Of a DNA stretch of 64,000 nt, positions 1-64,000 are shown piece after piece; positions within the stretch are counted from its first letter, which is position 1; each line of letters begins with the position of its first letter. The notes beneath the pieces were generated by a model, which was given only the letters and a program-made list of their open reading frames with translations, was not told the origin of the DNA and made no database searches. Location of the stretch: contig NZ_JACIEE010000003.1 of assembly GCF_014196765.1 (NCBI RefSeq), positions 434,001 to 498,000 of the forward strand. Direction: 5' to 3'. This stretch comes from Mycoplana azooxidifex. GTDB taxonomy: Bacteria > Pseudomonadota > Alphaproteobacteria > Rhizobiales > Rhizobiaceae. A program made the translations under genes and the position numbers.

Positions 1-918
1 GAGGAAACGGCTGCAGCGCTGGACCAGATCACGACGACCGTGCGCGATTCCACCCGCCGCGCCGAGGAGGCCGGCGAACTCGTCGGGCGCACCCGGGCCG
101 GCGCGGAAAAATCGGGCGCGGTGGTGCGCCGCGCCATTTCCGCCATGCAGCAGATCGAACAGTCCTCCAGGGAGATCGGCAACATCATCGGCGTCATCGA
201 CGAAATCGCCTTCCAGACCAACCTTCTGGCCTTGAATGCCGGCGTCGAGGCTGCGCGCGCGGGCGACGCGGGCAAGGGTTTCGCCGTGGTGGCGCAGGAA
301 GTGCGCGAACTGGCGCAGCGCTCGGCCAAGGCCGCGCACGAGATCAAGGCGCTGATCACCACCTCCAGCAAACAGGTTCAGAACGGCGTGGCGCTCGTCG
401 GCGACACGGGCAAGGCGCTGGAGACGATCGTCGTGGAGGTCGAGGAAATCAACGGACATGTCCAGGCGATCGTCCAGGCGGCCCGCGAACAGGCGCTCGG
501 CCTTTCGGAAATCAATACGGCCGTCGGAAACATGGACCAGGGCACGCAGCAGAACGCCGCCATGGTCGAGGAGACGACGGCGGCAAGCCATGGACTGGCA
601 AGCGACGTGCAGGCGCTCAACGCGCTGATCGGCCGCTTCAACGTCGGAACGTCGCTCAGTCAGGCGGCACGCGGGTCGCAGTTGCATGTGGTGCCGGGAA
701 CCGAGGCCGCAAACGCCTCGGCCAGCAAGCCGCGCGCGCCCGCAGCGGACATACTCTCCCAGCCGCCGCGCAAATCGCCCGGTCAGTGGAACGTGAAGGC
801 TGCGAGCAAGGCATCGCGGGCCGTCGCCTCGCCGGCACATCTGCTGAACCAGAAGCTGGCGGGAGCGCTCGGCGCAAGGCAGGCGGAAGCCAAGGACGGG
901 GACTGGGAAGAATTCTGA
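1..918 (+). CDS. Methyl-accepting chemotaxis protein, C-terminal part (5' truncated by window)
   Basis: The reading frame is open from the first base, so the sensor, membrane and HAMP parts lie outside the window; 305 residues are visible. The conserved signalling hairpin is clear: [20 protein letters not shown] followed by [19 protein letters not shown]. Here the protein contacts CheA and CheW. A flexible Ala/Pro/Ser-rich tail of about 90 residues follows and ends in DWEEF, which resembles the C-terminal pentapeptide tether for CheR (and CheB) found on high-abundance chemoreceptors. The hairpin has NAGVEAA where NAAVEAA is usual. The ligand cannot be inferred from this half. The next gene converges on it 82 bp away; a GC palindrome (CCGGCCCC/GGGGCCGG, 960-976) lies between but has no T-tract. 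Confidence 0.95.
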
Positions 919-1000
919 TCGCCTGCGCCCACCGGCGGTGAGAACCATCTTCGGCGGGACCGGCCCCCGGGGCCGGATCGGCCTTCGGGGTTCCTTGATG

Positions 1001-2080
1001 TCAGGGCGAGCCCGTCGCCGGCGCGTCGGAGCCAGACGGATAGAGATGCTCGCCGCCGCGGAAATCGCGGATGCGGAAGCAACCGTCGTCGCTCTCGCGG
1101 ACGGCGTCCGAAAGCACGGAGACCTTTCCGTGGCCTCCCGGTATGTCGAGGATATAGGTCGGCTGGCAGAGACCGGAAATGCGGCCGCGCAACTGCGCCA
1201 CCAGCGCCTTTCCCTCGGCGAGGCCGAGGCGGAAATGGCTGGTGCCGGGCGCAAGATCCGGATGGTGCAGATAGTAGGGCCGGATACGGTTCTCGACGAA
1301 GGCACGCATCAACGCGGCCAGCACATCGGCGTCATCGTTGACGCCCTTCAGGAGCACCGTCTGGCTGATCATCGCGATCCCGGCATCGACCAACCGTGCG
1401 CAGGCCGCGCGCGCCTGCGGCGTCAGCTCGCGCGGATGGTTGGCGTGCAGCGCGACATAGGTCGTCTTGCCCGACGCCTTCAGGGCACCGACGAGTTCGG
1501 AATCGATGTGGTCGGGCTCGACCACGGGGACGCGGGTGTGGAAGCGGACGACCTTGACGTGGCCGATGGCCGCCAGCCGCTCCATGATGTCGCGCAGGCG
1601 GCGGGCGGACAGGACCAACGGATCGCCGCCGGTGAGGATCACCTCCCAGATGTCCGGCCGCGCGGCGATATAGGCGATGGCCGCATCGAGCTGTTCGGGG
1701 GTGAGCGTCCCCAGCCCGGACGGCCCGACCATCTCGCGGCGGAAACAGAAGCGGCAATAGACCGGGCAGACATGCACCGCCTTGAGCAGCACCCGATCGG
1801 GGTAGCGATGAACGATGCCCTCCACGGGGCTGTGGGCGAGGTCGCCAATCGGATCGATCCGCTCCTCGGCGCGAACGAGGAGTTCCGCTGCATCGGGGAC
1901 GAACTGCAGCGCGATCGGATCGCGCGGATCTTCGCGGTCGATCATCGCCGCGACCGCCGGCGTCAGCGCAACCGCATAGCGCTCGCCGACCCGGGCAATG
2001 TCCGAGCGCACGGCCTCGGGCGGCAGGAGCCCGGCCTCCACGAGGTCCGGCACCGAACGCAGTGTCCTCGGCATGCTCAT
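1001..2080 (-). CDS. epmB: EF-P beta-lysylation protein EpmB (lysine 2,3-aminomutase-like radical SAM enzyme)
   Basis: Radical SAM protein of the KamA family, 359 residues. The [4Fe-4S] site is CPVYCRFC, with Cys105, Cys109 and Cys112 in the C-X3-C-X2-C pattern; a Gly-rich ILTGGDPL strand for S-adenosylmethionine binding follows. EpmB converts (S)-alpha-lysine to (R)-beta-lysine, the form EpmA prefers to attach to elongation factor P. The start overlaps the stop of epmA by ATGA, so the two are translationally coupled. A catabolic lysine aminomutase is the alternative, but coupling to epmA with efp alongside argues for EF-P modification. No epmC hydroxylase gene is present nearby. Confidence 0.9.
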   Translation of the reverse strand: MSMPRTLRSVPDLVEAGLLPPEAVRSDIARVGERYAVALTPAVAAMIDREDPRDPIALQFVPDAAELLVRAEERIDPIGDLAHSPVEGIVHRYPDRVLLKAVHVCPVYCRFCFRREMVGPSGLGTLTPEQLDAAIAYIAARPDIWEVILTGGDPLVLSARRLRDIMERLAAIGHVKVVRFHTRVPVVEPDHIDSELVGALKASGKTTYVALHANHPRELTPQARAACARLVDAGIAMISQTVLLKGVNDDADVLAALMRAFVENRIRPYYLHHPDLAPGTSHFRLGLAEGKALVAQLRGRISGLCQPTYILDIPGGHGKVSVLSDAVRESDDGCFRIRDFRGGEHLYPSGSDAPATGSP

Positions 2081-3141
2081 GGCGCGGTCTCCGCGACCGG
2101 TGCCCAGATGACCTGGTCGATGCGCGCGGCACCCGTCGCCAGCATCACCAGGCGATCGAAGCCGAGCGCGATGCCGCTCGCTTCGGGCATGATGCTGAGC
2201 GCTGCGAGGAAATCCTCGTCGAGCGGATAGGTCTCGCCGTAGACCCGCTGCTTTTCAGCCATCTCCAGTCCGAACCGGCGGCGCTGCTCGGCCGCGTCCG
2301 TGAGCTCGCCGAAGGCATTGGCGAGCTCGACGCCGCAGGCATAGAGCTCGAAACGTTCGGCCACGCGGGGATCATGCGGCGCGGGGCGCGCCAGCGCCGC
2401 CTCGGAGACGGGATATTCGCAAAGCACCGTCGCCCTGCCGAACCCGAGATTGGGCTCCACGCGCTCCACCAGCACGCGGCTGAACAGGTCGGCCCAGGTA
2501 TCGTCGGCTGCCACACGCATGCCGGCTTGGCCCACCGCCGTCGCCAGGGCCTCGCGGTCGGTCGCGCCATCGCTGCCGATGGTCGCCATCAGGTCGAGGC
2601 CGGCATGGCGCTCGAAGGCGGCCGCGACGGTCAGCTGCTCGGGCTCGGCAAAGGGATCGCAGTCGCGGCCGCGCCAGGAAAGACGCTGCGTCCCGGCCGT
2701 TCGCGTGGCGAGCGCCAGGATGGCGGCGCAATCGCGCATCAGTTCCTCATAACCTTCCGCCGCCCGGTACCATTCGAGCATGGTGAACTCGGGATGGTGC
2801 AGGGGGCCTCGCTCGCGATTGCGATAGACATGGGCGAAGCAGGCGATTCTTTCCTCGCCGGCGGCGAGCAGCTTCTTGCAGGCAAACTCGGGCGAGGTGT
2901 GCAGGTAGAGCGGTGTCGCTGTTCCCGAATGCCCGATCGCCTCGGTGCGGAAAGCATGCAGGTGCGCCTCGTTGCCGGGCGAGACCTGCAACGTCGCAGT
3001 GTCGACCTCGACAAAATCGCGCTCTGCGAAATAACCCCTCAGAGCGGCCTGGATGCGGTTGCGCGCAATCAGGAACGGGCGGCGGTCGGCATGGACGTCT
3101 GGCGTCCACCATGGGGACGGTGCGGGCGTGCTCGCGGTCAT
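2077..3141 (-). CDS. epmA: Elongation factor P--(R)-beta-lysine ligase (PoxA/GenX)
   Basis: Class II lysyl-tRNA synthetase paralogue of 354 residues with no anticodon-binding domain. It starts almost directly with the catalytic core (FVEVDTATLQVSPGNEAHLH), has a motif 2 block (VYRNRERGPLHHPEFTMLEW) and a motif 3 block (GIALGFDRLVML). It adenylates beta-lysine and transfers it to Lys34 of EF-P. The gene is divergent from efp across 146 bp and overlaps epmB by 4 bp. Full-length lysyl-tRNA synthetases are about 500 residues with an N-terminal OB fold, which is absent here. Confidence 0.94.
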   Translation of the reverse strand: MTASTPAPSPWWTPDVHADRRPFLIARNRIQAALRGYFAERDFVEVDTATLQVSPGNEAHLHAFRTEAIGHSGTATPLYLHTSPEFACKKLLAAGEERIACFAHVYRNRERGPLHHPEFTMLEWYRAAEGYEELMRDCAAILALATRTAGTQRLSWRGRDCDPFAEPEQLTVAAAFERHAGLDLMATIGSDGATDREALATAVGQAGMRVAADDTWADLFSRVLVERVEPNLGFGRATVLCEYPVSEAALARPAPHDPRVAERFELYACGVELANAFGELTDAAEQRRRFGLEMAEKQRVYGETYPLDEDFLAALSIMPEASGIALGFDRLVMLATGAARIDQVIWAPVAETAP

Positions 3142-3287
3142 GGCAAGTTTCTATCAGATTCCGGCGGACGCGCTGGCCTTTTGCCGGAATTTAAGGTAGT
3201 TGCGGCCCGATCCCGCTTTCCGGCGGCCCGGGGATGGCGCTTGCTGCGTCCTGTACGACGCGGCCGCTCCAGATACAAGGAAGACTT

Positions 3288-3857
3288 ATGGCAAAGATCA
3301 TCGCTTCTTCCGTTCGCAAGGGCAACGTGCTCGACGTCGACGGAAAACTCTACGTGGTTCTGACGGCGCAGAACTTCCATCCGGGCAAGGGCACGCCGGT
3401 CACGCAGGTCGACATGCGCCGTATCTCCGATGGCGTGAAGGTTTCGGAACGCTACCGCACGACCGAGCAGGTCGAGCGCGCCCATGTGGAAGACCGTGGG
3501 CACACCTTCCTCTACGAAGACGGCGAAGGCTTCCACTTCATGAACCCGGAAAGCTACGACCAGCTGACCATGTCGGCCGACGACGTCGGCGACGCCAAGG
3601 CTTATCTGCAGGAGGGCATGGCCGTCATCCTGTCGACGCACGAGGGTGTGGCGATCGCGCTCGACCTGCCGCGCAACGTGGTCCTCGAAATCACCGAGAC
3701 CGAGCCGGTCGTGAAGGGCCAGACGGCCTCCTCTTCCTACAAGCCCGCCATGCTTTCCAACGGCGTGCGCACGCTCGTGCCGCCGCACATCCAGGCCGGC
3801 ACCCGCGTCGTCATCGCCACGGAAGACGGCTCCTACGTCGAGCGCGCCAAGGACTGA
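3288..3857 (+). CDS. efp: Translation elongation factor P
   Basis: EF-P of 189 residues, the normal length. It binds between the P and E sites of stalled ribosomes and promotes peptide bond formation at polyproline stretches. The modified loop reads HPGKGTP with the acceptor lysine at position 34, as in E. coli; the OB-fold C-terminal domain ends SYVERAKD. The ATG at 3288 is chosen over an upstream in-frame codon at 3234 because it gives the family N-terminus MAKIIASS and has an AAGGAAG ribosome-binding site 5-11 bases upstream. Divergent epmA-epmB supply its beta-lysyl modification. A hairpin with 8-bp arms follows the stop codon. Confidence 0.97.
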
Positions 3858-3867
3858 CGAGATTTGC

Positions 3868-3895
3868 GCCGCCCGCTCCGGCCCGATCGGGCGGC
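3868..3895 (+). terminator. Hairpin downstream of efp, possible weak terminator
   Basis: Perfect 8-bp arms GCCGCCCG (3868-3875) and CGGGCGGC (3888-3895) start 10 bases after the efp stop. Only ACCCCTTAC follows, so the uridine tract is poor and termination may be partial or factor-dependent. Confidence 0.4.
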
Positions 3896-3970
3896 ACCCC
3901 TTACAATCCGTCGAAAATCGGCTATGACCCGTAACCGGCTCTTACCCCAACAAGACGGATCCTACACCGA

Positions 3971-4963
3971 ATGACCCAATTCGACGTGCTGACGGTCGGC
4001 AACGCGATCGTCGACATCATCGCCCGCTGCGAAGAACGCTTCCTCACCGACAATTCCATCATCAAGGGCGCGATGAACCTCATCGATGCCGAGCGCGCGG
4101 AGCTGCTCTATTCGCGGATGGGTCCGGCAGTCGAGGCTTCCGGCGGGAGCGCCGGCAACACGGCCGCCGGGATCGCCAGCTTCGGCGGGCGCGCGGCCTA
4201 TTTCGGCAAGGTCGCCAGGGACCAGCTGGGAGAGATCTTCACCCACGACATTCACGCCCAGGGCGTTCATTTCGCGACCAGGCCGCTCGACGGCTTTCCG
4301 CCGACCGCACGCTCGATGATCTTCGTCACCGACGACGGCGAGCGGTCGATGAACACCTATCTCGGCGCCTGTGTCGAACTCGGCCCGGAAGACGTCGAGG
4401 AGGCCGTGGTGGCGGCTGCCAAGGTCACCTATTTCGAAGGCTATCTCTGGGATCCGCCGCGCGCGAAGGAGGCCATCCGCGCCTGCGCACGCATCGCCCA
4501 TGCGAACGGCCGCGAGGTTTCGATGACGCTGTCGGACAGCTTCTGCGTCCATAGATACCGTGACGAGTTCCTCGAGCTGATGCGCTCTGGCACCGTCGAC
4601 ATCGTCTTTGCCAACAGGGCAGAGGCGCTGGCGCTCTACGAGACCGAAGACTTCGAGCAGGCGCTTCAGATGATCGCCAGGGATTGCCGCCTCGCCGTCG
4701 TCACCATGAGCGAGGAAGGCTCGGTGATCCTGAAGGGGGGCGAGCGGACCCAGGTCCATGCCTCGCATATCGAGCGGGTGGTGGACACGACCGGCGCCGG
4801 CGACCTCTATGCGGCGGGCTTCCTCCATGGCTACACGCAGGGACGCTCGCTGGAAGATTGCGGCAAGCTCGGCAGCCTCGCGGCAGGGATCGTCATCGAG
4901 CAGATCGGGCCGCGCCCGATGTCCTCGCTTGCCGAGGCGGCGGTGGAGGCAGGGCTCGCCTGA
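3971..4963 (+). CDS. PfkB-family sugar/nucleoside kinase, probable adenosine kinase
   Basis: Ribokinase-fold kinase of 330 residues. It has the N-terminal PfkB glycine block (GGSAGNTAAGIASFGG) and the C-terminal signature DTTGAGDLYAAGFLHG, whose Asp is the catalytic base and whose GAGD forms the anion hole. The start MTQFDVLTVGNAIVDIIARC is typical of the rhizobial proteins annotated as adenosine kinase (adenosine + ATP to AMP + ADP), but substrate specificity inside PfkB is hard to read from sequence; another nucleoside or sugar kinase is possible. It stands alone between efp and a convergent gene whose stop is only 9 bp away. Confidence 0.85.
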   Translation: MTQFDVLTVGNAIVDIIARCEERFLTDNSIIKGAMNLIDAERAELLYSRMGPAVEASGGSAGNTAAGIASFGGRAAYFGKVARDQLGEIFTHDIHAQGVHFATRPLDGFPPTARSMIFVTDDGERSMNTYLGACVELGPEDVEEAVVAAAKVTYFEGYLWDPPRAKEAIRACARIAHANGREVSMTLSDSFCVHRYRDEFLELMRSGTVDIVFANRAEALALYETEDFEQALQMIARDCRLAVVTMSEEGSVILKGGERTQVHASHIERVVDTTGAGDLYAAGFLHGYTQGRSLEDCGKLGSLAAGIVIEQIGPRPMSSLAEAAVEAGLA

Positions 4964-4972
4964 GCCTTTCGC

Positions 4973-5515
4973 CTACTTGAAAGCCTCCCCGGGATAGGCG
5001 CCCCAGATCTCGGCCTGGGCCAACCAGCCCTCGGTGCCTTCCACTTCGGCGCGGCACCAGTCCCCGTTGCATTCCCCGACCTTGATGACGACGCCGGGTT
5101 CGAGCTTGGCGACGATCGTGCTGGAGGACTGCGGGTCGCGGCGCAAGTTGACGTAGATGTCTGCGCCCTTGCCGCGCATCCAGGGCGCCGTCACCGCCGT
5201 GCGCTCGCCGGAAAGAAGCGCCTGGTTGACCCAGCCTTCGGTGCCGTCGGCATCGCGGACGCGCCGCCAGTTGTCGTATTCCTGGATGATCTCGACCGGC
5301 ACGCCGGATTTCAGGTAGCGCCAGGCGACCGCGTAGTCGACACTCGGGCCGACACGCAGATTGACGCTCCTGGCCTTCAGGCTGACGAAGCGCGGCAGGG
5401 GAAGACCGCTCGGACCCTTCGAGACCTGGGCGAAGGCAGCGGGAACGCCATGGGCGGCCAGCACGGTCAGGGCGGCAAGTGCAATGGTGCAAACGCGGAT
5501 GGGTAAGCGATGCAT
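4973..5515 (-). CDS. Secreted bacterial SH3-domain protein
   Basis: A protein of 180 residues with an N-terminal signal sequence (MHRLPIRVCTIALAALTVLA, cleavage probably after AFA), then two SH3-like repeats. Repeat 1 contains KARSVNLRVGPSVDYAVAWR and repeat 2 DIYVNLRRDPQSSSTIVAKL, each ending in a Gly-Trp turn (EGWVNQALL, EGWLAQAEIW). Such domains usually bind peptidoglycan or cell-wall peptides in the periplasm; no catalytic domain is attached, so it may be an adaptor. The ATG at 5515 is preferred to an in-frame GTG at 5527. It is divergent from the 2-hydroxyacid dehydrogenase gene over about 180 bp. Confidence 0.82.
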   Translation of the reverse strand: MHRLPIRVCTIALAALTVLAAHGVPAAFAQVSKGPSGLPLPRFVSLKARSVNLRVGPSVDYAVAWRYLKSGVPVEIIQEYDNWRRVRDADGTEGWVNQALLSGERTAVTAPWMRGKGADIYVNLRRDPQSSSTIVAKLEPGVVIKVGECNGDWCRAEVEGTEGWLAQAEIWGAYPGEAFK

Positions 5516-5696
5516 GACGTGATCCACTCAAAAACATGCGGGCATCCGGCAACCGGACCCGGCCGAACCTGGCAATTCGCAAGTCCGGCTTTCAGAGCGG
5601 ATTGTCTTCGCGACGGGGTCTGGTAGAAAATGCCCTTGATGAAGCAAGTCTTGCCTATCTTGGTTAAGGACCCGTCAACAGGACGCCGATCGGACC

Positions 5697-6701
5697 ATGA
5701 CGAACAAGAAAAAACCGAAGGTCTATCTGACACGCCGCCTGCCGGACGTGGTGGAAACGCGCATGCGCGAACTGTTCGACGCGGAACTCAATATCGAGGA
5801 CACCCCGCGTACGCAGCCGGAACTCGTCGCCGCGGTCAAGACGCATGACGTTCTGGTGCCGACCGTGACCGACCGGATCGACGCGGCACTGATCGAGCAG
5901 GCCGGGCCGCAGTTGAAGCTCATCGCCAGCTTTTCGAACGGTGTCGACCATATCGACGTCGACGCCGCGGCCCGCCGCGGCATCACCGTCACCAACACCC
6001 CGAACGTCTTGACCGAAGACACGGCCGACATGACGATGGCGCTGATTCTGGCGGTACCGCGCCGGCTTGCCGAGGGTGCCCATCTCCTGACCGACCGCAA
6101 GGGCGAGTGGGCGGGCTGGTCGCCCACATGGATGCTCGGCCACCGGATCTGGGGCAAGCGGCTCGGCATCGTCGGCATGGGCCGGATCGGCACCGCAGTG
6201 GCCCGCCGCGCCAAGGCCTTCGGGCTCTCCATCCACTACCACAACCGCCACCGCGTCAGCCTGGCAACCGAAGAAGCGCTGGAGGCGACCTACTGGGACA
6301 GCCTCGACCAGATGCTGGCGCGTGTCGACATCGTCTCGGTCAACTGCCCCTCGACGCCTGCGACCTACCATCTGCTCTCTGCCCGGCGGCTGGCGCTGAT
6401 GCAGCCCTCCAGCTACATCGTCAACACCGCGCGCGGCGGCATCATCGACGAGGCGGCGCTGATCAAGTCCCTGCGCGAAGGCAAGATCGCAGGCGCGGGG
6501 CTCGACGTGTTCGAGCACGAGCCGGCGGTCAACCCGAAGCTCGTCAAGCTTGCGACCGAGGGCAAGGTGGTGCTGCTGCCGCACATGGGCTCTGCAACCC
6601 TGGAGGGACGGATCGACATGGGCGAGAAGGTCGTCATCAACATCCGTACCTTCTTCGACGGCCACCGCCCGCCCGACCGGGTCCTGCCGGGTCGGAACTG
6701 A
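5697..6701 (+). CDS. D-isomer-specific 2-hydroxyacid dehydrogenase (glyoxylate/hydroxypyruvate reductase type)
   Basis: NAD(P)-dependent dehydrogenase of 334 residues. The Rossmann fingerprint GIVGMGRIGTAVARRAKAFG lies near residues 155-175. The catalytic triad is visible: Arg in NTARGGIIDEAAL, Glu in GLDVFEHEP and His in LLPHMGSATLEGR. The family reduces glyoxylate, hydroxypyruvate or other 2-oxoacids; the sequence is most like the D-glycerate dehydrogenase/glyoxylate reductase group (GyaR), but the exact substrate is inferred. It converges on moeB with a 3-bp gap. Confidence 0.88.
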   Translation: MTNKKKPKVYLTRRLPDVVETRMRELFDAELNIEDTPRTQPELVAAVKTHDVLVPTVTDRIDAALIEQAGPQLKLIASFSNGVDHIDVDAAARRGITVTNTPNVLTEDTADMTMALILAVPRRLAEGAHLLTDRKGEWAGWSPTWMLGHRIWGKRLGIVGMGRIGTAVARRAKAFGLSIHYHNRHRVSLATEEALEATYWDSLDQMLARVDIVSVNCPSTPATYHLLSARRLALMQPSSYIVNTARGGIIDEAALIKSLREGKIAGAGLDVFEHEPAVNPKLVKLATEGKVVLLPHMGSATLEGRIDMGEKVVINIRTFFDGHRPPDRVLPGRN

Positions 6702-6704
6702 AGC

Positions 6705-7469
6705 CTACCGGTTTCGGCGCCGATAACGCATCACCTCGAAGCGCGCCGCCAGGCCGTCATAGAGCATGAGCCGGCCGACCAGCGGTTCGCCGGCGCCGGT
6801 GACGAGCTTGATCGCCTCCATCGCCATCAGCGTGCCGACGACGCCGGTCAGGGCGCCTACGATGCCGGCCTCGGCGCAGGAGGGGACGACGCCCGGGGGA
6901 GGCGCCGCCGGGAAGAGATCGCGATAGCCGGGGTTCTGCCGCCCCTCCGCATCGGTTTCCCACGGCTTCAGCACCGTCAGCGACCCGTCGAAGCGGCCGA
7001 CCGCTCCGGTCACGAGCGGCAGGCGTGCGGCTTCCGCCGCGTCGGCTGCGGCATAGCGGGTCTCGAAATTGTCGGAGCCGTCGATCAGGAGATCGAAGCC
7101 TGCCAGCAGGCCCGGGGCCGCTTCGAGGGTGAAGCGCGTGTCGAAGCCCGTCACGCGGACATGCGGATTGATTGCGGCGATCGCGGAAGCCGCGCTCCCG
7201 ATCTTGCTGCGGCCAATGTCGTCGGTCCCGTGGATTACCTGACGCTGCAGGTTCGACAGCGACACGGTGTCATCGTCGACGATGCCGATATGCCCGACGC
7301 CGGCGGCGGCGAGATATTGCAGGACCGGCGCGCCGAGACCACCGGCGCCAATCACCAGCGCGGCGGCGTTCTTCAGCTTCTGCTGACCCGCGCCGCCGAT
7401 CTCGGCCAGCACGATGTGGCGCCGGTAGCGCTCGATCTCATCGGGTCCCAGGGGTTCTTCGGTCGTCAC
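6705..7469 (-). CDS. moeB: HesA/MoeB/ThiF-family adenylyltransferase, probable MoeB
   Basis: E1-like adenylating enzyme of 254 residues. The ATP-binding loop is GAGGLGAPVLQYLAAAGVG and the conserved VPSCAEAGIVG carries a Cys. MoeB adenylates the C-terminal glycine of MoaD for sulfur transfer in molybdopterin synthesis. The first Zn-binding Cys-X-X-C of E. coli MoeB (usual motif CYRCLFP) is replaced here by GYRDLFP, and no second pair is present near the C-terminus, so the structural zinc appears to be lost. There is no rhodanese domain. It lies 20 bp downstream of recF on the same strand and could be co-transcribed. A ThiF role is the alternative. Confidence 0.82.
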   Translation of the reverse strand: MTTEEPLGPDEIERYRRHIVLAEIGGAGQQKLKNAAALVIGAGGLGAPVLQYLAAAGVGHIGIVDDDTVSLSNLQRQVIHGTDDIGRSKIGSAASAIAAINPHVRVTGFDTRFTLEAAPGLLAGFDLLIDGSDNFETRYAAADAAEAARLPLVTGAVGRFDGSLTVLKPWETDAEGRQNPGYRDLFPAAPPPGVVPSCAEAGIVGALTGVVGTLMAMEAIKLVTGAGEPLVGRLMLYDGLAARFEVMRYRRRNR

Positions 7470-7489
7470 GCGCGATCTCCGCCAGTTGC

Positions 7490-8614
7490 CTATCCTGCGA
7501 TAGTGCCGTTTTCCACTGTCAGGAAGCGGGCGCGATCGCCGAGGGCTTCGAACATGGCACGATCGGTGCCGGTCATGAAGGCCTGGCCGCCGAGCGCATC
7601 GACGCGATCGAACAGCGCCGCCCTGCGGCCCTCATCGAGGTGGGCGGAAATCTCGTCCAACAGCAGGATGGGCGCGTGGCCCGTCATGCCCGCGACAAGC
7701 CCCGCATGAGCGAGGACGATACCGACCAGCAGCGCTTTCTGCTCACCGGTCGAGCAGCGCGCCGCGTCGATGTCCTTCTCGCGGTGCCGGATCATGAGAT
7801 CGACGCGATGGGGGCCATCCAGCGTTCGGCCGGCGGCCGCGTCGCGAAAACGGCCGTCGCGCAGGGTGGCTGCGTAGATCTCCTCGATCTCATAGGCGGG
7901 TCGATCAAGTGCGTCGTCGAGAAATCCGGTGAGCGCCATCGCCGAGGTGGGGAATGGCCCCTCGTCGCGCGACGCCTCGACGAGGTCGGCGAGAAGGCCC
8001 ACGAGCTCGCGCCGCGCCAGCGCCATGGCGACGCCGAGCTCGGCCATCTGGAGCTCGAGCCCATCCAGCCAGCGCGCATCGGGTCGCGGCTCCGAAAGCA
8101 GCCGGTTGCGGCCGCGCATGGCTTTTTCGAAGTCTGCAGCGCGGCGACCGTGTTCGGGGTCGAGCGAAAGGACGAGGCGATCGAGGAAGCGGCGACGGTC
8201 CGAGGATGCCCCGCTGAAAAGCCCGTCCATCGACGGCGTTAGCCAGACGACGCGCAGATGGTCCAGAAGCTCGTCGACCGACCGGGCTGCGGTTCCGTTC
8301 AGCCTGAGGCGGCGTGACTGGCCCTCCTCGCCCGCCTCGGTGCCCGTGCCGACCTCGACCTCGCCCTGCATGCCGTCGATCGCGGCGAAGACGCTGAAGC
8401 CTCCTGGCGCGCCTTCGCGCGCGACGTCGGCATAGGCGGCGCGCCTGAGGCCGCGGCCGGGGGTCAGGAAGGAGACCGCTTCCATCAGGTTCGTCTTGCC
8501 GGCACCGTTCGCACCGGTCAGCACGACATGGCGATCATCGAGCCCGAGCGCGATCGACGCATAGTTGCGAAAATCGTGCAGCTTCAGACTGAAAAGGGTG
8601 ACCTTGTGAGGCAT
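7490..8614 (-). CDS. recF: DNA replication and repair protein RecF
   Basis: SMC-like ATPase of 374 residues that loads RecA at single-strand gaps together with RecO and RecR. Visible are the Walker A motif GANGAGKTNLMEA near residue 35, an ABC signature (CSTGEQKALLVG) and the Walker B block ILLLDEISAHLDE. The frame stays open upstream to 8719, but the ATG at 8614 gives the family start (MPHKVTLFSLKLHDFRNY) and is used. In many bacteria recF sits beside dnaN; here it is followed by moeB, the common rhizobial arrangement. Confidence 0.95.
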   Translation of the reverse strand: MPHKVTLFSLKLHDFRNYASIALGLDDRHVVLTGANGAGKTNLMEAVSFLTPGRGLRRAAYADVAREGAPGGFSVFAAIDGMQGEVEVGTGTEAGEEGQSRRLRLNGTAARSVDELLDHLRVVWLTPSMDGLFSGASSDRRRFLDRLVLSLDPEHGRRAADFEKAMRGRNRLLSEPRPDARWLDGLELQMAELGVAMALARRELVGLLADLVEASRDEGPFPTSAMALTGFLDDALDRPAYEIEEIYAATLRDGRFRDAAAGRTLDGPHRVDLMIRHREKDIDAARCSTGEQKALLVGIVLAHAGLVAGMTGHAPILLLDEISAHLDEGRRAALFDRVDALGGQAFMTGTDRAMFEALGDRARFLTVENGTIAG

Positions 8615-8797
8615 CGGTATCCGGATCTTTCGCCAGAGAGCTATGCCGAAGCGGGCGCCAAGGCAAGGCCCGCACCGTCGCCCGCAACCCATTCTTGAAA
8701 ATGCGCCGCTTGCGTTCACCGGGCCTTAACGCCTCATCGGGACAATGTCGCGGCCGTATCCGCCGCCTGTTGGGGCCGGTTCACCCCCAGGATTGTC

Positions 8798-9673
8798 ATG
8801 TCGCCAAACGAACGATCATTCCGCCTCTCGCTTGTGGTCGCCACGCTCGGCCGCTCGGACGAACTGGCGCGGCTGCTGTGCTCGCTCGCAGCACAGACGG
8901 TTTCGGACTTCGAGGTCATCATCGTCGACCAGAACGGCGACGACCGCGTCCTGGGCCCGATCGCGCAGCATGCCCAGAGCCTCGAGATCGTCCACGTCAG
9001 GACGCCGAAGAAGGGCGTCTGCCGTGCCCGCAACCTCGGCGCCTCCATGGCGCGCGGCGAATGGCTGATGTTTCCGGACGACGACTGCTGGTATCCGGAA
9101 AACCTGCTGGAGCGCTACCGGCGCGTCATGGAGACCGCGCCCGCCGATTTCCATTGCGGCCGCGCCACCAATGCGGCGGGACAGACGATCATGGGCACGT
9201 TCGAGACCCGACCGGTGCGGATCCGGCGCGACAACGTCTGGACGACGCTGATCGAATGGATGCTGACGGTGCGAAAGGGCGACTTCACGGCCGCCGGTGG
9301 ATTCGACGAGAGAATCGGGCCGGGCTCGGGTACGCCATGGGGCGCCTACGAGGTGCAGGACTTCGTGCTGACGCTCCTGGAGCGCGGCCTGGCGGGCCGA
9401 TACGATCCGATGCTCGCGGGGCACCATCCCGAGGACATGACCGACCAGACCGTTCCGGCGAACATCGCAAAGATCCGCTGCTACAGCGCCGGCCTCGGCT
9501 ATGTGATGCGCAAGCACGGCTTCGGCCTCTCCGGCTTCCTGCCGCGCCTCCTGCGGCCGCTCGCGGGAATGAGCGTTTACGCCCTGACCGGTCGTCCGGC
9601 GATGGCGCGACGATCGCAGCAGATCCTGATCGGCCGCTGGGACGGCTGGCGACAGGCGGCCGGGACGGCCTGA
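8798..9673 (+). CDS. Glycosyltransferase family 2
   Basis: GT-A type glycosyltransferase of 291 residues. It starts with the nucleotide-sugar fold SLVVATLGRSDELARLL, then VIIVDQNGDDR, and has a DXD-like metal site in MFPDDDCWYPENLL at about residues 90-100. The final 40 residues are basic and hydrophobic and may lie on the membrane. As the first plus-strand gene of the polysaccharide locus it probably transfers one sugar to an undecaprenyl-linked repeat unit; donor and acceptor cannot be read from sequence. An AGGA ribosome-binding site precedes the ATG. Confidence 0.88.
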   Translation: MSPNERSFRLSLVVATLGRSDELARLLCSLAAQTVSDFEVIIVDQNGDDRVLGPIAQHAQSLEIVHVRTPKKGVCRARNLGASMARGEWLMFPDDDCWYPENLLERYRRVMETAPADFHCGRATNAAGQTIMGTFETRPVRIRRDNVWTTLIEWMLTVRKGDFTAAGGFDERIGPGSGTPWGAYEVQDFVLTLLERGLAGRYDPMLAGHHPEDMTDQTVPANIAKIRCYSAGLGYVMRKHGFGLSGFLPRLLRPLAGMSVYALTGRPAMARRSQQILIGRWDGWRQAAGTA

Positions 9674-9786
9674 GGCCGGGTTCCGGCAGGATATCTTAAG
9701 AGTTGAAAGCTAGGGTCTGCACCCTGGGGTCGTGACTGTTCGTTGCGGCTGTGACGGATCACGGCCGCCGGCCAGCGGATGGGACG

Positions 9787-11322
9787 ATGAAGAGCAGCAT
9801 CATGTCGAATTCGATCATGAACGCGGCAGCGGGGATGCTGCTGCTCGTGACCGGATTCGTCTCTTCCATCGCGATTGCCCGCCTGCTCGGCCCCGAAGCG
9901 AACGGGACCATAGCCTTTGCGCTCTGGGTGGCTGCGACCGGCGCCCTGGTGGCCGAACTCGGCACCGGCGTCATCCTGATGCGCTGCCTTCCCCAGTTGA
10001 GGGCGCGGGGGCTCGGCGTGCGCGAGCGGCGCGGCTTTGCCGCCTACCTGGCGCTCCCGGTGCTCGTCTCGACCGTTCTTCTCGTCATCCTCTACGGCTC
10101 GGCCTCCTGGGAGGCGGAGCACGAAGGGGTGATCGGCACGCCCCAGGGCATCGTCGTCCTGACCGGGCTGCTCCTGTGCGTCCAGTCGATCGGCGCTCTG
10201 TCGAAGAACTACCTGGTGGGCGAACAGCGACTGGGCGCGTTCTTCCGCATCACGGTGATCTCTTCCCTGCTGCAACTGGCGCTCGTCATTGGCGGAGCGA
10301 TCGGGTTCGGCGTGGAAGGCGCGCTTGTCGGCTACATTGCCGGACAGCTGGCCCCGTTCGCCTTTGCGTTCGGCATCCTCGTCACGCCGCGCAGCAACGG
10401 CGGCTACAGCGCCAGGACGCTCGCGACATCGTCGGCGGTGCTGTTTATCGAGTTCGTGCTGAGCGCCGTCTTCCTGAACCGGGCGGAGCTGTTCTTCCTG
10501 CAGCAGTTTCGAAGCATCGAGGAAGTGGGCTTCTATGCCGTCGCGCTGTCGCTTGCCAATCTGGCGCTGCAGCTTCCCGTGCAACTGACCGGCAGCCTGA
10601 TGCCGTTCTACGTCGAGCATCGGGAGAGCGCCGAGGGCATGCTCCCGCCGGGCCTGTTCGCCGCCGTCATGCGCAGCTTCGCCTATATCACCTTCCCGCT
10701 CTGTTTCGGCCTGGCCGCCATTTCCCAGCCGCTCGTCGTTGCGATCTACGGCGAGAGCTTCGCGCCCAGCGGCGTGATCGTGGCGATCCTCGCGGTCGGC
10801 TCGCCGGCCTTCGTCTTCATGCAACTGACCACGCAGTATCTCTACTCGATGGACCGCGTCGGCATCCGGCTCCTGACGACCGGGATCGGCGCCGTGCTGA
10901 TGGTCGCCGGATGCCTCGCGGCCGTTCCCTTCTTCGGCGGACCGGGTGCTGCGATCGTGCGCGGCTGCGTCTTTCTGACGATCGGCTGCATCCTTCTCGC
11001 CAGCATGCGCGGTGTCGACATGACGGCGTCGCTCGCAATCACGGTTGCCAAGGTCGCCGGTTCGGCCGCAGCCTGCGGGCTCGCAGCATTCGCAATCGCA
11101 GGCACGATGCCGGGCGTCGCCGGGCTTGCAGCGGCGATCCTCGCCGGGGCGCTGACCTACGCCCTCTGCCTGCGCCTGACCCAGGCGGTGCCGGAGGTCG
11201 ATGCACGGACCATCGATGCGCTGCTTTCCCGCCTTCCCCGTCGCTATGGCCCGACGCTACAGCGTGCCCTGTCGCTGATTGCGCCCTTTTCCGCGGCCGA
11301 TGCCCGGGTGCCTGCGGAGTGA
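9787..11322 (+). CDS. Polysaccharide flippase, Wzx-like (MOP/MATE superfamily)
   Basis: Integral membrane protein of about 511 residues with roughly twelve to fourteen hydrophobic helices, beginning with IMNAAAGMLLLVTGFVSSIA and the family-typical ARLLGPEANGTIAFALW. Wzx proteins flip undecaprenyl-pyrophosphate-linked repeat units to the periplasm. The start is uncertain: ATG at 9787 is used, GTG at 9751 and ATG at 9802 are in frame and no Shine-Dalgarno sequence is decisive. The stop lies 5 bp before the next ATG and overlaps an in-frame GTG (11319), so the hydrolase downstream is probably translationally coupled. Confidence 0.88.
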   Translation: MKSSIMSNSIMNAAAGMLLLVTGFVSSIAIARLLGPEANGTIAFALWVAATGALVAELGTGVILMRCLPQLRARGLGVRERRGFAAYLALPVLVSTVLLVILYGSASWEAEHEGVIGTPQGIVVLTGLLLCVQSIGALSKNYLVGEQRLGAFFRITVISSLLQLALVIGGAIGFGVEGALVGYIAGQLAPFAFAFGILVTPRSNGGYSARTLATSSAVLFIEFVLSAVFLNRAELFFLQQFRSIEEVGFYAVALSLANLALQLPVQLTGSLMPFYVEHRESAEGMLPPGLFAAVMRSFAYITFPLCFGLAAISQPLVVAIYGESFAPSGVIVAILAVGSPAFVFMQLTTQYLYSMDRVGIRLLTTGIGAVLMVAGCLAAVPFFGGPGAAIVRGCVFLTIGCILLASMRGVDMTASLAITVAKVAGSAAACGLAAFAIAGTMPGVAGLAAAILAGALTYALCLRLTQAVPEVDARTIDALLSRLPRRYGPTLQRALSLIAPFSAADARVPAE

Positions 11323-11327
11323 CGACC

Positions 11328-13130
11328 ATGCTACGGACAAACGATCTTCCGGTTGACGCCGCCGCCGGCAGAGGCGCCCCCTGGACGCCGGGATCGGCGG
11401 CGCTGCCCGTTTGCATTGAGAGGACCGTGGGCCTCTTCACGCCGTCGATGACGGGCACGACGCCGTCCGACTGCGCCGTGCTCTTCCTCAGCCCATGGGG
11501 CTTCGAGGAGATGTGCACGCGCAAGCTCTGGCGGGACCTGGCCGAACGGTTCGCGGGCCTCGGGGTTGCGAGCCTGCGCTTCGATTATCCCGGCACGGGC
11601 GACTCGCTCGACCATATGGAATTTTCCGGCGGCCTTCCGGTATGGGAAAAAGCGACCGAGGCCGCAGCGACCGAACTGCGCCGCCTTTCCGGCACGACAC
11701 GGCTGATCCTGGTGGGTCACGGGCTGGGAGCGACGTTTTCGATCCTTTTTGGGCGGCAGCTCGGGGCGGTCGAGGGAATGGTGCTGATGGCACCGGTGGT
11801 CAGCGGGCGCTCCTATCTGCGCGAACTTTCCGCCTGGTCGAAGATGGTGGACGACGGCCTCGGGCTTGCCGAGGAACAGCGTCTCACCGGGAAGACGTCG
11901 ATAGCAGGCCTCGTCATGCCGGAGGACGTGGCAGCCGCTGTGCGCAAGATCAATCTGCAGGCCACGGATGCCGCTCCGGCCGGGTCGATCCTGATGGTCC
12001 ACAGGCCTGCCCGGGACAACGAGGCAGCCCTCGCCGCGCGGCTGGAAGAGCTGGGAGCCATCATCAGCCGTCAACCCTATCTCGGCTACGACGAACTCGT
12101 CTCCAACCCCACCATCGCGACCCAGCCCGAGGCAGTCGCAAGCCGGGTCACCGAATGGGTCGGAGCGCTGGCGGCCGCGGCCGGACCTGCGAGCGGGCCG
12201 CAGTCGTCGCCGTTCCCGGCAGTTCTGAAGGGTGACGACTTTTTCGAGGAGCCGCTGCGGTTCGGGCCGAACAGCCGGCTGTCCGGCGTCGTCTGCATGC
12301 CGGCCGGCGCGCGGCGCGGCGCATCCGTCATCCTGCTCGGCACCGCCTACGACCGGCACGCCGGATGGGCGCGCTCGACCGTCGATACGGCACGGTGCCT
12401 TGCGCTGCAGGGCATTGCGTCCCTCCGGTTCGACGCCGCCAATGTCGGCGACAGCCCGCCGGTGGACGGCGCGGCGGGACAGGTCCTCTTTTCCGAAGGG
12501 CAGAGGGACGACGTGCGCTCCGCCTTCGACCTGATGGCCGAGCGGCAGCTTTCACCGGCTGTCCTTGCCGGGCGATGCAGCGGTGCCTACCTCGCCTTCC
12601 AGAGCGCCATCGACGAGCCACGCTGCAGCGGTGTCGTCGCCATCAACCCCTTCACCTTCGTCTGGGACCGGGATGAAGGCGTCGATGAGGCACTGCGGTA
12701 CAATCCACGCTCGCTCGGCGACTATCGCAAGCGGGCGTTAAGTCTGGACACGTTGCGTCGGCTGGCTTCCGGCCAGATCAATCTCGGGCGTGCGGCGGTC
12801 AACATCGGCAAGCAGCTCGGCCGTAGGGCCGCCTTGATGGCACCGGGCCTGCTGGGGCGCCTGTCGAAGTACGGCCGGCTGCGGCATGCCGTGCTTTCCG
12901 CCTTCCGCGCGCTTGCGGAACGGCGCACACCGGTGCGGCTGATCTACAGCGGCACCGACGTGGGGCTGGAGCGCTACCACGCCTATTTCGGGGCCGATGG
13001 GTCCGGCATGACGGCATTTGCGAATGTCACGGTCGAGATCGTCCCGGATGCCGACCACAACATGTCGCCACCCTCAGCCAAGGCTCTCGTGCAAAGGCGA
13101 ATCGTCGAGGCGGCGCTCGCCGCCGACTGA
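11328..13130 (+). CDS. Tandem alpha/beta-hydrolase protein of the polysaccharide locus
   Basis: A 600-residue protein built of two alpha/beta-hydrolase domains. Domain 1 (about 25-270) has the oxyanion block LFLSPWGFEEMCTRKLW and SLRFDYPGTGDS, but its nucleophile elbow reads G130-H-G-L-G134, so the usual Ser is Gly. Domain 2 (about 300-600) repeats the pattern (ILLGTAYDRHAGWARS, SLRFDAANVGDS) and its elbow is G415-R-C-S-G419, placing Cys417 at the nucleophile position; an Asp (YSGTDVGLE) and a His (DADHNMSP) complete a possible Cys-Asp-His triad. I recall GLCDG-type elbows in exosortase-associated hydrolases, which also work with extracellular polysaccharides. A longer frame open from 9732 runs through the flippase gene out of frame and is rejected. 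The role may be acyl transfer or removal on the glycan or on the carrier-bound amino acid; this is inference. Confidence 0.82.
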   Translation: MLRTNDLPVDAAAGRGAPWTPGSAALPVCIERTVGLFTPSMTGTTPSDCAVLFLSPWGFEEMCTRKLWRDLAERFAGLGVASLRFDYPGTGDSLDHMEFSGGLPVWEKATEAAATELRRLSGTTRLILVGHGLGATFSILFGRQLGAVEGMVLMAPVVSGRSYLRELSAWSKMVDDGLGLAEEQRLTGKTSIAGLVMPEDVAAAVRKINLQATDAAPAGSILMVHRPARDNEAALAARLEELGAIISRQPYLGYDELVSNPTIATQPEAVASRVTEWVGALAAAAGPASGPQSSPFPAVLKGDDFFEEPLRFGPNSRLSGVVCMPAGARRGASVILLGTAYDRHAGWARSTVDTARCLALQGIASLRFDAANVGDSPPVDGAAGQVLFSEGQRDDVRSAFDLMAERQLSPAVLAGRCSGAYLAFQSAIDEPRCSGVVAINPFTFVWDRDEGVDEALRYNPRSLGDYRKRALSLDTLRRLASGQINLGRAAVNIGKQLGRRAALMAPGLLGRLSKYGRLRHAVLSAFRALAERRTPVRLIYSGTDVGLERYHAYFGADGSGMTAFANVTVEIVPDADHNMSPPSAKALVQRRIVEAALAAD

Positions 13131-13177
13131 GCGGCCAGCTAGGCGGACGGGGCGAAGCGCCAGGAATGCTTCCCGGC

Positions 13178-15643
13178 TCAGAAGGAAACCGCAGCAGGCA
13201 GGTTCAGCGCGGACAGTTCTCCGCCGGGGCGTTCCACGGCGCCCGTCCGCACCAGCCGGATGACGCGCTCCCCGCCGGGGGAAAGATGGAACCAGTTGTC
13301 CGAGGGCAGGAAGCCCGGGCAATCGATGTGGGCCGACTGCAGCAGCCGGTCCGCCCCGACCCGCAGCTGCCAGCCGCCCTCCGCCTCTTCCAGCGCGACG
13401 GTCGCCGTTGCCGGATGAAGGGCGCGCGCACGGCCTTGCGGGAAATGGAAGGCTTCAGCGACGATCGCCGGACTGTCACCTTCCCGCAAGGTCACGATGG
13501 TCACGTCGTGGGCGGGCGGGCCGAAGCGGAAGGCATAGGTCGTGTCGAAGAAGGCGCCGAAGAGATCGGTGGCGGCGAAGGTGGCGGCACCGCGGGCCGC
13601 AAGCGTCAGGGCGCGCCGCCCGGTGACGACGGGCTGGCGGCCGTCGCGCAGGCAGGTGAGTTCGACGGTCAGTTCGCGTCCGCCATCCGTCTCGTTGATC
13701 ACGTGCACGTCGAGGCCGTTGGTGCCCTCGTCGGACAGCAGCACCTGGAGCGGGCGGAAGGCTCGGCGCAGCGCGTGCCAGGCCGGCTTCGGCAGGCCGG
13801 TGGCATCGACGACGCCCCAGCCCGCGCCGGGCATGAGGTCCTGAAGCGTCCAGACGAGCGCGCCGTTGGAGGTCGATTGCGGCCGCCGCCATTCGGAATA
13901 GGTCGTCTCCATGACCTCGCCGCTGACGGCGCGGGAGAAATCGAGGTAGCGGAGAGGGTCCTCGCGACGCAGGCGTGCAGGATCGCAATCGTAGAGCAGG
14001 CCGAGATAGTGGTCGCGCACGTCCTCGAAATCCCAGGAGGCGCCGCGGTCGCGCGGGACCCGTGCCTTCCAGCGCGGGTCGTGCACGGCGGGGACGGGAA
14101 GATGCGCCTCGAGCGTCGCCTGCTCCGGCACGTTGGCAAATGCCAGAGATTCGGCTGCGAAGCGCACGCCGGCCCGGCGCGCGTCCTCGAGCGGCCGGCA
14201 ATAGGCGCCGACGCCATAGTAGTGCGCGACGCCGGCATTGGGGGAAAACGGCATGGCGCCGCCGAAGGGCGAGTTTGGGACGAACGGGACGTCGGGACGC
14301 AGCGCCCGTACAGCCTCGGGCAGGACCATATCCGTCAGCGGCCCGCTCCAGGCGGCAGCCGGCAGGCCCAGCATCGCCGCCTGCTGGAACACCTCGCTGC
14401 CGCCGCACAGGACGGCCAGCGAGGGCGAGGCGGCCGTGCGCTGCAGGAGCTGTTCGACCTCGGTTCGCAGCAAGGCGACGAAGTCTTCGTCGGCCGCCGG
14501 ATAGTCGAAGTTCGCCAGCATGACGTCCTGCCAGACGAGAATGCCGAGCTCGTCGCACAGGTCGAAGAAGGCCTTGGTCTCGTAGGCCATGGTGCCGCCG
14601 ATGCGCAGCATGTTCATGCCGGCCCCGGCCGCAAGCCGCAAAGTCGGCTCGTAGCCCCCTCGCGTACCCGGCAGGTCGACGATGTCGGCATTCGTCCAGA
14701 CTGCGCCACGGCAGAAGACCGGGACACCGTTCACCTGCAAGGCGAAACCGCTGCCGTCCACGCCGGTGTCGATTTCAATCCGGCGGAATCCGGTGCGGCC
14801 GAGCGCATGGCTCTCGCCGTCCAGCTCGACCTCGACCGCATGCAGCACCGGCCGGCCATGGGTGTGCGGCCACCAGGCCGCGACGTCGAGGATGGAGAGG
14901 GCGCCGTTCCATCGGCCGTCGGCACCGCGCTCCATGGGAACCGTGATACCGGCGCAGCGCAGGACGGCGGTGCGTGTGCCATCGCCGGCCAGAAACGAAA
15001 CGGCAAGATGCCCGGTGTCGTCCGGCGCCAGTGTGGCCGCCATGCGGATGTCCCGCGGCTTGCCCGGCTGCGGCCGCACGAGGCGGACGGGGCGGTAAGG
15101 GCCGACCGCATGCACGGAAGGACACCATCCCGGCATCCGGCCGAGCAGGGTGGTGCGCGTGAGCCGCACGCCTTGCGGAACGATCATCTGCGGGCGCCAG
15201 CGGGCGCGCGGGCCGCGTCGCTCGAGATGGGGGGCGAGCGCGCGAAAACAGACCGCCAGACGGTCCCTGCCGGTGACATGCACGTCGATCTCGTGAGCCA
15301 CGAACATCGAGCGGGAGGAAAGTCGGAGCTCGCCGTTCCAGTAGACGTCTGCGATCGTCGCCAGGCCATCGAGGGTGAGCACGGCAGGACCCGGCTTTTC
15401 GCCGGAGAGATCGAGCAGGTACCACGCATCGTATCCGTCGAGCGGCATCGGATCGTCGCGGTCGAAGCGTCCCGCGCGTTCCAGCACGCCCGCGACCGTC
15501 CCCGGCACCGGCGCATCCAGCATTTCGATATCGGACCCGATCATGGAGGGGTCGGAGCACGCGCCGGCCGTGGTGAGGCACAGCTTCCAGCCCCTCTCCA
15601 GTTCCACGATGTGCGGGGACGTGCCTTCAGCCAGTTCGCTCAT
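13178..15643 (-). CDS. Glycoside hydrolase family 2 protein, beta-mannosidase-like
   Basis: A protein of 821 residues: N-terminal jelly-roll sugar-binding domain (DAWYLLDLSG, DVYWNGEL), immunoglobulin-like domain, TIM barrel and C-terminal beta domains. The acid/base is probably Glu in LCGGSEVFQQ (near residue 415) and the nucleophile Glu in FAAESLAFAN (near 497); both blocks diverge from the canonical beta-mannosidase SGNNE and SEFG. No signal peptide is seen, so it may act in the cytoplasm. It is the last gene of the carrier-protein operon, 13 bp after DUF1839. Exact linkage specificity is unknown. Confidence 0.85.
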   Translation of the reverse strand: MSELAEGTSPHIVELERGWKLCLTTAGACSDPSMIGSDIEMLDAPVPGTVAGVLERAGRFDRDDPMPLDGYDAWYLLDLSGEKPGPAVLTLDGLATIADVYWNGELRLSSRSMFVAHEIDVHVTGRDRLAVCFRALAPHLERRGPRARWRPQMIVPQGVRLTRTTLLGRMPGWCPSVHAVGPYRPVRLVRPQPGKPRDIRMAATLAPDDTGHLAVSFLAGDGTRTAVLRCAGITVPMERGADGRWNGALSILDVAAWWPHTHGRPVLHAVEVELDGESHALGRTGFRRIEIDTGVDGSGFALQVNGVPVFCRGAVWTNADIVDLPGTRGGYEPTLRLAAGAGMNMLRIGGTMAYETKAFFDLCDELGILVWQDVMLANFDYPAADEDFVALLRTEVEQLLQRTAASPSLAVLCGGSEVFQQAAMLGLPAAAWSGPLTDMVLPEAVRALRPDVPFVPNSPFGGAMPFSPNAGVAHYYGVGAYCRPLEDARRAGVRFAAESLAFANVPEQATLEAHLPVPAVHDPRWKARVPRDRGASWDFEDVRDHYLGLLYDCDPARLRREDPLRYLDFSRAVSGEVMETTYSEWRRPQSTSNGALVWTLQDLMPGAGWGVVDATGLPKPAWHALRRAFRPLQVLLSDEGTNGLDVHVINETDGGRELTVELTCLRDGRQPVVTGRRALTLAARGAATFAATDLFGAFFDTTYAFRFGPPAHDVTIVTLREGDSPAIVAEAFHFPQGRARALHPATATVALEEAEGGWQLRVGADRLLQSAHIDCPGFLPSDNWFHLSPGGERVIRLVRTGAVERPGGELSALNLPAAVSF

Positions 15644-15656
15644 GCGCCCTCTGGCC

Positions 15657-16631
15657 TCAGTCGATGCGGCGTTCGAGCACGGCTATCATCTCGTCCCAGG
15701 CCGAAACTGCCGGGTCGAGCGCGGTCGCTAGGGGCTCGAAGCGCTTGCGGGTGACCGCGCGGGCGAGCTGGAACTGCACCGACTTGGCGTTCTCGGCGAT
15801 GCGACGCGCGGCTGCCGCCGCATCCGACAGCGTGCCGTCCGGGGCTATCCAGTCGAGATGGCTGGCCGCGAGCTCGAAATTGGCGCCCAACTGGCGCAGC
15901 GTGTTGAAGGCATATTTGTGGAAGAAGCCGAAGGGGCGTTCCGCAACGGCCTCGACCTGGCCGGGAAAGACGGCGACGAAGGCGGCAACGGGGTTTTCCA
16001 GCGGCCGACGCTGCAGATGGAAGCGCAGCAGGCGACGGGCGGCCCTTGCCATGTCGGCTTCGGCCGGGTGCGCGGCGGGGAATTTCGCAAATTCCGTATA
16101 GGGCAGGAACGGCAACGTATCGGTCGGCGCGTCGAGCTGGAACAGCCCGTCGAAATCCTCGCCTTCCAGCCTGAAGAAGCCGGCATTGTGGAAGTAGTCG
16201 AGCGTGCGGTTCGCAAGGTCCAGCCGGTTGATCGCCACCGTCGTCTTGCCGTGCTCCAACCGGTAGGCGACGCCACGCGTATCGGGCATGTAGAAACTGT
16301 CCATCTCCACCAGGCACAGGCGGCCGCGGCCGATCTGCTCGGCGACGTGGCGCTCGACGCGGTCGTAGATCGCAAGCTCGGTGCAGCGGATGCCGTAGAG
16401 GACTTCGAGATCCTCGAGCGGCACCTTGAAAAAGGTGAACTGGTCGCCCTCGAAGTCCTGCGTGAGCGTGAAGCTCAGCATGGCCTCCGGCGGCAGCGCC
16501 CGTGCGTTCAGCACCTCGATCCAAAGGTCGACGTAGCAGTTTGTCTCCGGCCACATGCGCTCGTGGTCGTGCAGCGCGTGCGGCCGGTATGTGGCGGGAT
16601 CGAGCCCGGGAAAGACGGAAGCCGTGCCCAA
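15657..16631 (-). CDS. DUF1839 family protein
   Basis: Protein of 324 residues assigned to DUF1839, a family of unknown function usually found next to amino acid:[carrier protein] ligases. Typical blocks are VFPGLDPATYRPHALHDHER near the N-terminus, NCYVDLWIEVL, and FTFFKVPLEDLEVLYGIRC. No known catalytic motif is evident. The start is a TTG at 16631, two bases after the ligase stop; the first ATG in frame would cut into the conserved N-terminal block. A much longer open frame continues upstream to 17255 but that part is antisense noise over the ligase gene. Position suggests a partner in using the loaded aminoacyl carrier protein, perhaps as an aminoacyl transferase. Confidence 0.85.
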   Translation of the reverse strand: MGTASVFPGLDPATYRPHALHDHERMWPETNCYVDLWIEVLNARALPPEAMLSFTLTQDFEGDQFTFFKVPLEDLEVLYGIRCTELAIYDRVERHVAEQIGRGRLCLVEMDSFYMPDTRGVAYRLEHGKTTVAINRLDLANRTLDYFHNAGFFRLEGEDFDGLFQLDAPTDTLPFLPYTEFAKFPAAHPAEADMARAARRLLRFHLQRRPLENPVAAFVAVFPGQVEAVAERPFGFFHKYAFNTLRQLGANFELAASHLDWIAPDGTLSDAAAAARRIAENAKSVQFQLARAVTRKRFEPLATALDPAVSAWDEMIAVLERRID

Positions 16632-16633
16632 AG

Positions 16634-17545
16634 TCAGCCCCAGAGGGTCTTGCGGACGCTCTCCGGCCAGTCGGCGACGTCGAGGCCATGGGTGTGGAAC
16701 AAGGCGAGTGCGATGCGCTCCAGGCCGAAGCCAACGCAGGCGGTGTGCGCCACGCTGCCGTCTTCCATGTTCAGGCCCCATTTCGAGCCGAACGCATCCT
16801 GATGATAGTTGAAGCTCATGCAGGCGGTCGGCTTTGAGACCGAGGTGATCGGGATCAGCAGCTCGAACTTGAGATCCTGGTCGCGCTGGTTGTTGGCCAG
16901 CATCTTGCCAGCGCGGCCGAAGAAGGGATCGTTGGCGACGTCGATCGTGACCTCGAGGCCGACCTCCTTCATCATCGCCACGCCGCGATCCATCCAGGAC
17001 TGGCGGAAATCGGTGACATGCTTCTCCGTGCCCATGCAGACATATTCGCGCATGCGGAACAGCTGCTGGCGCGCCGGATCCTGCGACGGCTCGTGGCGGA
17101 AGCAGTAGGACTGCAGGTCGTAGAGCGCGCCCTTTGCCGGGATCGGCCCACGTCTGGCAACGGTCGGATAGAGCGGGTAGCAGGCGGCCGGCGTCAGGAC
17201 GATATCCGTCGCCTTCTGATCCCTGGTCCAGTCCTCCTCGCCCACTTCCATGCACCTGAGCAGGCTCATGTGGTCGAGCTCGTTGCCGCAGAAGGAATGG
17301 ACGGTGCCCGCGAGCTGCGGGAAGCTCTTCATGTAGCCGCTCTTCTCGAAGAAGGCGCGGTTCATGCCCGGCGGGAAGCGCATCGCTTCGGCGCCGTCGC
17401 CACCGCCGACGCGGTCGATCAGTCGCTCGAAGGCCGCAATCACGTCCTCGAACTGGCCGCTGCGGCCATAGAGACCGTCAACGCCGGTATCGATCAGCAG
17501 ACCGGCATCGAACAGCCGGTCGAGAAACGAGGTCTGCATATCCAT
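16634..17545 (-). CDS. Amino acid:[carrier protein] ligase (class II synthetase homologue)
   Basis: A 303-residue catalytic core like that of atypical, zinc-dependent seryl-tRNA synthetases, without the tRNA-binding arm. Motif 2 is [11 protein letters not shown] (residues 147-157) and motif 3 is [13 protein letters not shown] (271-283). Cys122, Glu167 and Cys270 are spaced 45 and 103 residues apart, the spacing I recall for the zinc ligands (Cys131, Glu176, Cys279) of the Bradyrhizobium glycine:CP ligase. Such enzymes adenylate a small amino acid (glycine or alanine in the characterised cases) and load it on the phosphopantetheine arm of a dedicated carrier protein instead of tRNA. That carrier is encoded two genes upstream. 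The gap to the preceding dehydrogenase gene is 6 bp. Which amino acid is used here is unknown. Confidence 0.93.
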
Positions 17546-17551
17546 GGTTCT

Positions 17552-18724
17552 TCACCCCAGGAGACTGGTGTCCTGCTTGTGGACAAGCAGGAGATTGGAC
17601 GTGTTGCCGAGAATGCGGTCGTTGGAAATCATCAGTTGGGCCGAATGCGCGTCGCGCAGGTGCCGGCCGAGGCTGTAGGGCGTGCCGTTCTTGTAGCCCA
17701 TGATGCCGCAGATCAGCATGGCGTGGTTGATGATCGTCAGGATCGTCTCGGACGAGCCGATCTTCAGATTGTTCATGGCGACGGCGAAGCCCATCGACGA
17801 CAGCCGGTCGGCATCCGCCTTCGCCGCCTCGAATTCGTTCAGGCCCGCGACCACGTTCGACTTCAGGATCTGCAGAAGGTTCGAGGCTTCGGCCAGGCGA
17901 AGGGCTCCGGGCGGCGTCTGGCCGGGCGCCTTGCGGGCCGCGGCGCGGACGAAGGCCTGCGCCCGCGCCATTGCATTGGCGGCGATGCCGTACCAGACGG
18001 CACTCCAGAGAAGATGCGAGGTGGCGAGCATCGACTGGGCGGCGATCTCGGCAAAAGGCTTGGGCAGGATCTGCTCGGCCGGCGCCCGGCCCTTGAACAG
18101 ATAGCCGTCGGAGCACGTGCCGCGCATGCCGAGCGTATCCCAGACATGGGTGCGCTCCAGCGTGTACTGATCCCTGGTGAACACCGTCATGACCTGATCG
18201 GTGGAGGCGGCCTCGGCATGGCTGCGCGAGGTGATCAGGATCGCGTCCGCGTTCGCGCCGTAGGAGATGACGGTCGCGTCCTTCTCGAGCCGGCAGCGAT
18301 CACCCTCGACCTCGATGGCGCAGATGCTGTTGCGCAGGTTGCCGCCGATGCCGCCTTCCGTCGTGGCGGAAGCCAGAAGCAGCTGTTCGTCGGCGATGCG
18401 GCGCATGAAGGCGCTGTGCCAGGCGACATCCGCGCCATGCGAGACGAGGCTCGACGCCTTGATCTGGTGCATGGCGAAAACCATGGCTGCGGCGGCGCAG
18501 GACTGGCCCAAAATGGAGCAGACCTCGGCGATCTCGGCGATGTTCGCCCCTTCGCCACCGAGTTCCTTAGCGATCTGGATGGACAGCAGGCGTTCGGCGC
18601 GCATGGCGTCCACCGCCTCCTGCGGGAAGCGTCCCTTCACGTCGACATCGCCGGCGTGCGCCTCGGCCACGGCGGCAACGCGGGCGGCTCTCTCCGCCAG
18701 GCTTGCGCCGGTGGACATGTTCAT
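17552..18724 (-). CDS. Acyl-CoA dehydrogenase-like flavoprotein
   Basis: A 390-residue protein with the three-part acyl-CoA dehydrogenase fold: alpha domain (GRFPQEAVDAMRAERLL, LGGEGANIAEIAEVCSILG), beta domain (WDTLGMRGTCSDGYLF) and C-terminal alpha domain (ICGIMGYKNGTPYSLGRHLR). Its start overlaps the carrier-protein stop by ATGA and the ligase gene follows after 6 bp. By analogy with flavoproteins that oxidise prolyl-S-carrier proteins in pyrrole pathways, it may act on an aminoacyl thioester and not on acyl-CoA; this is inference from context. A general acyl-CoA dehydrogenase role is the alternative. Confidence 0.9.
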   Translation of the reverse strand: MNMSTGASLAERAARVAAVAEAHAGDVDVKGRFPQEAVDAMRAERLLSIQIAKELGGEGANIAEIAEVCSILGQSCAAAAMVFAMHQIKASSLVSHGADVAWHSAFMRRIADEQLLLASATTEGGIGGNLRNSICAIEVEGDRCRLEKDATVISYGANADAILITSRSHAEAASTDQVMTVFTRDQYTLERTHVWDTLGMRGTCSDGYLFKGRAPAEQILPKPFAEIAAQSMLATSHLLWSAVWYGIAANAMARAQAFVRAAARKAPGQTPPGALRLAEASNLLQILKSNVVAGLNEFEAAKADADRLSSMGFAVAMNNLKIGSSETILTIINHAMLICGIMGYKNGTPYSLGRHLRDAHSAQLMISNDRILGNTSNLLLVHKQDTSLLG

Positions 18725-18975
18725 TCGGCAGCCTCCGCATTGCCGGTCAGGCTCTCGACCGTGCGGGTGATGGCCGCGATGCTCTGGAACGACTTGCGGT
18801 TGAGCAGATTGTCCGGAAACTCCAGGTCGAAGGCTTCCTCGATCGCCAGCATGATCTGGACCGAGGCGAAGGACGACAGGCCGGCCGCGTAGAGGTCCTG
18901 GTCGTCGACGATCTGGTCGACGGCGACCGGCAGGCCGCCATGCTTGGCAAGCAACTCACGGATCTTCTGCTTCAT
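18721..18975 (-). CDS. Acyl carrier protein, partner of the amino acid:[carrier protein] ligase
   Basis: An 84-residue four-helix carrier protein. The phosphopantetheine site is AAGLSSFASVQIM with Ser35 in the position of the Ser of the usual DSL motif. Helix 3 (MLAIEEAFDLEFPDNLLN) is acidic as expected. It differs from fatty-acid AcpP, which has GADSLDTVE and is normally next to fabF. A GGGAGAG ribosome-binding site lies just upstream. It is the first gene of the minus-strand operon carrier protein - dehydrogenase - ligase - DUF1839 - GH2 and overlaps the second by 4 bp. Confidence 0.93.
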   Translation of the reverse strand: MKQKIRELLAKHGGLPVAVDQIVDDQDLYAAGLSSFASVQIMLAIEEAFDLEFPDNLLNRKSFQSIAAITRTVESLTGNAEAAE

Positions 18976-19359
18976 GGCGACACTCTCCCGCGCTGTTCTC
19001 TTGTCGGCAGGCGATGCCGCCCGCTCCGATCTGGTTCAACCAGAGGCATACATGAGGAGAGATAAGAACGCTTGAAGGGACATGGATAAGATTCCATGAA
19101 GACGGCCCGGCACCCGCTCCGGATCAAGGAGAAGGTACTCCACTGCGGCCGCCCGCTCCGAAAAGCATCGTATTTTCAATATCCTTAATATTTCCGCCAC
19201 CGCCCCTGCCGCGGTCTTTCCTGCCTCCCGGTTGAGAGGTTGTTAACCATAATCTGAGAGGTTGCAGGACGGTTCCCGGGAAGCACCCGTGTGATCGGAC
19301 GGCGGCGAAGGCTGCGAAATTCGGCCGCGTCCCCCTGGGCACGGGCAACGGGACATTTG
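18976..19359. other. Divergent 384-bp control region of the polysaccharide locus
   Basis: Non-coding region between the carrier-protein operon (minus) and the wzz-like gene (plus). It contains an AT-rich patch at 19170-19193 (TATTTTCAATATCC then TTAATATTT) in an otherwise GC-rich setting, and a 10-bp direct repeat TGAGAGGTTG at 19233-19242 and 19255-19264. No convincing open reading frame is present. A frame open from GTG 19291 is in phase with the wzz-like gene but lacks a conserved sequence. Confidence 0.6.
19233..19264. repeat. Direct repeat TGAGAGGTTG, 22-bp period
   Basis: Two perfect 10-bp copies start 22 bp apart, about two helical turns, so a dimeric regulator could bind both on one face of the DNA. 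They lie 96-127 bp before the ATG of the wzz-like gene. The regulator is unknown. Confidence 0.6.
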
Positions 19360-21381
19360 ATGGACATCGACATTTTTCAGCTGCCGGGCATCGTGAGGAA
19401 GAGGATCCACTATGTGGTCCTCGCTGCGATGGTGTGCGCGCTGCTGGGCATGGGCTTCGTCCTCACCCAGAAGCCGTTCTACCGCTCGACCGTGGAGATC
19501 TTCGTCGACATCGGGGCGGGGCCTGTCGTCGGCACCGATACGGGCGGATCTCTCAACATGCAGCAGGTGATCGGCAGCCAGATCTACCTGATCCAGTCCC
19601 GCGACGTGCTGCGCGACGTCGTCACCAGGCTCGACCTCACCAGGGACCCCTATTTCAACGGCAGCGGCCTGCTGTCCAGGCTGCTGGGACGGACGAAGAC
19701 GGACGCTGCGACTGTCGACGGCGTCATCAATGCCCTGCTCGAAAACCTGAGCGTCGCGCGCAACGGCGACAGCTTCGTCTTCACCATCACCGTCAAGCAC
19801 GGCAACAGCGAGATGGCCGCGAAGATCGCCAATGCCATCGCCGAAAGCTACCTCACCGTGGCCGACAAGGCCCGCCTGGACGTCAGCTTGAAGACCACCC
19901 GCACGATCGCCGAACAGGCGGAGGAGCTGCGCCAGCGCGTGCTCGACGCCCAGGAGGCGGTGGAGGATTTCCGGGCCGAGAACGGCATGATCAGCGCCGG
20001 CGACCAGGGGCTGATCACCGACCAGCAACTCGCCGGCCTGAACCAGCAGCTTCTGGCAGCGCGCCAGCAGGTCGAGCAACAGAAGACGGCCTACGAGCAG
20101 GCGCGCCAGCTCAACGTGTCCAATGTCGAGGCCGGCGCCATACCCGAAACGCTGAACTCCGGCGCGCTCTCCGGACTGCGCAGCCGCTATTCGCAAGCGC
20201 TCGACCGCCAGGCGGAACTTGCAGCCAACCTCGGCAACGACCATCCGCAGATGCGTGCCATCCGCTCGCAGATCGCCAGCATCCGCAATGCCATCGAGAT
20301 CGAGCTCGAGCGCATTCGTCAGCTGTCGGCCAACACCTATGAGCGCACCAGGGCAAACCTCGTCTCGCTGGAAAAACGCTTCGACGACCAGGCGGCCTCG
20401 AGCAAGGACAACGGCAAGCTCCGCTTCCAACTGGTGCAGCTGACCAGCGAGGCCCAGGCGATCGACGCGGTCTACAAGGCATTTCTCACCCGCGCGGAGG
20501 AACTGAGCCGTCAGCAGGATCTCGGCAACGGCAATTCCCGCGTCATCTCCGAAGCCGTCCCGTCCGACAAGGCGGTGCAGGCGCCGAAGCTTCTCGTGCT
20601 GATCGCCGCGGTCCTGTTCGGCTCGGCCGCCGGGGCGACCCTTGCGGTGCTGCGCGAACTCCTGGGCGGTACCAAGCGCATGGAACGAAGCCTCGTAGCC
20701 AAGACCAGCGCTCCAATGCTCGCGGTCATGGCAGGCAACGCGCCATCGCCATCCGGGCGCATCGACAGCTTCACGCGCCGACTGCCGTTCGCACGGCCAT
20801 CCGCCCCGGAAGCCTTGCCGCGAGAGGCGGGGATCCGCAGGCTGGGCCAGTTGCTCGAGGCGGAATTCGGCGCCACCCGTCCCGCCACCATCGCATTCCT
20901 GTCTCCCGACGGCAGCGGCCGGGACGGCGTCGCCGCGGACGTGGCGCGCGAGCTGCATGTCGCCGGCGAGGTCGTACTCTTCTGCGACGGCGAACTCCGC
21001 CCCAGGGACCATTCCGCCGCACGGCCGTCCTGGAGCGTCAAGATCCGCCTCGACGCCGGCGCGCCGCGCGGCCATGCGCTGGAGGATGTCCTGCACTTCG
21101 AGCGTATCGGCGCCGGCGGCCTGAGACGGATCGCAGCGCTTGGATCCTCCCGTGTCAGCACCGCGCCGCGGACCGAACCCGTCGATTTCACCGTCGTCGA
21201 TTGCAGCGGCACGCCGGCCGAAACCGTGATCCCCACCGTCCTCAAGCACACCGACGCCGTCATCATCGTCTCGACCGTCGGCGCCACCGGCGGCGATGCA
21301 CTCGACACGCTGATGGCGGAAATCGGCCCGTGGCGCGACAAGATCCTCGGCAACGTCCTCCTGTCCCGCAGGGCGCCATAG
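19360..21381 (+). CDS. Polysaccharide co-polymerase (Wzz/Wzc-like) with degenerate ATPase domain
   Basis: Protein of 673 residues. Residues 1-45 hold a cytoplasmic tip and first membrane helix (VVLAAMVCALLGMGFVL); then a Wzz periplasmic domain with a long coiled coil (about 180-370, rich in Gln, Arg and Glu); then a second membrane helix (LLVLIAAVLFGSAAGATLAV, near 415). The C-terminal 170 residues resemble a tyrosine-kinase type P-loop domain, but the Walker A segment reads SPDGSGRDGVAADVA with Arg-Asp where Lys-Thr/Ser is needed, and no Tyr-rich tail follows. It should control chain length and form part of the export complex without being an active kinase. ATG at 19360 is chosen over GTG at 19291. 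The next gene starts 12 bp downstream. Confidence 0.88.
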   Translation: MDIDIFQLPGIVRKRIHYVVLAAMVCALLGMGFVLTQKPFYRSTVEIFVDIGAGPVVGTDTGGSLNMQQVIGSQIYLIQSRDVLRDVVTRLDLTRDPYFNGSGLLSRLLGRTKTDAATVDGVINALLENLSVARNGDSFVFTITVKHGNSEMAAKIANAIAESYLTVADKARLDVSLKTTRTIAEQAEELRQRVLDAQEAVEDFRAENGMISAGDQGLITDQQLAGLNQQLLAARQQVEQQKTAYEQARQLNVSNVEAGAIPETLNSGALSGLRSRYSQALDRQAELAANLGNDHPQMRAIRSQIASIRNAIEIELERIRQLSANTYERTRANLVSLEKRFDDQAASSKDNGKLRFQLVQLTSEAQAIDAVYKAFLTRAEELSRQQDLGNGNSRVISEAVPSDKAVQAPKLLVLIAAVLFGSAAGATLAVLRELLGGTKRMERSLVAKTSAPMLAVMAGNAPSPSGRIDSFTRRLPFARPSAPEALPREAGIRRLGQLLEAEFGATRPATIAFLSPDGSGRDGVAADVARELHVAGEVVLFCDGELRPRDHSAARPSWSVKIRLDAGAPRGHALEDVLHFERIGAGGLRRIAALGSSRVSTAPRTEPVDFTVVDCSGTPAETVIPTVLKHTDAVIIVSTVGATGGDALDTLMAEIGPWRDKILGNVLLSRRAP

Positions 21382-21393
21382 GAGACGTCGAGG

Positions 21394-22698
21394 ATGGCCC
21401 GCACGGAATCGATCGGCTACGGGACGGGCTTCAGCAACCGGCGGAGCCGGAGCACCCCACAGGTGCGCCACGATGCCGGCGCTCCGGCCAGGATCGATCC
21501 CGTGCGCGTCGCCGCGATCGTGACGGTGATCGGCGGCCTCGTGTTCAACGCGCTCCTCTGCCTGGTCAACACGCGTTTCATGGGCATGGCCGATCGCCAC
21601 GTCATCATGTCGGAGCTTGCGATCGTCGGCTGCGCATTCCTCGCGGCCATGACGCGAAAGTCCACGCTCTACGTGATCCTGGGCGTGTTCGTCAGCTACA
21701 TGCTGTTTTTGTTCATGCTGCGCGGGCAGGTGAACCCGAAGGCGGTCCGCGACATCCTCATCCCGCTGACCTTCTATTTCATGGCTGTGCGCATCGCCGA
21801 TGCGAGGCTCGCCGACAAGCTCGTGATGGCAAGCGGCCTGATCGTCGTCGGCTTCGGGCTGTTCGAGTATCTCTTCCTGGAAACCTTCCTCGAGTATTTC
21901 AACGTCATCGGCTACTACCTTGCGCGCGGCACCGTGACGCTCGACCAGGTGTTCGGGCAGACCAAGGGCCTGTTCGTTTCCGGCCAGCGCCCCGAGGCAC
22001 GAACGATCCTGCCCTTCCTCGGCCAGCATCGCGTCTCCTCGGTCTTCCTGGAGCCGGTCTCGATGGGCAATTTCGCCGTGATCATCTATTCCTGGGCGCT
22101 CTATCGCGGTCGCGCCTTTCCGGGCCGGTGGCTGGTCTTTGCGCTCGCCTTCACCGTGATCGCGATGGCCGACGCGCGCTTCGGGCTCTACAGCTGCGTG
22201 CTGATCACGCTTCTCTATCCCGTCTATTCCTTCCTGCCGCGGCTGGTCTGGGTGGTCCTGCCCTTCTTCCTGCTGGCCGTCCTGTCTGTCTACGGCATCA
22301 CCTCGGTTTCCGGCGGGGGGCCGAACGACCTCGCCGGACGGTTTGCAGTCACCGCACACATCCTCACACAGCTCGACCTGGGTGTTGTGCTCGGCGCGGA
22401 GACGACCGACGCGTTCACCGCCGATTCCGGCATTTCCTATTCGCTGACCGCCTTCGGGATCTTCGGCTTCATCGGGCTGTGGACGATGTTCGTGCACGCG
22501 CCACTGAAGGACGCGGGGGCCTGGCGCTTCCATTCGATGATGATCGTCTACCTGCTGCTTCTGATGCTGATCAGCGACTCGTTCTATTCGATCAAGACGG
22601 CTGCCCTGATGTGGTTCCTGGTCGGCACGGCCGGCGCCTGCCGGCAAACGGTCGTTGCTCAACGGCCGTTCGCCCCGGCCCTGCCACATCGCGCGTAA
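21394..22698 (+). CDS. Wzy-like polysaccharide polymerase / O-antigen ligase-like membrane protein
   Basis: Integral membrane protein of 434 residues with about ten to eleven hydrophobic segments (for example IVTVIGGLVFNALLCLV, WVVLPFFLLAVLSVYGI) and a central periplasmic loop containing LGQHRVSSVFLEPVSMGNFA, the sort of loop seen in Wzy and WaaL proteins. With the flippase and the Wzz-like protein it completes a Wzx/Wzy pathway; I favour polymerase, but Wzy and ligases cannot be told apart safely by sequence. It follows the wzz-like gene by 12 bp and converges on the GH5 gene with a 6-bp gap. Confidence 0.78.
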   Translation: MARTESIGYGTGFSNRRSRSTPQVRHDAGAPARIDPVRVAAIVTVIGGLVFNALLCLVNTRFMGMADRHVIMSELAIVGCAFLAAMTRKSTLYVILGVFVSYMLFLFMLRGQVNPKAVRDILIPLTFYFMAVRIADARLADKLVMASGLIVVGFGLFEYLFLETFLEYFNVIGYYLARGTVTLDQVFGQTKGLFVSGQRPEARTILPFLGQHRVSSVFLEPVSMGNFAVIIYSWALYRGRAFPGRWLVFALAFTVIAMADARFGLYSCVLITLLYPVYSFLPRLVWVVLPFFLLAVLSVYGITSVSGGGPNDLAGRFAVTAHILTQLDLGVVLGAETTDAFTADSGISYSLTAFGIFGFIGLWTMFVHAPLKDAGAWRFHSMMIVYLLLLMLISDSFYSIKTAALMWFLVGTAGACRQTVVAQRPFAPALPHRA

Positions 22699-22704
22699 CG
22701 TTTC

Positions 22705-23748
22705 CTATTCGGCTTCGCCGAGCGCCGGGCAGGCGCCCTTCGGCGCCGGGATGCTGCCGCCATATTCGAGGGCGCGCAGCTGTGGCCGGTCGCCTCCCTT
22801 GGTCGGCTGGATGTTGAGCGCCTCGGTTTCCGGCCACCAGTCGCCGGCCGCCCAGTAGGTCCAGCCGGTCCACACGTCCGGGGCGCCGTCGACGACGGCG
22901 GTCATGCGCGACAGGGCCGTCAGGCATTCGGTCCTGGCGGGCGCGCCGAATTCCCCGAGAAAACCACGCTTGCCGTTCTCGCGCAGCCAGGCCGTGAAGC
23001 GCTCGAGCGCAGCGACGGCATCCGCCGCACCCTCGCAGGTGTCGTGCGTGCCGGAGAAATCGTCGTCCAGGTACTGGTGGACCTCGTAGGCGTAGTTCTT
23101 CGCCGGATCCTCGACGCCCAGCATCACGCCGGCGTTCGAGCCGCCGGGACGCTCGCTTTCCCAGCTATGGGCGCCGGTCCAGATCGTTCCGGGGACATAG
23201 ACGAGATTTTCGGCCCCTGCACCTCGGATCGCGGCGATGGCGGCGTTGGCGGCGACCAGCCATTGGTCGGCCGCAATGTCGTGAGGCTCGTTCATCAGGC
23301 CGAACTGCACCGCCGGATCGTTTGCGAACTCGGTGGCAAGCCGCCGCCAGAAGTCGGCGAAGGCCTCCACGGGGACCGAGGCAGAACCGATCTGCCTGCC
23401 GCCGTGATAGGCATAGTTGTGCGGATCGAGAACCACCGTGAAGCCCGCCGCCTTCAGGCGCTTGACGGTGTCGGCGAGACGCCGGCGCTCGCCCATCGCA
23501 AACGCCCGGCCGAGCCTCGGCTGAAGCCGCTCCCAGCGGAAGGGCAGCCGTGCACCGTTGAACCCCTTGCCGGCGAAGTACCGGATCGTCTCATCGCTCG
23601 GATAGATGTAGTCCTTGCCGTAGACGCCCGGCGGATCGCCGAACTCGGCGCCGGCAAGGTTGACGCCACGCATGCAAGCGGCAGACGCGTCGAAAGGAAG
23701 GACCAGCGCCAGCGCGAGCCCGCCGATCCGCATCGCCCTGCGCCTCAT
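22705..23748 (-). CDS. Secreted glycoside hydrolase family 5 (cellulase-like endoglycanase)
   Basis: 347 residues with an N-terminal signal peptide (MRIGGLALALVLPFDASA) and a GH5 barrel. The acid/base Glu is in QFGLMNEPHDI and the nucleophile Glu in RGFLGEFGAPA, both the canonical GH5 blocks; VNLAGAEFG and GARLPFRWERL are typical of endo-beta-1,4-glucanases. A periplasmic glycanase in a Wzy-type locus commonly trims or edits the polymer. The frame is open up to 23892, overlapping the upstream glycosyltransferase gene, but the ATG at 23748 has a GGGAG site before it and leaves a clean signal peptide. It is 40 bp downstream of the GT4 gene in the same operon. Confidence 0.9.
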   Translation of the reverse strand: MRRRAMRIGGLALALVLPFDASAACMRGVNLAGAEFGDPPGVYGKDYIYPSDETIRYFAGKGFNGARLPFRWERLQPRLGRAFAMGERRRLADTVKRLKAAGFTVVLDPHNYAYHGGRQIGSASVPVEAFADFWRRLATEFANDPAVQFGLMNEPHDIAADQWLVAANAAIAAIRGAGAENLVYVPGTIWTGAHSWESERPGGSNAGVMLGVEDPAKNYAYEVHQYLDDDFSGTHDTCEGAADAVAALERFTAWLRENGKRGFLGEFGAPARTECLTALSRMTAVVDGAPDVWTGWTYWAAGDWWPETEALNIQPTKGGDRPQLRALEYGGSIPAPKGACPALGEAE

Positions 23749-23788
23749 CTGCCTGCTCCCGGATGCGTCCTTTCGCGAATGCCGGCGT

Positions 23789-25021
23789 TCAGCCGTTGGC
23801 TGCGACTTCATTGCCTTCACTGCCCTTTGCCGTCGCCGGATCCCATTCGGGCGGTGCGACGCCTCCCAATATCTCAGTATAGATCGCGGCATAGCGCCGG
23901 GCCACGTGATCCCAGGAATAGCCTTCCGCCGCGCGCATCGCCCTTGCCCGGTAGCCGGGCACGTCGCGGGCGAGCGTCAGGAACGCCGAGTGGATCGTCC
24001 CTGCCGCCGCGTCCGCGTCCTCGAAGTCGCAAAGGCGCACCTCCGGATGCTTGGCAGCGAGGTCCTCGTAGGCCTGGTTCGGATGCAGCAGTGGCAGAAG
24101 CCCCGCGCTCATCGCCTCGACGGCAACGAGGCCGAAGCCCTCATATTCCGAGGCGGAGGCAAACAGCGAGCATCCGGAAACCAGCTCGCGGATCTGTTCG
24201 TTAGACAGGCCGACATGCACGTCGATATGGTCCTCGAGCGCCCGCTGACCGATCATCCGCTGCAGCTCCGCCTCGCTCAGTTCGCCCGGCACGCCCACTA
24301 CCGAAAGGCGCCAGTCCGGCTCGTGCACGACGAGGCGCGACAGGGCGTCGAAGAGGCGGTCGAGCCGCTTGTTGGAGGAGAAGCGCCCGATCGTGACGAT
24401 GCGGCGAAGCGGCTTCGTGGCACCCGCATTGCGGAACTTGGCAATATCGGCGCCGTTATCGACCTCGACGACGCGACGGCCGGCGATCTTGCGGAACAGC
24501 CTAGCATCCTGCGCGCTGCAGGCGATCAGCCGGCGGTAGGCGAGCGCCGACAGGCGGGTCGTCACGTTGAACCAGGCGAGCTTGATCGCCTTGTGCCTGT
24601 CGGTATGGAAGAACCCGCCATGGGTCGTGGCGACGAGCGGCTTTCCATGCAGGAACTTGCCCCAGGCGAGCGCGTCGAAGAAGAAGTCGATCGCATGGAC
24701 GTGCACCAGGTCGGCATCCTTCAGGTGCCGGAAAACGCTCGGTGCGAAAGGATATCGGGTGCTGCCCGAAAAGGGAATCCGGACCACCTCGATTCCGTCG
24801 ACGGTTTCGCGTGCGGGAAGCGTGCGGTCGGGGGCGGTGAAGAGGCGATCGAGCGTCACCACGCGGACGCGGTAGCCGCGCGCGCAAAGCTGGCGCGACA
24901 GATTGGCGACGACGTCCTCCAGCCCGCCGCGGCTCGGCGAAAACTGGCGCACGACCTGCACGGCCAGCGGCGCACGCTTGCCGGGATCGATGGAAAGACT
25001 GCCTTGCGATAATGCGTCCAT
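23789..25021 (-). CDS. Glycosyltransferase family 4 (GT-B)
   Basis: A 410-residue GT-B enzyme. The N-terminal domain carries VVRQFSPSRGGLEDVVANLS and a HAIDFFFDALAW segment; the C-terminal nucleotide-sugar domain has TIGRFSSNKRLDRLFDAL and the retaining-enzyme block SASEYEGFGLVAVEAMSAG with the conserved E-X7-E. It should add a sugar to the lipid-linked repeat unit in the cytoplasm. It is the first gene of the pair with the GH5 enzyme. About 200 bp without a gene lie between its start and the polA stop, enough for its promoter. Confidence 0.9.
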   Translation of the reverse strand: MDALSQGSLSIDPGKRAPLAVQVVRQFSPSRGGLEDVVANLSRQLCARGYRVRVVTLDRLFTAPDRTLPARETVDGIEVVRIPFSGSTRYPFAPSVFRHLKDADLVHVHAIDFFFDALAWGKFLHGKPLVATTHGGFFHTDRHKAIKLAWFNVTTRLSALAYRRLIACSAQDARLFRKIAGRRVVEVDNGADIAKFRNAGATKPLRRIVTIGRFSSNKRLDRLFDALSRLVVHEPDWRLSVVGVPGELSEAELQRMIGQRALEDHIDVHVGLSNEQIRELVSGCSLFASASEYEGFGLVAVEAMSAGLLPLLHPNQAYEDLAAKHPEVRLCDFEDADAAAGTIHSAFLTLARDVPGYRARAMRAAEGYSWDHVARRYAAIYTEILGGVAPPEWDPATAKGSEGNEVAANG

Positions 25022-25219
25022 GCGTCATCCGTGCCGCATCTCATTGCGGGTCATCCGCAATTTCCAGGCGCCAAGTCGATGACACGCGCCCCCCAAGCCT
25101 CCCGCAGAAACGCAGCAAGCGATTAAGGCTGGGTTAAGGCCGCACGGCCAGGGCCGGCATCCACGCGAACGTGGTAAACGGTCCCGCAACAGTTGCACCG
25201 GCGACAGCTGCAGAACCGC

Positions 25220-28207
25220 TCAATGCGCCTCGTCCCAGTTGAGGGCGGCGCGCGCATCCACCTTCAACGGCACCTTCATCGACAGCGCCGGCATGGACGC
25301 GTTCTCCATCACGCCGACGATGACGGGAATGGCACGCTCAACCTCCGCATCCTCGACCTCGAAGACGAGCTCGTCGTGCACCTGCAGCAGCATGCGGGCC
25401 GACAGGCCGCCGTCGGCGAGCGCCGGCTCCATCTTGACCATGGCGCGGCGGATGATGTCGGCGGCCGAGCCCTGGATCGGCGCATTGATCGCCGCCCGCT
25501 CGTTGAAGGCGCGAACCGAGGGGTTGGACGACTTGATTTCGGGGTAATGCGCGCGGCGGCCGAAGATCGTCTCGACATAGCCGTTCTCGCGGGCAAAGGC
25601 CTTCGTCTGGTCCATGTAGTCCTTGATGCCGGGGAAGCGCTCGAAATAGCGCTTGATGTAGTCGCCGGCCTCGGAGCGCTCGATCGACAGCTGGTTGGCA
25701 AGGCCGAAGGCGGAAATGCCGTAGATGATGCCGAAGTTGATCGCCTTGGCGCGGCGGCGGACGTCTGCGGGCATGCCGTCCACCGGTACGCCGAACATCT
25801 CGGACGCCGTCATCGCATGGATATCGATGCCGTCGGCAAAGGCCTGCTTCAACTGCGGGATCTCCGCCACGTGGGCCAGCACGCGCAGCTCGATCTGGCT
25901 GTAGTCGGCCGAGACGAGCTTGTGGCCCGGCGTGGCGATGAAGGCGGTGCGGATCTTGCGGCCCTCGGCGTTGCGGACCGGAATGTTCTGCAGGTTGGGT
26001 TCGGACGAGGACAGGCGCCCGGTCGTCGTCGCGGCCAGCGCGTAGGACGTGTGGACGCGCTTCGTCTCGGGGTGGACGAAGCCGGGCAGCGCGTCGGTAT
26101 AGGTGGACTTCAGCTTGGTCAGCTGGCGCCAGTCGACGATCTTGCGCGCCAGCGGCACGCCCTGGGCGGCCAGATCCTCCAGCACCTGCGCCGAGGTCGA
26201 CCATTGGCCCGTCTTCGTCTTCGATCCACCCGGCAGGCCCATCTTGCCGAAAAGGATATCGCCCAGTTGCTTCGGCGAGCCGATGGTGAAGCGCTCGCCC
26301 GCGAGCTCGTAGATCTCGTCCTCGAACGCGGCTGCACCCTGCGCCAGTTCTCCCGACAGGCGCGACAGGATCTGGCGGTCGATGGTGATGCCCCGCTCCT
26401 CCATGCGCGCCAGCACCGGCACCAGCGGCCGCTCCAGGCGTTCGTAGACGGTCGTCATCTTCTCGGCGGCGAGGCGCGGCTTGAGCACGTGCCACAGGCG
26501 CAGCGTCACGTCGGCGTCCTCGGCGGCATAGGCGGTCGCCCGGTCGATGTCGACCATGTCGAAGGTCTGGGCGCCCTTGCCGCTGCCGGCGACATCCTTG
26601 TAGGCGATCGGCTTGTGGCCGAGCCAACGCTCGGAGAGCGAATCCATGCCATGCGTGCCGGCGCCGGCGTCGAGCGCATAGGACATCAGCATGGTGTCGT
26701 CGAAGCCCTGCATCGTGATGCCGTGGCGCTTCATCACCAGGTAGTCGTATTTCAGGTTCTGCGCCACCTTCAGGACCGAGGGATCCTCCAGCAGGCCCTT
26801 CAGCCGCGAAAGCGCGTCGCGCATCGGGATCTGCCCCTCGACCATGCCGCCGCCGAGCAGATCGCCGACGCCGGACTTGTGCAAGAGCGGCACGTAGGCC
26901 GCGCGGATCGAGACGCCGGACGGGTCCCGGGCATTGTCGGCGATTGCCAGGGAGAAACCGCAGAGCTCGGCCTGCATCGCATCGAGCGACGTCGTCTCGG
27001 TATCGAAGCCGACGAGACCCGTCTCGCGCGCATCGGCGACCCAGCGGTCGAGGGTGGCGAGGTCGCGGATCGTCACGTAGGCGGAATGGTCGATCGGCTG
27101 GCCGGAGAAGCGGGCGGCGCGTGTCCTTGCCAGCTGTGCCGGCTCATAGCCGTCCGCCGATGCGGTCGGAAGCAGGGTCTCGGCCGCATCGGCAGCGCTT
27201 TCCCCGGACGCGCCTTCGGTGCCCGGCCCGGGCGCCTCGTCCTTGTCGAGATCGGGGCCGTGGGCTTCGGCGCCCCATTCCACCGGGACGGTGGCCGGAT
27301 CGATCGCGGAGGCGTCGCAATCGCAGGCTTCGGCGACCCGGCGCGTCAGCGAGGTGAATTCCATCGCCTTGAGGAAGGCGATCAGCCTCGGGCCGTCCTG
27401 CGTCTCCAGCACGAGATCCTCGAGCGGCACGTCGAGCGGGGTGTCCGTCCTCAGCGTCACGAGCTGGCGCGACAGCAGCGCCTGGGCGCGGTTTGCGATG
27501 ATATTCTCGCGGCGTTTCTGCTGCTTGATCTCCTCGGCCCGGGCGAGCAGCGTGTCGAGATCGCCGTACTCCTCCAGAAGCTGAGCGGCCGTCTTGGGGC
27601 CGATGCCCGGAATGCCGGGGACATTGTCGGTCGAATCCCCGGTCATCGCCTGCAGGTCGATCATCTTGTCCGGGGTCACGCCCCACTTCTCGACCACCTC
27701 GGGGACCGAGATCTGCTTGTCCTTCATGCTGTCGTACATCGACACCTTCGGGGTGACGAGCTGCATCAGGTCCTTGTCGGAGGAAACGATGGTGACGTCG
27801 GCGCCAGCCGCTTCGGCCAGCCGCGCATAGGTGGCGATCAGGTCGTCGGCCTCGAAGCCTTCCTTTTCGATGCAGGGCAGGTTGAAGGCCCGCGTCGCGT
27901 GGCGGATCAGCCCGAACTGCGGGATCAGGTCCTCGGGCGGGGCCGTGCGGTTCGCCTTGTACTGATCGTAGAGCTCGTTGCGAAAGGTCTTCGAGGAATA
28001 GTCGAAGATGACGGCGAAATGGGTGGGCGTCACGCCGACGTCGGTGTTGCGCGCATCCTTCAGGAGCTTCCACAGCATGTTGCAGAAACCGGAGACGGCA
28101 TTGACCGGCAGGCCGTCCGACTTGCGGTTCAGCGGCGGGATCGCGTGAAAGGCACGGAAGATGAAGCCCGAGCCGTCGACGAGGAAGAGATGGTCACCAT
28201 TTTTCAT
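25220..28207 (-). CDS. polA: DNA polymerase I
   Basis: A 995-residue enzyme with all three activities. The 5'-3' exonuclease occupies about residues 1-290 (LFLVDGSGFIFRAFHAIPP; VSSDKDLMQLV; GIPGIGPKTAAQLL). The 3'-5' exonuclease follows (VGFDTETTSLDAMQ, retaining the Asp and Glu metal ligands). The polymerase domain has motif A (DYSQIELRVLAHV), motif B (RRAKAINFGIIYGIS) and motif C (QVHDELVFEV). The ATG at 28207 gives the family N-terminus; the frame open to 28297 adds no conserved residue. A 1057-codon antisense frame across the gene is a high-GC artefact. Confidence 0.98.
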   Translation of the reverse strand: MKNGDHLFLVDGSGFIFRAFHAIPPLNRKSDGLPVNAVSGFCNMLWKLLKDARNTDVGVTPTHFAVIFDYSSKTFRNELYDQYKANRTAPPEDLIPQFGLIRHATRAFNLPCIEKEGFEADDLIATYARLAEAAGADVTIVSSDKDLMQLVTPKVSMYDSMKDKQISVPEVVEKWGVTPDKMIDLQAMTGDSTDNVPGIPGIGPKTAAQLLEEYGDLDTLLARAEEIKQQKRRENIIANRAQALLSRQLVTLRTDTPLDVPLEDLVLETQDGPRLIAFLKAMEFTSLTRRVAEACDCDASAIDPATVPVEWGAEAHGPDLDKDEAPGPGTEGASGESAADAAETLLPTASADGYEPAQLARTRAARFSGQPIDHSAYVTIRDLATLDRWVADARETGLVGFDTETTSLDAMQAELCGFSLAIADNARDPSGVSIRAAYVPLLHKSGVGDLLGGGMVEGQIPMRDALSRLKGLLEDPSVLKVAQNLKYDYLVMKRHGITMQGFDDTMLMSYALDAGAGTHGMDSLSERWLGHKPIAYKDVAGSGKGAQTFDMVDIDRATAYAAEDADVTLRLWHVLKPRLAAEKMTTVYERLERPLVPVLARMEERGITIDRQILSRLSGELAQGAAAFEDEIYELAGERFTIGSPKQLGDILFGKMGLPGGSKTKTGQWSTSAQVLEDLAAQGVPLARKIVDWRQLTKLKSTYTDALPGFVHPETKRVHTSYALAATTTGRLSSSEPNLQNIPVRNAEGRKIRTAFIATPGHKLVSADYSQIELRVLAHVAEIPQLKQAFADGIDIHAMTASEMFGVPVDGMPADVRRRAKAINFGIIYGISAFGLANQLSIERSEAGDYIKRYFERFPGIKDYMDQTKAFARENGYVETIFGRRAHYPEIKSSNPSVRAFNERAAINAPIQGSAADIIRRAMVKMEPALADGGLSARMLLQVHDELVFEVEDAEVERAIPVIVGVMENASMPALSMKVPLKVDARAALNWDEAH

Positions 28208-28335
28208 GGCGCTAGGGATAGCGTGCGCGGGTGCCCGCGTCCATCGTACATTGCGTTCGTGGCGACGCTGGCCAAACCGCTTTGGAGGCTCACACAAACG
28301 TTACCAATTTGTAATTTCCGGCACCGCGCATATCC

Positions 28336-28364
28336 CTTGAAAAGCCACATTCCGAGGCCCAAAT
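28336..28364 (+). promoter_or_regulatory. Putative sigma-70 promoter of the small RNA
   Basis: A -35-like CTTGAA (28336-28341) is separated by 17 bp from CCAAAT (28359-28364), a four-of-six match to the alphaproteobacterial -10 CTATAT. Transcription would begin near 28371, which places the start 21 bases before the first hairpin. Confidence 0.45.
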
Positions 28365-28370
28365 GACAGT

Positions 28371-28525
28371 CATCGGCACCTGATCAAGCCGTGGTCTGGC
28401 ATCCCGGCCTGTCCCCCGCCGCGCCAGACCAGAGGACAAAGGCCTTATCCCCCTCTCCGGGCCTTTGTCCACAATTTGCAAGGGCCGCTTCGGACGTACC
28501 TCCCGTCCGAAGCGGCCCTTCTCAT
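28371..28525 (+). ncRNA. Structured trans-acting small RNA between polA and the MarR gene (alpha-r7/Smr7C-like)
   Basis: Three perfect hairpins follow each other: 9-bp arms TGGTCTGGC/GCCAGACCA (28392-28400, 28423-28431); 11-bp arms GGACAAAGGCC/GGCCTTTGTCC (28434-28444, 28460-28470); 16-bp arms 28480-28495 and 28505-28520 around the 9-base loop GTACCTCCC. The second loop contains CCCCCTCTCC and the third CCTCC, both complementary to Shine-Dalgarno sequences, as in sRNAs that block translation starts. The third hairpin can terminate, though the tail CTTCTC is a weak U-tract. Length (about 155), architecture and place next to polA agree with what I recall of the rhizobial alpha-r7 family; ends are inferred. 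No open reading frame explains these repeats. Confidence 0.8.
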
Positions 28526-28579
28526 GTCCGCCACCCCGATTTTTGGTGTCTTTCCCGCAAAGCCCACGGCCGATTGTCT

Positions 28580-28592
28580 GGAATCGAATTCC
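28580..28592. promoter_or_regulatory. Palindrome GGAATCGAATTCC, candidate MarR operator
   Basis: Arms GGAAT and ATTCC flank CGA, 16 bp before the ATG of the MarR gene, where a MarR dimer would block its own transcription or translation. Arms are only 5 bp, so chance is possible. Confidence 0.35.
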
Positions 28593-28608
28593 GGCCTACT
28601 GTCTGCGC

Positions 28609-29049
28609 ATGGTGTTCGATCGGAGGGAATCGGCCGCTTACCTTGCCGGCCTGCTGGCGAAAGAGGCCGCGCGCGCTTTTCAGGCCCGCGCGAAGCAGTC
28701 CGGCTTTGCGCCCGGCCAGCTGCCGGTCCTGCTCGAACTTTGGTCCTGCGACGGGCTGACGCAACGCCAGCTCCTCGATCGGCTCGACATCGAGCAGGCG
28801 ACGATGGCCAACACGCTTTCGCGCATGGAACGGGACGGGTTGATCACGCGCTCGCCGCATCCGGCCGACAAGCGCGCCCAGCTGGTGCATCTCAGCGAGC
28901 GCGGGCGGGCGATGCGCGCCGACGCCCTTGCCGCCGCCGAGCATGCCGAAGCCGAGCTGTTCAAGGGCTTCCGCCGGTTCGAGCGGGAGCTCCTGCTGGA
29001 ATACATGCGCATGATGATCACCAACGTCGCGCGCGACACGCGGGCCTGA
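28609..29049 (+). CDS. MarR-family transcriptional regulator
   Basis: A 146-residue winged-helix regulator. The DNA-binding part is TQRQLLDRLDIEQATMANTLSRMERDGLITRSPHP with the wing DKRAQLVHLSERG, followed by a dimerisation helix. Such proteins repress transporter or stress genes and release DNA on binding a phenolic compound or on Cys oxidation; the only Cys here is in LWSCDGL before the HTH. ATG 28609 is used; the frame is open back to 28465, but that part overlaps the small RNA and is not conserved-looking. No obvious target gene adjoins it except the M20 peptidase 112 bp downstream. Confidence 0.9.
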   Translation: MVFDRRESAAYLAGLLAKEAARAFQARAKQSGFAPGQLPVLLELWSCDGLTQRQLLDRLDIEQATMANTLSRMERDGLITRSPHPADKRAQLVHLSERGRAMRADALAAAEHAEAELFKGFRRFERELLLEYMRMMITNVARDTRA

Positions 29050-29161
29050 GGCATTCCGTTCCGACCGACGGAGTAGGAAATCCGGCGCCGCCTGGACCAA
29101 CAGAACTGTTTCCAAATCACGACAGCACGCTCTAAGGTCGCCCCGCAAAGAGGATTCGACA

Positions 29162-30553
29162 ATGACCAATCTGTTACCCGTACTCGACCACGCCGCCGCC
29201 AACGTGCCTGCCGCCCTCGAACGCCTGTTCGACCTTCTCCGCATCAAATCGATCTCGACCGACCCGGCCTACAAGGCCGACGTGCGACGCGGCGCGGAAT
29301 GGCTGGTGAGCGAGCTGCGCACGCTCGGGTTCGACGCCACCGTGCGCGATACGTCCGGGCACCCGATGGTGGTCGCCCACCACGAAGGCGCGAGCACCGA
29401 CGCGCCGCACGTGCTGTTCTACGGCCACTACGACGTGCAGCCGGTCGATCCGCTTGAGCTCTGGGAGAACGACCCGTTCGAGCCGGCGGTGCGCGACATC
29501 AGCGGCGGGCGGCGGATCATCACCGGCCGCGGCACGTCGGACGACAAGGGCCAGTTGATGACGTTCGTCGAGGCCTGCCGCGCCTACAAGGAGACGGCCG
29601 GCGCGCTGCCCTGCAAGGTCACGATCCTGTTCGAGGGAGAGGAGGAGTCCGGCTCGCCATCGCTGAAGCCCTTCCTCGAGGCCAATGCGGCCGAGCTCAA
29701 GGCCGACTACGCGCTCGTCTGCGATACCAACATGTGGGATGCCGAGACGCCGGCGATCGCGGCTGGGCTGCGCGGGCTGGTCGGCGAGGAGGTCGTCGTC
29801 AAGGCGGCCGACCGCGACCTGCATTCGGGCTATTTCGGCGGGGCGGCAGCCAACCCGATCCATGTTCTTGCCGACATCCTTGCCGGACTGCACGACCGGG
29901 ACGGGCGCGTCACGCTCAAGGGCTTCTATGACGGCGTCGAGGAGACGCCTGCCGACATCAAGGCCACCTGGGACAAGCTCGGCCAGACGGCGGAGAAGTT
30001 CCTGGGCGAGATCGGCCTGTCCGTTCCCTCGGGCGAGAAGAACCGCTCGGTGCTGGAACTGACCTGGGCGCGGCCGACGGCGGAGGTCAACGGCATTATC
30101 GGCGGCTATACGGGCGACGGCTTCAAGACGGTGATCGCCGCCGAAGCGACGGCGAAGGTCTCGTTCCGGCTCGTCGGCAAGCAGGACCCGGGCAAAATCC
30201 GCGACGCCTTCCGCGCCTATGTCCGCGCGAAGGTCCCGGCCGACTGCTCGGTGACCTTCCACGCCCATGGCGGTTCGCCGGCGATCCAGCTGCCCTATGA
30301 TTCGCCGCTCCTGAACAAGGCGAAGGACGCGCTGTCGCAGGAATGGCCCAAGCCGGCGGTGATGATCGGCATGGGGGGCTCGATCCCGATCGTGGGCGAC
30401 TTCCAGAAGATGCTGGGCATGGAATCGCTTCTGGTGGGCTTCGGACTTTCCGACGACCGGATTCACTCGCCGAACGAGAAATACGAGCTGCGTTCGTTCG
30501 AGAAGGGCATTCGTTCCTGGGTGCGCATCCTTGCGGCCCTGGCGGCACGCTGA
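29162..30553 (+). CDS. M20-family metallopeptidase (dipeptidase-like)
   Basis: 463-residue zinc peptidase. Metal-binding and catalytic residues are in order: His and Asp in FYGHYDVQPVDP, bridging Asp in GRGTSDDKGQL, catalytic Glu pair in FEGEEESGSP, Asp in VCDTNMWDAE and the late His in SDDRIHSPNEKY. The dimerisation (lid) domain lies at about residues 210-350. This group hydrolyses dipeptides or N-acyl amino acids in the cytoplasm; the exact substrate is not predictable. The upstream GAGGATTC gives a ribosome-binding site. Confidence 0.92.
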   Translation: MTNLLPVLDHAAANVPAALERLFDLLRIKSISTDPAYKADVRRGAEWLVSELRTLGFDATVRDTSGHPMVVAHHEGASTDAPHVLFYGHYDVQPVDPLELWENDPFEPAVRDISGGRRIITGRGTSDDKGQLMTFVEACRAYKETAGALPCKVTILFEGEEESGSPSLKPFLEANAAELKADYALVCDTNMWDAETPAIAAGLRGLVGEEVVVKAADRDLHSGYFGGAAANPIHVLADILAGLHDRDGRVTLKGFYDGVEETPADIKATWDKLGQTAEKFLGEIGLSVPSGEKNRSVLELTWARPTAEVNGIIGGYTGDGFKTVIAAEATAKVSFRLVGKQDPGKIRDAFRAYVRAKVPADCSVTFHAHGGSPAIQLPYDSPLLNKAKDALSQEWPKPAVMIGMGGSIPIVGDFQKMLGMESLLVGFGLSDDRIHSPNEKYELRSFEKGIRSWVRILAALAAR

Positions 30554-30716
30554 CGAAATGTTGACCGTGAAGGGCGCGCAAGTCGTACACTTCGCCACTC
30601 GCATCGTTGTCCGGGTTGCCCGACAGTGATTAACTTCGAGCGGATGAAACCATAGGCGAGTGCAGGTCCGGCGGGACCTGCAGCGACAGAAGACGACCCG
30701 GAAGGGAAGCAACGGC

Positions 30717-30800
30717 ATGAACGACAATCCTGCACATCGCCTGCGATCCGGCCTGCCGCAAGCCAGCCGTCGCCGGTGCGGGCGGGCACAGGGCGCATGA
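30717..30800 (+). CDS. Possible 27-residue upstream peptide coupled to the UPF0104 gene
   Basis: An ATG with a strong GAAGGGAAG ribosome-binding site opens a 27-codon frame (start MNDNPAHRLRSGL, Arg-rich) whose TGA overlaps the ATG of the downstream membrane-protein gene as ATGA. This is the layout of a translationally coupled leader peptide. The peptide itself matches nothing I know. The downstream gene has no comparable ribosome-binding site of its own, which supports coupling. Confidence 0.5.
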   Translation: MNDNPAHRLRSGLPQASRRRCGRAQGA

Positions 30801-31753
30801 AACTCGGCAAGCTCTTCTGGCCCTTCGTCGGCTTGGCTGCGATTATCTTCTCCCTCTGGATCCTGTATCACGACCTCAGGGGGCTTTCGTTTCACGAGTT
30901 CCGCGACAGCCTTCTCGCCATTCCCCCGTCGGGCTGGGTGCTCGCCGCCTTTGCGACGATCGTGGCCTATGCGGCGCTTGCCGCCTACGACCACCTGGCG
31001 CTCGAGCACCTCGGCCACCGGATATCGCTCTGGTTCATCACGGTCGCCTCGTTCACCGCCTATGCGCTGGCCCACAATATCGGCGCATCGGTCTTCTCGG
31101 GTGCCGTGGTGCGCTACCGCGCCTATACCTCCAAGGGCCTCTCTGCGAGCGAAGTCGGGGTGCTCGTCGCCTTCTGCTCCTTCACCTTCGCGCTCGGAAC
31201 GGCAGTGCTGATGGGGCTGGTGCTGATCGTCGAGCCGGAGATCATCGAGCGGGTGTCGAAGTTCCTGCCCGTGGAGGCGGCGTTTTCCACCGGCGTGCTG
31301 ATCCTGGCCCTGGTCGCGATCTACCTCATCGGCAGCCTCGTCGGATTCCGGCCGATCCGCACCCGCTGGCTGAAACTGGAATATCCGCGGCCGTCGGTCG
31401 CCTTCCGGCAACTGCTGATCGCGCCGGTGGAACTGCTGGCGGCGGCTGCGATCATTTACTTCGTTCTGCCGGACGCCAACAACCCGGGCTATCTCGTCGT
31501 GCTCGGCATCTTCCTCGCCTCGTTTTCGGCGGCACTGCTTTCGCATGCGCCGGGTGGCATCGGGGTGCTGGAGTTGATCTTCATCGCCGGCCTGCCGGAG
31601 TTCGACCCCGTCGACGTGCTGGCCGCGCTTGCAGTGTTCCGCGTGTTCTACCTGATCATTCCGTTCGTGCTCGGCCTCGGCGCCGTGCTGGCGTTCGAGC
31701 ATGCGCGCTATACGCAGATGAAGCAGGAAGAGCGCGATGGAACGCGAGGTTGA
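30797..31753 (+). CDS. UPF0104 / lysylphosphatidylglycerol-synthase-like membrane protein
   Basis: A 318-residue polytopic protein with seven or eight helices, starting KLFWPFVGLAAIIFSLWIL. It resembles the flippase domain of MprF-type proteins (YbhN family): TAYALAHNIGASVFSGAVVRYR and LLSHAPGGIGVLELIFI are family blocks. The soluble tRNA-dependent lysyltransferase domain of MprF is absent, so lipid lysinylation is not expected; transport of a lipid or membrane homeostasis is more likely. ATG 30797 overlaps the stop of the 27-residue upstream frame. Confidence 0.85.
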   Translation: MKLGKLFWPFVGLAAIIFSLWILYHDLRGLSFHEFRDSLLAIPPSGWVLAAFATIVAYAALAAYDHLALEHLGHRISLWFITVASFTAYALAHNIGASVFSGAVVRYRAYTSKGLSASEVGVLVAFCSFTFALGTAVLMGLVLIVEPEIIERVSKFLPVEAAFSTGVLILALVAIYLIGSLVGFRPIRTRWLKLEYPRPSVAFRQLLIAPVELLAAAAIIYFVLPDANNPGYLVVLGIFLASFSAALLSHAPGGIGVLELIFIAGLPEFDPVDVLAALAVFRVFYLIIPFVLGLGAVLAFEHARYTQMKQEERDGTRG

Positions 31754-31834
31754 GCGGTTCATCGCCCGTTCAGCCGAATTCCTGCATCATCCCGCACGTC
31801 ATTGGAAAGTTTGATGGCTCTCGGGAGTAACAAG

Positions 31835-32308
31835 ATGAGAAAGATCGTCAGTGGCCTTTTGGCGGCCGCCCTATCGGTGGCAACGCTCGCAACCGGCCTG
31901 GTGCCGGTGCAAGCAGCCGGAATGCCGAACGCCGGCGTCACCGTCCAGACGGACGTCGAGAACGTCGACTACTATGTCCGCCGCGGCTATCGTCCGCCGC
32001 CACCGCGCCACTACGGCGGCCCGCGTTACTATCGCAGCGGCGGCTACTATCGCGGCTACCGCGGCTATCCCGCTTATCGCGAGGGCTATCGGCGCTACGA
32101 CGACGGCTACTGGTATCCGCTGGCTGCCTTCGGCGCAGGCGCGATCATCGGCGGCGCGATCGCCAGCCAGCCGCGCGCCGTAGACGGCGGCGTCAACCCG
32201 CGGCATTTCGAATGGTGTGCGGGACGCTACCGCTCGTATCGCGCCTACGACAACAGCTTCCAGCCCTATGGCGGGCCGCGCCAGCAGTGCCTGTCACCCT
32301 ATTACTGA
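31835..32308 (+). CDS. BA14K-family secreted protein
   Basis: 157 residues: signal peptide (MRKIVSGLLAAALSVATLAT, cleaved after VQA), a Tyr/Arg/Gly-rich low-complexity stretch (about 55-95) with repeated RGY and YYR, a hydrophobic Gly-rich helix (AAFGAGAIIGGAIAS), and the C-terminal BA14K signature HFEWCAGRYRSYRAYDNSFQ followed by QPYGGPRQQCLSPYY. BA14K proteins are immunoreactive envelope proteins of Brucella and rhizobia with suggested glycan-binding activity. ATG 31835 is chosen for its GGGAG site over TTG 31802 and ATG 31814. Confidence 0.9.
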   Translation: MRKIVSGLLAAALSVATLATGLVPVQAAGMPNAGVTVQTDVENVDYYVRRGYRPPPPRHYGGPRYYRSGGYYRGYRGYPAYREGYRRYDDGYWYPLAAFGAGAIIGGAIASQPRAVDGGVNPRHFEWCAGRYRSYRAYDNSFQPYGGPRQQCLSPYY

Positions 32309-32314
32309 AAAAGG

Positions 32315-32342
32315 AAAGGGCGGCTCCATAGGGCCGCCCTTT
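32315..32342. terminator. Bidirectional terminator between convergent genes
   Basis: Perfect 10-bp arms AAAGGGCGGC (32315-32324) and GCCGCCCTTT (32333-32342) with an 8-base loop. The arms end in A and T runs, so the hairpin can serve the BA14K gene on the plus strand and the 70-residue gene on the minus strand. Confidence 0.75.
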
Positions 32343-32366
32343 GCTTCAAGACGGGCATGACCTGTT

Positions 32367-32579
32367 TCACTCTGCCGTTTGTTCCTGCGCGGCAGTGGTG
32401 TCGTTCTTCTTCAGCAGAACGACTTCGCCCGTAGCGGGCGTGGATTTCTCCGAAATGCTGGCCGTCGTGGTCGTCGTGTCGACATCGGCCTTCGCGTTGG
32501 TCTGGTGGTAGGTGCAATCGGCAAATGCCACGGGAGCCGACAGGCCGAGCGCGCATGCAAATACGAGGATGCGTTTCAT
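32367..32579 (-). CDS. Small secreted protein of unknown function
   Basis: 70 residues starting MKRILVFACALGLSAPVAFA, a clear signal peptide, then a short mature part rich in Thr, Asp and Ala (ADVDTTTTTASISEKSTP) with one Cys. An AAGGAG ribosome-binding site lies 8 bases before the ATG, which is why the 22 extra upstream codons are left out. No family is recognised. It converges on the BA14K gene and shares its terminator. Confidence 0.75.
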   Translation of the reverse strand: MKRILVFACALGLSAPVAFADCTYHQTNAKADVDTTTTTASISEKSTPATGEVVLLKKNDTTAAQEQTAE

Positions 32580-32886
32580 AGATCGTCTCCTTGATCGTTG
32601 CGGAGCGCAGGATACCCACGCAGGCTGCAAAGCGGAAATCACGTTTCCGCGCGCATTCCGGCAAGTGCCGACCTCGGCGGCACAATCAGAAGAAGATACT
32701 TACTGCTTCTCCTCCCCATTAAGTCGTCCTTAACCACCCCTTAAATCGCCGCATTTAAAGTTCTCAACGGACCGAGAGCACAGCCCAGGCGGGCGCTCTG
32801 CAGATTCAAGGCGTTATCGCACGCCGGTTCGCCCCGGCGGACGCAGACTCAGGCGGCACGGACACGAAAGGCATATTTCTTCCAGG

Positions 32887-35124
32887 ATGGCAGGCCGGCG
32901 CAAATCACAGCGGATCGAGCCCTCGTTCCAGAGCGAGGACGAATACGACGATGACGATCTGCGCATCGACGAGGAGGATCGCGTGACCCGATCTGCGACG
33001 CGCAAGACGAAGCCGGCTGCCCGCAAGGGAACACCGGCGTCGCGCCGGAAAGCTCCTGCCCGCAAGCGCCGGCGCAGCGGCGGCGGACGCCTGTTCGGTG
33101 CCGTCCGGTTCCTCGCCTACTGGTGCGTCGTGCTCGGCATCTGGGGCGGCATGGCCATCGGCGCACTGGTGCTCTACTACGGCGCACAGATGCCGAGCGC
33201 GACGACCTGGAACATTCCGGCGCGCCCGCCGAACGTCAAGATCATCTCCACCGACGGCACGGCGATCGCCAACCGCGGCGCGACAGGCGGCGAGGCGTTG
33301 TCGCTCGAGCAGATGTCGCCCTACATTCCGCAGGCGGTGATCGCGATCGAGGACCGCCGCTTCTATTCCCATTTTGGCATCGATCCGCTCGGGCTGGCCC
33401 GTGCGATGGTGACGAACGTGACGACGGGGCGGATGGTGCAGGGCGGCTCGACGCTGACCCAGCAGCTCGCCAAGAACCTCTTCCTGTCTCCCGAGCGAAC
33501 CTTGGAGCGCAAGGTGCAGGAAGTGCTCCTCGCCTTCTGGCTCGAGCACAAGTACACCAAGGACGAGATTCTGGCGATGTATCTCAACCGGGTGTTCTTC
33601 GGATCCAACGCCTATGGCGTGGAGGCGGCGTCCCGGCGTTATTTCAACAAGTCCGCCCGCGACGTGAACCTCGGCGAAGCGGCGGTGCTGGCGGGCCTTC
33701 TGAAGGCGCCGTCGCGGCTTTCGCCCGCACGCGATCCGGAGGCCGCCGAGGAACGGGCCCAGGTCGTGCTCGGCACGATGCGGGACGCCGGCTTCGTCAC
33801 CGAACGCGAGATCACCACTGCCATGTCGCAGCCGCCGACGCGGGCGAAGAGCTATTGGTCGGGGGCCGAGCACTATGCGGCCGACCTGGTGATGGACCAA
33901 GTCCCGAAGTTCGTCGGCGACATCACCGAGGACCTCGTCGTCGAGACGACGATCGACCTCGACCTGGAAAAGAAGGCGGATGAAGCCATCACCGCGATCA
34001 TCGATGCGGAGGGCGCCAAGCTCAATGCCTCGCAGGCGGCCCTCGTGTCGATCGACGGCACCGGCGCCATCCGTGCGCTGGTCGGCGGCCGCGACTATGC
34101 CGAAAGCCAGTTCGACCGCGCCTCCAAGGCGAAGCGCCAGCCGGGCTCGGCCTTCAAGCCGTTTGTCTATGCCGCCGCGCTGGAAATGGGCCGCTCGCCG
34201 CAATCCGTCCGCAACGACGCACCGGTGCGCATCGGCAAGTGGACGCCGGAGAATTACGACCAGAAATATCGCGGGGAAGTGACGCTTTCGGCTGCGCTCG
34301 CCAATTCGCTGAACACGATCGCGGCCCAGCTCGTGATGGAGGTGGGACCGGACAACGTGATCAAGCTCGCCCACAGGCTGGGCATCGAATCCGAGATGCA
34401 GTCGAACGCCTCGATCGCGCTCGGCACCTCGGAGGTCTCGCTCGTCGAACTCACCTCCGCCTATGCGCCCTTCATGAACGGCGGCTACAAGGCGACGCCG
34501 CACATCATCCGCCGCATCTCGACGGCCGAGGGCAAGGTGCTCTACGAAAACACCTACGACAACCCGCCACGCGTGCTCCAGCCCGAAATCGTGGCCATGA
34601 TGAACGGCATGATGGCGCGCGTCATCACCGAAGGCACCGGCAAGAACGCCAGGATCCCCGGCTGGGAGGCGGCCGGAAAGAGCGGCACGACGCAATCCTT
34701 CCGCGATGCGCTCTTCGTCGGCTACACCAGCAACCTGACGACCGGCGTCTGGTTCGGCAACGACGACGGCAAGTCGATGGAGAAGGTGACAGGCGGCGGC
34801 CTTCCGGCCAAGGCCTGGAGCCGCTTCATGACCGCCGCCCACGAGGGGCTCTCGCCCTCGCCGCTGTTCGGCACGACCGGCGGCGGGCTGCCGGTGGCCG
34901 GTGTGGACCCTGCGGCCCCGGCCGCGCGGCAGGACGAATCCCTGGCGGAAATGGTGGCGCGCGCGCTGGGCACGACCAGCCGCGATGGCGGCGGCGAGGC
35001 GCCGGTGGCGCCGGACCGGACAGGTGGCATCGGGGGCGATCTGCCCGTCCCGCCCGCCGATGTCGGGGAGCAGCCCGCAAGGCCCCGGCGCTCCAGCCTG
35101 CTGGACGTGCTGATCGGCGGGTGA
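32887..35124 (+). CDS. Class A penicillin-binding protein (PBP1A family)
   Basis: 745 residues. A cytoplasmic tail rich in Asp/Glu then Arg/Lys (1-70) precedes one membrane helix (FLAYWCVVLGIWGGMAIGAL). The glycosyltransferase-51 domain has the catalytic Glu in IEDRRFYSHFGIDPLG and QGGSTLTQQLAKNLF. The transpeptidase domain has the active-site SXXK in GSAFKPF, SLN as the SXN motif and KSGTTQSF as KTG equivalent. A Pro/Gly/Asp tail of about 80 residues ends the protein. It polymerises and cross-links peptidoglycan in the periplasm. The charged N-terminal tail is longer than in E. coli PBP1b relatives. Confidence 0.95.
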   Translation: MAGRRKSQRIEPSFQSEDEYDDDDLRIDEEDRVTRSATRKTKPAARKGTPASRRKAPARKRRRSGGGRLFGAVRFLAYWCVVLGIWGGMAIGALVLYYGAQMPSATTWNIPARPPNVKIISTDGTAIANRGATGGEALSLEQMSPYIPQAVIAIEDRRFYSHFGIDPLGLARAMVTNVTTGRMVQGGSTLTQQLAKNLFLSPERTLERKVQEVLLAFWLEHKYTKDEILAMYLNRVFFGSNAYGVEAASRRYFNKSARDVNLGEAAVLAGLLKAPSRLSPARDPEAAEERAQVVLGTMRDAGFVTEREITTAMSQPPTRAKSYWSGAEHYAADLVMDQVPKFVGDITEDLVVETTIDLDLEKKADEAITAIIDAEGAKLNASQAALVSIDGTGAIRALVGGRDYAESQFDRASKAKRQPGSAFKPFVYAAALEMGRSPQSVRNDAPVRIGKWTPENYDQKYRGEVTLSAALANSLNTIAAQLVMEVGPDNVIKLAHRLGIESEMQSNASIALGTSEVSLVELTSAYAPFMNGGYKATPHIIRRISTAEGKVLYENTYDNPPRVLQPEIVAMMNGMMARVITEGTGKNARIPGWEAAGKSGTTQSFRDALFVGYTSNLTTGVWFGNDDGKSMEKVTGGGLPAKAWSRFMTAAHEGLSPSPLFGTTGGGLPVAGVDPAAPAARQDESLAEMVARALGTTSRDGGGEAPVAPDRTGGIGGDLPVPPADVGEQPARPRRSSLLDVLIGG

Positions 35125-35208
35125 CGTACCCGGCCGATCATCCGTTGATCCGCTTGTCCGGCACGCACCGGCGGCCTTGACGGACGTGCGCGGCCCCACC
35201 ACATTTCA

Positions 35209-35229
35209 GCCGAAGGCATCGGCCTTTTT
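35209..35229 (+). terminator. Terminator downstream of the PBP gene
   Basis: GCCGA/TCGGC arms (35209-35213, 35219-35223) with a 5-base loop are followed by CTTTTTC. The stem is short but the T-run is good. Confidence 0.5.
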
Positions 35230-35276
35230 CGACTGTTCGTGCCCGCCTGGAACGCGCGCCGGAAGCAGATTGATGC

Positions 35277-35305
35277 CTTGCAGTCGCCTAGACTGATCCT
35301 TATAT
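35277..35305 (+). promoter_or_regulatory. Putative heat-shock (RpoH) promoter of dnaK
   Basis: CTTGCA (35277-35282) and CTTATAT (35299-35305), separated by 16 bp, fit the alphaproteobacterial sigma-32 pattern CTTG...CYTATNT and stand about 110 bp before the dnaK ATG. The 5' untranslated leader contains an imperfect hairpin (ACTGCC 35359-35364 with GGCAGT 35388-35393). Confidence 0.55.
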
Positions 35306-35414
35306 AGCCGGAAACCGCGGCCCCGGTCGCGATTTCCTGCAATACCATCCCACTAGGGACTGCCAAACGAATGCCTGATTGGGTTCCGGCAGTTCGCTTC
35401 AAGGAGAGAATGAC

Positions 35415-37328
<1,914 letters not shown>

Positions 37329-37339
37329 TCATGACGACC

Positions 37340-37377
37340 GCTGGCCGCGCAAAGCACGCGGCCAGCCTGTCTTTTTT
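37340..37377 (+). terminator. Intrinsic terminator downstream of dnaK
   Basis: Perfect 10-bp arms GCTGGCCGCG (37340-37349) and CGCGGCCAGC (37357-37366), 7-base loop, then CTGTCTTTTTT. It would separate most dnaK transcripts from dnaJ, giving more DnaK than DnaJ. Confidence 0.88.
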
Positions 37378-37573
37378 AGCAGGGGCGGAAGAAACCAAGG
37401 GGCGAGTTCCATGATGCATCCCGTTCGAGGCGGCGACGATGTCATGGTTTCCTCTGTTCCCACGGCGCCGCCTCCTTGCTTTTTCGCCGTGAAGCCGGAT
37501 ACATCGACCTACGGCTGGCATTTCCACCTTCAACGAACAAAGTAACCGTTCACGAGACGGGCGCGGCAGTGAT

Positions 37574-38707
37574 ATGGCTAAGACTGACTTCTACGAGACG
37601 CTGGGTGTTTCCAGAACAGCCGACGAAAAGGAGCTGAAGAGCGCCTTTCGCAAGATGGCGATGAAATACCACCCCGACAAGAATCCGGGGGATGCGACGG
37701 CCGAGATCCGGTTCAAGGAAGTCAACGAGGCCTACGAGATCCTGAAGGACCCGCAGAAGCGGGCCGCCTACGACCGCTACGGCCATGCGGCCTTCGAGCA
37801 CGGCGGCATGGGTGGCGGCGGCATGGGCGGCGGCGGCTTCGGTGCAGGCGGCTTCTCCGACATCTTCGAGGACATCTTCGGCGAGATGATGGGCGGTGGC
37901 CGCCAGCGGCGCTCGTCGGGCGGACGCGAGCGCGGCGCGGACCTGCGCTACAACATGGAGATCTCGCTGGAAGAGGCCTTTACCGGCAAGACGGCCCAGA
38001 TTCGCGTGCCGACTTCGATCACCTGCGACGTCTGCACCGGAACCGGCGCCAAGCCCGGCACCAAGCCGCAGACCTGCGCCACCTGCCAGGGGGCCGGGCG
38101 CGTGCGCGCGGCACAGGGTTTCTTCTCGATCGAGCGCACCTGTCCGACTTGCCATGGCCGCGGAACGACCATTCCCGACCCCTGCATCAAGTGCCACGGG
38201 CATGGCCGCGTCACCGAGGAGCGCGCGCTCTCGGTCAATATTCCCGAAGGCATCGAGGACGGCACCCGCATCCGGCTCGCCGGAGAAGGCGAAGCCGGCC
38301 TGCGCGGCGGGCCTGCCGGCGACCTCTACATCTTCCTGTCGGTCAAGCCGCACGAGATCTTCCAGCGAGACGGCGCAGACCTGCATTGCAGCGTGCCGAT
38401 CTCCGTGACGACCGCGGCGCTCGGTGGCACCTTCGACGTCTCCACGCTGGATGGCACGAAGTCGCGCGTGACGGTGCCGGAAGGCACCCAGAACGGCCGG
38501 CAATTCCGCCTCAAGGGCAAGGGCATGCCGGTGCTGCGCTCCAGTCAGGTCGGCGACCTCTATATCCAGATCATGATCGAGACGCCGCAGAAGCTGACCA
38601 AGCGGCAGCGCGAGCTGCTCAAGGAGTTCGAGGAAATCTCGTCGAAGGACAACAACCCGGAATCGACCGGCTTCTTCGCCCGGATGAAGGAATTCTTCGA
38701 GGGCTGA
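37574..38707 (+). CDS. dnaJ: Co-chaperone DnaJ (Hsp40)
   Basis: 377 residues. J domain (1-70) with the HPD motif in YHPDKNPGD; Gly/Phe-Met-rich linker (about 75-105: [18 protein letters not shown]); zinc region with four CXXCXGXG repeats ([32 protein letters not shown]); then the client-binding beta domains. It delivers unfolded proteins to DnaK and stimulates its ATPase. Because a strong terminator follows dnaK, a private promoter is likely; CTTGCT at 37475-37480 followed by GATACAT (37498-37504) is one weak candidate. Confidence 0.98.
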
Positions 38708-38734
38708 CAGCGTCCCCCCGCGGAGCGTGCTTCC

Positions 38735-38759
38735 AATGCCCGGCGCTGCCGGGCATTTT
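38735..38759 (+). terminator. Intrinsic terminator downstream of dnaJ
   Basis: 10-bp perfect arms AATGCCCGGC (38735-38744) and GCCGGGCATT (38748-38757) with a 3-base loop, followed by TT. The minus-strand gene stops at 38759, directly against it. Confidence 0.75.
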
Positions 38760-39358
38760 CATGTCTGCGACAGGTCGAACGGGATTGCGAGGCTTGCAAG
38801 CACGAAATCGACGCGCTGGTCGACCGAAGCCTTCGGCAGTTCCACCGGTCGGTAGTCCAGCCTGGCGAAAGTTTTCAACGAGGAATCGTACTGCGCGGCA
38901 GCCTCTTCGTAGGAGTGCCTGCGCTCGTCGTCGCCGGCAAAGATCTCCGGCCAGGGCGGCGTGAGGAAGACGGTCGAATCGTACCGGAGCAGCCGCGCCG
39001 CCCTTTCGAGATGGGCGGGAACGTCGCGGCCGAGATAATCGAAGAACGCGACGGCATCGACGATGCCGCGATCGAAAAAGACCGGCCCCGCACTCTCCGC
39101 AGCCGCTTGCATCTGCTGGATGGCACAGAACACGCACAGCTCGGCGAAGAGAGCCTGATCGCGCCAGGGCAGGCCCGGTCCGTCGATCAGCATCTGCTCC
39201 TTGACGACCTGACGCCCCGGCTCCTCGAAGGCAACAAAGCCTTGCCCCCGCAATGCCGCAAGCAGCGTCGACTTCCCGCCGCCCGAACAGCCGGAGAGGA
39301 GGATGAATTTGTCGGCGGGGACCGCCGGTTGGTGGAGCCGATAGGTCTCGTCGGACAT
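38759..39358 (-). CDS. P-loop ATPase/kinase-like protein (AAA_28 type)
   Basis: 199 residues with a Walker A motif GCSGGGKS at 23-30 (LLSGCSGGGKSTLLAAL) and a Walker B-like segment GPVFFDRGIVDAVAFF. Small ATPases of this type (AAA_28) resemble deoxynucleoside or gluconate kinases and have no settled function. The ATG at 39358 has a GGAG site 8 bases upstream; a longer frame up to 40081 is antisense noise over the upstream gene. It is the third gene after the HAD and APH-like genes, separated by 130 bp. Confidence 0.78.
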   Translation of the reverse strand: MSDETYRLHQPAVPADKFILLSGCSGGGKSTLLAALRGQGFVAFEEPGRQVVKEQMLIDGPGLPWRDQALFAELCVFCAIQQMQAAAESAGPVFFDRGIVDAVAFFDYLGRDVPAHLERAARLLRYDSTVFLTPPWPEIFAGDDERRHSYEEAAAQYDSSLKTFARLDYRPVELPKASVDQRVDFVLASLAIPFDLSQT

Positions 39359-39488
39359 GACATTCTCCAGCTTGGACAACGCCATGGCGCAGCTGCGCAA
39401 TGGCAATTCGTACCGAAGTTCGGGAGGGGCGGGACGTACTCGTCCGCAGCTTACTTCCCCTCTTCGCCCGCGGGCGTCAAACCGGTGT

Positions 39489-40322
39489 TCAGCAATCGAG
39501 GGCGGCCGCGGCGAGGGCGGCGATGCCGAGATCGATGTCTGCCGGCATGCCGTCGTCGAGATACCAGACGGCCGACAGCCCAGCCCAGGCGAGGATCCAT
39601 TGCAGCAGCCGGCGTCGATCCAGCCCCGTTTCGGCGCAGACAATCTCCAGACGGGCCTCGAAGCGCTCCGGGCGGGTCGCGACCGGGATCGAAGGGTCGG
39701 CGAGGTCGGGATTGCAGAAGATGTTGGCAAAGTCGAAGCTGCGCTCGCCGCGCAGCCCCTTGGGATCGATCGTAAGCCAGCCTCGGTCGCCGAAATCCAG
39801 GAAATTGTCGTGATGGACGTCTCCGTGAAGGACAACGATGTCGCGCTGGTCGGCAAGGAGATTGCGCGCGGTCGCCGCGGCCCGAGGCAAAATACCGCCG
39901 TGGGCGTTCGCACCGGGCCCGAGCGCCTCGAACCACCGATCAAGCGGGACCAGTTCCGGAAGTGGCTCGCTTCTGGGAGCATGAAGACGCCGCACCGCTC
40001 CACACAGAATGCGCGTCGCCTCGTCGTCGCGACCGTTCCGGGCGTAGGCGGCGAGCGAACGCGTTCCGAGGGCGCGCTCAAGCAGGATCGCCTCGCCCGC
40101 CTGCGCGTAGACCGCAGCCGCGCCGTCGCCGTCCCACCAGGCCATGAGCCGGCCGCCGGAAGCTTCCTCCGGCACGGTCGCCACCTTCAGCATCGCCGGA
40201 AGGTGGCGCCATCGTACGGGGAGCAGATGGCTCGTCGGCGTGACGATCGCACGGCCATCCGGCACCAGGGACCATGTGCGGACAAAGGGGGCGAGTACGG
40301 GATCGGCTGCGTCGGAGGCCAT
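39489..40322 (-). CDS. Aminoglycoside/hydroxyurea phosphotransferase-like kinase
   Basis: 277 residues of the APH(6)/hydroxyurea kinase family. The catalytic loop is VVLHGDVHHDNFLDFG with the HGD...N pattern and the Mg-binding loop is LTIDPKGLRGERSFDFANIF. Members phosphorylate streptomycin at 6-OH or hydroxyurea, but chromosomal rhizobial copies are often of unknown substrate, so resistance should not be assumed. It starts 2 bp before the HAD gene stop region, implying an operon HAD - kinase - ATPase. Confidence 0.85.
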   Translation of the reverse strand: MASDAADPVLAPFVRTWSLVPDGRAIVTPTSHLLPVRWRHLPAMLKVATVPEEASGGRLMAWWDGDGAAAVYAQAGEAILLERALGTRSLAAYARNGRDDEATRILCGAVRRLHAPRSEPLPELVPLDRWFEALGPGANAHGGILPRAAATARNLLADQRDIVVLHGDVHHDNFLDFGDRGWLTIDPKGLRGERSFDFANIFCNPDLADPSIPVATRPERFEARLEIVCAETGLDRRRLLQWILAWAGLSAVWYLDDGMPADIDLGIAALAAAALDC

Positions 40323-40324
40323 GC

Positions 40325-41020
40325 TCAGTCGGTTGCCGCCTGCGTCAACGACAGGGTGCCGCCTGCAGCCACGCGCAGGCGCAATTGCCGATAGCTGTCG
40401 ATCGACGGGTGCGCCGTCGCCAGCTCATGGGCGTGCGTCGCCGTGACGACCACGACACCGGCGCCGGCGTTCTCGCCGGCCTTTACCCCGGCGTCGACGT
40501 CCTCGAACACGAGGCAGCGGGCGGGATCGACGCCGAGCCGCGCGGCGGCGAGCAGATAGCCTTCCGGCGAGGGCTTGCCCACCTTGACGTCCTCGGCGGT
40601 CACCATCGTCTTCGGCAGTTCGATGCCCGCGGTCTCGAGCCTGCGTCTTGCCAGCGCGATCGGTGCGGAGGTCACGATGGCCCACCGGTCCGGCGGCAGG
40701 GCGGACAGGAACGCGATCGCGCCATCGATCGCCACCACACCCTCCACGTCCTCGATCTCGCTGCGTTCGATTTTCAGCGCCTCGGCCAGCGGATCGACGC
40801 CCGGCAGGTCGAGGGCCGTGATCGTATCGATGCCGCGCCGGCCGTGCATGGTCGGCATGAAGGCCTCGACATCAAGCCCGTGCCTTCGGGCCCAATCGCC
40901 CCAGATGCGCTCGGTCGCCGCGATCGAATTGATGAGCGTGCCGTCCATGTCGAACAGGAAGGCATCGAAGGTTTTGCCGAAGATCGGAAAGGTCTGTGCG
41001 TCCACGTCTTGTCCATCCAT
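40325..41020 (-). CDS. HAD-superfamily sugar phosphatase
   Basis: 231 residues. Motif I FDMDGTLINS holds the nucleophile Asp and the acid/base Asp; motif II is the Ser of VTSAP; motif III is the Lys in KVGKPSPEGYLLAA; motif IV is VFEDVDAGVKAG. The cap is an alpha-helical C1 type, as in beta-phosphoglucomutase and the sugar phosphatases YfbT/YniC, so a phosphorylated sugar or glycerol phosphate is the likely substrate. It leads a three-gene operon; the kinase gene follows after 2 bp. Confidence 0.87.
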   Translation of the reverse strand: MDGQDVDAQTFPIFGKTFDAFLFDMDGTLINSIAATERIWGDWARRHGLDVEAFMPTMHGRRGIDTITALDLPGVDPLAEALKIERSEIEDVEGVVAIDGAIAFLSALPPDRWAIVTSAPIALARRRLETAGIELPKTMVTAEDVKVGKPSPEGYLLAAARLGVDPARCLVFEDVDAGVKAGENAGAGVVVVTATHAHELATAHPSIDSYRQLRLRVAAGGTLSLTQAATD

Positions 41021-41261
41021 CTTGCAGGAATAGGGTGCGCCTACTGGGCGCGCGGTCCCGGGATACAGCCCCCGCGCCGAAGAGGCAACGCCGGGGTGTT
41101 CACGATCAGGAAAGCCTCTCCTTTGGTGTACAGTCCATTCAGCCCCGGGATACTGGCGCTCAGGCGCAATGGTGCTTATCTTTCATCAAAAGGCGCCGGC
41201 TCCGCGGGAAGCAGGAAAGGGGTGGCGCCAAACGGCCGGTCACCGGCCAGGGGGTGTCACG

Positions 41262-41519
41262 ATGCACTTGCGAACCATTCTCGTCCTCCTGGCCGCTTGC
41301 GCGATCGCCGGCAGCGCACTGGCTGCCGGTGACGCACTGGCCGCCCCGCCGGAGCAGGCTGAAAACGCACCCTACCAACTGCCGGTGGTCGTCCACGGCA
41401 AGACCAGCATGCGCCAGGCGATGCGGTCCGGCTCGACGTTCAGCTTCAAGATGTTCCGGCAGGACGGCCAGGAGAAGCGCCAGCCCTACTCCTACCCGGA
41501 GCCCGACAGCAACAGGTGA
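41262..41519 (+). CDS. Small secreted protein of unknown function
   Basis: 85 residues starting MHLRTILVLLAACAIAGSALA, a good signal peptide with Ala cleavage sites, then a mature part with SMRQAMRSGSTFSFKMFRQ and an acidic/Pro tail. A GGGGG stretch lies upstream as a ribosome-binding site. No domain is recognised. A hairpin with GATCCGG/CCGGATC arms (41531-41537, 41559-41565) lies between it and the convergent ABC operon. Confidence 0.65.
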   Translation: MHLRTILVLLAACAIAGSALAAGDALAAPPEQAENAPYQLPVVVHGKTSMRQAMRSGSTFSFKMFRQDGQEKRQPYSYPEPDSNR

Positions 41520-41583
41520 CGCCGTACCATGATCCGGCGCAGGCCCGCGAGGGCATCACCGGATCTTATGGTCGGCAGTTCCG

Positions 41584-43185
<1,602 letters not shown>

Positions 43186-43186
43186 C

Positions 43187-44320
43187 TCAGCGGTCCTTCG
43201 GATCGAACGCATCGCGCAGGCCGTCGCCCACGAAGTTCAGCGAGAACAGGGTGGCGACGAAGAGTATCGAGGGGAAGATCAGGAGCCAGGGCGCGGACTG
43301 GATGTTGTTAGCGCCTTCAGAGATCAGCGCGCCCCAGCTCGTCAGTGGCGCCTGGACGCCGAGACCGAGGAAGGAGAGGAAGCTCTCCAGCAGGATCACC
43401 TTCGGCACGACGACGGTGACGAAGACAATCACCGGACCAATCGTGTTCGGGATGATGTGGCGGCGAATGATCTGCCAGTCGCTCAGCCCCAGCGCCTGCG
43501 CGGCGCCGACGAACTCGCGCCGCTTCAAGGCCAGCGTCTGCCCGCGCACGATGCGCGCCATGTCGAGCCATTCGACCGCGCCGATGACGAGGAAGATCAG
43601 GACGAAGCTGCGGCCGAAGAACACGACGAGCACGACGACGAGGAAGACGAAGGGCAGCGAATAGAGGATTTCGACGAAGCGCATCATGACGTTGTCGACG
43701 CGTCCGCCGATATAGCCCGACGTCGCGCCGTAGACGACGCCGATGCCGAGCGAGACGAGGCTCGCGAGCAGGCCGACGGCGATCGAGATCTGCCCGCCCA
43801 GCATGACGCGCGCGAGCAGGTCGCGGCCATTGGGGTCGGTGCCGAAGGGGAAGTATTCCCGGTTCACCTGGCCGGTGAGCTTGAGGACGCGGCCGTCGTT
43901 CTCGCTCACCTCGACCTTGGTGTCCCTGAATTCGTTGGCGCGGTCGAAGTAGCGGGTTGCGCGCGGGTCGATCGGCTCTTCGGCGCTGATCGTGGCGGTG
44001 AAGGTCTGTCCCTCCACGGTAAACGCGTCGAGATTGACGCGCGCCCGGCCGGCAACGCCCTCCATCACCTCCTGCAGCGTCGATGTGTCCGGCCGTGGCT
44101 CAAGGCTCGGCGGGATCGTGACATAGGAAGAAAACACCTGGTCGTAAGTGTGCGAAACGAAAAGCGGTCCCACGAAGGAGAACAGCGCGATCAGGACAAG
44201 CGTGACGCAGCCGGCCATCGCCGCCTTGTTGCGGCGGAAACGCATCAGCGCGAGCTGGAACAGGCTGCGGCTCGCCGTCTTCGGCGGCTCGTTCATCGGC
44301 ATTGCGGCAAGGTCAGTCAT
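43187..44320 (-). CDS. Peptide ABC transporter permease (DppC/OppC type)
   Basis: 377 residues, longer than typical DppC (about 300) because a periplasmic insert of roughly 110 residues (about 65-175, including RPDTSTLQEVMEGVAGRARV and EYFPFGTDPNGRDLLARVML) lies between the first helix and the remaining five. The EAA cytoplasmic loop is GAAQALGLSDWQIIRRHIIP. The N-terminal RNKAAMAGCVTLVLIALFSFV is the OppC_N block. It overlaps the DppB-type gene by 8 bp. Confidence 0.95.
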   Translation of the reverse strand: MTDLAAMPMNEPPKTASRSLFQLALMRFRRNKAAMAGCVTLVLIALFSFVGPLFVSHTYDQVFSSYVTIPPSLEPRPDTSTLQEVMEGVAGRARVNLDAFTVEGQTFTATISAEEPIDPRATRYFDRANEFRDTKVEVSENDGRVLKLTGQVNREYFPFGTDPNGRDLLARVMLGGQISIAVGLLASLVSLGIGVVYGATSGYIGGRVDNVMMRFVEILYSLPFVFLVVVLVVFFGRSFVLIFLVIGAVEWLDMARIVRGQTLALKRREFVGAAQALGLSDWQIIRRHIIPNTIGPVIVFVTVVVPKVILLESFLSFLGLGVQAPLTSWGALISEGANNIQSAPWLLIFPSILFVATLFSLNFVGDGLRDAFDPKDR

Positions 44321-45236
44321 GGCGGACCCTCGGATCGAGAAGGCCGTAGAGGATGTCGACCAGCAGGTTGAAGACGATGACGAAGATGGCGATCAGGATC
44401 ACCGTGCCCATGACCAGCGTATAGTCGCGGTTGATCGCACCGAGCACGAAGTAACGGCCGACGCCGGGAATGGTGAAGATCGTCTCCACCACGGCGGAGC
44501 CCGTCAGCAGGGCCGCGGCGCAGGGCGCCAGATAGGAGACGACCGGCAGCATCGCCCCGCGCATGGCATGGGTGACGACGACGACCCGGGCGGGCAGGCC
44601 GTAGGCGCGGGCGGTGCGGATATGGTCGGCGTGCAGGGCCTCGATCATCGAGCCGCGGGTGAGGCGCGCGAACACGGCGAGCTGCGGCAGGGCGAGAGCG
44701 ATCATCGGCAGGATCAGGAAGCGCAGCGAACCGTCGCCCCAGCCACCGGCCGGCAGCCAGGACAGCGCAATGGCGAAGACCAGCGTCAGGACCGGGCCGA
44801 CGACGAAGTTCGGCACCGTGGTGCCGACGGTCGCAAGCGACATGATGGAGAAGTCGAGCGCACTGTTCTGGCGCAAGGCGGCCACCGTGCCCATGGTGAC
44901 ACCGCCGATGAGTGCGAGCAGCAGCGCGTAGAAGCCGAGCTCGATCGAATAGGGCAGGCCCTTGCCGATCAGTTCGGCGACCGAATTGTCCTTGTAGATG
45001 TAGCTGGGGCCGAAGTCGCCGGTGACCGCGTTGGTGATGTAGGTCACGTACTGGCGCCAGAGCGGCTGGTCGAGCTGGTAGGTGCGGACCAGGTTCTCCA
45101 TCGTCGCCGGAGGCAGCGGACGCTCGAGATTGAAGGGGCCACCCGGGGCAAACCGCATCAGGAAGAAGGAAATCGTGACGACGATGAACAGCGTCGGCAC
45201 GGCGCTCGCAAGGCGGCGCAAGACAAAGGCTATCAT
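44313..45236 (-). CDS. Peptide ABC transporter permease (DppB/OppB type)
   Basis: 307 residues with six membrane helices, starting FVLRRLASAVPTLFIVVTIS and containing FFLMRFAPGGPF, the DppB N-terminal block. The EAA loop is ARAYGLPARVVVVTHAMRGA. It lies after a GC-rich hairpin that follows the binding-protein gene and overlaps the next permease gene by 8 bp. Confidence 0.96.
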   Translation of the reverse strand: MIAFVLRRLASAVPTLFIVVTISFFLMRFAPGGPFNLERPLPPATMENLVRTYQLDQPLWRQYVTYITNAVTGDFGPSYIYKDNSVAELIGKGLPYSIELGFYALLLALIGGVTMGTVAALRQNSALDFSIMSLATVGTTVPNFVVGPVLTLVFAIALSWLPAGGWGDGSLRFLILPMIALALPQLAVFARLTRGSMIEALHADHIRTARAYGLPARVVVVTHAMRGAMLPVVSYLAPCAAALLTGSAVVETIFTIPGVGRYFVLGAINRDYTLVMGTVILIAIFVIVFNLLVDILYGLLDPRVRHD

Positions 45237-45251
45237 TGCCCGTACTCCCGT

Positions 45252-45284
45252 GAGGCGGCGCGCGGCAGGACCGCGCGCCGCCTC
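45252..45284 (-). other. Intercistronic 14-bp hairpin between binding-protein and permease genes
   Basis: Perfect arms GAGGCGGCGCGCGG (45252-45265) and CCGCGCGCCGCCTC (45271-45284) with a 5-base loop fill most of the 60-bp gap. There is no T-tract after it on the minus strand. Stems like this in other transporters protect the 3' end of the binding-protein mRNA and let it outnumber the permease message. Confidence 0.72.
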
Positions 45285-45296
45285 CTTGTCGCAATG

Positions 45297-46895
45297 TTAC
45301 TCGGAAACGCTCAGGAAGCGGCTCAGGTGCTGGTTGGCGGCGTTGTCATGCCAGCCCTGCACACGGCCGGAAACGAGCCAGAGGTCCGCCTGGGTCAGGA
45401 GCGGGGCCGTCGGCTGGTCCCGCATCAGCAGGGCCTCGGCCTCGTGCATCAGCTTCGAACGGGCTGCCGGATCGATCTCCGCGTAGGACTTCTTCATGAG
45501 GTCGTCGAACTCGGGGTTCTCGTAGTGGCCGTAGTTGAAGGTCTTGTTGGAGCCGAGGCTCAGCGCGAGGAAGTTCTCGGCATCGGCATAGTCGGCCACC
45601 CAGCCGGCGCGGGCGACGTTGAACTTGCCGCCTTCCTGCAGGTAGGCGTAGTGCGACGAGACGTCGAGGTTCACCATCGAGACGTTGGCGCCGAAGGTGT
45701 TCTTCCACATGTCGGCGACGGCCGTCGCCACGCGCTCATGGTTCGGGTTGGTGTTGTAGCGGATCTCGATGTCCAGCGGCTTTCCGCCCTCGCCATAGCC
45801 CGCTTCCTTCATCAGGGCGACCGCCTTGTCCTCGCGATCGAGCTGCGACAGCGTGCCGAAATCGGCCTTGGACGGCTCGCCGTAGGTCTCGATGCCCGGG
45901 GGAACCATGGAATAGGCCGGGATCTGCGAACCCGAATAAATCTCCTTGGCCAGGAAGTCGCGGTCTACGGCCATGGACAGCGCCTGGCGCACGCGCACGT
46001 CGCTGTAGGGTTCCTGGCGGGTGTCAAAGGCGTAGTAGTAGGTCGCCAGCGTCGGCGAGACGTGGACCTGGTCGCCATAGGCACCGCGCAGGCGGTCGAT
46101 CTGGTCGGCGGAGAAGTTGTAGACGAGGTCCATCTCCTTCGCCTCGAAGCGGCGGACCGAGGCGGCCTGATCATCGATCGGGTAGAAGATCACCTTGTCC
46201 AGCTTGACGTTGGCGACATCCCAGTAGCTGGGGTTCTTCTCCATCACGAGATTGTCGTTCGGCACATGGCTTATGAGCTTGAAGGCACCGTTGGAGACCA
46301 TGGTGCCCGGCTTGACGAATTCGGCGCCGTTCTTTTCGACGCTCGCCTTGGACACCGGCAATGCCGTCTGGTGCGCCAGCAGTTCCAGGAAGAAGGGCGT
46401 CGGTCGCTCGAGCGTGACTTCCAGCGTCTTTTCGTCGATGGCCTTCACGCCGAGCTCGGCGGGCGGCACCTCGCCCTTGTTGACCTTCTCGGCATTCTTG
46501 ATCGGGTAGAGGATGTTGGCGTAGCCCGCGGCCGTCTTCGGATCCTCGACGCGCTGGTAGGAGAACACGAAGTCCTCGGCAGTGACCGGCGATCCATCGG
46601 ACCACTTGGCATCGGCGCGCAGCTTGAACGTGTAGGTCAGGCCGTCGTCGGAGAGATCCCAGGTCTCGGCGGCGCCGGGCACGATCTTGCCGCTGGCGTC
46701 ATAGATCGTCAGGCCCTCGTAGAGGTCCTTGAGGATGAATTCCTCGATGTTGATCGAGGTGTGGGCCTGGTCGAGCGTCTGCGGCTCGCCGGCATTGCCG
46801 CGATGCAGGACCGCTTCGGCCAATGCCGGGCTGCTTGCGAGCAGGACGGCTCCAAGCATGAGGGCTGCGCGCAGGTTGAGAATTCGAGGTGCCAT
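45297..46895 (-). CDS. Peptide ABC transporter substrate-binding protein (OppA/DppA family 5)
   Basis: 532 residues with a Sec signal peptide (LRAALMLGAVLLASSPALA) and the family-5 block AKWSDGSPVTAEDFVFSYQRV. Early GNAGEPQTLDQAHTS is the usual mature N-terminal strand of E. coli OppA-like proteins. It captures peptides in the periplasm and passes them to the permeases encoded downstream. It is the first gene of the operon; its promoter lies in the 549-bp gap shared with the divergent amidohydrolase gene. Confidence 0.95.
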   Translation of the reverse strand: MAPRILNLRAALMLGAVLLASSPALAEAVLHRGNAGEPQTLDQAHTSINIEEFILKDLYEGLTIYDASGKIVPGAAETWDLSDDGLTYTFKLRADAKWSDGSPVTAEDFVFSYQRVEDPKTAAGYANILYPIKNAEKVNKGEVPPAELGVKAIDEKTLEVTLERPTPFFLELLAHQTALPVSKASVEKNGAEFVKPGTMVSNGAFKLISHVPNDNLVMEKNPSYWDVANVKLDKVIFYPIDDQAASVRRFEAKEMDLVYNFSADQIDRLRGAYGDQVHVSPTLATYYYAFDTRQEPYSDVRVRQALSMAVDRDFLAKEIYSGSQIPAYSMVPPGIETYGEPSKADFGTLSQLDREDKAVALMKEAGYGEGGKPLDIEIRYNTNPNHERVATAVADMWKNTFGANVSMVNLDVSSHYAYLQEGGKFNVARAGWVADYADAENFLALSLGSNKTFNYGHYENPEFDDLMKKSYAEIDPAARSKLMHEAEALLMRDQPTAPLLTQADLWLVSGRVQGWHDNAANQHLSRFLSVSE

Positions 46896-47444
46896 TTTTT
46901 GTTACCTTCCCCATGTTGTTCTTACTTGGAAGGCCGGAGTGAAAGCCAGAAAGACCGGAAACGCAAGGAATTTTGCGAGGCGACGCGTCAAATCGGTCGA
47001 GCGCGCGCAGCAAGGTGAACGCCATGATTGCAGGGCCACCCGTTTCCCGCCGGCGTGTCCCAGACCGGACCAGCGGGGTCAGAGACACCTCGGCAGAGCA
47101 CAGGCGACGGTCGCCGCGCAATTTTTCGAATGATGGGCTGCCGTTTGCGTAATATGTGGAATCGTGCAAGCCCGGTGCGATCATCTTTAATTCGCGGACG
47201 GCAGCGGGGCTGGTCCATTCGCACCTGCTAACCAGCCGTCCAGCATTCCCGGACGCGCGTGCCATCACTTTCCCTCTATGGTAGCACATGCCGCTGTGGA
47301 TGACTCGCCCGCAGCTGCGGCCGGACGTGCCCTTTCGGGCGGCCGGAGAACAACAGTGCGGGCCGAAGCCACTCATGCTTCGGCCGCCTTGCCTCCCAGG
47401 CCGCTTCGAGGCTAACGTCGCCTCGACCGAACCGGGAGCCCCAC
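46896..47444. other. 549-bp divergent intergenic region, no gene recognised
   Basis: It must hold the promoters of the peptide transporter (minus) and the amidohydrolase (plus). Open frames in it are short, overlap in several phases and look like noise. I see no clear operator or riboswitch-like structure. Confidence 0.6.
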
Positions 47445-48470
47445 ATGCGCGTCGTATTCTCCGAGGACCACAAGCTCAGAAATGCCAGGACCGAACTGAG
47501 CGGCGGCGAACTCGTGCCGCCTTTCGAGGCCCCGTTCCGGGCGGAATGGATCCTCGCGGCGGTCAAGGAAGCGGGTTTCAACGACGTGGTGGCGCCGGCG
47601 AAGCACGGGCTGGAGACAGCGCTGAAGGTGCACGACGCCGGCTACCTCACATTCCTGGAGGGCGCATGGGAGCGCTGGGAGGCCGCCGGACACCGGGGAG
47701 AGGCGATCGCCACCTCCTTCCCCGTGCGCCGGACCTCGCCACGCATCCCGACCGACATCGACGGGCAGCTCGGCTACTACTGCAACGCCGCAGAGACCGC
47801 GATTTCGCCGGGCACCTGGGAGGCGGCGCTCTCCTCGATGTCGTCGGCCCTCGACGGCGCCGATCTCGTCGCCGCGGGACACAGAGCCGCCTTCTCGCTC
47901 TGCCGTCCGCCGGGACACCACGCCGGCATCGACAGTTTCGGCGGCTACTGCTTCATCAACAACGCCGCCGTCGCCGCCCAGCGCCTGCTGGACAAGGGTG
48001 CGGCCAAGGTTGCCGTCCTCGACGTCGACTTCCACCATGGCAACGGCACGCAGGACATCTTCTACGAGCGCGGCGACGTCTTCTTCGCCTCGCTGCACGG
48101 AGACCCGGCTGAAGCTTTCCCGCACTTCCTCGGCTACGAGGAGGAAACCGGCAAGGGCGCCGGCGCCGGGACCACGCGGAACTACCCGATGGGCCGCGGC
48201 ACGCCCTATTCAGTCTGGGGGGGCGCGCTGGAGGATGCGCTGAAGCAGATCGCGGCCTTCGGGGCGGAGGCGATCGTCGTCTCCCTCGGCGTCGACACGT
48301 TCGAGAAGGATCCGATCTCCTTCTTCAAGCTGACATCGCCGGACTACATCGACATGGGGCGGAAGATTGCGGCAAACGGCGTCCCCCTGCTGGTGGTGAT
48401 GGAAGGCGGCTACGGCGTGCCGGAGATCGGCCTGAACGTGGCAAACGTGCTGAAAGGCATCTCCGGCTGA
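47445..48470 (+). CDS. Acetylpolyamine amidohydrolase (histone-deacetylase family)
   Basis: 341-residue arginase/deacetylase-fold enzyme. The zinc site and proton relay are in CRPPGHHAGIDSFGGYCFIN (His-His), DVDFHHGNGTQ (Asp and His zinc ligands) and SLGVDTFEKDP (Asp ligand); the transition-state Tyr is in EGGYGVPE. The N-terminal MRVVFSEDHKLR is typical of the polyamine-specific bacterial enzymes such as that of Mycoplana. It removes acetyl groups from acetylputrescine-type amines. It faces the peptide importer, raising the possibility that the importer takes up polyamine-like or N-acyl compounds. Confidence 0.9.
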   Translation: MRVVFSEDHKLRNARTELSGGELVPPFEAPFRAEWILAAVKEAGFNDVVAPAKHGLETALKVHDAGYLTFLEGAWERWEAAGHRGEAIATSFPVRRTSPRIPTDIDGQLGYYCNAAETAISPGTWEAALSSMSSALDGADLVAAGHRAAFSLCRPPGHHAGIDSFGGYCFINNAAVAAQRLLDKGAAKVAVLDVDFHHGNGTQDIFYERGDVFFASLHGDPAEAFPHFLGYEEETGKGAGAGTTRNYPMGRGTPYSVWGGALEDALKQIAAFGAEAIVVSLGVDTFEKDPISFFKLTSPDYIDMGRKIAANGVPLLVVMEGGYGVPEIGLNVANVLKGISG

Positions 48471-48607
48471 GTGCCGGGGGTTGCGGGCCAGCAACACAGC
48501 CGGAAATTGTGGGACAGGAAACCGGGGAGGACACCGGAGGTTCCATCTTGCCGCCGCAATCGCTAGTTTGAAGCAGAATCAAGATAAACGCTCGGAATCA
48601 GCTCTCC

Positions 48608-49273
48608 ATGTACAAGAAGATCGCAATCATCTCCCTCTCCGCCATCTACCTCTCAGCCTGCACCACCACCGATCCCTACACGGGTGAACAGAGGGTCTCC
48701 AACACAGCCGGCGGCGCGATGATCGGCGCTGGCCTCGGCGCGGCGACCGGCCTTCTCGTCGGCAACAACCCGGTGCAGCGGCGCAACGCCGCGTTGATCG
48801 GCGCAGGCGTCGGCGCGCTTGCCGGCGGTGCCATCGGCAACTACATGGACAACCAGGAAGCAGAACTGCGCGCACAGCTGCAGGGCACCGGCGTCTCGGT
48901 TACCCGCACGGGCGACCGCATCATCCTGAACATGCCGTCCAACATCACCTTTGCCATCGACCAGGACCAGATCGTGCCGGCCTTCTATCCGACGCTCGAT
49001 TCGGTCGCGATCGTGCTGCGCAAGTTCAACAGGTCGCTGATCGACGTCGATGGCCACACCGATTCCACCGGCTCCGCCGCCCACAACCAGGCGCTTTCGG
49101 AACGCCGCGCCTATTCCGTCGCCAACTATCTCGGTTCGCGCGGCGTCGACCAGCGGCGCATGTCGGCGATGGGCTACGGGCAGGACCGCCCGATCGCCTC
49201 CAATGCGACCGAAGCCGGCCGCGCCCAGAACCGGCGCGTGGAAATCTCGATCTCGCCGCTGCGCCAGGGCTGA
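48608..49273 (+). CDS. OmpA-family outer-membrane lipoprotein
   Basis: 221 residues. The lipobox is LSAC with Cys18 as the acylation site. A Gly-rich double-helix motif (GGAMIGAGLGAATGLLVG, LIGAGVGALAGGAIGNYMD), like the glycine zipper of YMGG proteins, is followed by an OmpA-C peptidoglycan-binding domain: IDVDGHTDSTGSAAHNQALS, ERRAYSVANYL and NRRVEISI. It should anchor the outer membrane to peptidoglycan. The gene ends at a strong terminator. Confidence 0.93.
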   Translation: MYKKIAIISLSAIYLSACTTTDPYTGEQRVSNTAGGAMIGAGLGAATGLLVGNNPVQRRNAALIGAGVGALAGGAIGNYMDNQEAELRAQLQGTGVSVTRTGDRIILNMPSNITFAIDQDQIVPAFYPTLDSVAIVLRKFNRSLIDVDGHTDSTGSAAHNQALSERRAYSVANYLGSRGVDQRRMSAMGYGQDRPIASNATEAGRAQNRRVEISISPLRQG

Positions 49274-49298
49274 CAAGCCCGCCGCATCACAGCTTTGG

Positions 49299-49327
49299 AC
49301 GCGCATCCCGGCGGGGTGCGCGTTTTT
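49299..49327 (+). terminator. Intrinsic terminator of the OmpA-like lipoprotein gene
   Basis: Arms ACGCGCA (49299-49305) and TGCGCGT (49317-49323) extended by CCC/GGG inside, GGC loop, then TTTTT. Confidence 0.85.
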
Positions 49328-49356
49328 CATTGGGCTTGCGGGAAAAGCGGCCTGGC

Positions 49357-49824
49357 TCAGGCGCTCCTGCGGGTGGGATCGTCGTCGGCGGGATTGTAGA
49401 ACAGCGACAGCACGAGGCTCTTGGCGATCCGCTCGGCGGCCGCCATGAACCAGCCCTTGGCCTCCGCGCTCGGCGCGATATCGTCGAGCGTGTCGGAAAA
49501 CAGGCCGAGCCAGACCTTGAACAGCGGCGCCTCGAGGTTGGCGATGCCCTGATGCGCCATCACCGGCTTTCCCTGATATCCGCCGTCCTTGAAGGCGACG
49601 GCAGACCAGAAGCGCTTCATCTTTGCCAGATGCTCCGGCCATCGGCCCGCCAATCTCGCCTCGAAGACCGGGCCGAGTTGCGGGTGGCCCCGGACGCGAT
49701 CGTAGAAGGTATCCACGAGCACGGGGATGAACTCTGGGCCCACACCGATTTCGGCCATCTCCGAGACGGCACGCGCGCGAATCTGCTGGAAGTGGGACTG
49801 GCGATCTTCTGCAACGGGTTCCAT
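49357..49824 (-). CDS. Truncated haemoglobin, group III
   Basis: 155 residues. The 2-over-2 globin features are FIPVLVDTFYDRVRGHPQLG, PVFEARLAGRWPEHLAKMKRFW and the proximal-His helix KPVMAHQGI. Group III proteins may bind O2, CO, NO or sulfide and detoxify reactive nitrogen; the physiological role is unsettled. ATG 49824 is chosen; the frame is open to 49878 without a convincing ribosome-binding site. Confidence 0.9.
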   Translation of the reverse strand: MEPVAEDRQSHFQQIRARAVSEMAEIGVGPEFIPVLVDTFYDRVRGHPQLGPVFEARLAGRWPEHLAKMKRFWSAVAFKDGGYQGKPVMAHQGIANLEAPLFKVWLGLFSDTLDDIAPSAEAKGWFMAAAERIAKSLVLSLFYNPADDDPTRRSA

Positions 49825-49908
49825 ACCACGACAGATAGGCGTTTCGCGCACGTCCCGCAATCGGGCGCATCGCCGCACCAGAGCCCGGCGACCACCGGGG
49901 CGACCGGA

Positions 49909-51534
49909 CTAGAACAGCGATCCCTGCTTCGGCGGACCGACCGCAGCGTCCGCCGACTTGGCGGTCTTGCGCTTCTGCGGCACCGGCGCGGCCGGGGGCG
50001 TTGTGGGAGGCGTATCGCCCCCTTCCGGACGCTTGCCGGCCACTGCCTCGACGGTGCCATCGGAAAACTCGAGGGTCATGGCAGTTCCCTCCGACAGTTC
50101 CGCCGCCAGCTTGACGGCATGTCCTGTCTCGTCTCGGACAAGCGCATAGCCGCGCCTGAGCACGTTCCGGTAGGACAGCGATTGCAGGACCCGGTCCTGC
50201 CCCGTGACCAGCGCCTTGCGACGGGCAAGGTCGGCGGCAAGTGCCGTGTCGGCGCGAAGCGCCAGTCCCGCCAACCGGTCACGCGAGCGCCCGGCCCTTG
50301 CCAGGATGCGCGACGGTGCCGTCCGCAAGGCCGCATCCAGCGCGGCAACCCTGCTGCGGCCCTGATCCAGGCGTCGCTCGACGACGCGGTCCACCCGCCG
50401 GAGCGCGTCGGTCAGGCGCTGGCGGCGTTCGACCATCCGACCGGACAGAAGCTCCGGCCGCACATGCGCGGCGACCCGCTCGAAGGCGCGGCGCTTGTTG
50501 ACCGTGTTCATCCGCAGGCCGCGGCCGAGGCCGGCGGCCGCCTCGTCGAAGCGCCGGCGCGGCAGCGCCAGCAACTGGTCCAGCGACGGCAGCGCCCGGG
50601 CGAGCGCGCGCACCGCCTGCCGGCGGCCGTCCATCTGGCGGCTTGCAGCCCCCCGCAGGCGCGCGGCAAGCGCCGATACCGCCGCCTCCAGGTCCGCCCT
50701 GACCGGAACGGCCATTTCGGCCGCACCCGTGGGGGTCGGCGCGCGACGGTCGGCTGCGTGGTCGATCAGCGTCCAGTCGGTCTCGTGGCCGACGGCGGAA
50801 ATCAGCGGTATCGCGGAGGCCGCAGCGGCGCGTACGACGATCTCGTCGTTGAAGCTCCAGAGGTCCTCCAGGCTGCCGCCGCCGCGCGCCACGATCAGCA
50901 CGTCCGGACGCGGGATCACCCCGCCCGGCTGCAATGCGTTGAACCCCCTGATCGCGGCCGCGACCTCCTCTCCCGAGCCCTCGCCCTGGACCTTCACCGG
51001 CCAGACGAGCACGTGGACCGGGAAGCGGTCTGCGATGCGGTGCAGGATATCGCGGATGACAGCGCCGGTCGGCGAGGTGACGACGCCGATCACATGCGGC
51101 ATGAACGGCAACGGCCGCTTGCGCCCCGTATCGAACAGGCCCTCGGCCGCAAGCTTGCGCCGGCGCTCTTCCAGCAGCGCCATCAGCGCGCCCGCGCCGG
51201 CAGGTTCCAGCGTCTCGATGACGATCTGGTACTTGGACGAGCCGGGGAAGGTCGTGATCTTGCCGGTGGCGATCACCTCCATCCCTTCCTCGGGGCGGAA
51301 GCGGAGCTTGGAAAAGCTGCCCTTCCAGATCACCGCGTCGATGCGAGCGCGGTCGTCCTTGAGGCTAAAATAGGCGTGCCCGGAGGAATGCGGGCCGCGA
51401 TAGCCGGAGATCTCGCCGCGCACCCGCACCTGGTCGAAGGCCTGCTCGACCGTGCGCTTGATCGACCCCGAAAGCTCCGAAACGGAGTATTCGGCAAGGT
51501 TGGAGGGCGAATCGTTGTCCGGAAACATACTCAT
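49909..51534 (-). CDS. xseA: Exodeoxyribonuclease VII large subunit
   Basis: 541 residues. N-terminal OB fold ([20 protein letters not shown]), catalytic region with [21 protein letters not shown] and [40 protein letters not shown], then a long Arg-rich coiled coil, and a C-terminal segment with [20 protein letters not shown]. With XseB it degrades single-stranded DNA to oligonucleotides. The tail (about 505-541) adds a low-complexity Pro/Lys stretch. No xseB gene is in the window. Confidence 0.96.
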
Positions 51535-51591
51535 GCCCCATTCTGACCGGCTCCGCGCCGCGTGGCCAGAGGGGCACTGGCGCCAATTCGG

Positions 51592-52392
51592 CTATTCCCG
51601 CCTGGTCTTCGGCCCGCCCGCCTCCTCGAAATAGGCGCGGGTGGCCTCGTCTCCGGGGAAGAAGGATTCGATCAGCACGCCCTGCACCAGCGCGTCCTGT
51701 GCCGATCCGAACGAGGTGAGCGTGGTGATGAAAGCCAGGCGGTCAGTGCCGTGCCGGATCTCGATCGGCAGAACAGGCAGGCGTTCCGTCTCGGGATAGG
51801 TTTCGATCGCAGCACGCACGGCCGGATCTGCCGCCAGCCGCTCGATTCTCCGCGCCAGCGCGCTGCGCGGGCCCTGCAGCCACGCGTCGGTGCGGATGCG
51901 GTGGACGAGATCGGCGGCCGTTCGCGGCCAGTTGACGATCAAGGCCCGGAACGAGGATGCACCCAGATAGGCATCGAGGAAGTTGTCACCGATCGCCAGC
52001 GTGATGCCCGCCATGGTCGCCAGGCCGCGGAAGGCGGCGTTGGCGTCAAGCACGTTGTAGTCGTGATCGAAGACGACGCCCGGATAGGGGTCGTGACGCG
52101 CCAGGATCAGCCTGATCGCCTCGACGACGGGCGGAGGGAGGGCTTGCAGATTTCGTGCGGGGCGCGTTTCGTGGCGCGGCCGGAAGCCGGCGGCGGAAAA
52201 GAGAATGCCCTGGTCGCGCGCAGGGATCGAAAGCACATCCGCCAGGCGCAGGATCATGCCCTCGGACGGGCGTGACCGGCCGGTCTCCAGAAAGGACAGA
52301 TGGCGCGTGGAAATGCCGGCCTCGACGGCCAGGCCGAGCTGGCTCATGCGCCGGTGGCCGCGCCATTCCTTGAGATGTTCGCCGAACTCCAT
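51592..52392 (-). CDS. XRE-family regulator with MmyB-like ligand-binding domain
   Basis: 266 residues. N-terminal helix-turn-helix (RMSQLGLAVEAGISTRHLSF followed by LETGRSRP), then a PAS-like ligand-binding domain (VFDHDYNVLDANAAFRGLA) and a C-terminal block ERLPVLPIEIRHG as in MmyB-like regulators. It is divergent from a small membrane-protein gene across 128 bp that contain a 17-bp palindrome, so it probably controls that gene and itself. The ligand is unknown. Confidence 0.9.
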   Translation of the reverse strand: MEFGEHLKEWRGHRRMSQLGLAVEAGISTRHLSFLETGRSRPSEGMILRLADVLSIPARDQGILFSAAGFRPRHETRPARNLQALPPPVVEAIRLILARHDPYPGVVFDHDYNVLDANAAFRGLATMAGITLAIGDNFLDAYLGASSFRALIVNWPRTAADLVHRIRTDAWLQGPRSALARRIERLAADPAVRAAIETYPETERLPVLPIEIRHGTDRLAFITTLTSFGSAQDALVQGVLIESFFPGDEATRAYFEEAGGPKTRRE

Positions 52393-52446
52393 GGCCTGAT
52401 TCCTCTAGATTCCGCGTCATCAAATTGAAACCGGGGAAGGAAATCC

Positions 52447-52463
52447 ATTACCTCAGAGGTAAT
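52447..52463. promoter_or_regulatory. 17-bp palindromic operator candidate (XRE regulator)
   Basis: Perfect 8-bp arms ATTACCTC (52447-52454) and GAGGTAAT (52456-52463) around one A, in the gap between the regulator and the divergent membrane protein, 58 bp before the latter's ATG and 55 bp before the regulator's. Size and symmetry fit a dimeric XRE protein. Confidence 0.68.
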
Positions 52464-52520
52464 TGGTTTTGCGACCGGCGTCATCGAGGATTGCCCCATT
52501 CGCAACGAAAGGAGCATCCC

Positions 52521-52928
52521 ATGCTTGCCAGCATCAACCGCAACCTCCTCAAGTCCGTCATGCTCGCCGACGGTGCCTTCTCGCTCATGGCAGGAGCGGG
52601 ACTTGTCGTCTTTTCCGGCCAGGTGGCCAGCCTCGCCGGCCCTGCCGTCTCATCCGGCATCGTCATGGCCGTCGGCATGTTCCTGCTGGGCTGGGGTATC
52701 TTTCACCTGGCATCGGCGCGCCCGTCGCATCCGGCCGAAAATGCCGTCTGCTTCGCCATCGCCGGCGACGCGGCCTGGGTGGTTGGAAGTGCAGCCATCC
52801 TTCTCGTGGCGCGAGATGGCCTGTCGGCGGTCGGCATCGCCGCGATCGCGGTTGCCGCGGTCGCCGTCTTCGACATCATGCTGCTGAAGATGGCCGGGCT
52901 GCACCGCCAGCGGGCGGCGACGGCCTGA
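52521..52928 (+). CDS. Small four-helix membrane protein
   Basis: 135 residues with four predicted membrane segments (VMLADGAFSLMAGAGLVVFS; GIVMAVGMFLLGWGIFHLA; AVCFAIAGDAAWVVGSAAIL; SAVGIAAIAVAAVAVFDIML). No named family is recognised. ATG 52521 has an AAAGGAG site; the frame back to 52425 overlaps the operator and is excluded. It is divergent from and probably regulated by the XRE protein. Confidence 0.8.
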   Translation: MLASINRNLLKSVMLADGAFSLMAGAGLVVFSGQVASLAGPAVSSGIVMAVGMFLLGWGIFHLASARPSHPAENAVCFAIAGDAAWVVGSAAILLVARDGLSAVGIAAIAVAAVAVFDIMLLKMAGLHRQRAATA

Positions 52929-52939
52929 GACGCAGACCG

Positions 52940-52972
52940 AGGCCTTCCGTCACGATCTTCGGAAGGCCTTTT
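52940..52972 (+). terminator. Terminator of the small membrane-protein gene
   Basis: 10-bp arms AGGCCTTCCG (52940-52949) and CGGAAGGCCT (52960-52969) followed by TTT. The convergent oxidoreductase stops at 53021. Confidence 0.75.
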
Positions 52973-53020
52973 CGGCTGCACCTGCAATCGGCCGGTCATC
53001 AGCGCGACGCCAAGCAGGCG

Positions 53021-54007
53021 TCAGACCGTTTCCCAGCCGTCCTTGTCGCTGGCACGGTAGATGGCGTCGATGAACTTCTGGCTGTTGATCGAGCTTTCGA
53101 GCGTGACCACTTCCTCCGGCTCGCCCTTCGCCGCGCGGGCAAAGGCCTCGGCTTCGAGCTTGTACTGGCGCGAATCCGGGAAGCGGAACAGCTGCGACTG
53201 GGAATGGTTCTGGTTGGTCAACTCGATCTCCTCGGCGCCGTAGCGGTCGGCATTGAAGGGCGACTTCACCTCGATGAAGCCCTTGTCGCCGTGGAAGACC
53301 ATCACCTGGCGGGCGGCGAGCTGGGTGGAGATGTAGAAGCTCAGGTCGAAGTCGCCGAAGTCGGCGCGCACGCTCGAATAGATGTCGGTGCCGAAGTCCG
53401 GGTCGCGCTCGGTCGCAGCCTGGACGCGGATTGGCTCCTTGCCGGTGGCAAAGCGGGTGGTGATGGTCGGATAGACGCCGATGTCCGGCAGGCCGCCGCC
53501 GCCGAGGGCCGGAATGTTGCGCATGTTGCCGGGATCGCGGTTGAAGTAAGTGAAGGCGCCCTGGACGTGGCGCAGCTTGCCGACGGCACCTTCCCTCAGA
53601 AGCTCGCGGACCTTGCGCCACACCGGGGCGTAGGTGACCATGTAGGCTTCGGAGATCAACACCTTGTTGCGGTCGCGCGCAGCGATCAGCGTCTCGATCT
53701 CGGACGCGCGCAAGGCGATCGGCTTCTCGCAGAGCACGTGCTTGCCGGCGTCGGCCGCCTTGATCGTCCATTCGACGTGCTGCGAGGTCGGGAGCGGGAT
53801 GTAGACCGCGTCGATCAGATCGGAGGCCAGCATCTCCTCATAGGAGCCGAAGGCGTGGGGCACCGAGAAGCGGTCGGCCATGGCGCGGGCTTTAGTGAGA
53901 TCTCGGCTCGCAATCGCGGTGACGACGCAGTTCTCCGCGTCCTGGATTGCGGGAACAACCAGTTCCCGGCCGATCTTGGCCGTAGACAGAATACCGAAAC
54001 GCAACAT
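53021..54007 (-). CDS. Gfo/Idh/MocA-family oxidoreductase
   Basis: 328 residues. Rossmann part [20 protein letters not shown], with [20 protein letters not shown] and the active-site EKP of [13 protein letters not shown] (the conserved Lys), and a C-terminal alpha/beta dimer domain with [12 protein letters not shown]. It oxidises or reduces a sugar or cyclitol at the expense of NAD(P). The substrate is not apparent. ATG 54007 is used; 18 codons upstream in frame lack conservation and the promoter gap to the divergent aldo/keto reductase is 163 bp. Confidence 0.9.
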
Positions 54008-54170
54008 GGCAGATCCTCCTTGAATCGGCCGCAGACTATGCCTGAGGTACGTGCCTAGCAAGGGCAGGCTGCGACGAAATTCTTCTCCTGCCGGTTCAAA
54101 AATCCGCCGCCTGCCCTATGCTTGCAAACGCCACCCGCCTGCCTTGTCACCTGAAAATGGAGAATGCATC

Positions 54171-55121
54171 ATGCAGAAACGCACTCTGGGCCGAACCGGC
54201 CTGGGCATCGCGCCGCTCGTCTTCGGCGGAAACGTGTTCGGCTGGACCGCCGATGAGAAGACCTCGTTCGCGTTGCTCGACGCCTTCACGGATGCCGGCT
54301 TCAACGCCATCGATACGGCCGACGTCTATTCGTCGTGGGTGCCGGGCAACAGGGGCGGCGAATCCGAGGACATCATCGGCAAATGGCTGAAGCAGTCCGG
54401 ACGGGCCCGCGACAGCGTCGTCCTGATCACCAAGGTCGGTTCCGACATGGGACAGGGCCACCGGGATCTGTCGCGAAAGTGGATCATGGAGGCGGCCGAG
54501 GCTTCGCTGTCGCGGCTCAAGACGGATCACATCGATCTCTACCTTTCGCATTGGCCGGACGACCGCACACCCTACGAGGAGACGCTGGAGGCCCATGCCG
54601 CTCTCGTGAAGGCCGGCAAGGTGCGCGCCTTCGGCGCCTCCAATCTCGATGCCGCGCAATTGCAGGCATCCTTCGAAGCCGCCGACCGGGCAGGCCTGCC
54701 GCGCTATGCCGCGCTGCAGCCCGAGTACAATCTCTACGACCGGGCCGGCTTCGAGGGCCCGCTGGCAGATCTCTGCACCCGCGAGAACATCGGCGTCATC
54801 ACCTATTTCAGCCTCGCGCGCGGCTTCCTCAGCGGAAAGTACCGTTCGATCGCCGACACGGAGGGCACGGCGCGCGGCGGAGGCGTCGCCGGATACCTCG
54901 ACGCCAAGGGCCTGCGCATCCTTGCAGCCCTCGACAGGATCAGCGCCGAGACGGGCGCGAAGCCCGCCGAGATCGCGCTCGCCTGGCTGATCGCCAAGCC
55001 CGCCGTCACCGCGCCGATTGCCAGCGCGACCAATCTTGATCAGTTGAAGAGCCTGACGAGATCGGCGAGCCTCTCGCTCTCCGCCGATCACATGGCCGCA
55101 CTGGACGCGGCGGGAGCCTGA
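54171..55121 (+). CDS. Aldo/keto reductase
   Basis: 316 residues. The tetrad is visible: Asp and Tyr in IDTADVYSSW, Lys in VLITKVGSDM and His in DLYLSHWPDDRTPYEE. The NADPH phosphate-binding region is TAPIASATNLDQL. It reduces aldehydes or ketones; the subgroup is that of YghZ/L-glyceraldehyde reductase or auxin-induced-protein-like enzymes. ATG 54171 has a GGAG site. Confidence 0.92.
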   Translation: MQKRTLGRTGLGIAPLVFGGNVFGWTADEKTSFALLDAFTDAGFNAIDTADVYSSWVPGNRGGESEDIIGKWLKQSGRARDSVVLITKVGSDMGQGHRDLSRKWIMEAAEASLSRLKTDHIDLYLSHWPDDRTPYEETLEAHAALVKAGKVRAFGASNLDAAQLQASFEAADRAGLPRYAALQPEYNLYDRAGFEGPLADLCTRENIGVITYFSLARGFLSGKYRSIADTEGTARGGGVAGYLDAKGLRILAALDRISAETGAKPAEIALAWLIAKPAVTAPIASATNLDQLKSLTRSASLSLSADHMAALDAAGA

Positions 55122-55150
55122 TCGCTCCGCCTCCCCGGACCTGCATCGTC

Positions 55151-55181
55151 CGGCCGGACCACGGGCCGGCCGCTTTCCTTT
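55151..55181 (+). terminator. Terminator of the aldo/keto reductase gene
   Basis: Arms CGGCCGG (55151-55157) and CCGGCCG (55166-55172), 8-base loop, then CTTTCCTTT. Confidence 0.62.
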
Positions 55182-55300
55182 CCGACGAGTAACTCCACGC
55201 GAGGAAAACGCCCGTGCGGCGGAACAACTGCGCCGGCCCACCGTTGTCGGGGAGCCACCGCAACGTGGCATTCCAAGATTTCCCCGGAAGGAAGAGGCAG

Positions 55301-55408
55301 ATGGCCAAGGAAAAGACGTCGAACGGCCTGTTCCACGACACGCTGGCCGACGAGGACCTAAAGCTGACAATGGCGGGCTCAAGCAGGAAAGCGACCAAGG
55401 CCGCCTGA
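55301..55408 (+). CDS. 35-residue mini-protein resembling the N-terminus of YciF-type ferritin-like proteins
   Basis: ATG with an AGGAAGAGG ribosome-binding site opens 35 codons: MAKEKTSNGLFHDTLADE then a short linker and SSRKATKAA. The first 15 residues and the last few resemble the start of YciE/YciF (DUF892) proteins, which begin near KTLDDLFHDTLKDIYFAEK and continue to KMAKAA, but the helix between is missing and the frame stops where the four-helix bundle would continue. It may be a deletion remnant or a genuine small protein. Confidence 0.45.
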   Translation: MAKEKTSNGLFHDTLADEDLKLTMAGSSRKATKAA

Positions 55409-55450
55409 CTTTTGGCCGGACCCGATCGGAGGAAAGGGCCGGGCAAGAAG

Positions 55451-55503
55451 AATGACGGGTGGGGAGGCCATCGAGGCGGCCGGCGGATCCCTCGCCCGTC
55501 ATT
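55451..55503. terminator. Inverted repeat between the mini-gene and pheT
   Basis: Perfect 9-bp arms AATGACGGG (55451-55459) and CCCGTCATT (55495-55503) with an inner GGCC-rich region. On the minus strand the arm is followed by CTTCTT. It could end pheT transcription and that of the 35-residue gene. Confidence 0.5.
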
Positions 55504-55527
55504 CCATTTCACTGGTATTTTGCGCGA

Positions 55528-57954
55528 TCAGGCGCGGAGAACACCGCCCGTCGTCTTGGCTACGTTTGCGACGATCTTCGCCGTCAGCGCCTCGAAGTCC
55601 TCGTCCGTCAGCGTCTTGTCCGATGGCTGGATGACGACCTCGATCGCAATCGACTTCCTGCCTTCGCCGACGGAAGCGCCCTCGAACACGTCGAACACGT
55701 TCACGCTCGCAACCAGCTTGCGGTCGGCGCCCGCGGCCGCCCGGACGATGGCGCCGGCTTCCACCGTCTTGTCGACGAGGAAGGCGAAATCGCGCCTGAC
55801 CGCCTGGAACGGTGAGAGCTCGAGGGCCGGCTTGGTCCGGGTCGCCTTCTTCTTCGGCTCGGGCATCGCGTCGATGAAGATCTCGAAGCCAGCCAGAGCA
55901 CCAGAGACGTCGAGGGCGCCGAGCGTTTTCGGATGGAACTCGCCGAACGTGCCGAGCACGACCTTCGGGCCCATCTTGATGGTGCCGGAGCGTCCGGGAT
56001 GATACCAGGCCGGACCGCCCGGCTCGATCTGGACATTCGTCATCGGCAGGCCGCAGGCCTCGATCACCGCAAGGGCGTCGGCCTTGGCGTCGAAGACATC
56101 GACGGGCTTGCCGCCGCCCTTTGCCGGGTTCGACCAGAGGCGCCCTGCACCGGACAGCGAGGCCGTTGCGCGGCGGATGCCGCCGGCGACGCGCCGCTGG
56201 CCCTCAGGCCGGTCGCTTTCGTAGGTGCCGGAGACCTCGAAGATTGCAACGTCGGCGAAGCCCCGGTCGGCGTTTCGCTGCGCGGCCGTCAGCAGGCCCG
56301 GCAGCAGCGAGGGACGCATGTCGGACATGTCTGCTGCGATCGGATTGGACAGCGCCAGTTCCGGCGCGCCGCCACCGAAGAGCTCGGCATGCGCCTTCGG
56401 GATGAAGGACCAGGTGACGGCCTCCATCATGCCGCGGGCGGCAAGCGCGCGCTTGGCGAGGCGCGAGCGGATTTGCAGCGTCGTCAGGATCTTGCCGTTG
56501 ACGCTCGTATGGCTTTCGAGCGGCGCGGCGTGAATGTTATCGACGCCGTGAATGCGCATCACCTCTTCGACGAGATCCGCCTTGCCGTCGACATCCGGGC
56601 GCCAGGAGGGCACGGACACGGACAGCCGCTCGCCCGAGCCGGAAACGCCGAAGCCGAGCTTCGCCAGGATCGCGCCGCTCTCCTCGGACGAGACTTCAAG
56701 GCCCGTCAGGCGCTTGACCTCGGAAACCGGGAAGTCGACCACCTTCGGCGCGTAGCCCTTGTATCCGACGACGTCGGTTTTTGCCGGGATACCGCCGCAG
56801 AGCTGCAGGACGAGCTCTGTGGTCCGCTCGAGGCCGGGGGCCATATATTCCGGATCGACGCCGCGCTCGAAGCGATAGCGCGCATCGGTGATAATGCCGA
56901 GCGTGCGGCCGGTGCGCGCGATGTTCATCGGATCCCAGAGCGCCGACTCGATCAGCACGTCCGTGGTGTTCTCGTCACAGCCCGAATGCTCGCCGCCCAT
57001 GACGCCGCCGATGGATTCCAGGCCGTTGTCGTCGGAGATGACGACGTTGGCCGGGGACAGCTTGTACTCGCGCTGGTCGAGGGCGAGAATGGTTTCGCCT
57101 TCCCTGGCGCGGCGGACGACGAGATCGCCCTTCACCTTGGCCGCGTCGAAGACGTGCATCGGCCGGCCCTGGTCGAAGGTCATGTAGTTGGTGATGTCCA
57201 CCAGCGCGTTGATCGGGCGCAGGCCGATCGCGATCAGCCGCTGCTGCATCCAGCGCGGGCTCGGGCCATTCTTGACGCCGCGCACGAGCCGGAGCGCGAA
57301 ACCGGGGCAAAGATGCGTGTCCTCGCCGAGTTCAAGCTTGACCTTCACCAGCGTCTCGCCTTCGACCTTGAAGGACGGAGGAACGGGCGCTTTCAAGGTG
57401 CCGAGGCCGGAGGCCGCCAGGTCGCGGGCGATGCCGAAGACGCTTGTGCAGTCCGGCCGGTTCGGCGTCAGGTTGATCTCGATGACCGGATCGTCGAGGC
57501 CGGCATAGGTGGCGAAGCTCTTGCCGACCGGGGCATCGGCCGGGAGGTCGATGATGCCGTCGTGATTGTCCGACATCTCGAGCTCCTTCTCAGAGCACAT
57601 CATGCCCCGGCTCTCGACGCCGCGGATGTTGCCGACCGAGAGGGTCACGTCGATGCCGGGCACGTAGGTGCCGGGCGCGGCAAAGGCGCCGACGAGGCCG
57701 GCGCGCGCATTCGGCGCGCCGCAGACGACCTGTATCGGCGCGCCGGCGCCGGTGTCGACCATCAGCACGCGCAGCTTGTCGGCATTCGGATGCTGCTCGG
57801 CCGAGACGACCCTGGCGATCACGAAGGGGCGGAACGAGGCCTTGTCGTCGACGTCCTCGACCTCGAGCCCGATCGACGTCAGGCGTTCGCAGATCTGTTC
57901 CAGCGTCGCATCCGTTTCCAGATGGTCTTTCAGCCAGGAGAGTGTGAATTTCAT
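55528..57954 (-). CDS. pheT: Phenylalanyl-tRNA synthetase beta subunit
   Basis: 808 residues, full length. N-terminal tRNA-binding OB fold (VISAEQH-type region, [17 protein letters not shown]), B3/B4 editing domain (near 210-380), B5 DNA-binding-like domain, the catalytic-like core and the C-terminal ferredoxin-fold anticodon domain ([34 protein letters not shown]). It pairs with PheS as an alpha2beta2 enzyme and edits tyrosyl-tRNAPhe. It follows pheS by 25 bp. Confidence 0.98.
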
Positions 57955-57979
57955 CGTTTCTGATCCTTACGCACGCGAC

Positions 57980-59065
57980 TTAAGCACTCAGGCCGCCGAA
58001 CAGGGTCGGCACGTCGAGCGGGCGGAAGCCGTAGTGGTTCATCCAGCGGACGTCGGCGTTGAAGAAGTCGCGCAGGTCCGGCATGCCGTATTTCAGCATG
58101 GCGATGCGGTCCAGCCCCATGCCCCAGGCGAAGCCCTGGTACTCGTCCGGGTCCAGTCCGCCGGCGCGCAGCACGTTCGGGTGCACCATGCCGCAGCCGA
58201 GGATCTCCATCCAGTCGGTGCCCTCGCCGAACTTCACGATCGGACCCGAGGAGCGGTCGCACTGGATGTCGACCTCGAAGGAGGGTTCGGTGAAGGGGAA
58301 GAACGATGGCCGGAAACGCATGGTCACGCCGTCGACCTCGAAGAAGGCCTTGCAGAACTCTTCCAGCACCCAGCGCATGTTGGCGACATTCGCCTTCCTG
58401 TCGACCACCAGGCCCTCGACCTGATGAAACATCGGCGAGTGGGTGGCGTCCGAATCCTGCCGGTAGGTCTTGCCGGGGATGATGATGCGGATCGGAGGCT
58501 TCTGCGCCTCCATGGTGCGAACCTGCACCGGCGAGGTGTGGGTGCGCAGCACCTTGCGCTCGCCGTTTTCATCCGGCGGGAAGAAGAAGGTGTCGTGCAT
58601 CTCGCGCGCCGGATGTCCCTCGGGGAAATTCAGCGCGGTGAAGTTGTAGTAGTCGGTCTCGATGTCCGAGCCCTCCGCAATGGAGAAGCCCATGTCGGCG
58701 AAGATCGCCGTGATCTCGTCGATGATCTGGCTGATCGGATGGATGCGGCCGCGCTCGGCGGGAGAGGAGCGCACCGGCAGGCTGACGTCCACCGTCTCGG
58801 CTGCGAGCCGGGCTGCGATCGCAGCGTCCCGCAGTTCGCTCTTGCGGGCGGTGATCGCGTCCGTCAGGTCGTTCTTCAGCGCGTTGATCGCCGCCCCGCG
58901 CGTCTGGCGCTCTTCCGGCGTCATGGTGCCGAGCGTCTTCAGCAGTTCGGAGACGGAGCCCTTCTTGCCGAGGGCTGCGACGCGCACGGCCTCGATGGCC
59001 GGCTCGTCGCCGGCGGCTGCGACGTCCGCCAGGAGGGTTTGTTTCAAAGTGTCGAGATCGGACAT
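57980..59065 (-). CDS. pheS: Phenylalanyl-tRNA synthetase alpha subunit
   Basis: 361 residues. Coiled-coil N-terminus (1-85), class II motif 1 near [19 protein letters not shown], motif 2 ([20 protein letters not shown]) and motif 3 ([14 protein letters not shown]). It carries the catalytic site for Phe activation. It is first of the pheS-pheT pair, but a terminator lies between rplT and pheS, so its expression may be partly separate from the ribosomal protein genes. Confidence 0.98.
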
Positions 59066-59086
59066 CGTTCAAAATCCATTGAGCCC

Positions 59087-59122
59087 AAAGAAAAACCCGC
59101 GCCAGCCCTGCCAGCGCGGGTT
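59087..59122 (-). terminator. Intrinsic terminator between rplT and pheS
   Basis: Arms of 9 bp (AACCCGCGC 59094-59102; GCGCGGGTT 59114-59122) followed on the minus strand by TTTTTCTTTG. No short Phe-rich leader peptide precedes it, so E. coli-type pheST attenuation is not supported. Confidence 0.78.
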
Positions 59123-59161
59123 TCCCAATTCTAGATGCAAAGGCTTGGGAAGCGCTGGGTC

Positions 59162-59566
59162 TTAACGAACCGCGCTTTCAAACTCGTTCTTCGTGCCGGC
59201 GTCCTTGAGGTAGGCGAGCGCCTTCTTGGAAGCTTCGACGAGGGCGCCGAAAGCCGCCGGCTCGTGGATCGCCATGTCGGAAAGCACCTTGCGGTCGACT
59301 TCGATGCCGGCCTTGTTCAGACCGTCGACGAAGCGGCCGTAGGTCAGGCCGAATTCGCGGACGGCAGCGTTGATGCGCTGGATCCAGAGAGCGCGGAAGT
59401 TGCGCTTGTTCACCTTGCGGTCGCGGTAGGCGTACTGCTTGGAACGGTCAACCGCAGCCTTGGCGGCGCGGATGGTGTTCTTGCGGCGGCCATAAAAGCC
59501 CTTGGCTGCCTTGAGGGTCTTCTTGTGCTTGGCGTGGGCGGCAACGCCGCGTTTTACACGTGCCAT
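59162..59566 (-). CDS. rplT: 50S ribosomal protein L20
   Basis: 134 residues, basic, beginning [19 protein letters not shown] with ARGFYGR-like [14 protein letters not shown]. Conserved [20 protein letters not shown] confirms the family. L20 is an early assembly protein that binds 23S rRNA and, in many bacteria, represses its own operon. It follows rpmI by 39 bp. Confidence 0.99.
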
Positions 59567-59605
59567 GTCATGATCTCCTTAACGTATCCAATTAGCCTGA
59601 AAGTC

Positions 59606-59809
59606 TCAGAGACCGTTCGGCAGGTAGTTCTTGATGACCTTCTTGCCATCGGGCTCGGCGAGAACCATGGTTCCGCGCGCGTCGCGAATGAACTTGTTGG
59701 TACGCTTGATCATGCCGTGGCGCTTGCCGGCGGCAGCAGCACGGACCTTGCCGGTCGCGGTGATCTTGAACCGCTTCTTGGCAGACGACTTCGTCTTCAT
59801 CTTGGGCAT
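59606..59809 (-). CDS. rpmI: 50S ribosomal protein L35
   Basis: 67 residues starting [20 protein letters not shown] and [20 protein letters not shown], the invariant L35 N-terminal half. The frame continues upstream to 59938 but the ATG at 59809 with GGAG site gives the known protein. It is separated from infC by 210 bp containing a terminator and two hairpins. Confidence 0.98.
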
Positions 59810-59970
59810 TTTGCTACTCCATTCTTCTTGGTTTCGAGACGGCTGACGAGGCACGTCTCCAGCGTAAAGAACGGCCACGGCATGCCCTGCCGGACCGTTC
59901 GGACGGGGGCTTGTAACCGAAGTCCCCCGAAAGCGCAACCGGATTCCTGAAAACCGGGCGGTTGCGCCAG
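59810..59970 (-). promoter_or_regulatory. Leader of rpmI-rplT with two hairpins (possible autoregulatory site)
   Basis: Between the infC terminator and rpmI are a stem with GAGACG/CGTCTC arms (59836-59841, 59854-59859) and one with CGGGGG/CCCCCG arms (59914-59919, 59934-59939). A weak promoter-like pair, TTGCGC then TACAAG 17 bases later on the minus strand, overlaps the second. This could be a separate promoter plus an L20- or L35-responsive leader; no named family is matched. Confidence 0.4.
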
Positions 59971-59999
59971 AAAAGCAAAAAGCCGCCTGGTCGGCGGCT
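59971..59999 (-). terminator. Intrinsic terminator downstream of infC
   Basis: 7-bp arms AGCCGCC (59981-59987) and GGCGGCT (59993-59999) followed on the minus strand by TTTTTGCTTTT. Confidence 0.8.
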
Positions 60000-60019
60000 C
60001 ATGCGCTTTGTCGCGCTCC

Positions 60020-60556
60020 CTAGCGGGGAGCCAGCACCATCATCATCTGACGGCCTTCGAGCTTCGGCTCGGCCTCGACCTTGGCGATCGTCTGCGTGTC
60101 TTCCTTGACCTGCAGCAAGAGCTTCATGCCGAGTTCCTGGTGCGCCATTTCGCGTCCGCGGAACTTGAGCGTTACCTTGACCTTGTCGCCTTCTTCGAAG
60201 AACCGGTTCATCGCCCTCATCTTCACGTCGTAATCGTGCGTGTCGATGTTCGGGCGCATCTTGATTTCCTTGATCTCGACGATCTTCTGCTTCTTGCGCG
60301 CCTCGGCCGCCTTCTTCTGGTTGGCGTACTTCAGCCTGCCGAGATCGAGAATCTTGCACACCGGCGGATCGGTGTTGGGGGAAATCTCCACGAGATCGAG
60401 GCCGGCGTCTTCCGCCATGCGAAGGGCCTGATCGGTGGGAACGATACCGTGGTTTACGCCTTCGGCATCGATGAGCTGAATCCGGGGAATCCGGATTTCT
60501 CGGTTTGAGCGCGGGCCGTCCTTGACCGGGGCGTCCGCTTTGAAGGGTCTGCGAAT
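60020..60556 (-). CDS. infC: Translation initiation factor IF-3, with ATT start
   Basis: 178 residues. N-domain [20 protein letters not shown] then [20 protein letters not shown] and [20 protein letters not shown]; linker; C-domain [19 protein letters not shown] and [16 protein letters not shown]. The start is ATT at 60556: it gives the family N-terminus ([17 protein letters not shown]), and a GAGGAG Shine-Dalgarno sequence lies 8 bases before it. No ATG/GTG/TTG is placed correctly. In E. coli IF-3 rejects AUU starts and so limits its own synthesis; the same loop is likely here. It leads infC-rpmI-rplT-pheS-pheT, interrupted by a terminator. Confidence 0.97.
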
Positions 60557-60799
60557 GGTCGTATTCTCCTCGAATAGTTTCGAATAGGGATACCTATTTT
60601 CGGGGCAATTTTCACCGCCGCCTCGCGCATGAGCGCTGCTTGCGGGCAATGTGTCGATCACCGAGGCGAAGTCAATACCACGTCGCGTGGAAAAAATCAC
60701 CATCTGTGCCGCCCGGTGCAAAATCGTGTAAATCGGTGCCGGAAAGGTCGTTACCGCAGGCACGGCGCGCTGCAACCACCGGCAATTCAGGAGCATTTC

Positions 60800-61618
60800 A
60801 TGACCCCAGAGCAAACCAGCGAAACGAGCGGCAGGCTGGCCGTCGGCACAGGTGTCGACCACCGCGAGGTCGCCATGCGCCTTCTTCCCGAACGGGAGGG
60901 CAACCCGCATCCGCATCTCGTCTGGCTCGGCGGCTACCGCTCGGACATGACCGGCACCAAGGCCGTCGAACTCGCGAGCCATGCTGCGGGTCTCGGCACC
61001 GGTTGCGTGCGGTTCGACTATTCCGGCCACGGCGCCTCCGGCGGCGCCTTCGTGGACGGCACGATCTCCCGCTGGCTGGAGGAAACGCTGGCAGTCGTCA
61101 CGCACGCCCGCAAGCATCTCGGCACCCGACGCATGATCCTCGTCGGCTCGTCGATGGGCGGCTGGCTGGCGTTGCGGCTCGCGCAGGAACTGCGCCGGAG
61201 CGGACAGGGCTCCGACATTGCCGGCATGGTCCTGATCGCGCCGGCGCCAGACTTCACCAGCGAACTGATCGAGCCCAACCTGACGGACGCCGAACGGGCC
61301 TCGCTCTCCGAGCGCGGCTACTTCGAGGAGCCGACGCCTTATGGGCCTGACCCGAACGTCTATACGCTGAAGCTGATCGAGGACGGACGCTTAAACAGGG
61401 TGCTGGACGGGGTGATCGACCTCGGCTGCCCCATCCACGTGCTGCAGGGCATGGAGGATCCGGACGTGCCCTACACCCACGCCATAAGGCTGATGGAACA
61501 CCTGTCGTGCGACGACGCGGTGCTCACCCTGATCCGTGACGGCGACCATCGCCTTTCGCGTCCGGAGGACATCGAGAAGTTGAAGGAGGCGGTATCCCAC
61601 CTGCTCAATGCTGCATAA
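60800..61618 (+). CDS. Alpha/beta hydrolase
   Basis: 272 residues. Nucleophile elbow [11 protein letters not shown] with Ser, preceded by [13 protein letters not shown]; Asp in [11 protein letters not shown] and His in [13 protein letters not shown] complete the triad. It is related to small lipid/acyl esterases of the ABHD10 (palmitoyl-thioesterase-like) group. ATG 60800 has a CAGGAG site; the frame back to 60629 is not supported. It is divergent from infC over 243 bp. Confidence 0.9.
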
Positions 61619-61728
61619 TGGTCACGCGACGCGGCGCATTTTAACCATGTTGTCGCATTGCGAATTATCGTGATTGACGAACAGGCCCCTAAAAATTTAA
61701 CGTTTTGTTAATGATTGAGGGGACACCC

Positions 61729-62346
61729 ATGGCGCGAATGATCGGTGCGAAGGCTATTTTTGTGGCAATTTCAGCCCTGTTCATTTCGTCTTCCGTCGCC
61801 ATGACGGCCCCTGCGTCGCCCCTGTCGATGCGCACGGGCAGCGTTACCTCCCAGCCGATCGGGCACTACGAATTCTGCCGGTCCCACCCTTCCGAGTGTG
61901 ACACCTCCCGGCGCGATCCCGGTGCAGCCAAGGTCACGACGTTCGGCTGGACCGTCGTCAGGGACATCAATTCGGAGATCAATCGCGCCATCAGCCCGGT
62001 GACCGACAAGGACCTCTACGGCCGTGACGAATACTGGTCCTATCCGGAGGCGGCCGGAGACTGCGAGGACTTCGTGCTTTTGAAGCGTCGCAAGCTGATG
62101 GAGCACGGCTTCGAAGCCGCCGACCTGCTCATCACCGTCGTGCGCAAGCCCGACGGCGAAGGCCATGCGGTCCTGACAGTCCGGTCGACGGAGGGGGACT
62201 ACGTTCTCGACAACCTCGACAACGACGTGAAGCTGTGGACCGAGACGCCCTACCGCTACCTGAAGCGCCAGGCATCCTTCAATCCCGGCCGCTGGGTGTC
62301 GATCGAAAACGGCGACGCGGTCATGGTGTCGTCGGTCGGCAAGTAA
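61729..62346 (+). CDS. BTLCP-family transglutaminase-like cysteine peptidase
   Basis: 205 residues: signal peptide (GAKAIFVAISALFISSSVAM), then the peptidase domain. Catalytic Cys in EAAGDCEDFVLLKRRKL, His in EGHAVLTVRS and Asp in YVLDNLDNDV. BTLCPs (LapG relatives) act in the periplasm and in some systems cleave surface adhesins under cyclic-di-GMP control, but rhizobial members mostly have unknown targets and no LapD/LapA genes are seen here. The upstream sequence is AT-rich and GAGGGG serves as ribosome-binding site. Confidence 0.9.
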   Translation: MARMIGAKAIFVAISALFISSSVAMTAPASPLSMRTGSVTSQPIGHYEFCRSHPSECDTSRRDPGAAKVTTFGWTVVRDINSEINRAISPVTDKDLYGRDEYWSYPEAAGDCEDFVLLKRRKLMEHGFEAADLLITVVRKPDGEGHAVLTVRSTEGDYVLDNLDNDVKLWTETPYRYLKRQASFNPGRWVSIENGDAVMVSSVGK

Positions 62347-62373
62347 CGAGCAGGTTTACAAGACATTCTGCTG

Positions 62374-62406
62374 CGGCGGCCGGCATTCCGGCCGCCGTTT
62401 TCGTTT
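62374..62406 (+). terminator. Intrinsic terminator of the BTLCP gene
   Basis: 10-bp perfect arms CGGCGGCCGG (62374-62383) and CCGGCCGCCG (62388-62397), CATT loop, then TTTTCGTTT. Confidence 0.87.
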
Positions 62407-62410
62407 GACC

Positions 62411-63394
62411 TCAGGCGTTGCCGATCAGCACTCCGCAGGCGAACACCAGCCCGCCGCCGAGGACGACCTGGAAGGCGGCACGCAGGAACGGCGTTTCCAT
62501 GAAGCGGTTCTGGATGAAGGCGATCGCCCAGAGTTCGACGAAGACGACGGCGACGGCAATCGTGGTGGCGAGCGCGAAGTTCGGGATCAGGTAGGGCAGC
62601 GCATGCCCGAGGCCGCCGATGGCGGTCATGATGCCGGAGGCAAGGCCGCGCCTGACCGGCGAGCCGCGCCCGGATATCTTGCCGTCATCATGGGCGGCTT
62701 CCGTGAACCCCATGGAAATGCCGGCGCCGATGGAGGCGGAAAGTCCGACCAGGAAGGTCTGCCAGGTATCCTGGGTGGCGAAGGCGGCCGCGAAGATCGG
62801 GGCAAGGGTGGAGACGGATCCGTCCATCAGCCCGGCGAGGCCCGGCTGCACGTAGGTGAGGATGAATTGCCGGCGTTCGACTTCGTCTTCCTCGGCGATC
62901 GCTGCCTTGTTCGTTTCCCCCTCGCCCATGTGGCGGGCCTTGTCCTCATGCGCCTTCTCGGCGATGGCGAGATCGCCCAGGAGCTTGCGCGTCTGCGCAT
63001 CCGTCGTCCGGGCCGCGGCCTGCAGATAGAAGCGGTGCGCCGCCTCTTCCATCGCCCTCGCCTGCGCGCGGGCGGTCTGCACCGGCATGCTGGCGATCAG
63101 CCAATCCGGCTTTCGCTCCGGAAAATCGCGCACGAATTCGCGCCGCACCAGCGGGATCCGGGCGCCGAAGCGGCGAATGTGCATGTCGATCAGCAGGCGA
63201 CGGTGTTCGCTCTCCTCCTTCGCCATCTCCTCGAACATGCCGGCCGTATGCGGCGAGCTTTCACGGAGGGCGTCGGCATAGGCGAGATAGATGCGGCCGT
63301 CGTCCTCTTCGGAGGAGATGGCAAGGGCGAGAATTTCCTGCTCGCTCAACGATTCCAGCGAGCGCTTGGGGTTACGAAAGATGCGGGAGAACAT
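62411..63394 (-). CDS. mbfA: Membrane-bound ferritin MbfA (erythrin-vacuolar iron transporter family)
   Basis: 327 residues. N-terminal ferritin-like di-iron domain (1-165) with Glu/His ligands in ISSEEDDGRIYLAYADAL, KEESEHRRLLIDMH, EEAAHRFYLQAA and AIAEKAHEDKARHM; then a VIT1/CCC1-like membrane domain of about five helices (GLAGLMDGSVSTLAPIFAAA, ASIGAGISMGFTEAAHDD). MbfA exports iron and protects against iron and peroxide stress; in Bradyrhizobium and Agrobacterium it is repressed by Irr when iron is low. A matching palindrome lies 13 bp upstream of the ATG. Confidence 0.94.
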   Translation of the reverse strand: MFSRIFRNPKRSLESLSEQEILALAISSEEDDGRIYLAYADALRESSPHTAGMFEEMAKEESEHRRLLIDMHIRRFGARIPLVRREFVRDFPERKPDWLIASMPVQTARAQARAMEEAAHRFYLQAAARTTDAQTRKLLGDLAIAEKAHEDKARHMGEGETNKAAIAEEDEVERRQFILTYVQPGLAGLMDGSVSTLAPIFAAAFATQDTWQTFLVGLSASIGAGISMGFTEAAHDDGKISGRGSPVRRGLASGIMTAIGGLGHALPYLIPNFALATTIAVAVVFVELWAIAFIQNRFMETPFLRAAFQVVLGGGLVFACGVLIGNA

Positions 63395-63406
63395 GATGAA
63401 ACCTAC

Positions 63407-63427
63407 TTTTTAGAATAATTCTAAAAA
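63407..63427 (-). promoter_or_regulatory. Irr-box (iron control element) palindrome of mbfA
   Basis: Arms TTTTTAGAAT (63407-63416) and ATTCTAAAAA (63418-63427) around one A, 13-33 bp before the mbfA ATG. The core TTAGAA/TTCTAA matches the ICE motif bound by Irr in Rhizobiales. Irr bound here would block initiation. Confidence 0.82.
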
Positions 63428-63511
63428 TAGGATTCAGGACGCGGGACGTCAACCGCCTTCGGTCGCCCATTCGGGAAGGGATTCAGTTCAGGAGGACAGG
63501 AACTGGGGATG

Positions 63512-64000
63512 CTAGAGCAGCCCCTCTTCGGCCTGCTCTCGGGCAGCAGACAGGCCCCGGAAGATCGGGGAGGCGACGTCGGCCTCGATCATTGCCGACA
63601 GGCCGGCGGCGGTTGTTCCCCGGTATTCGAGGAAGATGTCGACGAGGTCGGAGGGCGGCGTCTCGGATTGCGCCATCAGCACGCCCGCGCCGAGAAAAAG
63701 CTGACGCACCGCGGCGTCGGCCGTCTCCGGGTCGAGCCCGGCACCGATCGCGTGGCGGATCATCGCGTCGGCAAAGAGGGCGGGAAAGGCCGGGCCCGAA
63801 CCGGTGAGCGCGGTGAAATAGTCGAGTTGCGCCTCTTCGTTGATGCCGTGCGCCTGGCCCGAGGCCGAAAAGAAGCGGAAAATGAAATCCGCCTCGTCGT
63901 CGGTCACGCCGTCGGTCGCAAACCAGGGCGTGAACGACAGCCGGTATTCGGCACAGGCATTCGGCATGGCGCGAACGATGCGGGTGGCGCCGTATCGTTC
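63512..64000 (-). CDS. Pyrroline-5-carboxylate reductase-like protein (5' part outside window)
   Basis: The frame is open to the window edge; 162 C-terminal residues are visible, starting at ERYGATRIVRAMPNACAEYR. The P5CR markers are the RAMPN block (usually RAMPNTPA), FTALTGSGPAFPALFADAM near the dimer helix and YRGTTAAGLSAM (usually SPGGTTEAGL). It converts pyrroline-5-carboxylate to proline with NAD(P)H if orthologous to ProC. Several signature positions diverge (NACA for NTPA, EYRGTT for SPGGTT), so it may be a secondary paralogue. Confidence 0.8.
   Translation of the reverse strand, partial: ERYGATRIVRAMPNACAEYRLSFTPWFATDGVTDDEADFIFRFFSASGQAHGINEEAQLDYFTALTGSGPAFPALFADAMIRHAIGAGLDPETADAAVRQLFLGAGVLMAQSETPPSDLVDIFLEYRGTTAAGLSAMIEADVASPIFRGLSAAREQAEEGLL

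Follow-up and report, generated by a model that had tools for sequence, protein, structure and literature searches.

A conserved amino acid:[carrier protein] ligase cassette tied to polysaccharide genes in Rhizobiales, with a proposed role in exopolysaccharide aminoacylation

RESULTS

Gene content of the locus

The window (the whole 64-kb stretch of DNA analyzed) contains five minus-strand genes that the original prediction had described as a carrier protein, a flavoprotein, a ligase, DUF1839, and a GH2 glycosidase. All five were open and lay in that order, and the tight spacing claimed for them was borne out: the carrier protein and flavoprotein genes overlap by 4 bp, and the subsequent gaps are 6, 2, and 13 bp. 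The flanks expected from the same prediction (flippase and hydrolase on one side, wzz and wzy on the other) were recognized by Pfam and NCBIfam profiles, except that Wzy is only presumed. The features are as follows.

8834..9673, plus strand: family 2 glycosyltransferase (Pfam Glycos_transf_2)
9787..11322, plus strand: Wzx-like flippase (Pfam Polysacc_synt_3)
11319..13130, plus strand: tandem alpha/beta-hydrolase (TIGR03100 and TIGR03101, both below cut-off; start GTG at 11319 or ATG at 11328)
13178..15643, minus strand: GH2 beta-mannosidase-like protein (Pfam Glyco_hydro_2_N2; PDB beta-mannosidases)
15657..16631, minus strand: DUF1839, papain-like Cys protein with a TTG start (PF08893, 448 bits)
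16634..17545, minus strand: amino acid:[carrier protein] ligase, 303 aa (NF005479, 517 bits; PDB 4h2w/3mey)
17552..18724, minus strand: acyl-CoA-dehydrogenase-fold flavoprotein, 390 aa (Pfam Acyl-CoA_dh N and C domains)
18721..18975, minus strand: aminoacyl carrier protein, 84 aa, Atu2571-like (Pfam PP-binding; PDB matches)
19360..21381, plus strand: Wzz/GumC-like chain-length protein (Pfam Wzz and GNVR)
21394..22698, plus strand: presumed Wzy polymerase, named for its place after wzz (nothing in Pfam or NCBIfam scans)
22705..23733, minus strand: GH5 glycosidase (Pfam Cellulase, 167 bits)
23789..24961, minus strand: GT4-like glycosyltransferase (named by eye)

On a Shinella plasmid, the gene adjoining GumC is annotated as O-antigen ligase family; a profile of the presumed Wzy from the window did not match it.

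The cassette recurs across the order

Genes of relatives were identified by profile searches on open frames. The cassette was found in 65 of the 397 genomes sampled from the order (Rhizobiales). The ligase accompanied DUF1839 in all 65 genomes that encode it, DUF1839 without the ligase occurred in none, and GH2 was detected in 64 of the 65. Since an identical gene order recurs across nine families of the order, the cassette is not a chance arrangement. In 23 genomes the ligase, flavoprotein, and carrier genes occurred together without DUF1839 (type B loci), neighbored by an AMP-ligase in 12 of 23 (controls, 6 of 40), a Cys/Met PLP enzyme in 9 (0 of 40), and a TPP enzyme in 8 (1 of 40). Residue conservation below was counted on coverage-filtered sequences (DUF1839, 63/65; flavoprotein, 87/88; GH2, 62/64; carrier, 85/86; ligase, 93/93 loci), with two ligase genomes below the cut-off (G029 and G032) left out.

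Ligase, carrier protein, and flavoprotein

The ligase scored 517 bits against NF005479 (amino acid--[ACP] ligase), above the curated cut-off of 357, placing it in that family. It has a class II core and no tRNA-binding domain; residues 8 to 301 align to 4h2w, with which it shares an 11-residue segment absent from 3mey. The zinc ligands of Bll0957, which we take to be Cys131, Glu176, and Cys279, correspond to C122, E167, and C270 of the window ligase once a 20-residue tag is allowed for. Each is kept in at least 97% of the 93 ligases, in keeping with the earlier claim of intact class II and zinc-ligand residues. The best PDB matches of the carrier protein were 4h2w_C and 2jq4 "Atu2571" (E about 2e-29), compared to 8e-4 for 4h2s_C "Aminoacyl carrier protein 1". 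Its candidate phosphopantetheine site, Ser35, was present in 85 of 85 aligned sequences, and its match to the DltC profile was weak (26.5 bits; cut-off, 68). Characterized members of the ligase family transfer Gly or Ala to the phosphopantetheine of a carrier; for the window ligase, the amino acid loaded would most likely be glycine.

In canonical acyl-CoA dehydrogenases the catalytic Glu sits in a YEGT-type motif. Alignment of the flavoprotein to dehydrogenases placed Ile366 at that position, and Ile was found there in 87 of 87 aligned sequences; we therefore rejected a classical acyl-CoA dehydrogenase identity. Structural matches to the flavoprotein model were mixed (dehydrogenases, TdsC/DszC monooxygenases, and nitrososynthases), and neither sequence nor fold decides between monooxygenation and another oxidation.

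DUF1839 resembles carrier-dependent enzymes in its predicted fold

One Cys and two His residues of DUF1839 (C34, H129, and H150, counted from position 16637; subtract 2 to count from the TTG start) were invariant in 63 of 63 sequences, as were T132 and T133. The AlphaFold model (mean pLDDT, 92.3) places C34 at a helix start. When this model was compared to the PDB with Foldseek, all 18 matches at E ≤ 1e-3 were AziU2-U3, CtaG, or CcbD, extending over the whole length (TM 0.52 to 0.62 over 324 to 360 columns; identity, 12 to 16%), with peptidases appearing only at E > 0.02. A viral structure library gave no match at E < 1e-3. The next-to-last helix carries K285, Q288, and R293 in all 63 sequences and R297 in 57 of them. 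CcbD links an amino acid held on its carrier to an aminated sugar through an amide, using a Cys-His-Glu triad in a ping-pong mechanism, and grips the carrier via Arg/Gln residues near its own C terminus (PMC12945683).

The original prediction had cast DUF1839 as a transfer step. Its predicted fold lends that assignment independent support, and we propose DUF1839 as a carrier-dependent aminoacyl transferase. In PMC10318531 the order is given as C(T/S)H, relative to which the His placement in DUF1839 is unusual; the same paper guesses at acyl-CoA-dependent glycan processing for DUF1839. Membership of DUF1839 in BtrH_N (PF14399) was not supported: only 2 of 63 members matched (best E, 0.064), and hhalign with seven BtrH_N proteins was not significant (2% probability; E, 0.02).

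A tandem hydrolase is the constant partner of the cassette

The hydrolase beside the flippase gene is distantly related to exosortase-A-associated hydrolases 2 and 1 (TIGR03101 and TIGR03100), scoring below both cut-offs. Its second domain bears a Cys nucleophile motif (Cys417 in 93 of 93). The protein occurs in all 65 cassette genomes, locally in 42 and elsewhere in the genome in 23, and a full-length match was found in none of 32 comparison genomes (23 type B and 9 cassette-free family members). Fusions of this protein to the Wzx flippase occur in 22 distinct loci, and Rhizobium johnstonii 3841 carries the cassette together with such a fusion. Where the hydrolase lies distant from the cassette, it was within a polysaccharide locus in all 6 cases examined, out of 14; genes at such hydrolase-marked loci include Wzx, Wzz, WecG, and Bac_transf. 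In two Azospirillum plasmids and one Mycetohabitans plasmid, the hydrolase and GH2 genes overlap by 4 bp. An exosortase A system was considered and rejected, as a check of 20 type A and 3 type B genomes found an exosortase in 1 of the 23 and none in the genome of the window. The DUF1839 fold matches, the tandem hydrolase as constant partner, and the distant hydrolase within polysaccharide loci are new beyond the original prediction.

The cassette GH2 protein keeps its candidate catalytic Glu residues, E417 and E498, in 62 of 62 aligned sequences. Ser416 (Ser in 61 of 62) replaces the Asn that usually precedes the candidate acid/base in this family.

Linkage to polysaccharide genes

At least two glycan genes lay within about 10 kb of 42 of 65 cassette loci, compared to 2 of the 23 type B loci and 0 of 40 control regions (cassette versus controls, Fisher P about 6e-13, a statistic that ignores relatedness). 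Most of the seeds for the marker profiles came from cassette loci, a bias that favors these loci in such counts. Within the same distance, GH5 was found at 15 of 65 cassette loci and 0 of 40 controls, GT4-like profile relatives at 43 of 65 and 3 of 40, and, by genus, an assembly or export gene in 13 of 24 cassette genera and 0 of 17 control genera.

Wide separation of the operon from glycan genes in most relatives had been named as the outcome that would speak against the original prediction. That outcome was not seen: in 16 of 24 cassette genera (controls, 4 of 17), one or more glycan genes lay within about 10 kb, and 44 of the 80 named loci had such a neighbor. The link to polysaccharide genes that the prediction had proposed is real and strong; a large minority of loci nevertheless stand apart, and the hydrolase as constant partner had been missed. 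In 8 of 24 genera no glycan marker lay within about 10 kb; the same held for 36 of the 80 named loci, a set that includes many Rhizobium tropici relatives. No Wzx/Wzy cluster accompanied the cassette on plasmids of Azospirillum, Mycetohabitans, Caballeronia, and Phyllobacterium. ArnT-like and LTA-synthase-like genes lie near the Mycetohabitans plasmid locus.

DISCUSSION

On balance, we lean toward a pathway in which a carrier-bound amino acid, probably glycine, is oxidized and then transferred by DUF1839 onto an amino sugar within a Wzx/Wzy repeat unit, that is, toward carrier protein aminoacylation serving an exopolysaccharide. The ligase would activate a small amino acid, most likely glycine, and charge the phosphopantetheine of the carrier, as reported for relatives. 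The flavoprotein would then oxidize the carrier-bound aminoacyl group, presumably not by classical alpha,beta-dehydrogenation. The DUF1839 Cys may accept this group and hand it over to an amino-sugar amine, on the lipid-linked repeat unit or a precursor, giving an amide; the fold and invariant residues suggest this step, modeled on CcbD in celesticetin synthesis. GH2 and the Cys-bearing tandem hydrolase might edit or complete the decorated unit (the weakest step), and Wzx and Wzy would export and polymerize it. GH2 has no obvious job in this scheme, which counts against it, as do the loci that stand apart from glycan genes, the 12 to 16% identity of DUF1839 to its fold matches, its unusual His placement, and the nonsignificant BtrH profile comparison. 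In a bolder version that we consider quite unlikely, the ligase, a flavoprotein lacking the base for the usual dehydrogenation, and a papain-like amide synthase would attach glycine, oxidized to a glyoxylyl, imino, or N-hydroxy form, to amino sugars of the secreted polymer. Were it true, the polymer would bear reactive groups capable of crosslinking or of binding metals or surfaces, and alpha- and betaproteobacteria, many of which are associated with plants, insects, or fungi, would share a distinct and widespread way of aminoacylating polymers.

The cassette may instead make a small natural product, such as an amino acid-aminosugar or amide conjugate, and adjoin the polysaccharide locus through shared export or regulation only. 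We regard this as doubtful yet a real possibility. The type B trio sits among metabolic genes in its 23 genomes, some plasmid copies of the cassette stand alone, and close fold relatives of DUF1839 serve small-molecule antibiotic pathways (for CcbD, PMC12945683). Such a product would leave the hydrolase in 65 of 65 cassette genomes, its fusion to Wzx in 22 distinct loci, and its polysaccharide setting in 6 of 6 distant cases without a ready explanation. That the acceptor is another envelope glycan (O-antigen, lipid A, or a peptidoglycan precursor) seems to us very unlikely. The weak DltC likeness of the carrier, the cassettes found away from glycan genes, and neighboring glycan genes that could serve O-antigen agree with it; the tie to the hydrolase-marked Wzx/Wzz/WecG/Bac_transf locus argues otherwise, although that tie does not specify the polymer made there. 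It is highly improbable that DUF1839 is a hydrolase recycling mischarged carrier while the pathway output forms without it: the papain-like superfamily is known mostly for hydrolases (PMC10318531), but the fold matches are natural-product enzymes, with peptidases trailing as noted above.

If the preferred polysaccharide pathway is right, it gives a biological role to the tRNA-synthetase-like amino acid:[carrier protein] ligases, a family for which we know of no purpose proposed hitherto. A search of titles and abstracts returned nothing tying these ligases to a polysaccharide. The proposal is concrete and testable: DUF1839 would be the transferase, the acceptors would be amino sugars in the Wzx/Wzy polymer whose locus the hydrolase marks, and the tandem hydrolase gene would serve as the marker. 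DUF1839 gains a specific proposed reaction, beyond the glycan-processing guess of PMC10318531.

Comparison with known systems

The Bll0957 and Atu2573 ligases, with carriers Blr0959 and Atu2571, belong to the same ligase family, and the window carrier is of the Atu2571 type. Work on these ligases by Mocibob in 2010 and 2013 reportedly goes no further than charging of the carrier. Type B loci, which we take to have the Bll0957 layout, differ from the cassette in their divergent carrier gene and have no DUF1839, GH2, or hydrolase nearby. The two domains of the tandem hydrolase correspond to exosortase-A-associated hydrolases 1 and 2 (TIGR03100 and TIGR03101) but are sub-cut-off and joined in tandem, and 22 of the 23 genomes checked have no exosortase. 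DUF1839 finds its best fold matches in CtaG (closthioamide) and AziU2-U3 (azinomycin); we take both to belong to small-molecule antibiotic pathways with other reactions, AziU2-U3 presumably not being an aminosugar acylase. CcbD/LmbD of lincosamide condensation are Cys based and share the predicted fold over the whole length; by analogy, DUF1839 would be carrier dependent with an amine acceptor on a sugar, whereas identity is 12 to 13%, the His placement differs, and their antibiotic pathway lacks a polysaccharide. BtrH, the butirosin ACP:aminoglycoside acyltransferase, is papain-like and transfers an acyl group from its carrier to an aminoglycoside (PMC10318531). Its profile comparison with DUF1839 was not significant. 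The DltABCD system D-alanylates teichoic acids, a Gram-positive polymer, through an ester linkage. Like the pathway proposed here, it places an amino acid onto a carrier and then onto an envelope polymer, but with an unrelated ligase and transferase and with an ester in place of the proposed amide.

Conservation and distribution of the cassette

The original prediction of a five-gene minus-strand operon was borne out, with all five genes found in place and their families confirmed by both Pfam and NCBIfam. The features concerned are as follows.

9787-11322, plus strand, Wzx-like flippase gene
11319-13130, plus strand, tandem alpha/beta-hydrolase gene
13178-18975, minus strand, cassette of carrier protein, flavoprotein, amino acid:[carrier protein] ligase, DUF1839, and GH2 genes

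The DUF1839 gene starts at a TTG codon (16631), 2 bp past the ligase stop; residues of its product are numbered here from 16637, two codons ahead of that start. The genome holds one ligase of the NF005479 amino acid:[carrier protein] type. By eye, window positions 1001-3857 hold genes resembling those for lysine-2,3-aminomutase and lysyl-tRNA synthetase (EpmA-type), together with an EF-P gene; the EpmA-type gene is this window's second tRNA-synthetase paralogue and seems to have no connection with the cassette.

Across 397 genomes sampled from the order Rhizobiales, the ligase was found in 95 (above the curated cut-off in 88) and DUF1839 in 65, all 65 of them within the 88. We designated as type A (n = 65) the loci with co-directional carrier, flavoprotein, ligase, DUF1839, and GH2 genes; GH2 was found in 64/65, the exception being a locus for which 4 kb was covered. 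Type B (n = 23) comprises the above-cut-off ligase genomes without DUF1839: flavoprotein and ligase are present, the carrier gene is divergent in 21/23 and was not found in 2/23, and DUF1839 and GH2 are absent from the examined stretch. Type C comprises five examined loci from the seven genomes with a below-cut-off ligase, and neither carrier nor flavoprotein stood beside the ligase in any (0/5). Types A and B were split by both the ligase tree (support 0.86 to 0.88) and the flavoprotein tree (1.0). Type B loci, including L084, L109, and L113, also encode a conserved ~291-aa protein without a Pfam match (17/23 loci versus 0/40 controls), with AMP-ligase, TPP enzyme, Cys/Met PLP enzyme, homoserine succinyltransferase-like, and cupin genes as further neighbors; these loci probably serve a different small-molecule pathway. 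Distant ligase relatives (L119 to L123; ~150 to 164 bits) have neither carrier nor flavoprotein adjacent, and some have other conserved neighbors in common (clusters c59 and c60).

A phylum-wide sample contained DUF1839 in 16/398 genomes; four of the 16 belong to one family outside the order, and two of these four carry two copies. DUF1839 was also found on plasmids (59 records) of Rhizobium, Shinella, Phyllobacterium, Azospirillum, Methylobacterium, Mycetohabitans, Caballeronia, Cupriavidus, and Burkholderia. Among the matches listed, 78/80 named loci had the complete cassette; of the other two, one was a short contig lacking carrier and flavoprotein and one lacked GH2.

Glycan genes around the cassette

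We surveyed the surroundings (~10 kb) with profiles of 12 glycan genes, using 40 random regions from 40 type A genomes as controls. At least one glycan gene was present in 47/65 type A loci (some of which, at contig ends, spanned <20 kb), 10/23 type B loci, and 5/40 controls; two or more in 42/65, 2/23, and 0/40; and an assembly or export gene (Wzx, Wzy, Wzz, WecG, or Bac_transf) in 43/65, 9/23, and 0/40, respectively. By genus, 16/24 type A genera had a glycan gene nearby versus 4/17 control genera. Four cassette loci in the family outside the order adjoin Bac_transf, Wzz, or glycosyltransferase genes, and in a fifth a second DUF1839 copy adjoins Wzz and hydrolase genes. A second, divergent DUF1839 near Wzz and hydrolase genes was observed in L244, L248, and L259 (this family and the Cupriavidus metallidurans CH34 megaplasmid), perhaps meaning two acceptors.

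However, some observations argue against a glycan link. Eight type A genera (g3, g5, g17, g33, g93, g108, g121, and g134) had no glycan marker nearby, as did 36/80 named loci among the matches listed, many from Rhizobium tropici relatives, and no Wzx/Wzy cluster lay within 12 kb of the plasmid cassettes in Azospirillum, Mycetohabitans, Caballeronia, and Phyllobacterium.

Co-inheritance with a tandem hydrolase

The hydrolase was found within ~10 kb of the cassette in 42/65 type A loci, 0/23 type B loci, and 0/40 controls. We then searched 58 whole genomes: 26 type A (23 without a local hydrolase and three with a Wzx-fused copy), 23 type B, and nine cassette-free Rhizobiaceae (two small-genome members left out). 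Strong matches (≥200 bits over most of the protein) occurred in 26/26, 0/23 (three with partial matches, ≤79 bits), and 0/9, respectively. Local copies and genome-wide matches together cover all type A genomes, and thus the hydrolase is present in 65/65. Hydrolase and Wzx are fused in one open frame in 3/93 and 21/85 loci (two shared; 22 distinct). Judged from coordinates, nine of the 23 nonlocal copies are ~9 to 16 kb away from the ligase, whereas the other 14 are more distant or sit on another contig. Six of these 14 were examined, and all six are accompanied by glycosyltransferase, Wzx, Wzy, Wzz, or WecG genes, including L264 (where Pfam confirmed WecG and an acyltransferase) and L269 (weak Wzx match, 41 bits; strong Wzz match). 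The hydrolase directly follows GH2, with a 4-bp overlap, in two Azospirillum plasmids and one Mycetohabitans plasmid, and was not found within 12 kb of the Caballeronia plasmid cassette. In domain 1, the nucleophile position is not occupied by Ser. Domain 2 has a G-x-C-x-G motif (Cys417, 93/93; D544 and H577, 92/93), and a Cys nucleophile at this motif would fit an acyl-enzyme intermediate.

Predicted roles of the cassette proteins

Atu2571 (2jq4, 4h2w_C) is a far closer match to the carrier than the 4h2s carrier is, and the ligase shares an 11-residue segment with the 4h2w ligase chain that is absent from 3mey; ligase and carrier thus resemble a matched pair. The Atu2573 substrate is glycine. 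Classical dehydrogenation is impossible on glycine because it has no beta carbon, and the flavoprotein has Ile366 at the position of the dehydrogenase catalytic Glu in 87/87 sequences. Its model matched TdsC first, then mixed dehydrogenases, monooxygenases, and nitrososynthases. For ligases of the cassette's kind, a review table names Gly and Ala, and also Ser (PMC9437257). GH2 resembles beta-mannosidases, with both candidate catalytic Glu residues kept in 62/62 sequences and the usual Asn replaced by Ser in 61/62. On a Rhizobium leguminosarum plasmid (L262, 12935-14608), GH2 looks broken, with a short match in a ~1.1-kb open frame overlapping an IS5-family transposase gene.

The original prediction of aminoacyl decoration of the exopolysaccharide, with DUF1839 and the flavoprotein as transfer and tailoring steps, is strengthened and extended, short of proof. 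The analysis shows the gene set, its conservation, its co-inheritance with a hydrolase that some species carry fused to a flippase, and the predicted DUF1839 fold, while all of the chemistry is inferred. In the proposed pathway, the ligase would load the carrier, the flavoprotein would oxidize the bound group, and DUF1839 would pass it to an amino sugar of the repeat unit. We consider it somewhat probable that a Wzx/Wzy polysaccharide receives an aminoacyl-type decoration by way of DUF1839; the 36 unlinked named loci lower this probability very slightly.

Gene context led a 2023 survey to guess at a glycan role for DUF1839, which it assigned to the papain-like superfamily with a C(T/S)H triad (PMC10318531). 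Invariant residues across 63 sequences include C34, H129, H150, T32, N33, T132, T133, and D113. A PDB search with the AlphaFold model (mean pLDDT 92.3) gave 253 chains with E up to 10; only 18 of these had E up to 0.001, all of them AziU2-U3, CtaG, or CcbD. CcbD is described as taking carrier-bound proline onto its Cys and then transferring it to a thiooctose amino group, with Arg312, Arg316, Gln319, Arg323, and Arg324 binding the carrier (PMC12945683). A conserved basic/Gln row in DUF1839 (K285, Q288, and R293, 63/63; R297, 57/63) appears comparable to this carrier-binding set of CcbD.
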